A stretch of DNA of 45,949 nt, taken from the NCBI GenBank assembly GCA_020349905.1, contig CP070702.1:1807778-1853726 (forward strand). The letters are read 5' to 3'. Shown piece after piece: positions 1-45,949 of this stretch (positions are counted from its first letter, which is position 1; every line of letters starts with the position of its first letter). The stretch is from Candidatus Eiseniibacteriota bacterium. GTDB lineage: Bacteria > Eisenbacteria > RBG-16-71-46 > JAFGJU01. The notes beneath the pieces were generated by a model that was given only the letters and a program-made list of their open reading frames with translations, had not been told where the DNA came from and ran no database searches. The position numbers and the translations under genes were made by a program.

Positions 1-19
1 CGGCGCCAGAGAACAAGCC

Positions 20-39
20 GCCACCACAAACACGGTGGC
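20..39 (-). promoter_or_regulatory. Hairpin just downstream of the TPP aptamer, probable expression platform
   Basis: Read on the minus strand, GCCACC and GGTGGC can pair around an 8-nt loop a few bases after the end of the TPP aptamer. The position fits the switching element of the riboswitch. It is followed by only a weak T-rich stretch (CTTGTTCTCT), so either termination or sequestration of a ribosome binding site is possible. The controlled gene lies off the left edge, so the mechanism cannot be decided here. Confidence 0.45.
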
Positions 40-43
40 AAGC

Positions 44-140
44 CGTGCTTTCCCTTCGCAGGCATTATCCTTACAGGTTCAGGGGGTCGGCCTCACATCG
101 CGTGCGAGGCCCTCTCAGCACTGCAGCTCCCCCAAGCACG
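44..140 (-). promoter_or_regulatory. TPP (THI-box) riboswitch aptamer
   Basis: The minus strand carries the conserved THI-box elements in order: P1 arm CGTGCTT (140-134), CTGAGA (118-113), ACCCCCTGAACCTG (87-74), GGATAATGCC (70-61), GCGAAGGGAAA (59-49) and the closing P1 arm AAGCACG (50-44), which pairs with the first arm over 7 bp. These match the pyrophosphate- and pyrimidine-binding helices of the thiamine pyrophosphate aptamer family. The start coincides with the transcription start predicted from the promoter at 150-179. It should repress a thiamine synthesis or transport gene lying to the left of the window when TPP is abundant. Confidence 0.95.
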
Positions 141-149
141 TTGAGAGAA

Positions 150-179
150 TCTATATCATCGCCCGCCCGTGCTTGTCAA
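150..179 (-). promoter_or_regulatory. Sigma70-type promoter for the TPP riboswitch transcript
   Basis: On the minus strand a perfect -35 TTGACA (179-174) is followed after 18 nt by TATAGA (155-150) as -10. Transcription would begin near 143, right at the first P1 base of the riboswitch, which supports the assignment. Confidence 0.7.
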
Positions 180-350
180 TCTCACAGTTCCCTTCGCTTC
201 GGGCTTGGCACGCTGAAACTCCGGGTCTGGGATGGAGATATCCCTCTCCGGAAGGCCGGCCCGCGCCGGCATCACCCACTTAGGTCCCTTCCTGGGGCTA
301 TTGCGCCACCATTCGACCTCACAAATCTCGACAGGACGCCTGAAGGTGGC

Positions 351-379
351 TTGACAGCAGGCCTTTGCGGTGCTATAAT
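351..379 (+). promoter_or_regulatory. Consensus sigma70-type promoter
   Basis: TTGACA at 351-356 and TATAAT at 374-379 with an ideal 17-nt spacer. Transcription should start near 386, giving a leader of roughly 100 nt before the ATG at 484. The leader has short inverted repeats (CCGAG/CTCGG near 399-415). The promoter drives the secreted-protein genes at 484 and probably 2125, and is divergent from the TPP riboswitch promoter; the rest of 180-350 shows no gene. Confidence 0.85.
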
Positions 380-483
380 AGGTATGTTCTACCACATACC
401 GAGTCACACTCGGGGGCTGCTGTCCCGGACAGGTTACTTGTCTCTCGGGGGGCCATCCTCCCCGTAGCGAAAGGAGCGTGCTA

Positions 484-2034
484 ATGAGGGCAAGTGCTAG
501 TGCTTTGCGTCTTGTGGTTCCACTTCTTCTGGGACTGTTTCTAGTACCGGTTTCTGTGACCGCCGGCCCGGTGCCGGCCAACATCGTGGCGAACCTGGAA
601 TACCTGGGCGGTCCTCCCGGTAGTCAGGTGTTCCGCTTCGACTACACGGTGGAGAACTTGGGCGTTGACCCGGATCTCGCGGGTCTGGTCATTTTCTTCG
701 ATTCTGATGGTCTGGCCCGTTCCGATTTCCAGTCGCTCACCTATCCTGAGGGCTGGGACGACTGGTTCGTGCTGCCCGAGGCACCTGACAGTTCCTGGAA
801 CGTCGAGTGGAACACGTTTTCCAACGCCATTCCCTTAGGCGGAAGTCTCAGTGGTTTCTCCGTGACCTTCGTGTGGAACGACCCGTATTCCATCCCCGGC
901 GCTCAGAACTACGAGGTGTGGAACGGTGGGGCTCACGAGGGTGGGACCACCATCATTCCCGGAGTCAGTATCCAGGGGTGCCTGCAGGGAACGGTGCTAA
1001 TGACCTGCGGCGGCCAGACCGTTCCTGCCGGAAACATCATCGTGGACCTCTACACCATCGACAACATTCTGCTCGCCACCACCGTGACGGACGCGAGCGG
1101 CCACTACTACTTCGGAGGGCTCTTCATTGATGGCCACAAGGTCACCATCGTGACACCGATGGGCTACGTGGCGGACCAGGAGACCAAGACCACTTCCGTG
1201 TTCATCGGAGATTGCGCGGTGCTGGACTTCGAGCTGAGCTGCCTGCAAATCACCCCGTCCCAGAGGACGATCGGGTACTGGAAGCACCAGGTCAATTGCC
1301 ACATAAGGGGTAAGGGTCATCCCCAAGAGAGCCTTGCCAACATGAGCAGCTACATGGAGGAGATTAGGATTCACTTCAACGAGAACGTGCTTAATCCCGT
1401 TAAGCTCGTGGAAGTGGATCCCACCACCGACAGCCTGATAGCCCTCCAGCAGCTACTGACAGTCAACAAGGACGGTACGATAAAGGACAGGGCGAAGCAG
1501 CAGATGGTGGCCCTCCTGCTCAACGTGGTGTCGCTCAAGCTCTCCCAGGCTGAGGTCATAAGCGAGGACGGTGCCAACGTGAGCCAGGCCATCACCTACT
1601 GCTGGGACCTCATGACCGACGGGATAATCTCGAACGACGAGGACGCGAAGACCATCGCCGGCCTCATCAACAACGGGATAATGGTCCCGGCGGGAATTAT
1701 ACCGCTCGGCACGCCGGTGATATGGTACGAGCGCGACAGTCGTGGCAGCATAGTGTATCTGGGCAAGGGTTATCCGAACCCGTTCGTGACCTCTGCCAGG
1801 ATTGCCTTTGCTCTCAAGGGTGACGGCTTCGTGCCTGTGGACCTGAAGGTGTTCGACGTGACCGGTAGAGTGGTCCGGACGCTCATCAGCGGTGACCTAA
1901 CGCCGGGCCAGCACTCGGTGTCGTGGAACGGCATGAGCGACCGCGGTGAGAGGGTGAGCTCCGGCGTCTACTTCTACGAGCTCAGGACTCCTACGGGCGC
2001 TGCGACGGGCAAGCTGATAGTGTTGAAGAGGTAG
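484..2034 (+). CDS. Secreted multidomain protein with FlgD-like C-terminal domain
   Basis: Secreted protein of 516 residues, function unknown. The ATG at 484 is chosen because AAGGAG ends 7 nt before it; a GTG at 478 in the same frame is too close to that site. Residues 1-27 form a signal peptide. Residues about 30-160 are a beta-rich module ending in a 'GFSVTFVWNDP...QNYEVW' segment that is also in the next gene. Residues 165-250 resemble an SdrD B-like/carboxypeptidase-regulatory Ig domain (GTV...VDLYT...TDASGHYYFGGL). Residues 260-400 hold a QRTIGYWKHQ-type domain seen in secreted proteins of uncultured bacteria. Residues 425-516 are a FlgD/T9SS-type Ig domain with YPNPF and SGVYFYEL, ending in a basic LKR. 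The C-terminal domain suggests cell-surface export; the substrate or ligand is not evident. Confidence 0.85.
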   Translation: MRASASALRLVVPLLLGLFLVPVSVTAGPVPANIVANLEYLGGPPGSQVFRFDYTVENLGVDPDLAGLVIFFDSDGLARSDFQSLTYPEGWDDWFVLPEAPDSSWNVEWNTFSNAIPLGGSLSGFSVTFVWNDPYSIPGAQNYEVWNGGAHEGGTTIIPGVSIQGCLQGTVLMTCGGQTVPAGNIIVDLYTIDNILLATTVTDASGHYYFGGLFIDGHKVTIVTPMGYVADQETKTTSVFIGDCAVLDFELSCLQITPSQRTIGYWKHQVNCHIRGKGHPQESLANMSSYMEEIRIHFNENVLNPVKLVEVDPTTDSLIALQQLLTVNKDGTIKDRAKQQMVALLLNVVSLKLSQAEVISEDGANVSQAITYCWDLMTDGIISNDEDAKTIAGLINNGIMVPAGIIPLGTPVIWYERDSRGSIVYLGKGYPNPFVTSARIAFALKGDGFVPVDLKVFDVTGRVVRTLISGDLTPGQHSVSWNGMSDRGERVSSGVYFYELRTPTGAATGKLIVLKR

Positions 2035-2124
2035 TAAGTAATCGAGGGAGCGGCGGAGACCGCCCCCTCACAACTGTCATCGTACGCTCGACGAATCTTC
2101 CGTGCGGGGAAGGAGGTCGATACT

Positions 2125-2736
2125 GTGAAGCATTTGCTTTTGTTTTCCTCTTTGGCTCTGTTGGCCGGGCTTCTCCTTGTTCCCGCTGGAACCGAGGCCT
2201 TGCCACAGGGAGCAGTGGGATACTGTCTCTACCACTTCGAGAATCCCGATTGGGTCAGGTACAGCCAGGGGGACCCGTTTCCTCCGGGAGGAGCCACCCC
2301 GGGAACGAACCTGTGGAAGTACGCGTACTGCATCTACAACGACCCGCCCGGGTCGCCGCCCGGAGCTCTGGAGAACGGTATCTACCAGTGGTGGATATTC
2401 TTCAACTCTGACAACATCGACAGGGCCCAGTACGTGTCCGCGATAGGTCCTGGAAGCTGGACCCGTGTCTACTTTGGTCCTTCGACCGGATACTACGACT
2501 GGAAGGTGCGTTTCAGGGCATCGGTCGCTGGCGAGTACGTGATGCCCACCGACAGTCTCTGCGGTTTCGAGGTCGAGTTCACGTGGACAGACCCACTGAT
2601 GTTACCTCCACCTCAGAACTACGACCTGGTGGCCTCCGGAGAGTCTGAGCCGGGCGTCACACACGAGCTGCCCCCTGACGTGACTCCTGTGGAAGCAACA
2701 ACGTGGGGCAGGTTAAAGAGTCTCTTCTTCAAATAG
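2125..2736 (+). CDS. Secreted protein with C-terminal TTWGRLKSLFFK tag
   Basis: A 203-residue secreted protein of unknown function starting at GTG 2125, 8 nt after AAGGAGG. Residues 1-25 are a signal peptide (MKHLLLFSSLALLAG...). Residues 30-185 resemble the N-terminal module of the preceding protein, notably 'GFEVEFTWTDP...PPQNYDLV'. It lacks the FlgD-like domain and instead ends in a short TTWGRLKSLFFK tail that recurs at the end of the unrelated protein at 23557-24195. It lies 90 nt after the first gene, with a GC-rich hairpin (2044-2069) lacking a T-run between them, so co-transcription is likely. A strong terminator follows. Confidence 0.8.
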   Translation: MKHLLLFSSLALLAGLLLVPAGTEALPQGAVGYCLYHFENPDWVRYSQGDPFPPGGATPGTNLWKYAYCIYNDPPGSPPGALENGIYQWWIFFNSDNIDRAQYVSAIGPGSWTRVYFGPSTGYYDWKVRFRASVAGEYVMPTDSLCGFEVEFTWTDPLMLPPPQNYDLVASGESEPGVTHELPPDVTPVEATTWGRLKSLFFK

Positions 2737-2774
2737 GCAACGAACAGGCGCTGGCTTGAAGGGCGCCCAAAGCG

Positions 2775-2810
2775 AAAGGCAGGAGCTGCCCTTGCTCCTG
2801 CCTTTTCTCT
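2775..2810. terminator. Bidirectional intrinsic terminator
   Basis: An 11-bp stem, AAAGGCAGGAG (2775-2785) pairing with CTCCTGCCTTT (2795-2805), encloses a 9-nt loop and is followed by TTTTCTCT. On the minus strand the same hairpin is followed by TTTCGCTTT. It separates the convergent genes ending at 2736 (+) and 2846 (-). A second GC-rich hairpin (2815-2848) overlaps the stop codon of the minus-strand gene. Confidence 0.9.
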
Positions 2811-2845
2811 ATCCTGAGCGGGCGGCAGACCAGCGTCTGCGGCGC

Positions 2846-4747
2846 TCAGCGCCTCAGCAGGACGAGCTTCCTTGAGAGCCCTCCCTTCTCGCCTTCGAAC
2901 CTGAGGAAGTAAACGCCCGTTCTTACATCGAGCCCTTCATCGCTCTTCCCGTCCCAGCTGAAGGGGTTTACCCCCGCGGACAGGTTACCTTCATGAAGCG
3001 TGCACACTAACCTTCCCGCAACGTCGTAAATAGCCAGACGGCCTGACTGACCAGCCTTGAGGGAGAGGCTTATGTCTGCAGAACTGTGGAACGGATTGGG
3101 CCTGCTCGAAAGACGCACAGAAGGAACAGACGGCGCCCGGACGAGGACCTTCTCTCCCGAAAGTACGACCTCCATACGGGTCCCCCCCACCCCGGCGCAG
3201 GTGGCTTCTCGCAGGAGAAGCTCTGTCTGCTGTCCCACTCCCAGCCTGCCTGCAAAGGAGACTTCACAGAGGCGCCCCGCACCGGCCGAAAGCTGGCCAC
3301 CCTCAACGTCCACGACCATGAGAGAGAGGATTCCGTTCGAAGCGGAAAAGAACAGCTCGGTTCCCTCCGGTACTCCAGAGAGCGCCGCGTCCTCAAACGT
3401 GAGCACTGATTCGTCATACTCTATCCTGGCCTCAACTCCTCCGACGCCTACTGAAGAGGAGAAGAGAAGAGGAACAGTGAGACGGCCTCCCCCATCCCAA
3501 GACACGTCATCCGACAGCCCTACGCTGACCGGTTCGGCGGAGAGCTCGGAGCTGCCCGCTCTGTCCACGCACCAGTAGCAAAAGGTATCCAAGATGCTCC
3601 TGATGCAGCACACGACGTCCGCAACGTTCAGCACGTTGTCCCCGTTGCAGTCTCCCCTCGCGATCTCCTCGGGAGTGCAGCATCCTTCCGGAATGGGGCA
3701 CATGATGCAGCGGATCATCCTCACTATGTCCACGACGTCCCTGCGACCGTCTCCGTTCAGGTCACACATGAGAGTGTTTCTGATGCAGACCCTTCCGGTG
3801 ATGGGTGCGAACGTGGGGCAGTCCGGCACGGTCCGGCCGTTCTCGTCCGAGAAGGCCACCGGGTGCAGCAGGACGTCAAACATGAACTCGGGCATCGGGT
3901 GGGTCCAGATGACGCTGTCCACGTCCATCTCTATCCAGATCTTAGCCACGGGGCCATCTCCGGGTTCTATGAGCTCGAACCCGTACGCACCATTGGAGCC
4001 GGGCATCTGCATCGGGTACAGCATGAAGTGCAGCGAGCTTCCGTCGAAGGTCCAGTCCACACCCATACCCAGAGCGCGCCCCACGGGTTCCACCCCACTG
4101 ACGTTCACTCTGAAGCCGCAGCGAGTGCCGGGTTCGCAATTCTCCATGCGGTATTGCTGGAAGGGCTCCACTATCAACTCCACGCCGGCAATGGGCATGG
4201 GGTTGGACAGGGTCACAGTCAGAGCGCCCGGATTCCCGGGGAACACGGTCGCGTTGCACGCGTACTGGCCCGGGGCGAATCCGGGCATCACGCAGTAGTC
4301 GACAGGCCCGCAGTTCTCCCGGACCGTGAAGGGAACTGACTTCTCGTCGTAGAACGCGGTGGAGTCACCTGAATCCACTTCAACGACCATCAGCGTGTAC
4401 GGGCCGGGAGGAAGCGCGCCAACATTGTGAGAGATGTCGTAGGGAATGATCACCCTTGTAATGCACGCGTCCCCCTCTTCTCGGTGACAGAAGACCCGCA
4501 TTCTGTAGACCGTGAAGAGGCCTTCGGTCGGAAGAATCTCGACGTCGTAGCCGTCGTAACTCCAGCATCCGTCCGGGAAGTAACCGACCACGTCGAAGCG
4601 CACCGAGTCGCACACGGATGGCTCAGGCGGAACAATCGCCACCTCCTGTATGAAACCCATCGCGACGGGGGGCAGTGCGAGTCCCAGCAGGACCGCGGCG
4701 GTCACGAGTGATAGGGTACCAAGAGCTGAGGAGCCGAAAACTCGCAT
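2846..4747 (-). CDS. Secreted cohesin-like/dockerin/cohesin-like protein with FlgD-like tail
   Basis: A 633-residue exported protein. ATG 4747 follows AGGAGGT at 8 nt. Residues 1-31 are a signal peptide. Residues about 150-310 look like a cohesin-type beta-sandwich. Residues 328-390 are a type I dockerin with two calcium-binding repeats (DLNGDGRRDVVDIVRMI and DCNGDNVLNVADVVCCI), enriched in cysteine (CIMC, EGCC, VVCCI, FCYWC). Residues 405-535 are a second cohesin-like domain ('VGGVEARIEYDESVLTFEDA'). Residues 545-633 are a FlgD/T9SS-type sorting domain with SRPNPF and a final LLRR. Dockerins bind cohesins in multiprotein surface assemblies; the presence of both partners in one chain suggests self-association or intramolecular pairing, which is inference. 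It has its own promoter at 4888-4917. Confidence 0.85.
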   Translation of the reverse strand: MRVFGSSALGTLSLVTAAVLLGLALPPVAMGFIQEVAIVPPEPSVCDSVRFDVVGYFPDGCWSYDGYDVEILPTEGLFTVYRMRVFCHREEGDACITRVIIPYDISHNVGALPPGPYTLMVVEVDSGDSTAFYDEKSVPFTVRENCGPVDYCVMPGFAPGQYACNATVFPGNPGALTVTLSNPMPIAGVELIVEPFQQYRMENCEPGTRCGFRVNVSGVEPVGRALGMGVDWTFDGSSLHFMLYPMQMPGSNGAYGFELIEPGDGPVAKIWIEMDVDSVIWTHPMPEFMFDVLLHPVAFSDENGRTVPDCPTFAPITGRVCIRNTLMCDLNGDGRRDVVDIVRMIRCIMCPIPEGCCTPEEIARGDCNGDNVLNVADVVCCIRSILDTFCYWCVDRAGSSELSAEPVSVGLSDDVSWDGGGRLTVPLLFSSSVGVGGVEARIEYDESVLTFEDAALSGVPEGTELFFSASNGILSLMVVDVEGGQLSAGAGRLCEVSFAGRLGVGQQTELLLREATCAGVGGTRMEVVLSGEKVLVRAPSVPSVRLSSRPNPFHSSADISLSLKAGQSGRLAIYDVAGRLVCTLHEGNLSAGVNPFSWDGKSDEGLDVRTGVYFLRFEGEKGGLSRKLVLLRR

Positions 4748-4887
4748 CGGAGCTCACCTCCTGAGGCGTAGGGCAGAAGCAGGGTGCAAGACCGGGCACA
4801 AATGCAAACAGGACCAGCCACGGCGGTCCTGTCCATCGCGCATCGAAAGAGGGCAGCAGAGCAGCCTCAGATTGCTGGCTCAATTTC

Positions 4888-4917
4888 ATTATACGACGTG
4901 TGTCTCGTGAAGGTCAA
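4888..4917 (-). promoter_or_regulatory. Sigma70-type promoter for the dockerin protein gene
   Basis: Minus strand TTGACC (4917-4912), 18-nt spacer, TATAAT (4893-4888). The predicted start near 4881 leaves a leader of about 135 nt containing an AGGACC/GGTCCT inverted repeat near 4810-4830. No known riboswitch signature was recognised in the leader. Confidence 0.75.
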
Positions 4918-5038
4918 GCGAAAATTGAGGCTGTTGCGGGGCCGACGCGATAGTGTCCGGGGGTGTGTGCCGAGGGAAAAACTGGGGCTCTCTGTGAAGC
5001 CAGACGGGAAGTTCCGGCTGTGCCGGCGGGCGGCGCAG

Positions 5039-6499
5039 CTACTGAACTCCCGCGGTGTCCATGCCCAGAGGTCCTACCAGAAGCTCCGGAACGTTCAGCC
5101 CGAACTGGTCCGCTTCCAGAACCCTTTTGACGTTCCTCAGGTACCTGCCCTGGCCGTCAGTTTCCGCGAGACTCAGGATCTCCCCCCCGCACTGCACGCC
5201 TTCCGAGCCTGCAATGATGCTCACGGAGGGACGGGCGATGTCAGAGGCGTCGCGAGACGGCTTCACCACGACGGCAGATTCACCCGTGTCGAGCTCCAGT
5301 ACCGTGCCGACAGGGTAGATGCCGGTCATCGACACGAAGACCCGCACCAGATGTGGGTCAAAGCTCTTGCCCCCTTCTCTCACAAGGAAGAGCACGCTGT
5401 CGTGGGGATTGCGTGGAATCATCCTGTAGATGCGCGATGTGGTCATCGCGTCGAACGCATCGGTTATGCGCACTATTTTGCTGAAGAGGTCGATGGTTCT
5501 GTCCTTTCGAACAGCCGGGTACCCGGTGAGGTCGAAGTTCACGTGATGCTCGTACGCGACGACGATGGCTCGCAACGATTGCTCGTCCAGACGGCAGAGC
5601 TTGGCGAGAAGTCTGGTTCCGTGGACCGTGTGAGCCTTGACGAGCTCCCACTCCTCCCGGTTCAGGCCCTCGGGCTTGTTCAGTATGTCCCACGGTATCT
5701 CCACCTTGCCGAGGTCGTGAAACAGTGCCGCCATGCCGAGCTGTCCCAGCCGCGACTTGCTCAGGCCGAGCCGCTGACCCAGGGCGACCGAATAGATGCA
5801 CACGTTGACGCAATGATTGAACGTGTACTCGTCGTGGCTCTTGATGGTGGCAAGGCTGAGCAGGAAGGACTCGTCGTGAAGGATGCTGTCCACTATAGAC
5901 TGAACGGCCCGCTTGGCGCGCCTTAGCTTGACCGCCTCGAAGTGAGAGGCGGAGTGCATTATCTGCTTCACTATCTTTATGGTGTTGTGATAGGTCTTCT
6001 TGGCTCGCTCCTCCGCCCCCTGAGCCCGTTTGTCGTCCAACTGCGAGTCCGCCCCGGTTGACTTGGTAATGGAGATGTTGGATATTCCCTTCTCGTCCAG
6101 GGCAGACCTGAGCTGCTCGAATCCCGGTCGGCCTCCATCGATCTCGGTGACCGCGTATGCGAACGTCCTCAATTCTTCTATGCCCAACCGGTCCGTGATG
6201 ATAATGTTCCGCAGACCGAACTTCTCCATCTCCTGCACTATGTAGCGATGGCTCGCGTAGCCAGCCACGTCTACTTTTAGCCGCACGCCGTTTACGTAGA
6301 GGCAGCCCACCATGGCCTCTATGGTGACGTTTTCCCACGTCCCGGCCACGCTGCGAAGCACGTTGAGAAAGCCCTCCAGCGCGTTGGCCACGGAAGCGTT
6401 GTTGGGTTGGTATATCTTCACGATCCGCAGAATGACGTAGAGCTGGTTAACGAGGTGCCTGCACAGTCTGGTGTCGACTCTTGCCGTTGATTCGGTCAT
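5039..6499 (-). CDS. HD-GYP domain phosphohydrolase (putative c-di-GMP phosphodiesterase)
   Basis: A 486-residue cytoplasmic protein; the ATG at 6499 lies 6 nt after GGGAG. Residues about 15-125 form a sensor-like domain also found in the upstream HEAT protein. Residues 220-370 are the HD-GYP domain: an early His in FNHCVN (229), the HD pair in FHDLGK (261-262), a YEHH (316-319) and TGYP (325-328), then DAFDAMTTSR (347-356). The usual HHExxDGxGYP reads YEHHVNFDLTGYP, a variant in which the DG is replaced. A C-terminal region of about 90 residues follows. HD-GYP proteins hydrolyse cyclic dinucleotides; activity here is likely but not certain. It lies 10 nt after the HEAT gene, so the two are almost surely co-translated. 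Confidence 0.85.
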   Translation of the reverse strand: MTESTARVDTRLCRHLVNQLYVILRIVKIYQPNNASVANALEGFLNVLRSVAGTWENVTIEAMVGCLYVNGVRLKVDVAGYASHRYIVQEMEKFGLRNIIITDRLGIEELRTFAYAVTEIDGGRPGFEQLRSALDEKGISNISITKSTGADSQLDDKRAQGAEERAKKTYHNTIKIVKQIMHSASHFEAVKLRRAKRAVQSIVDSILHDESFLLSLATIKSHDEYTFNHCVNVCIYSVALGQRLGLSKSRLGQLGMAALFHDLGKVEIPWDILNKPEGLNREEWELVKAHTVHGTRLLAKLCRLDEQSLRAIVVAYEHHVNFDLTGYPAVRKDRTIDLFSKIVRITDAFDAMTTSRIYRMIPRNPHDSVLFLVREGGKSFDPHLVRVFVSMTGIYPVGTVLELDTGESAVVVKPSRDASDIARPSVSIIAGSEGVQCGGEILSLAETDGQGRYLRNVKRVLEADQFGLNVPELLVGPLGMDTAGVQ

Positions 6500-6509
6500 C
6501 GTCGCTCCC

Positions 6510-8264
6510 CTATGCTGCGTCGCGCTTCGAGTCCAAGGCCTCCTCGGGTCCCTGACTCCCGGCCGTCTGAGGGGAGACGGCCCGCCGCAGTCTCAGAGCC
6601 TCGATGCAGTACTTCCGGGCCTTGCCCCTCCGGGCCTTGGCCAATTGCTCCAGCAGCCGCGTCGCCCTTTCGGTTCCCATCCTCGCCAGGGCCATCGCCG
6701 CACAGCGTCTCATTTCGTCGATCTCTGCCGCGTGCAAGAAGGACCTCTTCTTGAGGACGCCCTCGAGGAAGGGAATGTATTCATCCGAACAGGAGCGCCC
6801 CAGCGCATCGAAGTACTCCCTCTTTTCGTCTAGGGATCTCTTAGCAAAAGACCCTTCCCTTATACACGCCGCAAGGCTTGAAGCAGCCTGTTCCCCGCCA
6901 AGCCGACCCAACTTCCTGGCGGCCATTATCCGTATCGCTTCATCCCTGTCGCGAAGGCATCTGGCCATGAGCGTCACGGCCTCGGTACCGCCTATCTCCG
7001 CCAGGCACTGCACGACTTCTACTCTCACCCTCGCCTCCTCGTGCGACAGAAGGCCCTCCAGATAGGGAAGCGCCCGTCTGTCTTTCATGAGGCGAAGCAC
7101 GACGACCAGGTTGCGAACCAGGTACCATCTCGGGTCGTCCAACATCTGGGCCAGTGCTTTCAGATTGTCTCTGGCCAGCACGCTCAGAACGCGACACAAC
7201 ATCTCTCTCGCCGTCCTGCTGCGCGCTCTGCCCAGAATCGCACACAGCTGACCCACGGCGCCGGGTAGTAACTCACGCAGATAGCCCTCGTATTGTTCGA
7301 GTTCCCGCACGTCGGCCTGTTCAAGCCGGGGCTCGACGCGGGACAATTCCCTCTCGTATGCGCGCATCTCCAGGAAGGAAATCGCCACCCTCTCCAGCTC
7401 CTCGCACGACTTGCCCTCCTTGCCGAGGAGCTTCTTGATGGCCCTGAGAATCTCAGCGGCTCGAACAGGGTTTCCCTCCTCCAGGAGATCTCCGCAGAGA
7501 ATGCCCAGCCCTCGCGCCACGTCCGTCTTCACGTCAACGTCCGAGCGCCCGAGTAGGATTTCAAGGAATATCTCCGTGACCTTCTCTCGTGGCTTCTGTT
7601 GCTCTTCCAGGAGCACCTGGTGTCCTATTTCCTCCAGGTCCTTCTCGCTCAAAGAGACGTTTGCGACGGACTGTTTCTCCTCTCGCGTGAGAGGAGTGTC
7701 TACCATGGTGGCAATGCCTATCCTCTCCTCGCCCGTCGCGGTGGAAATCGAGTGCTCTCCACGTGTCGACGGCGTGTCCGTCGGGAATTCGAACTCTTCG
7801 TCGTCCAGATCCAGGCAGTCGTCCACGGCCAGGTAGGTTATGTGCACCAAGTCGCGTTCCCATATCTGCGTCACGACGTCCGTGTCTCCCTCTCCCGCCT
7901 CGGGACTGACTTGCGTCAGGGCCTCCACGAACTCTTCCAGCTCCTCTTCGTCGATGCCTGCGTGGAAACTGATGGACCGTATGCCGTCCCGGTAGAGTCG
8001 GAACACGAAGCTTTCTCTCCTGTCGGGATTGGCGTAGACGGCCCGTTCGTGGTAGATGAGCTGGGTCTCGTTGACCGAGAAGGTGAGAGTGTCGTTCTCT
8101 TTCAGGAAGTCGGAGAGGTTGAGCATTGCGGTTTCGAGACACGTGCGTCGGACGGGGTTGTTTGCCGCGTAAAGTTGCCTGCTCTTGTACGTCCTGGCCA
8201 GCGAAGTGGCAATCTCACAGACCTTCTTCCAGTTCTGCGATAGTTGAACGTCCTGCTCTGACAT
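6510..8264 (-). CDS. HEAT-repeat protein sharing an N-terminal domain with the HD-GYP partner
   Basis: A 584-residue soluble protein. The ATG at 8264 (MSEQDVQL) lies after GGAG at 6 nt; an upstream in-frame extension to 8318 has no support. Residues 1-115 match the N-terminal domain of the following HD-GYP protein (YxxNNxV...LE...LTF..., then 'GIRSISFHAGIDEEELEEF'). From about residue 330 onward there are alpha-helical HEAT-type repeats, e.g. 'RALPYLEGLLSHEEARVRVE' followed by 'MARCLRDRDEAIRIMAARKL'. HEAT repeats act as protein-binding scaffolds. The shared domain and tight linkage suggest it works with the HD-GYP enzyme in signalling; the process controlled is unknown. Confidence 0.8.
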   Translation of the reverse strand: MSEQDVQLSQNWKKVCEIATSLARTYKSRQLYAANNPVRRTCLETAMLNLSDFLKENDTLTFSVNETQLIYHERAVYANPDRRESFVFRLYRDGIRSISFHAGIDEEELEEFVEALTQVSPEAGEGDTDVVTQIWERDLVHITYLAVDDCLDLDDEEFEFPTDTPSTRGEHSISTATGEERIGIATMVDTPLTREEKQSVANVSLSEKDLEEIGHQVLLEEQQKPREKVTEIFLEILLGRSDVDVKTDVARGLGILCGDLLEEGNPVRAAEILRAIKKLLGKEGKSCEELERVAISFLEMRAYERELSRVEPRLEQADVRELEQYEGYLRELLPGAVGQLCAILGRARSRTAREMLCRVLSVLARDNLKALAQMLDDPRWYLVRNLVVVLRLMKDRRALPYLEGLLSHEEARVRVEVVQCLAEIGGTEAVTLMARCLRDRDEAIRIMAARKLGRLGGEQAASSLAACIREGSFAKRSLDEKREYFDALGRSCSDEYIPFLEGVLKKRSFLHAAEIDEMRRCAAMALARMGTERATRLLEQLAKARRGKARKYCIEALRLRRAVSPQTAGSQGPEEALDSKRDAA

Positions 8265-8340
8265 TGTGACTCCGCAACTCGTGAGGGAACGTCTTGTGTC
8301 CGGTGTCGGGTTCCTCAATGCCGCTGCCTCTTCCTACTAT

Positions 8341-8380
8341 CGGCAAAAGGAGAAGACCGCCTTAGTAAAAGACGGCCTTC
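8341..8380 (-). terminator. Probable intrinsic terminator between 8580 gene and HEAT gene
   Basis: On the minus strand GAAGGCCGTC (8380-8371) can pair with GGCGGTCTTC (8361-8352), with two G-U pairs, around a 9-nt loop, followed by TCCTTTTG. It would stop transcripts coming from the gene that ends at 8580. The whole stretch 8265-8579 (about 315 nt) contains no supported gene; besides this hairpin I see no clear promoter consensus for the HEAT gene. Confidence 0.55.
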
Positions 8381-8579
8381 GATGCTCACATTCATGTGTT
8401 CGGCTGGTCGTTCTCGACAGCCCCGCGGCCGGCCTGGAACTATGCTGCTGCTCCGGAGTGCTAAGGCCTGAACCACATATGGATACGGCCGCGTTTTTCG
8501 CCAACCGAGGACTGAACGGGGCCGCCAGGCCACATCAACACGGCTAGCTCCACACCAACATCAAGTTAGTGGGAGACCG

Positions 8580-11477
8580 CTATTTGAGGAGCACCATCTT
8601 CCGGGAGGCGCTCATCCCGCCCGCTTCAAGTGTGTAAACGTATATGCCAGAAGCAACTGGCTTTCCTCTCTCGTCCTCTCCTCTCCACAGCACGGTGTGC
8701 CTGCCCGGGTCCGCGGTACCCTGTACCAGGGTCTTGACGAGCTTCCCGGACACGTCGTAGACCCTCAGAGTGACAGGGCCCGCGCGCTCAAGCTGGAACT
8801 CTATGCGAGTCAACGGATTGAACGGATTGGGATAGTTCTGCAGGAGTCCGAACCAGGCCACCTCCGGAGTCTCGCGGACATCGGTGAGGTTCTTGATGCT
8901 GAAGAAGGCGTCGCTCAAGTCGGAGGCGCTGTTGAGGGAGCTATCGTGCGCCACAATCCTCACGACGCAGCTGTCCGAGGGCGTGTCGGGTATGGTCCAG
9001 GTGTAAGTGGAGTCGTTCGCCTCTTCGGTGGCGATGGTGTCCGGAAAAGTCGCACCTCCATCGCGCGAGTAGAACAGGGAGACCGAATCCACGGTCTCGT
9101 TGTCCGTGGCGACCCACGTTATCTCGTATTCGCTTCCGACTTCCCACTGCTCTCCGCCGTTGGGCGTTCCCAACGTCACGCTGGGCGGTTCATAATCCTG
9201 GGGCGCGAGCAGCCAATCCACGACCCTGCTCATGACTGTGGTGCGGTCGTTCGGCGGCACGCCGTTGGAGATGGCCTCGAACGGAAAAGCGAAATACACG
9301 ACTTTGTACGGGGCCGTTCCCGTCCCCGGATAGCGGAGGGCACCGGGATTGCCCGTAGAATTGGTAAAGATGGAAACTGCCCCCGTGCCGGGAGTGATGT
9401 CATCCGAATAGTTCGTGAACGGGTAGTTCATGGTCAGGTTCAGGCCGTTGCTCACCGCGTCGCCGGCCACGCCCGTCTCGGAGCTGCTCCAGACGTCCGC
9501 AGTGAAGGCGTCCACGTGCAGGTAGTCGTTCGCAAACCAACCGAACCTCTCCCAGAAGTAGTCCATGGAGGAGAAGAAAAGCGTCCCGCCGGCATTGAGG
9601 TAGTTCTTGAGATTGGTCTCGTCCACGCCGGTCAACGTGAGAAATCGCTCCTGGCACGTGTACCAGATGACAACCTGTCTCTTGTTGAGTTCCGAAAGAG
9701 GAGGAGAGCCCTGAGTATCCACGTTCCAGTAAGCGTAGTTGTAGCCTCCTCCGGAGAGAGCGGCGGTGTACCGAGTCTGATAGGACGCTCCCGCGTCGTC
9801 ATCCACCAGGAGGATGGGCTCCTCTCCGATGTGTATCTCGAACGACGTAGTGGTATCGTAACCCGCCCCCACCACGTTCAACGTGAGGGTCGCCAGGTGC
9901 CCGAGCGGGGTACTCGGAGAGGCAGTGAAGGCGTAGGGCGTGCTGCTGGTTGCCGTGCCGTTGAGAGGCATGTCGGCATACGTCGAGTAGCTGCCCGTAA
10001 TGGTCACGTAGGGGTCTGTGGTGGAAAGTGTAGCCGAGACCGAGCTCACACCGGAACCCCAGTTCTTGAGAGTCACGTCCATCGTGACGCTCTCGCCCGG
10101 GTCCACTCCGCCGTTTCCGTTTCCGCCGGCATCGTCGATCTCGTGAGAGAAGTACTTCACGATGGGTCCCATCAGCCAGCCGATGTGGCCGGGCGTGTAG
10201 GCGCACAGAGCGTCGCTGTTGCTCTTCATCATGCACGACACGGACTGAGGATTACAGTACTCGCAGTTGCCGTTGTCCACACCGTGGCTACAGTATCCGC
10301 AGCTCGTGCAGCCACCGTAACCAGGGCTGTAGTATTCGTCGCAGGCCCAGAAGATGTGGCCGCTCTCGTGAGTGACCACCGACTCGAAGGGCCAGGAGAA
10401 CGTCCTGTAGAGTATGTTGGTGTAGGGCCCCCCCAGGTACGCCCAGGCAGCGTAGCCGTTCGTGAACTCGCTGGGAGCCGGGGGGGGGTTGTATTCGGTG
10501 AATATCGAGTACGCCCAGTCCGTTCCGTAGTTGGACTTGGCCCACGTATTGTAGGAGTTCACTCTGGTCGTGTGGCTCCCCAACGAATAGCCGAAGCTGG
10601 CCATTATCTCGGAGACCCAGAACTGGGCTTCGGACGAAGTATGGAGTATCGGCTCGTACCCTGTCTGACAGCGCGAATCGGTGCCGGGGAAGTAGTACAC
10701 AGTAAAAGAGAGAGGCTTGTCGTAAGCCGCGGCCTGAGCCGACCACCAGGCCAGGCCGGCAATCGCGTTGTTCACGGTGGCGTTAGTCGCGGCCGTCGTC
10801 CACGTGTACTGGTCCGGGTCCATCGAGCCGTCGCTCTCCACGAAGAACATGGTCACGGTGACCGTCCCCACCATGTCATCGCTGTTTCCCAGGACGCCGA
10901 GGACCGAACCGCCCTCAGAGAGCCGGAAGAGCTCTTGCTCCACATCCATGCCCACGGAGCGAAGGTTCTCGAGATATGCCTCTGTCTCGAGGGGTGGCTG
11001 CTCGAACGAATCGTCTATGAGCGGCCTGTGCAGAGGCTCGCGGCCTATCCGGCTCAGCTCCTCCCTGCGGAGCCGCTCCTTCCGCTCCCTCAGCTCTCCC
11101 GAGGCCACAGAGTTGAAGAAAGCAACCGCGTTTCCGGTCGTTTCGTCAAGAAGTCCTAAAGATGCCTCCGGCACGGGTTCGCGATAGATGCCACTGACAC
11201 CCGGCAGGGCGGCCACGCTCCCGGAAAGCTCGGCAGGCACCCAGCCCATAATTACTCTGGGCGGAATGGCCAACGCCACCCGGGCTCCGCTGGCTTCGAC
11301 GCCTTCCCTGGCCGCGATGAAGGTCTCCAGGTCGTCAGTAGAAAGAAGAACGAGCGAGAACCCCTCCATCCAGCCGTGGGGTCCGCTCTGGGGAACCGGC
11401 GCTGCTGACAGCGGTTGCGGAAGCAGACACACCAACCCAAAGGCTACCAGCACACAAAGCTGCAAGATGTGACGCAC
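8580..11477 (-). CDS. Large secreted zincin-like protein with FlgD/T9SS-type C-terminal domain
   Basis: A 965-residue secreted protein starting at GTG 11477, 6 nt after GGAGG. Residues 1-25 are a signal peptide. Residues about 200-440 resemble a zinc metallopeptidase: THESGHIFWACDEY (369-382) has an HExxH core followed by DEY, as in M64-like (IgA peptidase) enzymes, then a cysteine-rich insert (GGCTSCGYC...NCEYC) and a CMMKSN segment that may be the Met-turn. Residues 455-550 and 765-860 are Ig-like, with a middle 'ILLVDDD...' region (555-660) resembling a peptidase-associated flavodoxin-like domain. Residues 875-965 are a T9SS type A-like domain with QNYPNPFNP and 'GIYVYTLEAG'. A surface or secreted protease is likely. 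In M64-like enzymes the motif is usually HExGHxFGxLxDEY, so Trp/Ala here is a variant. Confidence 0.8.
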   Translation of the reverse strand: MRHILQLCVLVAFGLVCLLPQPLSAAPVPQSGPHGWMEGFSLVLLSTDDLETFIAAREGVEASGARVALAIPPRVIMGWVPAELSGSVAALPGVSGIYREPVPEASLGLLDETTGNAVAFFNSVASGELRERKERLRREELSRIGREPLHRPLIDDSFEQPPLETEAYLENLRSVGMDVEQELFRLSEGGSVLGVLGNSDDMVGTVTVTMFFVESDGSMDPDQYTWTTAATNATVNNAIAGLAWWSAQAAAYDKPLSFTVYYFPGTDSRCQTGYEPILHTSSEAQFWVSEIMASFGYSLGSHTTRVNSYNTWAKSNYGTDWAYSIFTEYNPPPAPSEFTNGYAAWAYLGGPYTNILYRTFSWPFESVVTHESGHIFWACDEYYSPGYGGCTSCGYCSHGVDNGNCEYCNPQSVSCMMKSNSDALCAYTPGHIGWLMGPIVKYFSHEIDDAGGNGNGGVDPGESVTMDVTLKNWGSGVSSVSATLSTTDPYVTITGSYSTYADMPLNGTATSSTPYAFTASPSTPLGHLATLTLNVVGAGYDTTTSFEIHIGEEPILLVDDDAGASYQTRYTAALSGGGYNYAYWNVDTQGSPPLSELNKRQVVIWYTCQERFLTLTGVDETNLKNYLNAGGTLFFSSMDYFWERFGWFANDYLHVDAFTADVWSSSETGVAGDAVSNGLNLTMNYPFTNYSDDITPGTGAVSIFTNSTGNPGALRYPGTGTAPYKVVYFAFPFEAISNGVPPNDRTTVMSRVVDWLLAPQDYEPPSVTLGTPNGGEQWEVGSEYEITWVATDNETVDSVSLFYSRDGGATFPDTIATEEANDSTYTWTIPDTPSDSCVVRIVAHDSSLNSASDLSDAFFSIKNLTDVRETPEVAWFGLLQNYPNPFNPLTRIEFQLERAGPVTLRVYDVSGKLVKTLVQGTADPGRHTVLWRGEDERGKPVASGIYVYTLEAGGMSASRKMVLLK

Positions 11478-11521
11478 GTTGCACCTCCAAATCGCTAGTC
11501 CCTAACCGAAAACCTGCAAAT

Positions 11522-11527
11522 ATTATA
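11522..11527 (-). promoter_or_regulatory. -10 element (TATAAT) upstream of the zincin-like gene
   Basis: A perfect minus-strand TATAAT lies 45 nt upstream of the GTG at 11477. No good -35 is present at the right distance (TGGCAG at about 17 nt), so this may be an activator-dependent promoter or chance. Confidence 0.4.
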
Positions 11528-11621
11528 CCATTGATGCGACGGGTCTGCCACCAGAAAGCGCCTGAACTCCTTAGATAATATGGGGATAACGAGGGCAACC
11601 CTCAAAGATGGAAGCCGGTCT

Positions 11622-13097
11622 TTAGCCCCCTGGGCCGGCCGTGGCCCGGAGCACGGGCCTCAGCTTGGCGGGGTCGAAAATTAGGATGCTGTAACCTATT
11701 CTCATTTCTTCATGTCCCCGGATGGCCTTGAGCCAGGGAGCGTGCCTGAGCAGACCCGCGTAGCTCGTGGCGCTCACCGCCCACTTCTCGTTTGCATATT
11801 GCGCAGGGTCACTTCGCAATTCGCCCTCCCCGGGGCTCGCATCGAACTCGGACGTCCCCAGAGCTCAAGATCCCGGAGCGTGAGCGGTTCGAATTGAATA
11901 CCGTAGTACGAGGGTTCTGCAGTGCCGAAGTAGAGAAGCTTCAGGTGGTCCACGCGCTCATTCTCAACGTACGTCTTCAATCCCTTGAGGTCCTGGCCCC
12001 AGTCTAGGTTGGAGTCCACGAGCCAGTTCATCCCCCCTTTGGGCCCACCGGCCAGCTCGTTGAAATACGCCAGATGGTGGGGGGTGATGGAAAGATTCGC
12101 CAGGCAATACCAGACGAGCAGAACAAGGGGGACGAGGCGTCTCAGGTTCAGGAACTTGCTCGGGGCACTGCTGGGCAAGGTCTTGGACGGGGCGTTCGAC
12201 CGCGAGCGTTCGTGAGGCGGATTCCCTTCCTCCGTCTCGGTTCGCGCCCGGGGTCGCGATCTCCAGCGTCTTGGAGAGGAACTGACCCCGCCGTTCACCG
12301 TCTGTGTAAGGTATCCCAGTAACACGTGTATGAACGGGAGAACGAAGACGATGTGTCTGAAGCCGATATTGAGCCGCACGAAGCCCGTGCTCCACAGCAA
12401 GGAAACCACGGGAATGCAGACGAGGAGCGTCTCCGCCGAGGAGGGCGGTCGGCGCGTGAAGAGACGCCGGCCGACAGGACGAAGGAAATGATGAATATGA
12501 GACCCGAATACTTGGCGGACAGGGCCAGCCCAAGAAAAACGCCCGAGAGAACCACGTTACTGGCGCACGGCCTTTCCAGAAGCTTCCAGAAGAAGTAGGC
12601 CGGGACGAAAGCTAAACAGGCGAAGGGCATCTCCGTCGCGGCAAGCCTGCCGTGTGCGAAAAGGTTCGGCGAGAAGACGTAGAGGAGGAGGGAGAAGTAA
12701 CCACCTCTCCACCCGAAGAGCTGCCTGGACCAGGCGAAGACAGCGAAGCCCAGAACACCCCAGAGCAGAAGCGCCTGAAACCGGCTCCAGAACATTATCA
12801 GGTCCGCGTCGTTCCCTGAGCGAAACAGGAACTCTCTTGCGAAGGTCCAGTCGTCCGCCTTTCGCCAGCTTTCGTTCTCCAGAGGAAGAGCGGGTGGACC
12901 ACAAGAAGCGGCAGGGCCAGAAACATCCTGCCGACCGGAGGCTGGGCAAGGCTCATGCGGAAGTCACCCGTCTTGAGGTAGGAACAGCCCGAGGCCACGT
13001 GGTTCGGTTCGTCGTAGGTCGGGGAGTCACCTCCGCTGAGAACAAGTCCCAGGGCGAACATCGTCCCCAGTATGACCAGCGCTACCACGTGCCGCAT
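11622..13097 (-). pseudogene. Frameshifted GT39/ArnT-like membrane glycosyltransferase
   Basis: A polytopic membrane glycosyltransferase of the dolichyl-phosphate-mannose/ArnT (GT-C) type is readable across three frames. The N-terminal part (ATG 13097) has a transmembrane segment, then SPTYDEPNHVASG and 'LAQPPVGRMFLALPLL', the acidic loop and substrate-site region of the family. Reading passes to a second frame near 12880-12890 (ENESWRKADDWTF), to a third near 12470-12480, and to a fourth near 11850 (ELRSDPAQYANEKW), ending at TAA 11622. Each shift equals loss of one base, and the protein is otherwise continuous over about 490 residues. Either the gene is decaying or the assembly has three indel errors. 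It lies 45 nt after the GT9 gene in the same operon, so it probably glycosylates a lipid-linked or surface glycan. Confidence 0.8.
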
Positions 13098-13142
13098 ACG
13101 CCCGTGACCTTCCTGTCCCTTGCGGCGGGCACCGCGGCCCGC

Positions 13143-14264
13143 TCAGCGGATGGTTCCATTGTGCCTCCCGGAAATCAACTCCACCGCTGCGGCCAGAACC
13201 GATTCCTGGGTGAGACCCTCCATGCCGGGGCCCGGAGCCTTCAGTGTATTAACACAGTCAGCCATGGGTGTCCACCAGCTGGGGTCCGTGGGCCCGAACA
13301 ACGCAAGTGTCGGGCATCCGACGGACGCCGCCACGTGCAGCACGCCGGTGTCGTTACAGACAAAGAGGGAGAGCTTCTTCATGACGGCCGCGACGCGGCC
13401 GATGCTCACCGCGCTCAGCAGGACCGGTTTGAACTCAAGCTGCTCGAGTACCGCGTCCAGGACTTCTTCGTCCGAGGGACCGGACATCATGAGGACGCGC
13501 ACTCCCTTTCTGTCTCGAAGCCCGTTCGCTACGCCCGCGAACCCCGAACTCGACCAACGGTTCTTCCTCTTTCCCGCACCCGGATGTATGGCCACCAGAC
13601 TGTCTCCCGCCCGCACACCCGCCTCCGACATGAAACGTTCCGCAAACAATTCGTCCTCTTCATCGGGACGCATGACAGGAGACAGGTCCTGCGTGCTGAT
13701 TCCGAAGTGTTCCAGGAGATTGAGCCCCAGCCGGGTCTGGTGAAGGGGGGCGTGCGGCACGGGAATGGCCACGTGAAACGCCCTGTCCACGAAACCCATG
13801 CCGAAGCTATTCCCGCTGTAGCTCAATCTGTATCGAGCCCCGCTCAGCAAACAGAGAAGTACGCTCGTCAGTGAAAGAGACACCGTGGAAAGCACGACAC
13901 AGATATAGAAATCCCTGCGCCTCAGCTCTTTCAGGAAACGTGAAAGGGCCAGCGGGTTGGACCGGAAGCTCCTCTTGTCGTAGACCAGCACTTCGTTCAC
14001 GTGGGGGTTGTTGCGCACCACGGCCTCGTTCTCGTGACTGGCCAGAAGAGTGATCCGGCTCGCGGGCAGGCTCTCCCTGAGCGCTCTGAGACAGGGAGTG
14101 GCGAGAAGCATGTCGCCCATCTGGTTCTGCTGACGGACTACCAGGATACTCGCCTCAGGGGGGCACGAATCGAACGGGTTTGCCTCGAAGGGCTTGGTCC
14201 TAACGAGGCCAAAGAACAAGGCAGCCGAAGCCAGCCGCAGTCTTCTTTCCAGTCTTGTTCCCAA
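13143..14264 (-). CDS. Glycosyltransferase family 9 (heptosyltransferase-like)
   Basis: A 373-residue cytoplasmic GT-B glycosyltransferase of the ADP-heptose:LPS heptosyltransferase family. The N-terminal domain has ILVVRQQNQMGDMLLATPCL (positions about 40-59), the family's nucleotide-fold entry. The C-terminal domain has IHPGAGKRKNRW and CNDTGVLHVAASVGCPTLAL followed by FGPTDPSWWTP, the donor-binding signature. It probably adds a sugar to lipopolysaccharide core or a related glycan. The start is a TTG at 14264 with only a weak GGG upstream; a later start is possible. It follows the Ntn-hydrolase gene by 60 nt and precedes a broken GT39-type gene. Confidence 0.85.
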   Translation of the reverse strand: MGTRLERRLRLASAALFFGLVRTKPFEANPFDSCPPEASILVVRQQNQMGDMLLATPCLRALRESLPASRITLLASHENEAVVRNNPHVNEVLVYDKRSFRSNPLALSRFLKELRRRDFYICVVLSTVSLSLTSVLLCLLSGARYRLSYSGNSFGMGFVDRAFHVAIPVPHAPLHQTRLGLNLLEHFGISTQDLSPVMRPDEEDELFAERFMSEAGVRAGDSLVAIHPGAGKRKNRWSSSGFAGVANGLRDRKGVRVLMMSGPSDEEVLDAVLEQLEFKPVLLSAVSIGRVAAVMKKLSLFVCNDTGVLHVAASVGCPTLALFGPTDPSWWTPMADCVNTLKAPGPGMEGLTQESVLAAAVELISGRHNGTIR

Positions 14265-14324
14265 TTATCTGCCCAGAAATCGCTTGAGAGGTCAGTGGTT
14301 AGGCGGAGACGCACGCACATGCAT

Positions 14325-15377
14325 TCAGGGAGCGCACTGGAAACTCTCCAGGAACTGCATGAACTGCACGGCCTCTTCCTCACCGAGTTGGATGCCCCAT
14401 CTCTCGCAGAAGCTGCGAAACAGGCTAAGATTGACATCGTGTTCGTACGGCTTGAAGGACTCCGCCACGTCACCCTCCAGCTTAGCGTCCACGTCCAGCA
14501 TCAGCAGAGGAGCTTCACACGAAACATCGAACCCGCCCAGAGATACCTGCTTCCTCAAGGGAGTCGCCGTGGTTCGGAAGTACACTTCCCGCCTGGGGAT
14601 GTCAAAGACTATGTTCCACTTGGTGTGCGCCGCCACGACGGTCTCGACGAGGGTGTCCATGGCATGATCCGCCGCCGACACGGAACAGGGCTGAGCGAAA
14701 CTCCGCACACTGGCCGCCGCATCAACGAACCGCCTGATTGAGTCACCTGGATCGTTCTGAGGGATCGTGTCCTGGTCCATGTGCGAAAGCGCCTCGGCGT
14801 ACGGGATGTTGGTGAGGACCTTGACTGGCATGCTGTCGCCGGTGTGAAACACCATGCGGCCTTCCAGGAATTCGATGCTTGCGCAGTTCCCGCTCTGGTC
14901 ACACACCATGAAGTGACAGGCGTCCTGCGTCAATCTCACCAGAGAATCGGTCTGCATCACTTCCTGCACAGTCGCGCAGTTGTCCAGCTGGTACTGTACC
15001 CAGAAACCGCTGTTGAGAGGTGGACGCTCGTCAGGAGGCGGCAGGACCGAGTGCTCCAGCCACATGGTGCTCACCACCAGCCCCGCCTCGTTGATTCCAC
15101 ACCACGCGAACTCCCGGCCCGCGAGGTTGAACGAGATGCTGCCGTACCTGGAGGTCCATGCCGCCACCTGGCCAGAGGCGCTCGGAAGGTACCCCTGCTT
15201 GGCGACTCCGGACCTGTTCACGAAGACCAGTCCCTCCCCTATGTGCAGGTCCAGGTTGGTTCCGTAGACGGGCCCGTCTTCAGTCTCCAGGCAAAACGAC
15301 GTGCAGGCCTGGCAGGGAACGTGAACACAGAGGACGAGAACGAAGAGCGAAAGCGCTGTCAGGAACACGGTTCGCAT
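14325..15377 (-). CDS. Exported linear-amide C-N hydrolase (choloylglycine hydrolase-like Ntn-hydrolase)
   Basis: A 350-residue protein with a signal peptide of 24 residues ending in CQA. Cleavage there exposes Cys25 in ACTSFCLETEDGPVYGTNLD, the nucleophile pattern of the Ntn-hydrolase family that includes penicillin V acylase and bile-salt hydrolase. Other family-like features are 'GYLPSASGQV', GINEAGLVVSTMWLE and NIPYAEAL. The start is ATG 15377 with GGGAGG 9 nt upstream. It probably cleaves an amide bond of a small molecule in the periplasm; the substrate is unknown. Genes for MscL (19 nt upstream) and glycosyltransferases (downstream) are in the same apparent operon, which gives no clear functional hint. 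Confidence 0.8.
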   Translation of the reverse strand: MRTVFLTALSLFVLVLCVHVPCQACTSFCLETEDGPVYGTNLDLHIGEGLVFVNRSGVAKQGYLPSASGQVAAWTSRYGSISFNLAGREFAWCGINEAGLVVSTMWLEHSVLPPPDERPPLNSGFWVQYQLDNCATVQEVMQTDSLVRLTQDACHFMVCDQSGNCASIEFLEGRMVFHTGDSMPVKVLTNIPYAEALSHMDQDTIPQNDPGDSIRRFVDAAASVRSFAQPCSVSAADHAMDTLVETVVAAHTKWNIVFDIPRREVYFRTTATPLRKQVSLGGFDVSCEAPLLMLDVDAKLEGDVAESFKPYEHDVNLSLFRSFCERWGIQLGEEEAVQFMQFLESFQCAP

Positions 15378-15396
15378 GGGGTTCTTCCTCCCTCGC

Positions 15397-15849
15397 CTAG
15401 ACTGTCTTCAGATCAGAAGTACAGTAGGCACAGCGAGTCGCCTTGATGGGTATCGTGGACAGGCAGTACGAACATTCTTTCGTCGTGGGCTCGGCCGGTG
15501 CCTCCTCCTGGCGCTTGAGCCTGTTCATGTTGCGAACGAGTATGAACACTGCAAGGGCGACCAGCAGGAAACTGATGATGGTGTCCACAAAGACACCGTA
15601 GTTGATGGAAACCGCTCCCGCTGCCTGGGCGTCCGCCAGAGAGGCATACGGCCCGGCCGGCGCACCCTGCTTGAGGACGAGGAACAGGTCCGAGAAATCC
15701 ACGTTTCCGAGAAGAAGTCCCACGGGTGGCATTATGACATCCGAGACCAGTGACTTCACGACGGTGCCGAACGCCGCGCCGATTATGATACCGACGGCCA
15801 TGTCCACCACGTTCCCGCGCATAGCGAATTCCTTGAACTCCTTCAGCAT
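15397..15849 (-). CDS. mscL: Large-conductance mechanosensitive channel with C-terminal zinc ribbon
   Basis: A 150-residue MscL homologue. ATG 15849 ([20 protein letters not shown]) follows AGGAGGT at 6 nt; a longer in-frame reading to 15963 is not supported. The first transmembrane helix carries the family's [17 protein letters not shown] motif, the second lies at about residues 80-105. After a charged linker the tail has [18 protein letters not shown] (about 128-145), a CxxC...CxxC zinc-ribbon, instead of the usual short amphipathic helix alone. The protein opens a non-selective pore on membrane tension to release solutes during osmotic downshock. It is first in an operon driven by the promoter at 15971-15998. 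Confidence 0.95.
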
Positions 15850-15970
15850 TCCGTCACCTCCTAGTGAGCACTCGCGGCTCGTACGGATCGGAAACTCCAG
15901 ATCACCCCCTTGAGGCCAATCCCCTTGAAGGGAGGACCCGTCAGAAGGGGCCTGTCTCATCAAAGTCAGA

Positions 15971-15998
15971 AGTGTAGCACGTGGACGAGCGCAGTCAA
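15971..15998 (-). promoter_or_regulatory. Sigma70-type promoter for the mscL operon
   Basis: Minus strand TTGACT (15998-15993), 16-nt spacer, TACACT (15976-15971). The leader of about 115 nt contains a CCCCTT/AAGGGG inverted repeat (near 15910-15955). Confidence 0.6.
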
Positions 15999-16112
15999 CC
16001 TCGTGGAAAAGCTGCGTGGTGCCAAGGCGATAACGTCAGAGCGAAGCGCCAGAGACGTAATGTCACGCCTGACGGCTACGGGGAAAGCTGGGGGCGGTGA
16101 CGCAACGCGCTC

Positions 16113-16448
16113 TTACTTGAGAACGCGCCTGGCGATCGCGTAGTAGAGGACCAGTCCGATGCCGGCGAAGAGAAACATGAATCCCATCATGTATTCTCTA
16201 CTATAATAATCAGGTGCCAGCCGTCCCGCGATGACGGCAAGACCTATTCCGATGAGCACGAACGCCCATTTGAGCACCGACAGAACTCGCAGCTCCGGCC
16301 TCTCGTCCAGGAGGGACGCCAGTTTGTCGTCCACGACTCCCTTCTCTATTAGACGGCGCTTTATCTTGTTGTCAGACAACGTCTTCACGATCACAGCAAT
16401 CAGGATGATGAATGCAATGCCAAGCGTAAGGGGGGCAAAATCGTCCAT
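16113..16448 (-). CDS. Small three-helix membrane protein (DUF6249-like)
   Basis: A 111-residue protein starting at ATG 16448, 5 nt after AAAGGAGG. There is one N-terminal transmembrane helix (residues about 7-24), a cytoplasmic charged stretch (LSDNKIKRRLIEKGVVDDKL) and two further helices (58-78 and 90-107). The layout resembles DUF6249 proteins, which often sit beside ECF sigma/anti-sigma genes. The Shine-Dalgarno overlaps the end of a 59-residue ORF just upstream, so the two are probably co-translated. Function unknown. Confidence 0.65.
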   Translation of the reverse strand: MDDFAPLTLGIAFIILIAVIVKTLSDNKIKRRLIEKGVVDDKLASLLDERPELRVLSVLKWAFVLIGIGLAVIAGRLAPDYYSREYMMGFMFLFAGIGLVLYYAIARRVLK

Positions 16449-16460
16449 CGCGTCCTCCTT

Positions 16461-16640
16461 TCAAGGTGCGGTTAGCCCAACGGGTCGCTCAGCCAGCTCA
16501 ACTGGCCTCTTTTCCCGCTCGACAGGCCTCTTGTCCAGCCCGGCCGGTCGTTTATCCAGCTCTACCAGCGGTTCCTCACTCTCATCTGACAATCCAGAGA
16601 CGCAGATGTTGCAAAAGATTTCGGAACCCCCCCGCAACAT
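16461..16640 (-). CDS. 59-residue protein with heptad (xxLDKRP) repeats
   Basis: A short ORF, ATG 16640 to TGA 16461, encoding 59 residues. The N-terminal part has IFCNIC, a single CxxC, followed by an acidic stretch (SDESEEP). From residue 26 on it is nearly all repeat: VELDKRP, AGLDKRP, VEREKRP, VELAERP, VGLTAP. The repeats differ in codons while keeping the KRP/ERP pattern, which argues for coding function. Its stop is immediately upstream of the AAAGGAGG of the DUF6249-like gene. The start has only a weak GGG upstream. It lies antisense to the promoter region of the divergent ECF sigma gene. No family is recognised. Confidence 0.6.
   Translation of the reverse strand: MLRGGSEIFCNICVSGLSDESEEPLVELDKRPAGLDKRPVEREKRPVELAERPVGLTAP
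16464..16565 (-). repeat. 21-nt degenerate tandem repeat encoding heptads
   Basis: Four units of 21 nt plus one of 18 nt, in frame on the minus strand, each encoding a seven-residue unit ending in KRP or ERP. Units are about two-thirds identical by eye, so the array is old or under selection at the protein level. Confidence 0.75.
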
Positions 16641-16687
16641 TGACCCGTCTCACGCGTCATACACTAACGGGCACCGGGAGCGTAAGT

Positions 16688-17260
16688 TTGGCAGAGGACA
16701 GAATTCTCATTGAAGAGTCACTCAGCGGCGACCAGGAGGCCTTCAGGTCCCTGGTGAACAGGTACGGCGGTCTGGTCGTTCACATCGTGCACCGCATGAT
16801 ACGGAACGCTGCCGACGCGGAGGACGTCTACCAGGACGTATTTCTCAAGGTATATCAAGCGCTCCCGCGCTTCCGCCTGGAGTCCAAGATGTCCACCTGG
16901 ATAGCCACCATCACCTATAACACTTGCGTCAACCACCTGCGCAAGAAGAAGGAGGTCCTTCTCGGGGACCTGACGGAGGAGAACGAAGAGGGGATGCGTT
17001 TGCGGACCGACTGCCCCTCCCCGGTTGAGCGCGCGGAGAGGGTCGACATAGCCGAACGACTGGAGACAGAGATAGGGAAGATGCCACCACAATTCAGGAC
17101 TGTCCTCACGCTCTTTCATCTGGAGGACATGACTTACAGGGAGATCGCGCAGGTCATGAATCTGCCCGAGGGCACGGTGAAGAGTCACCTCTTCCGCGCC
17201 AGGAAGCTCCTGAGAAGAAGACTGGCAGAGAGGTACGGGGAGGAAGAGCTAGTGCCATGA
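16688..17260 (+). CDS. ECF-type RNA polymerase sigma factor
   Basis: A sigma-24/RpoE-type factor of 190 residues. The chosen start is TTG 16688, 7 nt after GGGAG; the open frame runs further upstream through the divergent ORF but has no support there. Region 2 is at about residues 12-85 (DQEAFRSLVNRYGGLVVHIV, then AEDVYQDVFLKVYQALPRF and 'MSTWIATITYNTCVNHLRKK'). Region 4 is at 120-180 (MPPQFRTVLTLFHLEDMTYR, then GTVKSHLFRARKLL). It overlaps the anti-sigma gene by 4 nt (ATGA). A GGAACC-N-GTCT arrangement at 16623-16650 could be an autoregulated ECF promoter, though the spacing is long. Confidence 0.9.
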   Translation: MAEDRILIEESLSGDQEAFRSLVNRYGGLVVHIVHRMIRNAADAEDVYQDVFLKVYQALPRFRLESKMSTWIATITYNTCVNHLRKKKEVLLGDLTEENEEGMRLRTDCPSPVERAERVDIAERLETEIGKMPPQFRTVLTLFHLEDMTYREIAQVMNLPEGTVKSHLFRARKLLRRRLAERYGEEELVP

Positions 17261-17781
17261 GGCACCTGACTGATGAGGAAATCCAGGCCTACATCGACGG
17301 GGAAGCTGCATCACGCCCGCCTCAGGTTGAGGCCCATCTGGCAGAGTGCCCGGTGTGTAGCGGGGTCCTTCGAGAATACCGCCGTCTTTACTCAGCTCTC
17401 GCCAACGACCGGTGCTTCGCCCCGTCCTTTCTCAGGGCAACGAAGGCCCTTTCAGAATTGAGGCTCAGGGAAAAGGCTGAAACCGGGTGGGACCGGGCAG
17501 AAACAGCCGTCGCGACCCTGGGGATTGCGGGGGCCCTTGCTGTGGCTCTGTGGGCGTACACTGCTCTCGGGGGACCGGGCGCGGGCTTGACAGAATTTCT
17601 GGCGACCTCAAGGCGATATCTCTCCCCTGCTCTGGAATCTCTACGTGCACTGGCCAATGCCGCCGGTTCCGTAGGAGCCGAGGTTGGTCTTGTCGTAACT
17701 GCCTGTTTCGTTCTCTACGTCATCCTTTCGCTAGACTACCTGCTCGTTCGCCCTTCGGCGAGACAGGCAACCAACGGATGA
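17257..17781 (+). CDS. Zinc-finger anti-sigma factor
   Basis: A 174-residue membrane protein that should hold the preceding ECF sigma factor inactive. Residues 5-45 contain the zinc-binding anti-sigma (ZAS) pattern, with HLAECPVC supplying HxxxCxxC. A hydrophobic segment lies at about residues 90-108 and a second at about 145-165, so it may span the membrane twice. ATG 17257 overlaps the sigma stop codon, a translationally coupled arrangement typical of sigma/anti-sigma pairs. It converges on the barrel gene with only 23 nt between. Confidence 0.85.
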   Translation: MRHLTDEEIQAYIDGEAASRPPQVEAHLAECPVCSGVLREYRRLYSALANDRCFAPSFLRATKALSELRLREKAETGWDRAETAVATLGIAGALAVALWAYTALGGPGAGLTEFLATSRRYLSPALESLRALANAAGSVGAEVGLVVTACFVLYVILSLDYLLVRPSARQATNG

Positions 17782-17804
17782 AGCGGATCGAGTGACCTGG
17801 CGCG

Positions 17805-19190
17805 TCAGTAGTAGAAGTTCATCTGAATCAGACCACTGAGCGGCGCGCCCCCGTATTCGCTCCTTATGAGGCCCTGCTCGGGGCCGGGGCCGTGCGGAAC
17901 GTAGGCCTGGGCTATCAGGGTCACGTTGTCCGAGAACACCCAGGTCAAGGATGGCACAAGAACGCCGGAACCATCCACGGGGCTCATTATCCAGGAGACA
18001 CTGAACGGAGACGCAGCAGCCAGCCCATACACCCCCTGCAGGGCAACCGCGTGTCTTGAGAGGATCTGTGTGTCGCCCCGCACGTAACGCTCCCGGAAAT
18101 CCTCATCCGCAAAACGCTCTGCCGCTTCCTGGACGTCCTTCATCCCGAATCCCGAGAAATGGTACTCCGCCATCAGCATGAGCCCTTGCCCAACGTCCAC
18201 GCTGTATGAACCACCCAAGACCGCCTTGGCCACCAGGTCGTCCTGCCCGAAGACGCCTCCCCCGGGGAGGTCCCGCGGCGTCTTGAAGAAGGCCAGCTCG
18301 CCGTGCAGCTCCGCCTCCAGCACCGGTGCAGAAGCTGAGGCAGCATACACGTAGTCCTCGCAGCGCTTCCCGAAGATGAGCTCCCCGTCCACGTCACCGA
18401 CGTAACCGCTCAGGCGGGCCGCAAAAGAAGAGGCGTCCTTGCTCTCACCCAACGCAGCGACTGCGTCCAGGGAAATCGTGTCGGCGAGGCGTCTTACCAC
18501 CCGGGCAGCGTCGATGCCGCGCCGCCATTCCCTGTCGCTCTCGAGCGGTGTAAAGGGCACGAAGATGTCCACGGCTCCGAAGAAAACGCCACGCCCCCAG
18601 CCCACGGCCTGTCTACCCAGCGTGAGCTCGCTGTCTGTAAGTCGCACCGCCACTAGGGCCCGGTCGAGCTCGTGTGCGTAGGTAAAAGTGCTCCCCACCT
18701 TGACCAGTTGCTTGTCCAGCTGTGAAAGGCGGTAGGGGGCATCGCTTTCGGAAAACAGGACCCCGGCTCCCCCACCGGCTCCGGACAGCTCTGACACGAG
18801 CCGGGCACGCTGCTCGTAGGCAACCTCTGCTTTGAGCCAGGAGACCGGCTGGGCCTCCAGCACGAGTCTCATCCTCCAGAGACCCGAAGCGCTCCAGTGT
18901 TCCGGATACAGTACCGTGTCTTCCGGAGCGTGCGAGAGAAGAGACGTCCACTTGAGCGACGTCCTGAGGGAGTAATATCGTTCCCCGCCTTCGCTCGACC
19001 AGAGCTCCGCCGACCTGGCTGCGCTCGCCGGGAGAAGGAGACACACCGTGACCGCCAGGCAACTAAGCGCAGCAGCCCGCGTCGCCGATAGCAGCGTGCG
19101 CTCAAGGTGTCTCCAGACGCCCCCCGTCTGCCCGGGGCACGAGGAACTCCCTCCATGTGGCCAGTGCCGGAAACAGGATGGATGTGTCAT
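17805..19190 (-). CDS. Outer-membrane beta-barrel protein of an ABC/LolA-like cluster
   Basis: A 461-residue protein beginning at ATG 19190, 15 nt after the ATPase stop. A signal peptide is visible (AAALSCLAVTVCLLLPASAA) but starts about 35 residues in, so the annotated start may be too early, although no better start is visible. The rest alternates short beta-strands and turns and ends in IQMNFYY, with the terminal aromatic typical of outer-membrane proteins. It has segments such as 'LTLGRQAVGWGRGVFFGAVD', reminiscent of DUF1302-like porins. It is last in a five-gene operon with an FtsX-type ABC transporter and LolA-like protein, suggesting it is the outer-membrane acceptor or exit. Confidence 0.7.
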   Translation of the reverse strand: MTHPSCFRHWPHGGSSSCPGQTGGVWRHLERTLLSATRAAALSCLAVTVCLLLPASAARSAELWSSEGGERYYSLRTSLKWTSLLSHAPEDTVLYPEHWSASGLWRMRLVLEAQPVSWLKAEVAYEQRARLVSELSGAGGGAGVLFSESDAPYRLSQLDKQLVKVGSTFTYAHELDRALVAVRLTDSELTLGRQAVGWGRGVFFGAVDIFVPFTPLESDREWRRGIDAARVVRRLADTISLDAVAALGESKDASSFAARLSGYVGDVDGELIFGKRCEDYVYAASASAPVLEAELHGELAFFKTPRDLPGGGVFGQDDLVAKAVLGGSYSVDVGQGLMLMAEYHFSGFGMKDVQEAAERFADEDFRERYVRGDTQILSRHAVALQGVYGLAAASPFSVSWIMSPVDGSGVLVPSLTWVFSDNVTLIAQAYVPHGPGPEQGLIRSEYGGAPLSGLIQMNFYY

Positions 19191-19205
19191 GTCGCGGGTC
19201 CGGAC

Positions 19206-19901
19206 TCAGTTCTTAGACTCGTCGCTCACAACGGTGCCGTCCCGAAGCGTTACCACCCGGGAGGCGTACGAAACCACGAGAGGGTCGTGGGTAGAGAAGA
19301 CGAACGTCATCCCCTGCTCGTCGCGAAGCTGACGCATCATCTGAAGAAGCATCTCGGCGTTCTTGCTGTCCAGGTTGGCCGTCGGCTCGTCAGCCAGAAC
19401 GAGCCTCGGCCTGGAGGCCACCGCCCGGGCCACGGCCACCCGTTGCTGCTGTCCTCCCGACATCTCGCTTGGCTTTCTGTCCACCAGCTCGCCTAGCGAG
19501 AGCTCTTCCAGGATAGACGTAGCCCTGTCGCGCCGTTCGCTCCCCACGCCCTGGAGCTCCAGAACGAATTCCACGTTCTCCCTGGCGGTGAGAACGGGAA
19601 CCAGGTTGTATGCCTGAAACACAAATCCCAGCATCTTGAGGCGAAGCTCTGCCCTCTTCCGCCTGCTCAGCGTCGAAAGCTGCCGGCCGAACACCCTCAC
19701 GTCCCCGCCAGTGGCGACGTCCAGCGCGCCCATCAGATTCAGCAGAGTGGTCTTCCCGCTGCCGCTCGGCCCGACGATGGATAGGAAATCGCCTTCGTGA
19801 ACGGCAAGGTCCAACCCTCGAAGGGCGTGAACGACGATCTTGCCCACGTAGAAGTCCTTGGTCACGTTCCTCACATCAACGAGAGCGTTCTCCATTCTCA
19901 T
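19206..19901 (-). CDS. LolD/MacB-type ABC transporter ATPase
   Basis: A 231-residue ATPase with Walker A GPSGSGKT (about residues 43-50), Q-loop at FVFQAYN, signature MSGGQQQRVAVA, Walker B LVLADEPTANLD and switch His in FSTHDP. This is the subfamily that powers LolCDE and MacB, which do mechanical work on periplasmic substrates rather than transporting across the inner membrane. ATG 19901 overlaps the stop of the upstream permease gene (ATGA), preceded by GGAGGC. It works with the two FtsX-type permeases upstream. Confidence 0.93.
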   Translation of the reverse strand: MRMENALVDVRNVTKDFYVGKIVVHALRGLDLAVHEGDFLSIVGPSGSGKTTLLNLMGALDVATGGDVRVFGRQLSTLSRRKRAELRLKMLGFVFQAYNLVPVLTARENVEFVLELQGVGSERRDRATSILEELSLGELVDRKPSEMSGGQQQRVAVARAVASRPRLVLADEPTANLDSKNAEMLLQMMRQLRDEQGMTFVFSTHDPLVVSYASRVVTLRDGTVVSDESKN

Positions 19902-21139
19902 GCCTCCCTCAGGCTTAGAGCAGACGTTGGATTGACTTTCAAGGCGAACCAGACCGGATATATGGACGCGACCACCGTTGACGCCAGAGCCACGGCGAAT
20001 GCAAATGGAATCATCCAGAAACCCATGTCGGAATACATCGTGGGTTCGAAGAGCACTCCGGAAAGAGCCGTATCTCCTCCCAGTACCCCTGAGAAATCGA
20101 TTCCTCTCGTGGCAGTGTGGTATACCACCGGCGTGATGAGAAGCAATCCCGTAACCGCTCCTATGGCTCCAACCACCAGCGCCTCCAGGAAGATCAATCT
20201 CACAATCTGGACGCTCTTCATGCCAAGAGCCACGAGCACCGCGAACTCCCGCTTTCGCTCAAGGACCGCCGTCAACCGGGCGCTGGTGATGCCCAGAATG
20301 ACGACCAGGATGACGATGCCGATGATGATATTCCTGAAGGCCCGATCGCCGGCCAGGTCCCCGGCCTGCTCAGGCAGTATCTCTCTCCAGGTAATGACCG
20401 CGTCGCCTTCGGGAATCGACTCCCGAAACTTGGGTACCATGCGGGCGATGTGCCTGTAGTCGTTGAGAGTGATGGATATCTCACCCGCCCCCTCCAGGCC
20501 CGTCAGCGATTCCATGTCCTCAAGCGTAACGTGACATATGGAAGCGTCCATCTCGCGACTACCGGTGTCTATGATCCCTACTATTCGCAGCATGCCGTAT
20601 TCCACGTTCCCGTCCTTGGCGGCCACGGTAATAAACAAGTCGTCGTCAAGCTCGACGTCCAGTCGCTGCGCGATGGTGCTTCCTATCACTGTGGCCCCCC
20701 TGTCGCCTTCCTCAAGATACCTGCCCTCACTCACGGCTCGCGCGATGCGACTTATCCTCTGCTCGGCCGGGGGATCCACACCCAGCATTTCTGCGCCGGT
20801 CACTCGTGTCCCGAACGCAAGCAGCGCCGTGGTGCGAGCGTGAGGGGCCGCCACCTTCACTGCCTTTGACGATCGCACCGCCTCCAGGTCTGCGCTCATG
20901 TTCTGGAGACGAAGCTCGTTCTCGCGGTTCTCTTCCCAGCCGGCAGGTGCAATCCTCATGTGACCGAATCCGCTGTCCGCAATCGAGCGGAATCTTATCT
21001 CGTTTCCACCCCGAGAGAAAGAAACCATGAACATGGCTATCGCACAACCCACCCCAACGCCGATGACGGACAGCAGTGTTCTGCGCACTTTGCGCCTCAG
21101 AGTGCGCACTGCGAATTTTGTTATGAGCGACACTCTCAC
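19898..21139 (-). CDS. FtsX/LolC-type ABC permease (second)
   Basis: A 413-residue permease. The start is taken as GTG 21139 (VRVSLITKFAVRTLRRK), which overlaps the TGA of the previous permease as GTGA; an upstream in-frame extension is inside that gene. An N-terminal helix (about 20-40) is followed by a periplasmic MacB-type domain ('GADMLGVDPPAEQRIS'-like region near residue 115) and three C-terminal helices (about 275-410). Length is identical to its partner, so the two probably form a heterodimer. It should extract or move lipoproteins or other periplasmic cargo using the LolD-type ATPase. Confidence 0.88.
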   Translation of the reverse strand: MRVSLITKFAVRTLRRKVRRTLLSVIGVGVGCAIAMFMVSFSRGGNEIRFRSIADSGFGHMRIAPAGWEENRENELRLQNMSADLEAVRSSKAVKVAAPHARTTALLAFGTRVTGAEMLGVDPPAEQRISRIARAVSEGRYLEEGDRGATVIGSTIAQRLDVELDDDLFITVAAKDGNVEYGMLRIVGIIDTGSREMDASICHVTLEDMESLTGLEGAGEISITLNDYRHIARMVPKFRESIPEGDAVITWREILPEQAGDLAGDRAFRNIIIGIVILVVILGITSARLTAVLERKREFAVLVALGMKSVQIVRLIFLEALVVGAIGAVTGLLLITPVVYHTATRGIDFSGVLGGDTALSGVLFEPTMYSDMGFWMIPFAFAVALASTVVASIYPVWFALKVNPTSALSLREA

Positions 21140-22377
21140 GGACGCATTGCCTCCACCGGATGCAGCCTGGCGATGTGCACCATGGGCCACACAACAGACA
21201 CGATCGACGTAAGAAGCACAGCGATGACGCCAAAAGCAACATCACTCGGATACATGCGGGGAATCACTCGCGATGATGCATAGATTCCTTTGAAGGCCAT
21301 CTCAAACGAGGCGTCCCTTCCCCCCATGGCGGCATAGTCTATCCCTGATTTCGAAGTCAGAATCACAAGAGCCAACGCGAAAGCCGTCCCCACAGCTACA
21401 CCCAGAAGACCCAGAACGGCCGACTCAAAGGCTATCATCCCTGACAACCGATTAGGACCGCATCCCAACGAGAGCAACATCCCGAATTCGTGCCTCCGTT
21501 CAAACGTAGACATCAACATCGTGTTGGCGATGCCGGCCATCGCGGCGATGAACACGATCAGCAAAATGAAAAACCTAAATCCAGTCATCAAGTCGATCAG
21601 CGAAACGAGCTCCGGGACGATTTCCCTCCAGGGCAACACCTCTTCGTCTGCCAGAGCCGGAAGGGCCGAAAGGCGAGCCACTGTACTGGGAATCACATCC
21701 GTGTCGGCCACGTGAATGACGATCTCGTGCGCCTGCTCTGGCATCATGAATAGCTCCTGCGTCTCCTCTAGCTTCATCACGATGCCCAGACTGTTTACGA
21801 TGTCAACCGAAGTTGAGATAAGATCTGTGACCACAAACAAATCGTTGGCTATCGAACCGTCCACGTCCTGCCCGATTACTGCTATCTCCATGCCGGGCTC
21901 GATGCTGTTCTTGCGCGCAAAGGATCTACCGACCAGCACACGGTGGTCCCCTACTTGCCGCGAGAAGTCCTGTCCGGCCAGGAGACCCGATGGGTGTGAT
22001 TCAACGATAGGGTCCACCCCTATCACGACCCCCATGAAACCCTCTCCCTCGGTGGCAATCATGGCCGGGGCGTAGATGCGGGGAGACGCGTACTTGACCT
22101 CCGGGTCTTCTCGGACGGCCCAGAGAGTGGTCTCCAGATTCTCGAGAGTCAGGTCGAGCGAACGGTCCTCCCTCCAGCCTGGTGCGTGAACCTGGATGTG
22201 ACCCACCATGGGTCCCGTCACTGAATTGAGATACACCTCTCCGTAGCCGTTCATGAGAGAAGACGTGGCCAGAAATCCGAATTGACCCACTGCTATCGCC
22301 GTAAGCGCAAGAAGCGTGCGCTTTCGATTACGCCCCAGGTTGCGCCATGCAATTCGAAAAGTCTGATTCGATAACAT
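21136..22377 (-). CDS. FtsX/LolC-type ABC permease (first)
   Basis: A 413-residue permease starting at ATG 22377 (MLSNQTFRIAWRNLGRNRKR) with a weak AAGAG upstream. The helix at 20-42 is followed by a periplasmic MacB_PCD-like domain, including 'GVVIGVDPIVESHPSGLLAG', and C-terminal FtsX helices with 'FILLIVFIAAMAGIANTMLM' and FERRHEFGMLLSLG, the family coupling-helix region. It belongs with the adjacent permease, ATPase and LolA-like gene, resembling the LolCDE lipoprotein-release machine in layout. Confidence 0.9.
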   Translation of the reverse strand: MLSNQTFRIAWRNLGRNRKRTLLALTAIAVGQFGFLATSSLMNGYGEVYLNSVTGPMVGHIQVHAPGWREDRSLDLTLENLETTLWAVREDPEVKYASPRIYAPAMIATEGEGFMGVVIGVDPIVESHPSGLLAGQDFSRQVGDHRVLVGRSFARKNSIEPGMEIAVIGQDVDGSIANDLFVVTDLISTSVDIVNSLGIVMKLEETQELFMMPEQAHEIVIHVADTDVIPSTVARLSALPALADEEVLPWREIVPELVSLIDLMTGFRFFILLIVFIAAMAGIANTMLMSTFERRHEFGMLLSLGCGPNRLSGMIAFESAVLGLLGVAVGTAFALALVILTSKSGIDYAAMGGRDASFEMAFKGIYASSRVIPRMYPSDVAFGVIAVLLTSIVSVVWPMVHIARLHPVEAMRP

Positions 22378-22415
22378 TCTGCTCTTTCGAGTTCTCCGAG
22401 GATTACAGGTTTTTG

Positions 22416-23264
22416 CTAACGCTTCCGCTCAAGCTGAGAGAGACTGAAAATACTGTCGTCCAATCTCAGGTCAAACTCCACGTGGAGGTACCGCAGTTCG
22501 GTGCTACGGCCTTCCTCTTGCTCCGGAACGATCGTGAACAGAGTCGGTATAAGCCGGCGACCGAACTTCTTGACTCCCTCGAGTCGCATCGTGCGCGAGA
22601 GACGACCCTTGCGGTCGAAATACTGAATCTGCACAGGAAGCTCGGTCTCCGGCGAGAAGACTATCTCGACGCTCTCCCAGAGTCCGGCGACGTCGGGCTT
22701 CGCGTCCAATCGCACCTTCCAGCCCGGAGGGTCAGAGGATACTCCGACGAGTTGAGACGTATAGTCTTCCTCGTACGACGACTCGCGGACCAGATCGTCG
22801 TTGGTGAGGTCGCTTCCCATCCAGGAACCCATCATAAGAGAGGGGGGAACGCGGATGGTGCGCGCTATTTTGGGCAGATAGTTCCAGAGATTCCTCCCCA
22901 CCCGCAGTGTTGCGGTACCTGCGTCGCGGGCTGGGGCGTCTATGACTATGAGCGCCATGTCTTCGCCCTTGGCCCAGGTGCGCACGCGCATGGTTCTGGT
23001 CTTCCGGGGCCTCACGGTCGTTATCTCCAATCGCGCAAACGTACCGGAGGACTCGTACGTCTCGTCGAACTTCCTGAGAAGGTACTTGACGTCGGGCGCT
23101 TTCTCCAGAGAGGGAGGCTTCGGAGTTTCTTCAGAAGCGGCGAGGGCGCGGGGGTGGGCGCCCGTGGTCCAAAGAAGGGTCACCAGAATAACAGTTGCGG
23201 TGACGCCAAAAACCGGACGGGCTCTCCGATATCTGCTGCGGCACCTGCCCGAGGTCGGAACCAT
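22416..23264 (-). CDS. LolA-like outer-membrane lipoprotein-sorting protein
   Basis: A 282-residue exported protein. The ATG at 23264 follows GAGGAG at 7 nt; the open frame runs to 23390 without support. A basic N-terminus and a hydrophobic helix (VFGVTATVILVTLL) form the signal sequence. The mature part has the family signature GSWMGSDLTNDDLVRES and the 'RNLWNYLPKIARTIRVPPSL' segment of the COG2834/LolA_like family. These proteins are thought to carry a hydrophobic cargo across the periplasm. Being first in the operon with FtsX-type permeases, a LolD ATPase and a barrel, it may pass cargo between the ABC machine and the outer membrane. Cargo is unknown. Confidence 0.88.
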   Translation of the reverse strand: MVPTSGRCRSRYRRARPVFGVTATVILVTLLWTTGAHPRALAASEETPKPPSLEKAPDVKYLLRKFDETYESSGTFARLEITTVRPRKTRTMRVRTWAKGEDMALIVIDAPARDAGTATLRVGRNLWNYLPKIARTIRVPPSLMMGSWMGSDLTNDDLVRESSYEEDYTSQLVGVSSDPPGWKVRLDAKPDVAGLWESVEIVFSPETELPVQIQYFDRKGRLSRTMRLEGVKKFGRRLIPTLFTIVPEQEEGRSTELRYLHVEFDLRLDDSIFSLSQLERKR

Positions 23265-23380
23265 GGTTTTTCTCCTCGCTACGTGTGATTCGCTTCTCGT
23301 TGCGCGGCGGGTCGTGTCCTGTTCCTTGCCGCACGCTCCACCCTGTCCGGCGGCACGACTGCTCGTGCAGTCAACTTCGT

Positions 23381-23409
23381 ACCATACCAAAGAGTCGCCC
23401 TCGAATCAA
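23381..23409 (-). promoter_or_regulatory. Sigma70-type promoter for the LolA-like/ABC operon
   Basis: Minus strand TTGATT (23409-23404), 17-nt spacer, TATGGT (23386-23381), about 115 nt upstream of the ATG at 23264. It lies just past the terminator of the upstream gene. Confidence 0.55.
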
Positions 23410-23457
23410 CGGGCGTCGTCTAGCGGCTGAAGTTTCTCTCGTGCGACAGACGGAGGC

Positions 23458-23497
23458 AAAAGAAAAGTGAGCGAAGGAGCTTCTCCGAATCGCTCAC
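23458..23497 (-). terminator. Strong intrinsic terminator after the 23557 gene
   Basis: On the minus strand GTGAGCGA (23497-23490) pairs with TCGCTCAC (23474-23467), with an inner GGAG/CTCC helix, and is followed directly by TTTTCTTTT (23466-23458). It ends the transcript of the gene at 23557-24195 and insulates the downstream operon. Confidence 0.92.
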
Positions 23498-23556
23498 GTG
23501 TCGGGATGAGAGGATAGAACTATGTGCGTGCGGACAAAGTTCCCGGGCCGGACCTG

Positions 23557-24195
23557 CTACCTAAAAAGCCCCTTGATCTTGCCCCAAGTGGTCGTCTCGA
23601 CGGACACGGGGTCGCCGTAGCAGGTCACGTCCTGCACACCACCCCACTGGGCGTTGCCGCCCACAGCAGTGTTCTGGTCGTAGAGACTCGCACAGTTGAT
23701 GACCCAGTTATGCCCCAGGTCGGCGTTGCCTACGATGTTGAAGTACGTCGCATTTGTGCTCTGGGCGAGATACCTGAGGTAGCCCACGTGTTTCCGCCAC
23801 TGGTAACAGGGGCCTGTGGACGATATGATGATGGCCGCCGGCTCCATTGCTTGCGAAGGGCCTTTCAGAAAACCTGCGCAGGCCGTGACCGTCAGAAAAA
23901 TGGGGTTGCCGCCGGAGCTCGTAACGCCGAAGGGAAGGCCGAGGAAACCGTTTTCCACCTGTCCCACGTGCACGGACAGGAGGCCGGTGGCAGAGCCGCT
24001 GCTCTTGGCCGAGTAGCACGGGAGCAGCGCGGGCGGCACCAGCGAGCAGTTGCAGACGGAGTCCGGCACCGGGCTCGGCATGCTGGCGAAGTCAAAGATC
24101 TCCAGAAACAGACGCGGGCTTGCGTTTCCCTGCGCCAGAGCCAGCGCGGGAACGATGAGACAGGAGAGTACGACCAGTATCAGTAACGCCTTCAT
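23557..24195 (-). CDS. Secreted protein with C-terminal TTTWGKIKGLFR tag
   Basis: A 212-residue secreted protein of unknown function. The ATG at 24195 is preceded by GAGGAGG; the longer frame to 24255 would begin inside the promoter. Residues 1-22 are a signal peptide (MKALLILVVLSCLIVPALAL). The mature region has several cysteines (VCNCS, a CYS further on, CAGF, CYQW) and no recognised domain. It ends in TTTWGKIKGLFR, matching the tail of the unrelated secreted protein at 2125-2736 (TTWGRLKSLFFK). It is a stand-alone unit, with promoter at 24255-24282 and terminator at 23458-23497. Confidence 0.8.
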   Translation of the reverse strand: MKALLILVVLSCLIVPALALAQGNASPRLFLEIFDFASMPSPVPDSVCNCSLVPPALLPCYSAKSSGSATGLLSVHVGQVENGFLGLPFGVTSSGGNPIFLTVTACAGFLKGPSQAMEPAAIIISSTGPCYQWRKHVGYLRYLAQSTNATYFNIVGNADLGHNWVINCASLYDQNTAVGGNAQWGGVQDVTCYGDPVSVETTTWGKIKGLFR

Positions 24196-24254
24196 GTCCT
24201 TTCCTCCTCGGTGCAGGCCACAACTGAGCGCACGCAGCGGCACAGAGATAATCA

Positions 24255-24282
24255 ACTATAGAAAGCGACCCTCCCAAGTCAA
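24255..24282 (-). promoter_or_regulatory. Sigma70-type promoter for the 23557 gene
   Basis: Minus strand TTGACT (24282-24277), 16-nt spacer, TATAGT (24260-24255), about 55 nt upstream of the ATG. The stretch 24283-24446 up to the preceding gene holds a perfect 12-bp palindrome ACCTCCGGAGGT (24380-24391) and a 9-bp hairpin (24401-24429) without a T-run. Confidence 0.75.
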
Positions 24283-24446
24283 GGGAAAAAGCACGCGCAT
24301 GAGGTAGTTGTAGGTGGTAGTGCGGTCCGCATAGCGACGCGCCTTCCGGGAGACGCCAGGCAGGAGTGGAAACGCCGTGACCTCCGGAGGTGTCTGGAGG
24401 CGGCAGAGGAACCGGACAGCCCCCTGCCGTCTGAGAAGCCGGTACC

Positions 24447-25241
24447 CTACTCGGGCACCACTACGTATTCCAGACCGAACCCTGCATCTTCAAACACGCC
24501 CCCGTACTCTTCGGAAGGAACGCCCTCGCAGCTGCGCAGCACGAGGAGAGAGTATGTCTCGGCTCCGAGGCGGATTTGCTCAACTATACCTACCTCCACG
24601 GACGTGGTCTGACCCTCGACAACCACAAGCACGGGCACCGAGTAAGTGGTGCCATACTTGCTCTCACCAATTATTGCCTCTCGTTGGTTCGCCTGGCGAA
24701 TGGACAATTCCTTCCAGATTCGGGATCTCTGCGGGACAGGGCCGAAGAGTCGACCAGAGGTGACAATCAGATCACCAGCGCTCAGGGCGACAAGGTCATA
24801 CGAGAGCCCGGCCGCATAGAATTCGGCGTCGCGCCGCAACGAGAACGGACGGTTTGGGGCGAGTAATATCCTCAACCCCGCCGGCAATCGGTAGACGAGG
24901 TGACCTGTCTGTTGATGGTCGGAGAGGAACGTGACCTTTCCGTCCTCCACGGCGCTGACTTCACCGCGCACGTTCCAGTCTCCTGTGAGCAGCTTGCCGG
25001 CAAGATCCGCTGCGAACGCGAGCGGGATCTCGTCCGGAACACTCGCCTCTCCTTCCAGATGTCCCGACCTCACCGCGTCAGGCATCTGGAGTTCGGAGGA
25101 CGCAGTGGCCGGCACCGGTGGCTCCTTCTCCGCCGTCGGTTGCCTCTTCCTCTGGCAGGACGTAGTGAGTACAAGGCCAAGAAGTAGGAGAGTGGCGGCC
25201 AGAACCAGGAAGCCGACTGCCCTCTTCCCAAAAGCGTTCAT
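24447..25241 (-). CDS. Partner lipoprotein A of the metzincin module
   Basis: A 264-residue probable lipoprotein of unknown family. ATG 25241 follows GGAGG at 5 nt, 26 nt after the metzincin stop. A hydrophobic helix is followed by LTTSCQRK, an imperfect lipobox. It is exactly as long as its paralogue at 27033-27827 and shares SSEL.MP.AV, GKLL..DW..RG.V, GKVTF.SD..QTGH.VY, LPAGL, SGRLFGP-like segments and the C-terminal LEYVVVPE. The mature part looks beta-rich. Both copies sit directly downstream of a metzincin lipoprotein, so it may be a chaperone, inhibitor or co-receptor for that protease; this is inference from context. Confidence 0.75.
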   Translation of the reverse strand: MNAFGKRAVGFLVLAATLLLLGLVLTTSCQRKRQPTAEKEPPVPATASSELQMPDAVRSGHLEGEASVPDEIPLAFAADLAGKLLTGDWNVRGEVSAVEDGKVTFLSDHQQTGHLVYRLPAGLRILLAPNRPFSLRRDAEFYAAGLSYDLVALSAGDLIVTSGRLFGPVPQRSRIWKELSIRQANQREAIIGESKYGTTYSVPVLVVVEGQTTSVEVGIVEQIRLGAETYSLLVLRSCEGVPSEEYGGVFEDAGFGLEYVVVPE

Positions 25242-25267
25242 AATCTCCTCCAATCGTTCGACGTCCA

Positions 25268-26953
25268 TCAGTTTTCGTTCCATTCGGAGCCTGCCACGCG
25301 GAAGTTGAGTTCTATGTTGGCCCAGTCCGGGAAATCCTGGATGACCGTCTTGTCTGCGTCCGCGTCCAGATTCACGCGAACACTAGTCTCTATTTCTTCG
25401 TCCATGTCCCAATCCACAGGAGTCTTGTCACACATTCCCTCGCTTTCGTCCAATTCCCTCTCGTTGAGCTCTCGACGCTGACCCTGCGAGTATGTGAACA
25501 CGTTGTCAATATTGCTGAGATCGCAGTCTGCGTCGATTCCTCCCAGCTGTCCCGGGCTGCACGGTGGCCAGCTCGAAATGTAGTAGGTTTCGCTGGCATC
25601 GTTTCCATATTGCATGATGCTATTGTAGTTGTCCTTGGACAGTACGTCGTCAGAGCCCCCGTGACGCAGACCCAGAGTGTGACCGAGCTCGTGCAGAAAC
25701 GTACCTACCTGAAACTCGGGTATTCTACCCTCGGACCCCCAGGAGTGCAGGGAAATGAAGAAATCATTGGCCACCAGACCTTCCGCTTTACCGCTCGACT
25801 TGCCTGTTCCGTAACCGCTCTGATAGGCAAAGATGCAGTAGCGATAGACCTTCAGGCGATGTTTATTGAAGTGCTCATCCTTGAGGCGTTGAAAGTTGAC
25901 GCAATCCGCCGAGCTGTCGAAATCCGGGGGCTCGTCGTCCTCGCGAATGGCACAGGAGAAACCGATTGTTTCTCCTCCTTCATCACCGGGCGAGTCTCCA
26001 ACGTCGAGATGAATGGCTATCCCCTGGCTACCGTCGGCATTGAGAATCGGGGCCTTCTCAAACGTCGCTTCTATGTCTGCCCAGATGGACCCGTCCGGCT
26101 CGCAATCTTCCATCCAATCTACTTCCACGAACAAGTCCTTCCGCCAAGGCTCGGCACCCAGAGCAGGAAGGTCCACATCAACACCACCGTCACCGTCGCT
26201 GTCGTAGCCGTCCTTCTCCCACACGTCCAAAAGCCCGTCCCCGTCACTGTCCAGCTCGTCCATGCTGGCCGCTATGTGGTACGTCAACGTATTCGACGTC
26301 GCACCATCCAGATTCTTCACCGCCACTGAAATGTCTGAATCGGGAACCTGATTCTGGATGAAAGTCCATGTTGTAGCGTAGTGAAATATGGGATAGCCCA
26401 GCGTTGAAGGGTCCGATGCGTTCATGGCACCGTTCCGAAGCAGCCGAGAAAAGAAGGACATCACTGCAGTCCCATCGATAATGATCTGGGCACCCACGTC
26501 TATGTTCGCTCCGTGCGCCATAAGCACCATGGAGGCTTTGCCTCCAGGGTCGATGTCGAAGGCAACGACCGTCACGTCGTCTAAGCGCGGCACAGGACGT
26601 ACGACTCCATCTGTCACCTCGAAATCTATCTTGTTGTCGGAGTATTCACCGTCTCCGTGAAGCTGAACCGGGTACTGCCCGGGCTCTGCCTCCGAAGGCA
26701 CCGTAAAGAATCTGGCTCCCAAGAAGTCGCTCGGGAGAGTCTGTTCGGATGGGGTGTTCGCATTCCACCTGACCGTTGCGAGGAGCAGGTTGCCTCCTTT
26801 GATTTCAACGACGGTTCCAGGTGGCCCTTCCCGGGGGTCCAGATCGTCAAGAACCGGCTTGCACCCGAGACCCGACAACGCCGTCGCAATTAAAACAACT
26901 GCTACCGGGCGAACCAGGGATGATAGTGCCCTCGCAGACAAGTTTGCGTTCAC
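25268..26953 (-). CDS. Lipoprotein metzincin metallopeptidase A
   Basis: A 561-residue exported metallopeptidase. The start is GTG 26953, 8 nt after AAAGGAGG; the frame extends to 26983 but that would precede the ribosome binding site. Cys31 in SGLGCKPV is a lipobox, so the protein is anchored to a membrane. Residues about 35-115 resemble an IPT/TIG domain (DLDPREGPPGTVVEIKGGNL). Residues 230-290 contain a thrombospondin-3-like calcium motif (DSDGDGLLDVWEKDGYD) and LPALGAEPWRKDLFVEVDWM. The catalytic motif HELGHTLGLRH lies at 421-431 and the Met-turn NSIMQYG 16 residues later, both complete. This is the pappalysin-like/metzincin pattern. Target proteins are unknown. Confidence 0.88.
   Translation of the reverse strand: MNANLSARALSSLVRPVAVVLIATALSGLGCKPVLDDLDPREGPPGTVVEIKGGNLLLATVRWNANTPSEQTLPSDFLGARFFTVPSEAEPGQYPVQLHGDGEYSDNKIDFEVTDGVVRPVPRLDDVTVVAFDIDPGGKASMVLMAHGANIDVGAQIIIDGTAVMSFFSRLLRNGAMNASDPSTLGYPIFHYATTWTFIQNQVPDSDISVAVKNLDGATSNTLTYHIAASMDELDSDGDGLLDVWEKDGYDSDGDGGVDVDLPALGAEPWRKDLFVEVDWMEDCEPDGSIWADIEATFEKAPILNADGSQGIAIHLDVGDSPGDEGGETIGFSCAIREDDEPPDFDSSADCVNFQRLKDEHFNKHRLKVYRYCIFAYQSGYGTGKSSGKAEGLVANDFFISLHSWGSEGRIPEFQVGTFLHELGHTLGLRHGGSDDVLSKDNYNSIMQYGNDASETYYISSWPPCSPGQLGGIDADCDLSNIDNVFTYSQGQRRELNERELDESEGMCDKTPVDWDMDEEIETSVRVNLDADADKTVIQDFPDWANIELNFRVAGSEWNEN
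26259..26344 (-). repeat. 86-nt block identical to 28824-28909 (copy in metzincin A)
   Basis: These 86 nt match 28824-28909 without mismatch by eye, with single differences at 26258 and 26345 bounding the block. It encodes the segment before the DSDGDG motif. Flanking sequence is similar but clearly diverged, especially towards the catalytic half, so this may be a gene-conversion tract between the two metzincin genes. Confidence 0.85.
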
Positions 26954-27032
26954 AGCCAGTTCCTCCTTTGTGTCAAGATTCACTTTCGATGTGAGTCGCT
27001 TTTGTCACGAAGGTGCACAACAGGGCTACGCC

Positions 27033-27827
27033 CTACTCGGGCACTACTACGTATTCCAGATCGTAGCCCGTGCCCTCAGCCACTCCCACGTAATCCTGGG
27101 TCGGAACGGTCTCGTTGCTTCGCCAGACCAGCAGGGAGTACAGACCTCCTCTGGTCCTCACGCGAACGGGACTGCGCAGCGGAACCGTGGTGGTCCGGCC
27201 GTCGGCCGTCACGGTCACGGAAATCTGATATACCTTGCAGTATTTGCTGTCCAGGGCGACGGGGCCCCTGTCCCGCACCTGCTGGATGCTCAGACCGGTG
27301 GACGTTCTCTTGTCCAGAGGGTCAGGACCGAAGAGGCGGCCCGCCTCCATCAAAGGGTGGCCGGAGTCGGAGGCAACAAGGTCGTACGCCAATCCCCTTC
27401 CGCACAATTGAATCGTGCGCTTAAGAGAAAAGGGCTGGCCGGGATTCAGAGATATTTCCAGCCCGGCCGGAAGATGATAGACGAAGTGACCCGTCTGTCG
27501 TGCGTCCGATTCAAACGTAACCTTGCCCCTCTCGAAGGCCCTAACGTGGCCCCTCGCTTCCCAGTCCTCAACAAGCAGCTTGCCGTCAAGGTCGACCGCA
27601 AATCCGAGCCGGACCTCCTCCGGAAGGGCGGCCTCACCCCGGATCTCCGTCTCGCTCACGGCAGGAGGCATAAGCAGCTCAGAAGATACCTCCTCCGACA
27701 CAGGCGGCTCTCTCTCTGCTACCGGCTTTCTCTGCCCTGCGCATGAAAGGGAGACCGCCAGTACCAAGAGCAACCCGAGGACCCTCAAAAGGTACGGACC
27801 TTTGATTCTGCTTTCAGGAACAGACAT
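27033..27827 (-). CDS. Partner lipoprotein B of the metzincin module
   Basis: A 264-residue probable lipoprotein. ATG 27827 (MSVPESRIKG) follows GGAGG at 5 nt and is 23 nt after the metzincin B stop; the open frame to 27908 would overlap that gene. A hydrophobic helix is followed by SLSCAGQRK, a weak lipobox. It is paralogous over its full length to the 24447-25241 protein and ends in the same LEYVVVPE. The same gene order, spacing and length in both copies show that the pair was duplicated as a unit. Function unknown. Confidence 0.75.
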   Translation of the reverse strand: MSVPESRIKGPYLLRVLGLLLVLAVSLSCAGQRKPVAEREPPVSEEVSSELLMPPAVSETEIRGEAALPEEVRLGFAVDLDGKLLVEDWEARGHVRAFERGKVTFESDARQTGHFVYHLPAGLEISLNPGQPFSLKRTIQLCGRGLAYDLVASDSGHPLMEAGRLFGPDPLDKRTSTGLSIQQVRDRGPVALDSKYCKVYQISVTVTADGRTTTVPLRSPVRVRTRGGLYSLLVWRSNETVPTQDYVGVAEGTGYDLEYVVVPE

Positions 27828-27850
27828 GGCTTCCTCCACTCGGGCTCGTA

Positions 27851-29518
27851 TCAGTTTTCTTCCCACTCTGACTCTTCCTGCCGGAAGTCGAGCTCCACGT
27901 TGGCCCAATCCGGGAAGTCCGTGATGATGGTCATCTCATCGTCCAGATCCAGATTCACAGAAACGTCGTCTCTGTAGGGGCCGTGTCCGTCCCAGTTGAT
28001 GGGCTTGTTGTCGCAGAGCCCAACGTTCTCGTTCAGACCGGTCTCGTCAAGCGTGTCGCGCTGGCCCTGGGAATATGTATAAACTGCGTCGGTGTTTCCT
28101 AGGTCGCAGTCCACGTCTATCCCCGCATACATGCCCGGGCTGCAGAAATAGCAGCCACAGTCGGGCGTGTACTTGGCGGACTCGTTCCTATCTAGGTCCG
28201 CGCAGTTACCGTACTGCATCACGCTGTTGTAGTTGTCCTTCGAATCCGTGTTGTCGGCCCCCCCGTGACGCAATCCCAGAGTATGGCCCAACTCGTGCAT
28301 GAATGCGCCCACCAAATATCTCACCGGAGGAGCCGAGCCTGGGTAGGACCCGTGGAGAGAGATGAAGAAGTCGTTACACAATATGCCCTCGGATTTCCCT
28401 CCTCCGTCGCCGTGTCCGCTTTCCCAGGCGAATATGCAATAGCGATACACGTTAAGCCTCGCAAGTTCGAAGTACGCCTCCTTGAGTTCATGAAAGCTGA
28501 CCGTGTCTGGACGAGGTTCCGTATCGTAGATGATCACTTTGGGACAGTCGATCTCATTTCCACCTCCGTCTCCGGTAGTCCCCCCCCTGTCAATGTGAAT
28601 GGCGATGCCCTGGCTACCGTCCGAGTTGAGGATGGGGGCGCGGGCAAACGCCTTTTTTACGTATGTCCACATGGCTTCGTCGGGTTTGCAGTACCTCATC
28701 CAATCCACTTCCACGAACAAGTCCTTTCGCAGCGGTTTTGCACCAAGAGCAGGGAGGTCCACGCTGCCGTAACCGTCCTTCTCCCACACGTCGGGAAGTC
28801 CGTCACCGTCACTGTCCAGCTCCTCCATGCTGGCCGCTATGTGGTACGTCAACGTATTCGACGTCGCACCATCCAGATTCTTCACCGCCACTGAAATGTC
28901 TGAATCGGGGACCTGATTCTGGGTGAAACACCATATTGTGGCGTAGTGAAAAATGGGATAGCCCAGCGTTGAAGGGTCTGATGCGTTCATGGCACCGTTC
29001 CGAAGCAGCCGAGAGAAGAAAGACATCACCGGAGTCTCATCCATAATGATCTGGGCGCCCACGTCTATGTTTGCTCCGTGCGCCATCAGCACCATGGAGG
29101 CTTTGCCTTCCGAATCGATACTGAATTTCGAAACCGTCACGTCGTCAAGTCGCGGCGCGGGGCGAACCACTCCGGCAACGACTTTGAACTGTATCTCGTT
29201 GACGGAGTAATCACCGCCCCCGTAAAGCCTGACCGGATACTCTCTAGGCTCGGCCTCCAAAGGCACCGTAAAGAAGCGTGCTCCCAAGAAACCGCTCGGA
29301 AGAGTCTGCTCGGAAGGAGTGTTCGCGTCCCACCTCACGGTCGCCCCGAAGAGACGGCTTCCCTTCACTTCAACGACGGTTCCAGGTGGCCCTTCCAGCG
29401 GGTCGAGATCTTCAAGGACCGGCGTGCATCCTGAAACCATGGGGAGCGCTGCCAGAAGCGGCAACATGACCATGGGAATGAGCGACCAAGACATCTTTGC
29501 GAGGGGCAAAGCATTCAC
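27851..29518 (-). CDS. Lipoprotein metzincin metallopeptidase B
   Basis: A 555-residue paralogue of metzincin A. The start is GTG 29518, 8 nt after AAAGGAGG; an earlier frame start at 29578 would span that site. Cys31 in VSGCTPVL is the lipobox cysteine, at the same position as in A. An IPT/TIG-like domain is followed by a highly conserved region (MVLMAHGANIDVGAQII, FFSRLLRNGAMNASDPS), a shorter calcium motif (DSDGDGLPDVWEKDGYG), HELGHTLGLRH at 408-418 and the Met-turn NSVMQYG. A cysteine-rich insertion (DCGCYFCSP) lies after the active site. The copies share N-terminal and active-site parts more than their other regions, suggesting different substrate range. Confidence 0.88.
   Translation of the reverse strand: MNALPLAKMSWSLIPMVMLPLLAALPMVSGCTPVLEDLDPLEGPPGTVVEVKGSRLFGATVRWDANTPSEQTLPSGFLGARFFTVPLEAEPREYPVRLYGGGDYSVNEIQFKVVAGVVRPAPRLDDVTVSKFSIDSEGKASMVLMAHGANIDVGAQIIMDETPVMSFFSRLLRNGAMNASDPSTLGYPIFHYATIWCFTQNQVPDSDISVAVKNLDGATSNTLTYHIAASMEELDSDGDGLPDVWEKDGYGSVDLPALGAKPLRKDLFVEVDWMRYCKPDEAMWTYVKKAFARAPILNSDGSQGIAIHIDRGGTTGDGGGNEIDCPKVIIYDTEPRPDTVSFHELKEAYFELARLNVYRYCIFAWESGHGDGGGKSEGILCNDFFISLHGSYPGSAPPVRYLVGAFMHELGHTLGLRHGGADNTDSKDNYNSVMQYGNCADLDRNESAKYTPDCGCYFCSPGMYAGIDVDCDLGNTDAVYTYSQGQRDTLDETGLNENVGLCDNKPINWDGHGPYRDDVSVNLDLDDEMTIITDFPDWANVELDFRQEESEWEEN
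28824..28909 (-). repeat. 86-nt block identical to 26259-26344 (copy in metzincin B)
   Basis: The second copy of the identical tract; the first mismatches are at 28823 and 28910. Confidence 0.85.
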
Positions 29519-29656
29519 GGTCGGCTCCTCCTTTCCGAAAAAAGGATCGCCTTCAGTTCCTCCTGTGTGCTTCATCACATCAATGCTGCGATACTCTCCT
29601 CGCTCTCCATCGCACGCTCTCCGGCACTCCCCCCTGCGAGGGGTGACACCACGGGA

Positions 29657-30883
29657 CTAGCCGGAAGCGGCTCCTTTCCTGGCCGCCTCGGCTAGAATCC
29701 TCCATCGTTCCATCTCTTCTGCCACACCCGGAGGGGTAAGAACGCTCTCGAGTAGACCGGGCTGTTCGGGGAAACGTGCGCGGTACTTCGAGACCACCCG
29801 AGCGAATGCGCACTGGAAATCCGGTACGCGATGCGGGTCGGTGTTTCCGGCAGCGTGCCCTATGGAAACGGGACAGATGCCACACGTGGAGACATGCTCG
29901 CACTCGTCACAGCGCCCGTGAGAGGAGTATTTTTTCTCCCTGTGGTGAAATATCTCTGCACGTCGCACGGCCTCAGGATAAGCGGCGTAGCGCGCAAGGA
30001 ACCCAGGCGCTCTCAGGTCACCCATCCGCATCGGGTCCAGTCGTTCCTCCAGGAACCGTGAAGGAAACCCCTGATACGAGCGGGCGAACAAGGTGCAGCC
30101 GTAGACCTCGCCGTCAACGTCCACCGTGAGCTTGTGCCCACTCATCACGCCGCACATCGCACGCTCTGCCTTCCGGGGTGAAACATCATCGCCCGTCTTT
30201 CGCAGAAACTGCAGCGGGACTTCTCCTGTCAGTCGATAATGCCTCAGACAGCTCTCGTACACCCGTTCCATTTGGGAGTCGAGCTCTTGGATGTCGTCTT
30301 CTTTCCATTCGGAACAGTCAGTAACGGCAGGAGAGACAGAGAACTCGCGCACACCTCTTCCGATGAGATAATCCACGCTGCCGGAAAGATGCACCACGGT
30401 GCTCGGCGTCAACGTGGCGGCCACTCTGAGCTTCCGCCGAAAGAAGCCGGGACGCTCGCTCTTGAGCCATTCCAAAAGCCGGTCGAGCCGGCCAAAGCTC
30501 CCCTCGGAGCGAGACTCCTGAGCTTCTGCGGCGCCGTCAAAACTGAGCTTCACGCCGAAGTTGTGTGCGATGAGGAAGTCGACTCTCCGCTGCGCGAGGA
30601 GGAGTCCGTTCGTTATGAGCTCGAAGTTCACCCCTTTCTCCGGAGGGCACTTCTTCGCTACGTACCTCACTGCCCGTCGTATTGCAGGAAATTCCAGTAG
30701 CGGTTCGCCCCCCAGAAACACCAGGTCCAACTTCTCACTGTCCGCCTCAAGTGCCATGTCCAGAGAGGCCTTCAAGACCTCCCAGCTCATGCTGAGAGGC
30801 TTCTTGGCGTTCTGGTAGCAGTATGCACACCGCTGGTTACACTGAGCAGTGAGAATGAGGCTTAGACACCCTAGCGTCTGCAC
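29657..30883 (-). CDS. Radical SAM/SPASM peptide-modifying enzyme
   Basis: A 408-residue radical SAM enzyme. The start is GTG 30883; GGGGAGG lies 12 nt before it, a long spacing, so the start is somewhat uncertain. The cluster motif CNQRCAYC (Cys15, 19, 22) binds the 4Fe-4S cluster, and FLGGEPL (57-63) is the GGE SAM-binding motif. A SPASM domain with two auxiliary clusters is suggested by Cys244, 263, 325, 328, 334, 337 and 358 (RAMCGVM, VYGCTLF, GRCDECEHVSTCGIC). SPASM enzymes modify peptides or proteins, as in sactipeptides, PQQ and sulfatases. No RRE/PqqD-like domain is seen. The gene follows a small Cys-rich repeat protein by 204 nt and precedes two secreted metzincin modules. Confidence 0.88.
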   Translation of the reverse strand: MQTLGCLSLILTAQCNQRCAYCYQNAKKPLSMSWEVLKASLDMALEADSEKLDLVFLGGEPLLEFPAIRRAVRYVAKKCPPEKGVNFELITNGLLLAQRRVDFLIAHNFGVKLSFDGAAEAQESRSEGSFGRLDRLLEWLKSERPGFFRRKLRVAATLTPSTVVHLSGSVDYLIGRGVREFSVSPAVTDCSEWKEDDIQELDSQMERVYESCLRHYRLTGEVPLQFLRKTGDDVSPRKAERAMCGVMSGHKLTVDVDGEVYGCTLFARSYQGFPSRFLEERLDPMRMGDLRAPGFLARYAAYPEAVRRAEIFHHREKKYSSHGRCDECEHVSTCGICPVSIGHAAGNTDPHRVPDFQCAFARVVSKYRARFPEQPGLLESVLTPPGVAEEMERWRILAEAARKGAASG

Positions 30884-30958
30884 GTCTTGATCGAACCTCC
30901 CCGCGGACCGAAATGGCCGAGATTCCGGCCCGTGAGCGGACCGCCACGTATTAGACAG

Positions 30959-31010
30959 CCGTGGCCACGGAAAGGGTGAAGGCCATAGGACTGTGAACGA
31001 CGGCCACCCT
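30959..31010. promoter_or_regulatory. Palindrome and hairpin between the repeat protein and radical SAM genes
   Basis: A perfect 12-bp palindrome CCGTGGCCACGG lies at 30959-30970, beside an inverted repeat (AGGGTG at 30973-30978, CACCCT at 31005-31010, plus an inner GCC/GGC). A minus-strand TAATAC at 30953-30948 could be a -10 element. It may be an operator or an RNA structure that sets the ratio of the two genes. No T-run follows, so it is not a clear terminator. Confidence 0.4.
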
Positions 31011-31087
31011 GTCTACAGTGGCACCCGTCGACGTAATCAGGCCACTCCGGATTCCGCAGAATGAACCCGGTCAGAGATTCTGCCAGA

Positions 31088-31642
31088 CTATTTGTGGAAC
31101 GGAAGGGTCGTGCCCGCCTCAGCGCTGCAGACTACCTCTTCGATATACTGAATCCAGCGTCGTATCTTTGCCAGAACCTCACAGATGTGTTCTGTGGTGA
31201 CTTCTTTGTCCCCCTCGGGTGGGTCAATGCCGCAGGTGTGGTCGACCTGTGACGATACGGGAGGGCCGCCACCGCAGGTGTGGTCCACTTGAGTCAGAGT
31301 GTCTTTCCCGCCTTTGGACTTGGCGACGGGAGTGTTTGATTTCACTCGCTTGAGCGTTTTCTGCAACTCCTTTATCATGTCCGAGATCTGGCGAAGCGCC
31401 TCTACAATTTCAGGGGCCACGAAGATCTTATTAGAACGTCCGGAACTACTGGCAACCATCGGGTGCCTCCATGCAGCGGGCCGAAAGGCCCTGTTTCCTA
31501 GCTCAAGCACCTCGACGTTTTCCCAACGACTTCCAGGTGAGACATCGGAAAACGATACGGGGTGCGTTCCGAGAAGCGTCTCTATCGACTTGCTCTTGTA
31601 CGACGACGCTGCTGTCACGTCGCTGTAGCTGCTAACGCTCAC
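31088..31642 (-). CDS. Small Cys-containing protein with duplicated QVDHTCG motif, candidate radical SAM substrate
   Basis: A 184-residue protein from GTG 31642. The start is uncertain because the GGAGGTG ribosome site overlaps it. No signal peptide is present. Residues 1-70 are Ser-rich, 75-100 form a helical charged segment (EIVEALRQISDMIKELQKTL), and 118-145 hold two copies, 14 residues apart, of QVDHTCG followed by PP. A C-terminal helix with Cys154 and Cys172 follows. Synonymous codon differences between the copies indicate selection on the peptide. It lies between a kinase gene (15 nt upstream) and a radical SAM/SPASM gene, which makes it a candidate RiPP-type precursor or modified protein. 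No family is recognised. Confidence 0.65.
   Translation of the reverse strand: MSVSSYSDVTAASSYKSKSIETLLGTHPVSFSDVSPGSRWENVEVLELGNRAFRPAAWRHPMVASSSGRSNKIFVAPEIVEALRQISDMIKELQKTLKRVKSNTPVAKSKGGKDTLTQVDHTCGGGPPVSSQVDHTCGIDPPEGDKEVTTEHICEVLAKIRRWIQYIEEVVCSAEAGTTLPFHK
31229..31291 (-). repeat. Two QVDHTCG repeats (42-nt period)
   Basis: Codons 118-124 and 132-138 encode the same heptapeptide with different codons (CAA/CAG, GTG/GTC, GGT/GGC), each followed by a GG or ID pair, then PP. Confidence 0.9.
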
Positions 31643-31657
31643 CTCCCTACTTGAAAT

Positions 31658-34255
31658 TCAGTAAGTGCCTTGCTCGGCCTCCAGAACCCAAACGTGTCCT
31701 TTGGTCGGGTTTCTCCAGGGGTACGCAAGAAGCCGCCCGTCGGGGGAAACATCGAACAGCGCCCCTTCCGGCATCTGTACTACCGGACCGACGTCTTCTG
31801 TTTCCCGTCCGTCCAGAAAGACCCTGCTCAGCGTGTACTCATCCCGACCCCAGGTTCCGCTCACCAGCAGCCCTCCCGTAGATGAGTCCCAGCGCATGCG
31901 CATCACTCGGGCACCCTGCGTAACTTGCTGCGGCGGTCCGCTGCCGTCGGCCGGGACGATCCACGCCTCCATGTCGTTGCTATGTATTCCCAGAAAGGCG
32001 ATCCACTTTCCGTCAGGCGACCAGGTCGGAGCTTGAGCCGTAACCTCGCCGCTGGTAATGCGCCGGGCGGGTCCTGTTCGACTGCCGTCCCTTACCGGAG
32101 CGGTCCAGATGTGGGTTCCGCCTTCCCTGCTGGATGCAAACGCCAGCATGGAACCGTCTGGCGACCAACACGGGTGGACGTCCGTTGCCTCTTCTGAGAA
32201 CCTGGTCGGTCGCCCCCCGGAAACGGGGATGGTCCATATGCTGCGTTCCTGGTCCATTATGCGATAGTAAGCGATCCACTTTCCATCGGGCGAGAACGCC
32301 GGGTGTGAGGCACCGCCTTCGTGGTCGGTCAGGCGCCGCGGTTCACCCCGGGGCTTGTCTTGTTCCAGAGGCTGCACCCAGAGGTCGTACTTGGTGCCCC
32401 ATCGTTTGGATATGAAGACCATCTTGCTCCTGTCCGGCGAGATTGCAGGCATGCTGGCATCGCGAAGGCTGGACGCTCTCACCTCTTCTCCGGAGCGCAT
32501 GTCCCTGACGGCTATGCCTTCTTCCTGCATTCTGGTGGAGTAGACAAGCTTCGTGCCGTCTCTGCACAGGCTGGGTTCGCTTTCCCATCCGGTACCCAGG
32601 GAAACCCGCTCCGAGCGTCCCCGTTTGCGGCTCACACGCCAGAGCGCCAGCGTGCCCTCTCTGTAGGACGAGAAGTAGACGTGACGCCCATCAGGAGCCC
32701 ACGCCGGCTGGGAGTCCATGTTGCCCCCCGAGGTCAGAGGCCTGGCTTTGCCTCCTGTAGACGGGACGATCCAGACGTCGTGGCGGGTGGCGTAGCATAT
32801 CTCTTTTCCGTCAGGCGACCAGACGGGATAACGGTGGTCCCACAAGCCATCGCGGTCGCCAGTAAGCACTGTCACGTCAGACGGGTTGGCTAGAGACGCC
32901 ACCGCGATGCGGCTGTTTCCACCCGGTTCGTCCCTGGAGAAGGCTACTCGCCTGCCGTCAGGCGATATGGCGGGAAACTCGGCGGCTTCAAGCAGCAGGG
33001 TCGGACTGCCTCCGAGTTGCCCCACCTTCCACACGCCCCTTCTTCCTCCGCGGCCGGAGACAAAGGCGAGGCTGCTCCCGTCAGGAAACCAGGTGGGTTG
33101 CTCGTCCGCCGCAGGACTGTACGTCAGCTGAAGAGGATTACCTCCTCTTATGTCGATGACGTAAACGTCGGGATTCCCTGACACGTCCGATACGTAAGCA
33201 ATGCGGCCTCCGTCAGGAGAGATTTCCGGCTGGCGGTGCCAGGCGTCTGCACTGGTAACCTTAAGCGACTGGCCCGGGGGAATCGGCCCTTCCCGGTCCC
33301 TGATTAAAAGCCACACGATCACGAGAGCAACCGCGATGGCCGCGGCCCCGACCAGGATGACCGGGGGGGAAAGTGTGGGAAGGACCCTCCTTTGACCCCG
33401 GGAGAACTCCCAGGCCCTGGAGGTAGAATACCTCTGAATCTCTATTTGTTTCTTAAGCTTACGCAGGTCAGAAAGCAGTTCCTTGACGCTCTGATAGCGG
33501 TCCTCGACGCGCTTTGCCAGAAGCCTGCCCATTATGCCGTCCAGCTCCGGCGGCACACCCGGGCAGACGACGGAAAGCGGCTGCGGGTCCTCGTTCAGGA
33601 TACGGTAGGCCACTGCCTGTTCGTAGTCACCTGTGAAGGGCAGCCGCCCGCTCACCATCTCGTAAAGCACCACACCGAACGACCATATGTCGGTTCTGTA
33701 GTCCAGTGCCTCCCCGCGCGCTTGCTCTGGCGACATGTATGCCACCGTGCCCACTGTCGTGCCCGTGGTTGTCACTCTGACCCTGCCCGGCAACTTGGCG
33801 AGGCCAAAGTCCATGATTTTCGCCTCGCCCTTTGGGGTAACCATGATGTTGGCGCTCTTGATGTCACGATGGATTATGTCCTTCTCGTGCGCGGCCTGTA
33901 GCCCCTGCGCGATCTGAACACCAAGGCCTACGGCCTCGTCCAGGTCCAGGGGACCCGATTCGATCCTGTCCCTCAGGTTCAGACCCTCGACGTACGCCAT
34001 CGCGATGAAAGTGGCGTCGCCTGCCTCGTCTATCTCGTGGATGGTGCAGATGTTGGAGTGGTCAAGCGCGGCTGCGGCCTGGGCTTCGTAGAGAAAGCGG
34101 GTCTTCTCGTCCTTGCTGCCCAAGGCGCGGGGGGATAGGAACTTCAGAGCGACGGTTCGCTTGAGCTTGGTGTCCTCGGCCCGGTACACCACGCTCATTC
34201 CGCCCTCACCTATCTTTTCAAGGATTCGGTAGCGAGAAACCGTCTCCCCTATCAT
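31658..34255 (-). CDS. Transmembrane Ser/Thr protein kinase with TolB-like beta-propeller
   Basis: An 865-residue PknB-type kinase. ATG 34255 follows GGGAG at 7 nt. The cytoplasmic kinase domain (about 9-270) has glycine-rich loop GEGGMSVVYRAED, ATP-binding Lys in VALKFL, catalytic HRDIKSANIM (129-138), DFG (149-151) and SPEQARGE. A transmembrane helix at about 297-317 is followed by an extracytoplasmic part of about 540 residues with repeated SPDG motifs (e.g. ISPDGGRIAYVSD, FSPDGKWIAYY, WSPDGKWIAFLG), a TolB/WD40-like propeller. The propeller probably senses a ligand or protein in the periplasm. It is the first gene of a cluster of seven on this strand. Confidence 0.93.
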   Translation of the reverse strand: MIGETVSRYRILEKIGEGGMSVVYRAEDTKLKRTVALKFLSPRALGSKDEKTRFLYEAQAAAALDHSNICTIHEIDEAGDATFIAMAYVEGLNLRDRIESGPLDLDEAVGLGVQIAQGLQAAHEKDIIHRDIKSANIMVTPKGEAKIMDFGLAKLPGRVRVTTTGTTVGTVAYMSPEQARGEALDYRTDIWSFGVVLYEMVSGRLPFTGDYEQAVAYRILNEDPQPLSVVCPGVPPELDGIMGRLLAKRVEDRYQSVKELLSDLRKLKKQIEIQRYSTSRAWEFSRGQRRVLPTLSPPVILVGAAAIAVALVIVWLLIRDREGPIPPGQSLKVTSADAWHRQPEISPDGGRIAYVSDVSGNPDVYVIDIRGGNPLQLTYSPAADEQPTWFPDGSSLAFVSGRGGRRGVWKVGQLGGSPTLLLEAAEFPAISPDGRRVAFSRDEPGGNSRIAVASLANPSDVTVLTGDRDGLWDHRYPVWSPDGKEICYATRHDVWIVPSTGGKARPLTSGGNMDSQPAWAPDGRHVYFSSYREGTLALWRVSRKRGRSERVSLGTGWESEPSLCRDGTKLVYSTRMQEEGIAVRDMRSGEEVRASSLRDASMPAISPDRSKMVFISKRWGTKYDLWVQPLEQDKPRGEPRRLTDHEGGASHPAFSPDGKWIAYYRIMDQERSIWTIPVSGGRPTRFSEEATDVHPCWSPDGSMLAFASSREGGTHIWTAPVRDGSRTGPARRITSGEVTAQAPTWSPDGKWIAFLGIHSNDMEAWIVPADGSGPPQQVTQGARVMRMRWDSSTGGLLVSGTWGRDEYTLSRVFLDGRETEDVGPVVQMPEGALFDVSPDGRLLAYPWRNPTKGHVWVLEAEQGTY

Positions 34256-34419
34256 CAAAGGCTCCCCTCGACCGTTCCCCGGGACGGCAGAAACCCGGTC
34301 ATCAGTAAACCACGGGTGTACCGATGCACCGTCGGGAGTGACTCACACAAGGATTGTGAGCCCAGAATCGTCCGCTGAATAGTCCGTTACTCAGCTGTCA
34401 GGCCTTGATGCAGGTCCTG

Positions 34420-34449
34420 AGTATATCACGGGATAGGCGCCAAGTTCAA
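34420..34449 (-). promoter_or_regulatory. Sigma70-type promoter for the kinase cluster
   Basis: Minus strand TTGAAC (34449-34444), 18-nt spacer, TATACT (34425-34420); start near 34413. The leader of about 155 nt contains a CTCACA/TGTGAG inverted repeat (34342-34360). No comparable promoter or terminator was found between the kinase and the gene at 24447, so the whole cluster may be one transcription unit. Confidence 0.65.
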
Positions 34450-34552
34450 GCAAACATCGAGGCTTACCGTGCGACACGCTGCCTCTCGACACGGGGCTTC
34501 CCAGGTGTTATCTTCGTGCCTGTCCTTGTCTCGATTGCCCTTCGGAGGAAAG

Positions 34553-36616
34553 ATGGACGTACGATGGAAGGCTCTTCTTCTGGGCTCCCTGGTTCTGGCC
34601 TCGGCCCTCGTCCTTCTCCCCCGGGCCGGGCTTCCGTCTCTCTCTGGCGCAGTGGAGGAGCAGGCGGGGCAAGAAGAGCCGGCCCGGTCGGAGGCGAGGC
34701 AGGCCGAACAGGACCAGGAACAGGCCGCGACTGAACAGGCGACAGCGGGGCACGAACCGGAACTGGAGAGGGCCCTGGTCATGTTTCTTGAGGTCCCGCG
34801 CGTCGTCTTTCCGGCAGTACCCTTTGACGTCCTCATAAGTGCAAGGGGTGTGGTTCCCGAGGACAGCGTGGCATTCTCTCTCCACTTCGGGTCTGGTGAA
34901 CTGGTGCGCGAGGGAGTGCTGGCAGGTGAAGAGACGGTTATAGAGAACGTGGTCCTTGAGGAGGGCGGGGACAAACGGCTCGTCTTGACCCTCGACAGGA
35001 TGACTCGAACCTCTCACCTGCGCACCGTACCGGGGATTCTCACGATACTACCCCCACTCCTGGCAATAATCCTGGCCATAGTAACGCGGCAGGTCATAGT
35101 CTCTCTGTTTCTGGGCATCTGGCTGGGGGCGACCTTCATCTACGGCTACAATCCCCTCTCAGCGCTTCTCAGAACCGTTGACCGCTACGCGGTCGAGGCC
35201 GCCAGCGATCCGGGACACGTTTCGATCATGATGTTCAGTTTACTTCTGGGTGGGATGGTGGGCGTGATATCTAAGAGCGGGGGCACGCGCGGTATAGTCG
35301 AAGCTGCCAGGCCACTGGCCACGTCTCCCCGGCGAGGGCAGCTCGCCACGTGGGTCATGGGAATCGCCATCTTCTTCGACGACTACGCCAACACCCTCAT
35401 AGTGGGCAATACGATGCGGCCCATCACGGACCGGCTCAAGATATCCAGAGAGAAGCTGGCGTACGTGGTGGACTCCACGGCAGCGCCCGTGGTCAGTCTC
35501 GCCGTAATTTCAACGTGGATAGGATACGAGGTGGGGCTCATTGCAGACTCCTTTACCGCTCTGGGTATAACGGAGAGTCCGTATCTTGCGTTCGTCCGTA
35601 GCATCCCCTTTAGGTTCTATCCCATCTTCGCCCTTGTCCTGGGATTTGCAGTGGCCATGAGCGGGCGCGATTTCGGTCCAATGCTCAAGGCCGAGATAAG
35701 GGCCAGGACACTGGGAAAGACATCTTCGGACAAAGCTGTCCCGCTTGCGGATTTCGACTCTCCCACCCTCAGCCCGGACGAGGGAGCCAAGACACGGTGG
35801 TACAACGCGGCCGTGCCCATTCTGACTGTCGTGGTCGCGACTCTGGTGGGCCTCTACGTGAGCGGAATGAGCGCCCTGGAACCTTCCGGACGCGAGGCGC
35901 CGTCTTTCTACGAAGTCATCGGACAAGCAGACCCATACGCGTCGCTGCTGTGGGCCTCTTTCCTGGGATGTTTCGTGGCGGTCCTTCTTGCGGTCGGCCA
36001 GAGGATCCTCTCCCTCAGGCGGGCCATGGAGGCGTGGCTGGGCGGGATAAGGTCCATGCTGCTCGCGATAATAATCCTCATCCTGGCCTGGGCCATAGGA
36101 GCGGTGTGCCGCGAGCTTCATACCGCCGACTTCGTTGTCAAGAGCGTGTCGGGCTCGCTGTCTCCGTTTCTGGTTCCCGCTGTGACGTTTCTGGTGTCCG
36201 CTGCCGTGAGCTTCGCGACAGGCACTTCGTGGGGAACGATGGCGATAATAATGCCTATCGCGGTGCCCCTGTCCTACAAGCTCTCCATGGAAGCGGGGCT
36301 GGACCCGAACCAGCAGCACGTCATCCTGATGGGAGGTATATCCTCGGTGCTGGCAGGGGCCGTTTTCGGAGACCACTGCTCGCCCATCTCGGACACCACC
36401 ATAATGTCCTCGATGGCTTCCGCCTGCGACCACGTCGACCACGTCAAGACGCAGCTCCCCTACGCCCTGTTGGCCGCCCTAACCGGTGTGGTGGTGGGTG
36501 ACGTTCCGAGCGCTTTCGGCCTGAGCCCGTGGATGTCGCTCTTCGCTGGCACAGTTGTTATCCTGCTGTTTGTGCGTCTCTTCGCCAAGCACGCGGGCGG
36601 GAAGGGTGTGGGGTGA
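34553..36616 (+). CDS. NhaC-type Na+/H+ antiporter with N-terminal periplasmic extension
   Basis: A 687-residue membrane protein. ATG 34553 (MDVRWK) is preceded by GGAGG at 4 nt; the frame extends to 34469 without support. Residues 1-30 form a signal or anchor segment, and 35-150 are a Glu/Gln-rich linker plus a beta-rich domain (EVPRVVFPAVPFDVLISARG). The rest is an NhaC/COG1757 transporter with about 11 helices, and GIAIFFDDYANTLIVGNTMR and FGDHCSPISDTTIMSSMA as family signatures. It should exchange Na+ for H+ at the inner membrane. The extra domain is not part of ordinary NhaC and would face the periplasm. It is divergent from the kinase gene. Confidence 0.9.
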   Translation: MDVRWKALLLGSLVLASALVLLPRAGLPSLSGAVEEQAGQEEPARSEARQAEQDQEQAATEQATAGHEPELERALVMFLEVPRVVFPAVPFDVLISARGVVPEDSVAFSLHFGSGELVREGVLAGEETVIENVVLEEGGDKRLVLTLDRMTRTSHLRTVPGILTILPPLLAIILAIVTRQVIVSLFLGIWLGATFIYGYNPLSALLRTVDRYAVEAASDPGHVSIMMFSLLLGGMVGVISKSGGTRGIVEAARPLATSPRRGQLATWVMGIAIFFDDYANTLIVGNTMRPITDRLKISREKLAYVVDSTAAPVVSLAVISTWIGYEVGLIADSFTALGITESPYLAFVRSIPFRFYPIFALVLGFAVAMSGRDFGPMLKAEIRARTLGKTSSDKAVPLADFDSPTLSPDEGAKTRWYNAAVPILTVVVATLVGLYVSGMSALEPSGREAPSFYEVIGQADPYASLLWASFLGCFVAVLLAVGQRILSLRRAMEAWLGGIRSMLLAIIILILAWAIGAVCRELHTADFVVKSVSGSLSPFLVPAVTFLVSAAVSFATGTSWGTMAIIMPIAVPLSYKLSMEAGLDPNQQHVILMGGISSVLAGAVFGDHCSPISDTTIMSSMASACDHVDHVKTQLPYALLAALTGVVVGDVPSAFGLSPWMSLFAGTVVILLFVRLFAKHAGGKGVG

Positions 36617-36767
36617 GCGCGGCCTCGTGGCGACTTCGTAGACGTGAGCGCATCCTCGCGGATGGCAGGGCACCCTCGCGGATATGAGCGCGCCGCGGAG
36701 CCGCGAGCACGTGCACCGGAACATGCGCGGGCCCTCAGACGTCGACCTGTTTCCGCGGGACAATTAG

Positions 36768-38420
36768 ATGCGAACACCTTCAGAGAATGAACGCCCCTCT
36801 TCGGTCACCACGTTTTTGAATGGCAACGTTCTCACGATGAACGACGCACAGCCACGCGCCGAGGCCATCGTCGTAAGAGACGGAGGGCTGGCCTACGTGG
36901 GAACGAACCGCCAGGCCAGGGAAGCAGCGAAGAGCATCGGCCGTGAACGGGCCGCGGAAGTAGACCTGGGACGGGCCACGGTCACCCCGGGTCTCACCGA
37001 CTGCCACGTACATCTGATGAATCTCGGAAGAAGCCTCGTTCTGCCTGAACTCTGCTCCACTTCCTCCTCCGGGGAGCTTCTGGGTGCTGTTTCTAGAAGA
37101 GCCAGCCAGCTCCCCGAGGGAGAATGGATAGAGGGCTTCGGATGGAACGAGACGACGTGGGCACAAAGGAAGCTACCTTCTCTCCAGGAGCTGAACTGCG
37201 CGTCGCCCTCCAATCCGCTTTTTCTGACGAGAGTGGACGGGCACGCCGCCCTCGTAAACTCCCTGGCCCTGGCAGCGGCAGGCATACAGAAGAGCACGCC
37301 TGACCCGCAGGGCGGAAGGATAATCCGACATGGCCGAACAGGAGAGCCAACCGGCGTCTTAATCGACACGGCTTGCGATGCTGTGCGCGCCTTCATTCCA
37401 GAACCCGCGAGGGAGAGGAAGCTCGAGATGCTGAAGGCCGCCCTCTGCGGGCTGGCGGCCGCGGGCCTTACTTCCGCACACGACGCGTGGACCCTGCCAG
37501 ACGTCATCGAGATGCTCTTCCAGCTTGAGGCCGAGGGCGAACTGCCACTACGATTACACGCCATGGTGCCTGGCGACATGGAACTCATGAAGGATGCATC
37601 TTACGTACAGTCGATTTCCGGCTCCTCGACTCCGTGGGTTTCAGTGAGGTCCGTGAAACTGCTTGCCGATGGAGCGCTGGGCTCGAGAGGAGCGCTGCTG
37701 GCCGAACCCTACAGCGACGACCCGCAAAACCAGGGGGTCGCCATTTTCACAGGGGGCGAGCTGGAGCTGCTGATAGGAAGCATCGCCAAGATGGGGCTTC
37801 AGCCAGTCGTGCACGCTATAGGAGACGCCGCCAACAACTCGGTGCTGGAAGCATGCGAGAGGTGTCTTGCCACGGAAGCGTCCCACATCTTGCGGCCCAG
37901 AATAGAACACGCGCAGTTGCTTCTTCCCTCGGACGTTCCAAGATTCGCGGCCCTGGGCCTGACGGTCTCTATTCAGCCGGCTCAACTCATGAGCGACATT
38001 GCCTGGATAGAGGAAAGAGTGGGACCGGAGAGAACAAAGAACGCCTTCCTGTGGGGGTCTCTCCTCCGTAGCGGCACGAGACTCGTCTCCGGTTCGGATT
38101 GTCCCATAGAAACACCCAATCCCTTCGTCGGCATCTACGCCGCAGTGACGCGAAAGGACGCCCAAGGCAGGCCGGAGGAAGGCTGGTTCTCTCAGGAGCG
38201 GCTGACAAGGGAGCAGGCGCTGCGAAGCTACACGTCAGACGCCGCGTACGCCGGCTTCAGTGAACACGTTTGCGGCTCCTTGATTCCGGGTAAGCTGGCG
38301 GATTTCACGGTGATCGACCGTGACCCTCTTTCGGTATCAGAGCAGGAGCTCAAGGGGACCCGCGTGCTGGCCACGTTCGTGGAGGGGCGCGAGGTGACGG
38401 GCTCCCTTAGGCGTCAGTGA
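36768..38420 (+). CDS. YtcJ-type amidohydrolase (amidohydrolase family 3)
   Basis: A 550-residue cytoplasmic amidohydrolase starting at ATG 36768; the Shine-Dalgarno is weak (CGGGAC). The N-terminal beta-sandwich has TTFLNGNVLTMNDAQPRAEA and the metal site DCHVHLMNLG (HxH). Later come HAIGDAANNSVLEACE and RIEHAQLLLPSD with metal-binding His, and LVSGSDCPIETPNPFVGIYA with the catalytic Asp. These proteins hydrolyse amide or N-acyl bonds; the substrate is not predictable. It follows the antiporter by 151 nt that include a 20-nt-spaced direct repeat of CCTCGCGGAT. Confidence 0.9.
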   Translation: MRTPSENERPSSVTTFLNGNVLTMNDAQPRAEAIVVRDGGLAYVGTNRQAREAAKSIGRERAAEVDLGRATVTPGLTDCHVHLMNLGRSLVLPELCSTSSSGELLGAVSRRASQLPEGEWIEGFGWNETTWAQRKLPSLQELNCASPSNPLFLTRVDGHAALVNSLALAAAGIQKSTPDPQGGRIIRHGRTGEPTGVLIDTACDAVRAFIPEPARERKLEMLKAALCGLAAAGLTSAHDAWTLPDVIEMLFQLEAEGELPLRLHAMVPGDMELMKDASYVQSISGSSTPWVSVRSVKLLADGALGSRGALLAEPYSDDPQNQGVAIFTGGELELLIGSIAKMGLQPVVHAIGDAANNSVLEACERCLATEASHILRPRIEHAQLLLPSDVPRFAALGLTVSIQPAQLMSDIAWIEERVGPERTKNAFLWGSLLRSGTRLVSGSDCPIETPNPFVGIYAAVTRKDAQGRPEEGWFSQERLTREQALRSYTSDAAYAGFSEHVCGSLIPGKLADFTVIDRDPLSVSEQELKGTRVLATFVEGREVTGSLRRQ

Positions 38421-38552
38421 AGGAACGCGAGCTCATCAGCTCTTTCACCCACCAGCGGAAACACGCAAGGCCGGGGGTCTTTACCCGACAGACAAATACG
38501 TTAAACCCTTCCACGTTGATTCGTGTCCAATAGAGTGAAGGCGGAGCAAACA

Positions 38553-39098
38553 ATGAACGAAAGAGAAGAGCGGCTTCTCAAGGCTTTTCTCGATGGAAAC
38601 GAGGCCGCTTTCGAAGAACTGGTGAAAGACAGCTGGGAAAGGATTTACAGAACGGTGATGAGAATCGTAAGAAACCACGACGACGCCCTCGACGTGATGC
38701 AGGACTCCTTCGTAAAGGCGTTCACGAGAATACGAAGTTTCAGGAGAGCTTCCAGTTTCGCGACCTGGCTGACGTCGATAGCCGTGAGAGAGGCCATAAA
38801 CAGGGCGCAGAGGGACCGGTTCCGTCGGGCCGTCTCCCTGCATTTGCTCGGCAAGCGCCCGTCCCCTGCGGGAGCGAACCCGGACGCTCTGGCCGAGCGC
38901 TCGGCCATCCGAGAACGAGTGGCGCAGGCCATTGAAGCACTCCCTCCCGTACAGAGGGCGGTCTTCACCATGCGCTTCTACGAAGAGCTCAAGGTGCGCG
39001 AAATCGCTGAACTGCTGGGTTCGAGCGAGGGCGCGGTCAAGGCCAGTTACTTTCACGCAGTGAGAAAGCTGAGAAGGAATCTCTCCGGCCTGAGATGA
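38553..39098 (+). CDS. ECF-type RNA polymerase sigma factor (second locus)
   Basis: A 181-residue ECF sigma factor. ATG 38553 (MNEREERL) follows GGAG at 6 nt; a GTG at 38523 is less likely. Region 2 includes FEELVKDSWERIYRTVMRIV, DDALDVMQDSFVKAF and 'ASSFATWLTSIAVREAINRA'; region 4 includes LPPVQRAVFTMRFYEELKVR followed by EGAVKASYFHAVRKL. It overlaps its anti-sigma gene by 4 nt (ATGA). A GGAAAC-N15-GTC arrangement near 38457-38481 could be its own ECF promoter, low confidence. Confidence 0.9.
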   Translation: MNEREERLLKAFLDGNEAAFEELVKDSWERIYRTVMRIVRNHDDALDVMQDSFVKAFTRIRSFRRASSFATWLTSIAVREAINRAQRDRFRRAVSLHLLGKRPSPAGANPDALAERSAIRERVAQAIEALPPVQRAVFTMRFYEELKVREIAELLGSSEGAVKASYFHAVRKLRRNLSGLR

Positions 39099-39688
39099 AA
39101 GGAGCGATAAGGGTGAAAGAGTGTCCTTCTGAGGAACTTATCCTGAGGCTTGCGCAGGACGAACTGGACGAGTCGCAATCGCGTCTCATCGTTGAGCACG
39201 CGGAAAGCTGCGGGAGATGCGCAAAGCTCATCGAGGAATACAAAGCCACTTTCCGCCTGCTCGCCACCGAGAGGATCGAAGCTCCCAGCCCTGGTGAATG
39301 GGAAAGGGTCATGGGGAAAGTAAGAGGCAGCGTGACAGAGGAAATGCACGCCTGGCCGCTCTGGGCGAGGGGCGCCGCGGCGGCACTGGCCACCGCCTGC
39401 CTGATGCTTGTTCTGTGGCAGGCGCGCGTCCTGATGACCCGCCCTCCCGGTGAGCTTAGTGGCCTGGCCGAACGTTCAGAGGAAGCGCTCCCTTCCGAAG
39501 AGACACTGTTCGCCTCAGATACGATGTCTGTCAACTTAGCCAGCCTGGACAACGGACAGCTGGACGAGCTGGATGAGCTCTACGCAGGGGGCACTGTACT
39601 TCACGGCTCTGACGCTCTCGTTTTCGACCTTACGGAGGAGGAAGAGGAGAGACTCATAGAGGAGCTAGAGAGTTCTCCTTCCACCTAG
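39095..39688 (+). CDS. Zinc-finger-type anti-sigma factor (second locus)
   Basis: A 197-residue membrane protein with an N-terminal HAESCGRC, an HxxxCxxC zinc-binding anti-sigma motif (about residues 35-42). A transmembrane helix lies near residues 92-108 (AAAALATACLMLVLWQ). The acidic C-terminus (EEEEERLIEELESSPST) would be periplasmic. It probably binds and inhibits the sigma factor encoded just upstream, with which it overlaps. It lies 68 nt before a periplasmic helical protein gene. Confidence 0.82.
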   Translation: MKGAIRVKECPSEELILRLAQDELDESQSRLIVEHAESCGRCAKLIEEYKATFRLLATERIEAPSPGEWERVMGKVRGSVTEEMHAWPLWARGAAAALATACLMLVLWQARVLMTRPPGELSGLAERSEEALPSEETLFASDTMSVNLASLDNGQLDELDELYAGGTVLHGSDALVFDLTEEEEERLIEELESSPST

Positions 39689-39756
39689 AAGGACCCGAAG
39701 CACAAGAGCAGAACATGAGAGGAAGAACAAGACACGAAAAGAAGGGAGGGTTGACG

Positions 39757-40560
39757 GTGAACAGCTACAGTGTGTGCGAAAAGAACTCGATGAGCCGGGA
39801 CATACTCCCGGGTTCGGTTGGAAGTTCCAGGGGCAGGGTGAGGGGCAGGGTAAGGAGCAGCGTGAGCAGAATGTTTCCGGTGTTCGCGGCGGCATTCCTG
39901 CTGGTCCTGGGAATTGCCGCAGACTCCGAGCAGGTTCTGGCCCGCCAGCGGAGCGGCGCAAGGAACCCGCGTCCTCAAAGACCGGGCGCCGCGGTCGTCT
40001 CTCGGGCCTCGCTTGCGCAGCCTCGACCACAGAGGGGCGAAAGAGCCCTCAGGGCCATAGAGGAAGTCAGGATGAGAAGGCTCGTGAGGGAGCTAAAGGC
40101 GGACGAGAGGCAGAGCATGTTCATACGCGAGACCTACAAGAAGGGGCTCACGCGAAAGCACGCTCTTCTTCGCGAGAGAGTGGAGTCGCTGAGAGAGATG
40201 CGTGGGCTCATCCTTGCTGGCGACGCGGTAGACGCCCGCGAGAGAGAACATGCCATGGACAGGCTGTCGCGCAGGTTCATGGAAATCGAACGAGACATAG
40301 CGGAATCCAGGTGGGCAATGGAGAACCAGATTCTGGAACAGCTGAGCCCTCCCCAGAGGGTGCGCTACCTTCTCTTCAACGAGCGTTTCGAGAGAGAGGT
40401 AAGAGAACGCATAGAAAGGCTCAGGGAGGCAAGGCCAGCCCAGCCACGGGTCCCTGCCCCACCGGAGGCACTGCCCCCGCGAGAGGAGCCACCTCCACCG
40501 GCGGAGGCACCGGCTTCACGAGAGGAACCGCCTCCGCCTCCGGCAGAGGACCCTGAGTGA
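39757..40560 (+). CDS. Exported helical protein with Pro/Glu-rich tail (Spy/CpxP-like fold)
   Basis: A 267-residue protein from GTG 39757, 7 nt after GGGAGG. A hydrophobic segment (FPVFAAAFLLVLGIAADS) near residues 38-55 is a signal or anchor, preceded by a long basic N-terminus. The mature region (about 90-220) is a charged helical hairpin: 'MRRLVRELKADERQSMFIRE', then 'RLSRRFMEIERDI' and 'LEQLSPPQRVRYLLFNERFE', resembling Spy/CpxP periplasmic proteins. The tail is proline- and glutamate-rich with three PPREEPPPPAEAPA-like units. It lies in the sigma/anti-sigma operon, so it may be a sensor or stress protein of that regulon. Confidence 0.65.
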   Translation: MNSYSVCEKNSMSRDILPGSVGSSRGRVRGRVRSSVSRMFPVFAAAFLLVLGIAADSEQVLARQRSGARNPRPQRPGAAVVSRASLAQPRPQRGERALRAIEEVRMRRLVRELKADERQSMFIRETYKKGLTRKHALLRERVESLREMRGLILAGDAVDAREREHAMDRLSRRFMEIERDIAESRWAMENQILEQLSPPQRVRYLLFNERFEREVRERIERLREARPAQPRVPAPPEALPPREEPPPPAEAPASREEPPPPPAEDPE

Positions 40561-40638
40561 GTTTTCTCAATCCGGGACGCTGCGGCAGCGGAGCGCAGGT
40601 CCGTTGCAGCCTGGAGGCAAAGAGAGGAGGAAAAGATA

Positions 40639-41598
40639 ATGAAGCATCTCTCGACTCTACTGGCAGCACTGGCGCTCGCATCTCTCCTGGCGGTTCTGGC
40701 GGGTTGCAGCAGCGACAGCACGTCTACTGGAACCGCAGAGCTCTCCCCGGAGGAGCAGGAGATCCAGGCGATGCTTGAATCCTCTGAATACATCCTGCCC
40801 GACGGCTTCCATTCGGACGAGCAATACGAGGGCCAGTACGTCTCAGCCGTGTCTCAGGGCGGCGAAGAGGAAGACGCGGAGACGTTGCCCTGGGTCAGGT
40901 TCTTCAGGATGATGAGGGGCAGACCCTGGGTCCAGTTCGTGATACGCATTCCCGGCACCGAGGGACCCGGCACCGCAGACGTGAAGATACTCCACCATCT
41001 GTGGGGAACTTTCGTCGTGGACAACACCCAGGACGGCATCGCGAATCCCTTCTTTAGGCCCTTCGGCTCGGTTGCAGTCACGCACATGATGCTCCGAAAG
41101 GTCGACGAGGTTTGGAGGATCGACAAGGTGTCGCCTACGGACGTGGTCTCGACCAACGACGGAGGTACCACGATTCACATTGTGGCCGTGAGGACGCGCG
41201 GCTCCAGCCACACGTACCCGCAGACCATCATCTCGTCTCCGGACAGCCTGTTCACACTGCACGAGCTCCCGGCTTTCGCGCCGGGTGACACGGTCATGGT
41301 TGCTGCGAAAGCCATGAACAGAAATCCCGACGGCTCGTGGCTGTTCCTTCACGCCCACTGCGGTCACCGCGCCAGCTTCTTTCACATTAGAGTTCCGTTC
41401 GTGAGAGACGAGTCGGACCCCACCATGTTCCAGGCCAGATGGGTCCTACCCCCTGGAATGGATGTTCCCAGGGTCTTCCACATGGCGGTGGACGCCATAG
41501 ACTGGAACACGCTGTTCGGGGACAAGGACGCCGTCTACAACTCGCGAATGTGGTCGATTCCCTGCGTGGTGGGACCTATTCTAGTGACCGAGAGGTAA
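40639..41598 (+). CDS. Lipoprotein of unknown function
   Basis: A 319-residue lipoprotein with ATG 40639 preceded by GGAGG. The lipobox LAGC at about residues 20-23 is followed by SSDSTSTGT. The mature protein has no recognised domain; it is mixed alpha/beta with MHM-like and aromatic segments (e.g. HHLWGTFVVDNTQDGIANPF) and is predicted to sit at a membrane surface. It ends the second ECF operon and is followed by a hairpin terminator, so it is probably part of that regulon. Confidence 0.75.
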   Translation: MKHLSTLLAALALASLLAVLAGCSSDSTSTGTAELSPEEQEIQAMLESSEYILPDGFHSDEQYEGQYVSAVSQGGEEEDAETLPWVRFFRMMRGRPWVQFVIRIPGTEGPGTADVKILHHLWGTFVVDNTQDGIANPFFRPFGSVAVTHMMLRKVDEVWRIDKVSPTDVVSTNDGGTTIHIVAVRTRGSSHTYPQTIISSPDSLFTLHELPAFAPGDTVMVAAKAMNRNPDGSWLFLHAHCGHRASFFHIRVPFVRDESDPTMFQARWVLPPGMDVPRVFHMAVDAIDWNTLFGDKDAVYNSRMWSIPCVVGPILVTER

Positions 41599-41642
41599 GG
41601 ACCTGAGCGGCTCGCGAGGGTGAGCGAAGGTCAGGCAAGGAG

Positions 41643-41682
41643 GGCACCGAATCAGCCGCGTGCTGGTTCGGCGCCGTGTTTA
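41643..41682 (+). terminator. Hairpin terminator after the lipoprotein gene
   Basis: GGCACCGAATCAGC (41643-41656) pairs with GCTGGTTCGGCGCC (41662-41675), with one A-C mismatch and one G-T pair, around a 5-nt loop. A short GTGTTTA follows, so the T-run is weak. It separates the two adjacent ECF operons. Confidence 0.65.
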
Positions 41683-41810
41683 TGGCCCTTGACGCCCATC
41701 AATGAACGTGCAATCGTCACGCACTCTACTATTGCTGCAAGTTTTCCGAGTTCTGAGTGTATAACCCTCAGAACCACCTAATCACGATCACATACACCCA
41801 AGGGCGCCCG

Positions 41811-42386
41811 GTGAACGATCAAGAGCTGATTCACAGAATAGCAGAGAAGGATCACGCGGCCTTCAAATCGCTCGTAGAGCGTTACCAATTGACGGTCCTG
41901 AAGACCTGCTATCGAATACTCGGAAGCCGGCAGGACGCCGAGGACGTGGCGCAGGAGGTCTTCCTCAGGGTGTTCCAGGGGGCCAAGAGGTTCCGCGGCG
42001 AATCAGCCGTGTCCACGTGGCTCTATCGAATAGCGGTGAATCTGTCCCTAAACCATCGCCGCAAGCATAAGTGGAATCGCTATCTCGACGTCCTCGCGCT
42101 CTCAGATGCCCGGAAAGAGGATCCAACCAGCCGGCTGGAGGCTCCGGACAGGGACAGGCCGGACCGGCTGCTCGAACAGAAGGAAAGGCGCAGGATTCTG
42201 GCGGAAGCGTTGGAAACCCTCCCAGAAAGGCAGAGGGTGGCCTTGATTCTTCACAAGTACGAGAGTCTCTCCTACGAGGAGGTGGCAGAGGTGCTGGAAA
42301 CTTCCCTGTCTTCGGTCGAGTCGCTGATCCATCGCGCCAAGCGGAACCTGCAGAAGAGGTTGGTCGAACTCATCGGGGATTTGTGA
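41811..42386 (+). CDS. ECF-type RNA polymerase sigma factor (third locus)
   Basis: A 191-residue ECF sigma factor. I choose GTG 41811 (MNDQELIHRIAEKDHAAF) over the frame start at 41757, which coincides with a TATAAC -10-like element at 41760-41765. Region 2 has LVERYQLTVLKTCYRILGSR, QDAEDVAQEVFLRVFQGAKR and ESAVSTWLYRIAVNLSLNHR; region 4 has LPERQRVALILHKYESLSYE followed by SVESLIHRAKRNL. A 96-nt gap leads to the anti-sigma gene. It probably governs the efflux operon that follows. Confidence 0.9.
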   Translation: MNDQELIHRIAEKDHAAFKSLVERYQLTVLKTCYRILGSRQDAEDVAQEVFLRVFQGAKRFRGESAVSTWLYRIAVNLSLNHRRKHKWNRYLDVLALSDARKEDPTSRLEAPDRDRPDRLLEQKERRRILAEALETLPERQRVALILHKYESLSYEEVAEVLETSLSSVESLIHRAKRNLQKRLVELIGDL

Positions 42387-42482
42387 AATGCGAGGTGGTC
42401 CTGATTTATGCAGAATGAGTGAGGTTGAGCGCAAGTTTGCGGTCTCTGGCTGTGTCTAAAGTGACGAACAAGTGAGGAACAC

Positions 42483-42986
42483 ATGGACTGCCGATTCATC
42501 AAAGACAACGTAATAGACATCGTGGGAGAAACGCTCCCTGAAGACACCCGAAAGGAGATCGAGGCCCATCTGAGGTCCTGCAAGAGGTGTGCGGTCCTGA
42601 CGGGGCGATTCGCACAACTGTGGCAGGCGTGGGAAGACTCCGTGTCGGTGGAACCCTCCCCTGCCTTTTTGCCTCACTTGTGGCAACGAATCCAGGAATC
42701 TGAAGAGAATAGGCTCGCCGTTCCGTTTCTCCTCTCGGGTTGGGAGCGCTGGCTGAGGCCGACTGCTGCTGTTGGCACTATAGCGGTCGGACTATTGATC
42801 GGTTATCACCTGGGCAACGTTCCGGCTGACAGCGGGCCGGATTCGGTGCAGCGGCTGACCGGTCAGCAGACGCTCGAAAGCGTCCCGTCAGCAGAGTTGT
42901 TGTTCGACTACTATCTCGGAGGTCTCGACGACTTTCCGAGCGGCTCCGTGGGAGAGTTCTACACGGATCCCGAACAAAACGGCTAG
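42483..42986 (+). CDS. Anti-sigma factor (third locus)
   Basis: A 167-residue membrane protein with zinc-binding HLRSCKRC (about residues 29-36) in an N-terminal anti-sigma domain, then one transmembrane segment (RPTAAVGTIAVGLLIGYHLG, about 83-103) and a short periplasmic tail. It would sequester the upstream sigma factor. Its stop is 11 nt before the Spy/CnrX-like gene. Confidence 0.8.
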   Translation: MDCRFIKDNVIDIVGETLPEDTRKEIEAHLRSCKRCAVLTGRFAQLWQAWEDSVSVEPSPAFLPHLWQRIQESEENRLAVPFLLSGWERWLRPTAAVGTIAVGLLIGYHLGNVPADSGPDSVQRLTGQQTLESVPSAELLFDYYLGGLDDFPSGSVGEFYTDPEQNG

Positions 42987-42997
42987 GAAGGCGATTC

Positions 42998-43576
42998 ATG
43001 AAGAGGAAATTGCTCATACTGGCTCTCGTTGTCTTGACTATCATCAACATATCCGCTCTGGCAACGATTCTCTACAACCGTTGGTCCATGCCCGTGCGTG
43101 TCCCTGCCGAGCGCCGCCACAGGGACCCACTAGTTTTCTTCCGGGAGCGGCTTGAGTTGAGTGAGAGTCAGATCAACGATTTGCGGGCACGAAGGGACTC
43201 GTTTGAAAGGGAAACTGGCGAATCCAGGGAGATGATCCGCGAGAAGAGAAGAAGATTGATGGAGGCGCTCAGGTCGTCCCAGCCAGACACTCTGCGGATT
43301 GACCAGCTGGTGGATGAGATCATAGCGGTGCAGGCTCAACTTGAAAAGCGCGTGATCCGGCAAATGCTACAGGAACAGGCCACTCTGACGCCCGAGCAGC
43401 GCGAGAAATTCCTGTCGTTGTTTGATGACCACGTGCGTAAGCGCGGGTTTGTTCCGTGGCGTAGCCCCAAGGGACGAAGAGGTCCGCATTCTGATCAATT
43501 CCGCCAAGAGAGGAGTCGTGAACATGGGAAACAAGCACCGGACAAGCGGACCGGCGACGCGCAGAGAGGGGAGTAA
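42998..43576 (+). CDS. Spy/CnrX-like periplasmic sensor or chaperone
   Basis: A 192-residue membrane-anchored helical protein. The hydrophobic N-terminus (KLLILALVVLTIINISALAT) is followed by 'FFRERLELSESQINDLRARR', and later EQATLTPEQREKFLSLFDDH, the LTxxQ motif of the Spy/CpxP and metal-resistance (PF13801) family. In Cupriavidus, CnrX of this family is the metal sensor paired with anti-sigma CnrY and sigma CnrH next to an efflux system, and the layout here is alike. Few histidines are available as metal ligands, so metal sensing is unproven. The C-terminus is charged (PDKRTGDAQRGE). Confidence 0.75.
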   Translation: MKRKLLILALVVLTIINISALATILYNRWSMPVRVPAERRHRDPLVFFRERLELSESQINDLRARRDSFERETGESREMIREKRRRLMEALRSSQPDTLRIDQLVDEIIAVQAQLEKRVIRQMLQEQATLTPEQREKFLSLFDDHVRKRGFVPWRSPKGRRGPHSDQFRQERSREHGKQAPDKRTGDAQRGE

Positions 43577-43581
43577 GCGAA

Positions 43582-44832
43582 GTGAGTCTGAGATTCTATA
43601 GTGCGTTAATCGTCCTGTTTTTCTTTCTGACTCCCGCTGCTCTGGCGCAGCAAGCGCTTACTATCCAGGACTGCATCTCACTTGCCAGAGAGAATAATCC
43701 CAGACTTGTCCAGTCCAGAACTTCAATACAGAGAGCAAACGCGGGTGTAACACTGGCACATTCTTCCTACTACCCCACCTTCGACCTTTCGAGTAGATAT
43801 AGGAACACCGAAACCTTTTCCGGAGAAAGGGAAGGAAGTTACTCGACAAGCATAAGCCTGGACTATCCACTCTACAGAGGCGGATACAGACGGGCGGCCG
43901 TCAAGGCCGCCCTCGTGGAAGTCGATGTGGCAGAGGAAAGCTATCGTTTTTCAGAAAGCCAGGTTGTCCTGGAAGTGAAGCAGGCCTTCTTCAAGATTCT
44001 GCAGAAAGAGGAACAGATCGCGCTCACGGAGGACATGGTGAATAGGCGTAACGAAGACCTTGTCCTTATCAGATTGAAGTACGACTCCGGCAGAGAGAGC
44101 TTGCCGGCCGTAGAGGAGGCGGCAGCGAGCATACTGAGAGCAGAATACGAAAAGAAGAGGGCCGAAGAGGAGCTGGCTCTTGCCAAGATTGACCTCAATT
44201 TGCTACTCAGCAGACCCAGAAGGGCGGAGGTGTCATTGGAGTACACGAGCAACGAAGCGGAGATGCCGTCTCTTGCGGTCTTAATAGAAGAGGCTAAAGC
44301 TGAGAGGTCAGAATTGCGCTCGGAAAAGGCGAACACCGGAGCACTCGAGGCGCAGGTAATCCAAGCCAGAAGCAGCTATTTTCCTACTGTTTCCCTGTCG
44401 TCTTCGTTGGGATGGCAGGGTAGCGAATTCCTCGAGCAGACAAACGATTGGAGCTTCGGAGTCAACCTTTCTCTGCCCATCTTTGATGGCTTCTCGACAA
44501 AGGTGAAGGTTCAGCAGGCAACACTTTCACTTGAGAACCAGGAAGCACGAATCCGAGAAGTAGAAGAGATGATAGAAGAAGAGATCGAGCAGGCCTATTC
44601 AACCTGGGAGCTGGCAAGGAGCATCATCGAAGTAAATGAGCGCACTCTGGAGGCCGCGCGCAACATGTATCGACTCACAAAACTGCAATACGAACAGGGA
44701 TTGAGCTCATATTTTTTCCTTCAACAAAAGGAGAGCGATCTGACACAGGCCGAGAATAGCAAACTCGACGCGCTATTCAATCTGCGCGTGTCGAGGGCGC
44801 GGCTGGAGAAGACACTAGGGAGGATCAATTGA
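43582..44832 (+). CDS. TolC-family outer-membrane efflux protein
   Basis: A 416-residue TolC homologue. The start is GTG 43582, 8 nt after GGGAG. Signal peptide at 1-22 (SALIVLFFFLTPAALAQQ). The two repeats of the family are visible as coiled-coil alpha-barrel segments, for instance LTIQDCISLARENNPRLVQS, YSTSISLDYPLYRGGYRRAA and later SFGVNLSLPIFDGFSTKVKV. It forms the outer-membrane duct of a tripartite exporter. It starts 5 nt after the previous gene and its TGA overlaps the ATG of the adaptor gene. Confidence 0.93.
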   Translation: MSLRFYSALIVLFFFLTPAALAQQALTIQDCISLARENNPRLVQSRTSIQRANAGVTLAHSSYYPTFDLSSRYRNTETFSGEREGSYSTSISLDYPLYRGGYRRAAVKAALVEVDVAEESYRFSESQVVLEVKQAFFKILQKEEQIALTEDMVNRRNEDLVLIRLKYDSGRESLPAVEEAAASILRAEYEKKRAEEELALAKIDLNLLLSRPRRAEVSLEYTSNEAEMPSLAVLIEEAKAERSELRSEKANTGALEAQVIQARSSYFPTVSLSSSLGWQGSEFLEQTNDWSFGVNLSLPIFDGFSTKVKVQQATLSLENQEARIREVEEMIEEEIEQAYSTWELARSIIEVNERTLEAARNMYRLTKLQYEQGLSSYFFLQQKESDLTQAENSKLDALFNLRVSRARLEKTLGRIN

Positions 44833-45821
44833 TGAAGAAACTGCTTATCCTCATCGTCGCGGTCGCTGTGTGTATTTCTGCATTTCTCTATTGGAGGGAG
44901 AAAAACGGCAACAGTGCGTCGCAGCCAACGTATCAAGCCGTCAAGGTAGAAAGCGGGGACATTCGAGTCAAAGTGTTGTCTACTGGCACCATCGAACCAT
45001 ATACCAGGGTAGTCGTCAGTTCGTCGGTCAGTGGGAGAATAGACAAGGTTGAAGTTGACGAAGGAGATTTGGTGAGGCCGGGCGACATCCTTGCTTGGAT
45101 CTCCAGCGAAGACAGAATCGGACTTCTGGACGCGGCGCGATCCGCTCTGGAATCTGCACAGGAAAAGAACGACGAAGAGGCCCTAGAGGATGCAAAGAGA
45201 GCTTACGAGATTGCGGACAAAGCATACAAACCCGTGCCGCTCACAAACTCTATAGCTGGCGAGGTGATAAATCGTTCCTGCGAACCCGGACAGAATGTGT
45301 CGATGCAGAGCGCGCTCTTTGTAATCGCAGACAGACTCGTCGCGCGCGTTCAGGTGGATGAGGCAGACATAGGCAGGATCAGATTGAAACAGGACACATG
45401 GGTAGTGCTAGATGCTTTTCCTGATGAACGCGTCCAGGCCCGGGTGACCAAGATATCTCGTGAAGGCACGCTCGTCTCCGACGTGGTGGAGTATGACGTA
45501 ATGGTGGAACCCTTAGACGTTCCCGTGCACTGGGCGTCCGGAATGACAGCTAACGTGGAGTTCATCGTGGACAGAAAGGACAGTGTCCTTGTGATTCCGA
45601 GAAGTGCTGTCTTCCAACGTGACGACAGGGAGTTTGCGATGGTGCTGAAAGAGAAGCCAGAACCTCGACAGATCGAGACCGGAATTACCGACGGGAGAGT
45701 CGTGGAGGTTGTACGAGGGCTAAAAGAAGGAGACACAGTGGTTCTGAGTGGGGCTGAAGGCGAATCAGGGCCCCGTATTGATCGCTCAAGGGCGATGCGC
45801 ATGATGATGAGGCGAAGATGA
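44832..45821 (+). CDS. MacA/HlyD-type periplasmic adaptor
   Basis: A 329-residue membrane-fusion protein with ATG 44832, whose A overlaps the TolC stop. The N-terminal anchor helix (LLILIVAVAVCISAFLYW) is followed by a lipoyl-like half (SGRIDKVEVDEGDLVRPGD), a short helical hairpin (about 95-140, much shorter than in MacA), the second lipoyl half (TNSIAGEVINRSCEPGQNVS), and beta-barrel domains (VVEYDVMVEPLDVPVHWASG). It links the inner-membrane ABC transporter to TolC. Its stop overlaps the ATPase start as ATGA. Confidence 0.9.
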   Translation: MKKLLILIVAVAVCISAFLYWREKNGNSASQPTYQAVKVESGDIRVKVLSTGTIEPYTRVVVSSSVSGRIDKVEVDEGDLVRPGDILAWISSEDRIGLLDAARSALESAQEKNDEEALEDAKRAYEIADKAYKPVPLTNSIAGEVINRSCEPGQNVSMQSALFVIADRLVARVQVDEADIGRIRLKQDTWVVLDAFPDERVQARVTKISREGTLVSDVVEYDVMVEPLDVPVHWASGMTANVEFIVDRKDSVLVIPRSAVFQRDDREFAMVLKEKPEPRQIETGITDGRVVEVVRGLKEGDTVVLSGAEGESGPRIDRSRAMRMMMRRR

Positions 45822-45949
45822 TAGAACTGCGAAAGGTGAGCAAGATCTACCGAATGGGAGACATAAAGGTCCCTGCACTGAAGAACGTCTCCTTTAGAAT
45901 AGAGGACGGTGAATTCATTGCAGTCATGGGACCCTCGGGCTCGGGCAAG
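45818..45949 (+). CDS. MacB/LolD-type ABC ATPase, partial (cut by window end)
   Basis: The first 44 residues are seen. ATG 45818 overlaps the adaptor's TGA. The sequence begins MIELRKVSKIYRMGDIKVPA and reaches Walker A GPSGSGK at the edge, so the ATPase belongs to the MacB/LolD subfamily. Its permease (separate or fused) lies to the right. With TolC and the adaptor it should form a tripartite exporter. Confidence 0.9.
   Translation, partial: MIELRKVSKIYRMGDIKVPALKNVSFRIEDGEFIAVMGPSGSGK

Follow-up and report, generated by a model that had tools for sequence, protein, structure and literature searches.

Gene content of the locus

The window analysed here is the whole 45,949-nt stretch of CP070702.1, taken from a genome that forms a single contig of 2.69 Mb, and the cluster of interest occupies positions 24447-34255 on its minus strand. 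An earlier note on this DNA had described seven genes running in the same direction without a recognised terminator. All seven ORFs were found on the minus strand where they had been placed, and no minus-strand terminator-like site was detected from the kinase stop to 24447, in a scan that overall stood at chance level. The features are listed from upstream to downstream:

34420..34449, minus strand: promoter-like site TTGAAC-18-TATACT with TG before the -10, upstream of the kinase (consensus match only)
31658..34255, minus strand: TM Ser/Thr kinase carrying a PD40 (TolB/WD40-like) beta-propeller (Pfam, motifs, tree)
31088..31459, minus strand: small Cys protein of 123 aa, candidate substrate of the radical SAM enzyme (ATG with GGAGG, codon bias, model, homologous block)
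31271..31291, minus strand: QVDHTCG repeat 1 (QVDHTCGGGPP), in the disordered loop of the model
31229..31249, minus strand: QVDHTCG repeat 2 (QVDHTCGIDPP), in the same modelled loop
29657..30883, minus strand: radical SAM/SPASM enzyme whose closest family is the ranthipeptide maturases (Pfam, NCBIfam, conserved cysteines)
27851..29518, minus strand: metzincin 1, a predicted lipoprotein starting at GTG 29518 behind GGAGG (Pfam, motifs)
27033..27827, minus strand: metzincin partner protein 1, likely exported (sequence)
25268..26953, minus strand: metzincin 2, sharing 66% identity with metzincin 1 (Pfam, motifs)
24447..25241, minus strand: metzincin partner protein 2, likely exported, 49% identical to partner 1

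The kinase starts at ATG 34255, preceded by the ribosome-binding site GAGGGGAGCC. Its description as a propeller-bearing Ser/Thr kinase held, as the protein matched Pfam Pkinase (2.5e-48) and PD40 (4.6e-69), contained a TM segment, and carried the P-loop, VAxK, HRD, and DFG elements of Hanks-type Ser/Thr kinases with its catalytic motifs intact (GEGGMSVV, VALK, HRDIKSAN, and DFG). For the small gene, ATG 31459, with GGAGG 8 nt upstream, is the most likely start, in preference to GTG 31642, from which a longer frame of 184 aa is also open.

Several further features were observed around the cluster. A TPP riboswitch (Rfam RF00059, 56.6 bits) lies at window positions 34-143 on the minus strand, and genes for a LolA-like protein and a LolCE/FtsX-like permease lie downstream of the cluster (21136-23390, minus strand). 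The minus strand also carries a good promoter-like sequence, TTGACT-16-TATAGT (10/12), at 24255-24282, where it closely follows the second metzincin pair and precedes a gene for a tagged 232-aa protein. The C-terminal tag, TTWG(K/R)(I/L)KxL(F/Y)R-stop, occurs on secreted-looking proteins in the window (23557-24255, minus strand) as well as in G000 and 38 other genomes. The pattern WGx[LIVFM]KxL[FY]R-stop was matched in 39 of the 47 phylum genomes, up to 25 times per genome, while the reversed control matched none. The tag has the appearance of a signal for sorting or anchoring that has yet to be described.

Recurrence of the first three genes

The earlier note had linked all of these genes functionally from their order and had suggested a search for the same order in relatives. 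We ran this search with the radical SAM protein against 47 genomes of the window's phylum, where four further orthologues were found (41-44% identity), and with a profile of the five radical SAM proteins against 396 genomes of a second phylum, where 21 matches in 20 genomes reached 1e-45 or better. We take the second phylum to be Acidobacteriota because it was reached via a Bryobacterales locus. The 13 best second-phylum matches (12 genomes) and all five first-phylum genes are each preceded by a PD40 kinase gene in the same orientation, at a distance of 326-775 bases. Kinase, small protein, and radical SAM genes stood in the same order and on the same strand at 18/18 loci in 17 genomes from two phyla, representing 17 copies besides the window's. 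At four loci (L019, L135, L138, and L141) the N-terminal part of the kinase was absent from the reading frame or the contig. One genome (G197) holds two separate cassettes (L140 and L143). The distribution is patchy, with the cassette present in 3/15 genomes of one order and 3/13 of one class. The trio recurs, but most other cassettes stop at the radical SAM gene, and conservation is confined to the first three genes: kinase, small Cys protein, and radical SAM enzyme.

Wider searches were also made. When the whole contig collection was searched with the first radical SAM profile, the best matches listed were ~28% identical and none of those listed had the kinase, which does not prove absence elsewhere. 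The 379 genomes of one Deltaproteobacteria MAG's phylum gave no radical SAM match at 1e-50. A full-text search of the open-licence literature returned no description of the trio, a scope that keeps this from being proof. We rate the cassettes as a new variant among radical SAM/SPASM maturation cassettes.

The radical SAM enzyme and its known relatives

The assignment of a SPASM radical SAM enzyme was borne out by the Pfam radical SAM match (9.4e-13; the SPASM match by itself was under its cut-off) and by the cysteines, with CX3CX2C and all seven SPASM cysteines invariant in 18/18 cassette enzymes and likewise kept in the sister clade described below. Identities among the cassette enzymes ranged from 23 to 52% across the two phyla. 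The 18 form a clade (support 100/99) against seven weaker matches that make up the sister clade. A small gene for a candidate substrate, as expected beside radical SAM/SPASM peptide maturases in general, adjoined the enzyme gene in 18/18 cassettes and 5/7 sister loci. The prokaryotic viperin model of PADLOC (pVip, 51 bits) was rejected, since it covers only the radical SAM core whereas the window enzyme has SPASM.

The best NCBIfam model for the window enzyme was PapB (NF047865; 151 bits, E 3.8e-44), well under the cut-off of 340, and three other cassette enzymes scored 105-147 bits. PapA/PapB (freyrasin) ranthipeptide maturation is therefore the nearest curated family, and it resembles the cassette in having a small Cys substrate gene beside the enzyme and SPASM clusters. 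It differs in that the proposed cassette substrate lacks a CX3D/E array, that of the window is modelled with helices flanking its Cys loop, and the cassette unit always includes a sensor kinase. The best solved relative in a profile search was 5wgg (2.8e-34), a radical SAM enzyme that we take to be a SCIFF/CteB-type maturase. The substrates of SCIFF/CteB-type and other SPASM peptide maturases differ from that of the cassette, and we know of no kinase neighbour among these systems. The third best family model was the QhpD-related TIGR03906. In the QhpC/QhpD system of quinohemoprotein amine dehydrogenase, a radical SAM/SPASM enzyme links Cys to Asp/Glu in a small protein subunit (PMC7876137), a precedent for a cross-linked small protein that serves as a subunit of a larger protein and not as a secreted product (PMC7876137). 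The Qhp partner is a dehydrogenase, whereas the cassette neighbour is a Ser/Thr kinase, and the Qhp unit has its own protease and exporter, neither of which belongs to the conserved unit of the cassette.

The small Cys protein

A Cys-containing small ORF was found in every gap between kinase and radical SAM gene (18/18 loci; 19 ORFs, as L019 has two). Every one of the 19 has an ATG start and contains Cys (chance 3e-6 to 7e-4, varying with the assumed Cys rate). A purine-rich ribosome-binding site was seen for most of them, as was codon-position GC bias, and on these grounds we consider them genes. None of the small proteins scanned was named by any model in Pfam, NCBIfam, or PADLOC. A 32-residue helix block is common to 7/19 (the window, L016, L017, L018, L135, L136, and L138), spanning both phyla. 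It scored above all 640 control fragments in leave-one-out tests, a result limited by the block having first been placed by eye. As independent evidence, pairwise shuffles gave z-scores of ~8 for window-L016, window-L017, and L018-L135, with a maximum of 8.2 for cassettes from different genomes. The proteins are extremely divergent in sequence, to the point that membership of one family is provable for only about 7/19. The two small proteins of L019, a locus from the window's family, are tandem paralogues (2232-2909, plus strand; pairwise z 17.5).

In the best model of the window protein, built from the single sequence, helices at 16-42 and 89-114 were predicted fairly confidently, and both QVDHTCG copies sit in the disordered loop between them. 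The motif does occur exactly twice, but "repeat protein" is a weak label for two short copies in an interhelix loop. Loops and tails of the other small proteins often read CPPP, DCPPPIKD, or ACPPPAG, or end in Cys. Two candidate core motifs were rejected: a general pattern of Pro after Cys (20/43 against a null of 14.5; 102/2000 shuffles as high, not significant) and a PapB-like CXnD/E spacing (Asp/Glu after Cys in 29/43 against a null of 26.2, not enriched). PapB accepts Cys that has an Asp/Glu close by and rejects the reversed DxxxC order (PMC9413430). In the window's DHTC, Asp precedes Cys, and in three small proteins Cys is at or adjoining the last residue, which fits poorly with a PapB-type downstream Asp/Glu acceptor.

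These data bear on the reading of the locus as a RiPP natural-product cluster, in which the small protein would be a precursor, its modified core would be cleaved from it and leave the cell as a bioactive peptide, the kinase would control production or tailor the peptide, and secreted M64 peptidases or metzincins would release or process it. A PapB-like maturase beside a small Cys peptide, the hypervariable loop of that peptide, and an M64 or metzincin gene directly 3' of the radical SAM gene in 4/16 loci with visible downstream DNA all point this way. Kinases also occur in known RiPP systems, namely TOMM kinase/cyclase proteins and class III/IV lanthionine synthetases, which likewise have kinase domains within peptide-modification systems, and the TOMM kinase/cyclase model TIGR03903 was among the kinase matches. 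However, those kinases are fused or tailoring, whereas the cassette kinase is a separate TM propeller sensor unlike known tailoring kinases, and the chemistry falls to the radical SAM enzyme. The unit holds no exporter or immunity gene, and the radical SAM gene is the last one in most loci. As to a conserved leader followed by a core, the helix block is shared by 7/19 and the window model has helices flanking the core; the second helix that several small proteins appear to carry after the Cys loop would be awkward in a leader-core peptide. We consider a RiPP natural product unlikely.

Metzincins and downstream peptidases

Both metzincins contain HELGHTLGLRH (HExxHxxGxxH) and a Met-turn (SVMQY/SIMQY), while Pfam Reprolysin matches were mostly under cut-off. 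The two pairs of metzincin and partner lipoprotein claimed earlier are both present, and by their sequences the pairs are tandem duplicates. The lipoprotein label suits them unevenly, with a clear lipobox in metzincin 1 (MVSG/C), a fair one in partner 2, and no canonical one in metzincin 2 or partner 1. The structure model of the metzincin partner was unusable (pLDDT 42).

The earlier note had offered, as a plausible reading, one system of all seven genes in which the kinase senses, the radical SAM enzyme modifies a peptide or protein, and the metzincins act as surface proteases; the metzincins would be the output of such a system. The short gaps and the missing terminator-like site agree with this, as does the M64 peptidase, from another family but a related clan, whose gene comes next after that of the radical SAM enzyme in three of the 15 other cassettes with visible downstream DNA (L016, L017, and L135). 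The metzincins themselves do not recur within the phylum. Among its 47 genomes, full-length homologues of metzincin 1 were found in this genome only, with catalytic-domain matches alone in 3 genomes, and a peptidase is absent from this position in 12 of the 16 cassettes whose downstream DNA is visible. Gene order therefore supports a functional link for the trio but not for the metzincins, which we rejected as part of the system's core, although the M64 genes leave a weaker form of the link standing. The proteases are optional and the metzincins a local add-on, and a single seven-gene system seems quite improbable.

The cassette kinases as a lineage

With 33 protein-kinase matches in its genome, the window kinase would be ordinary on its own. 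The anti-phage defence kinase models of PADLOC match any Hanks kinase domain, so their matches here were rejected as generic. The domain order of the window kinase is also that of many PD40-propeller Hanks-type kinases from related genomes, from which it differs in belonging to a separate lineage tied to a radical SAM gene. This was seen in a tree of 48 kinases, including 18 cassette kinases and 26 paralogues from the window's own genome. The cassette kinases and two others lay on one side of a branch with 100% SH-aLRT support, with all 26 home paralogues opposite, so that the window kinase groups with cassette kinases and apart from the paralogues of its own genome. Strict monophyly was rejected (AU test p 0.001; two paralogues inside the group), and we therefore claim a lineage and not a clade. 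Distances among the kinases correlated with those among the radical SAM enzymes (Spearman 0.38; 2/5000 permutations).

It could be argued that the radical SAM enzyme and small protein form the unit, and that the kinase is a co-regulated neighbour sharing the operon without physical partnership. The contact between kinase and small protein is one that we infer, and some members of the sister clade have regulators other than kinases, both of which leave room for this. Against it stand the lineage of their own that the cassette kinases form and a gene order held in 18/18 loci despite the divergence of the radical SAM enzymes in two phyla. We regard mere co-regulation as very improbable. Unrelated genes brought together by chance deserve almost no credence for the trio, as even in a genome so rich in kinases one would stand directly upstream of ~1-2% of genes by our estimate, against 18/18 here, and recurrence refutes the idea for the three core genes; for the metzincins, chance may account for the position.

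Signalling neighbours in the sister clade

The seven sister-clade loci have signalling-type neighbours but not the PD40-kinase order. A small ORF (63-74 aa) with Cys near the C-terminus precedes the radical SAM gene in five of the seven. Confirmed kinases with other sensor parts stand beside three of the enzymes: zinc ribbon-kinase-TPR proteins, convergent downstream, at L149 and L151, and a Reg_prop/Y_Y_Y propeller-kinase, divergent upstream, at L152. TPR proteins run off the contig end at L147 and L150, and TPR proteins/regulators lie upstream on the same strand at L146 and L148. That the pair of small protein and radical SAM enzyme adjoins unrelated sensor architectures is our main reason for proposing that the pair has a role in signalling.

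A proposed signalling cassette

We favour, as moderately probable, a three-gene signalling cassette in which the cross-linked small protein is the kinase's dedicated partner. Its starting points are direct observations, namely gene order, homology, conservation, and intact catalytic residues. The radical SAM/SPASM enzyme would bind the small protein encoded beside it through the helical portion of that protein, and by radical chemistry would modify the loop or tail in which the Cys lies. From established radical SAM/SPASM biology we infer that this modification takes place and is probably a thioether cross-link, as made by ranthipeptide maturases. Lacking a signal peptide, and with no exporter gene in the unit, the modified protein would remain cytoplasmic and partner the neighbouring TM kinase. 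The kinase would contact it either as its regulator or as its substrate, and input from the extracytoplasmic propeller would pass into the cell via the small protein. The two metzincin/partner pairs, likely surface proteins, would have been added downstream in this genome.

More generally, sensor kinases that differ in architecture (PD40 propeller, TPR, and Reg_prop propeller) might use a small protein that is active only after radical-SAM cross-linking, so that a bacterial kinase would have a partner made post-translationally, an extension that we hold tentatively. If this general principle is true, signalling of a new kind would be at work and not a natural-product cluster. Should the small protein be both substrate of the enzyme and partner of the kinase, radical-SAM peptide chemistry would have a role in intracellular signalling, and peptide cross-linking enzymes would gain a new family of small-protein substrates. 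Among the orphan kinases of these little-studied phyla, which number in the dozens, one lineage would then have ligands or targets open to testing.
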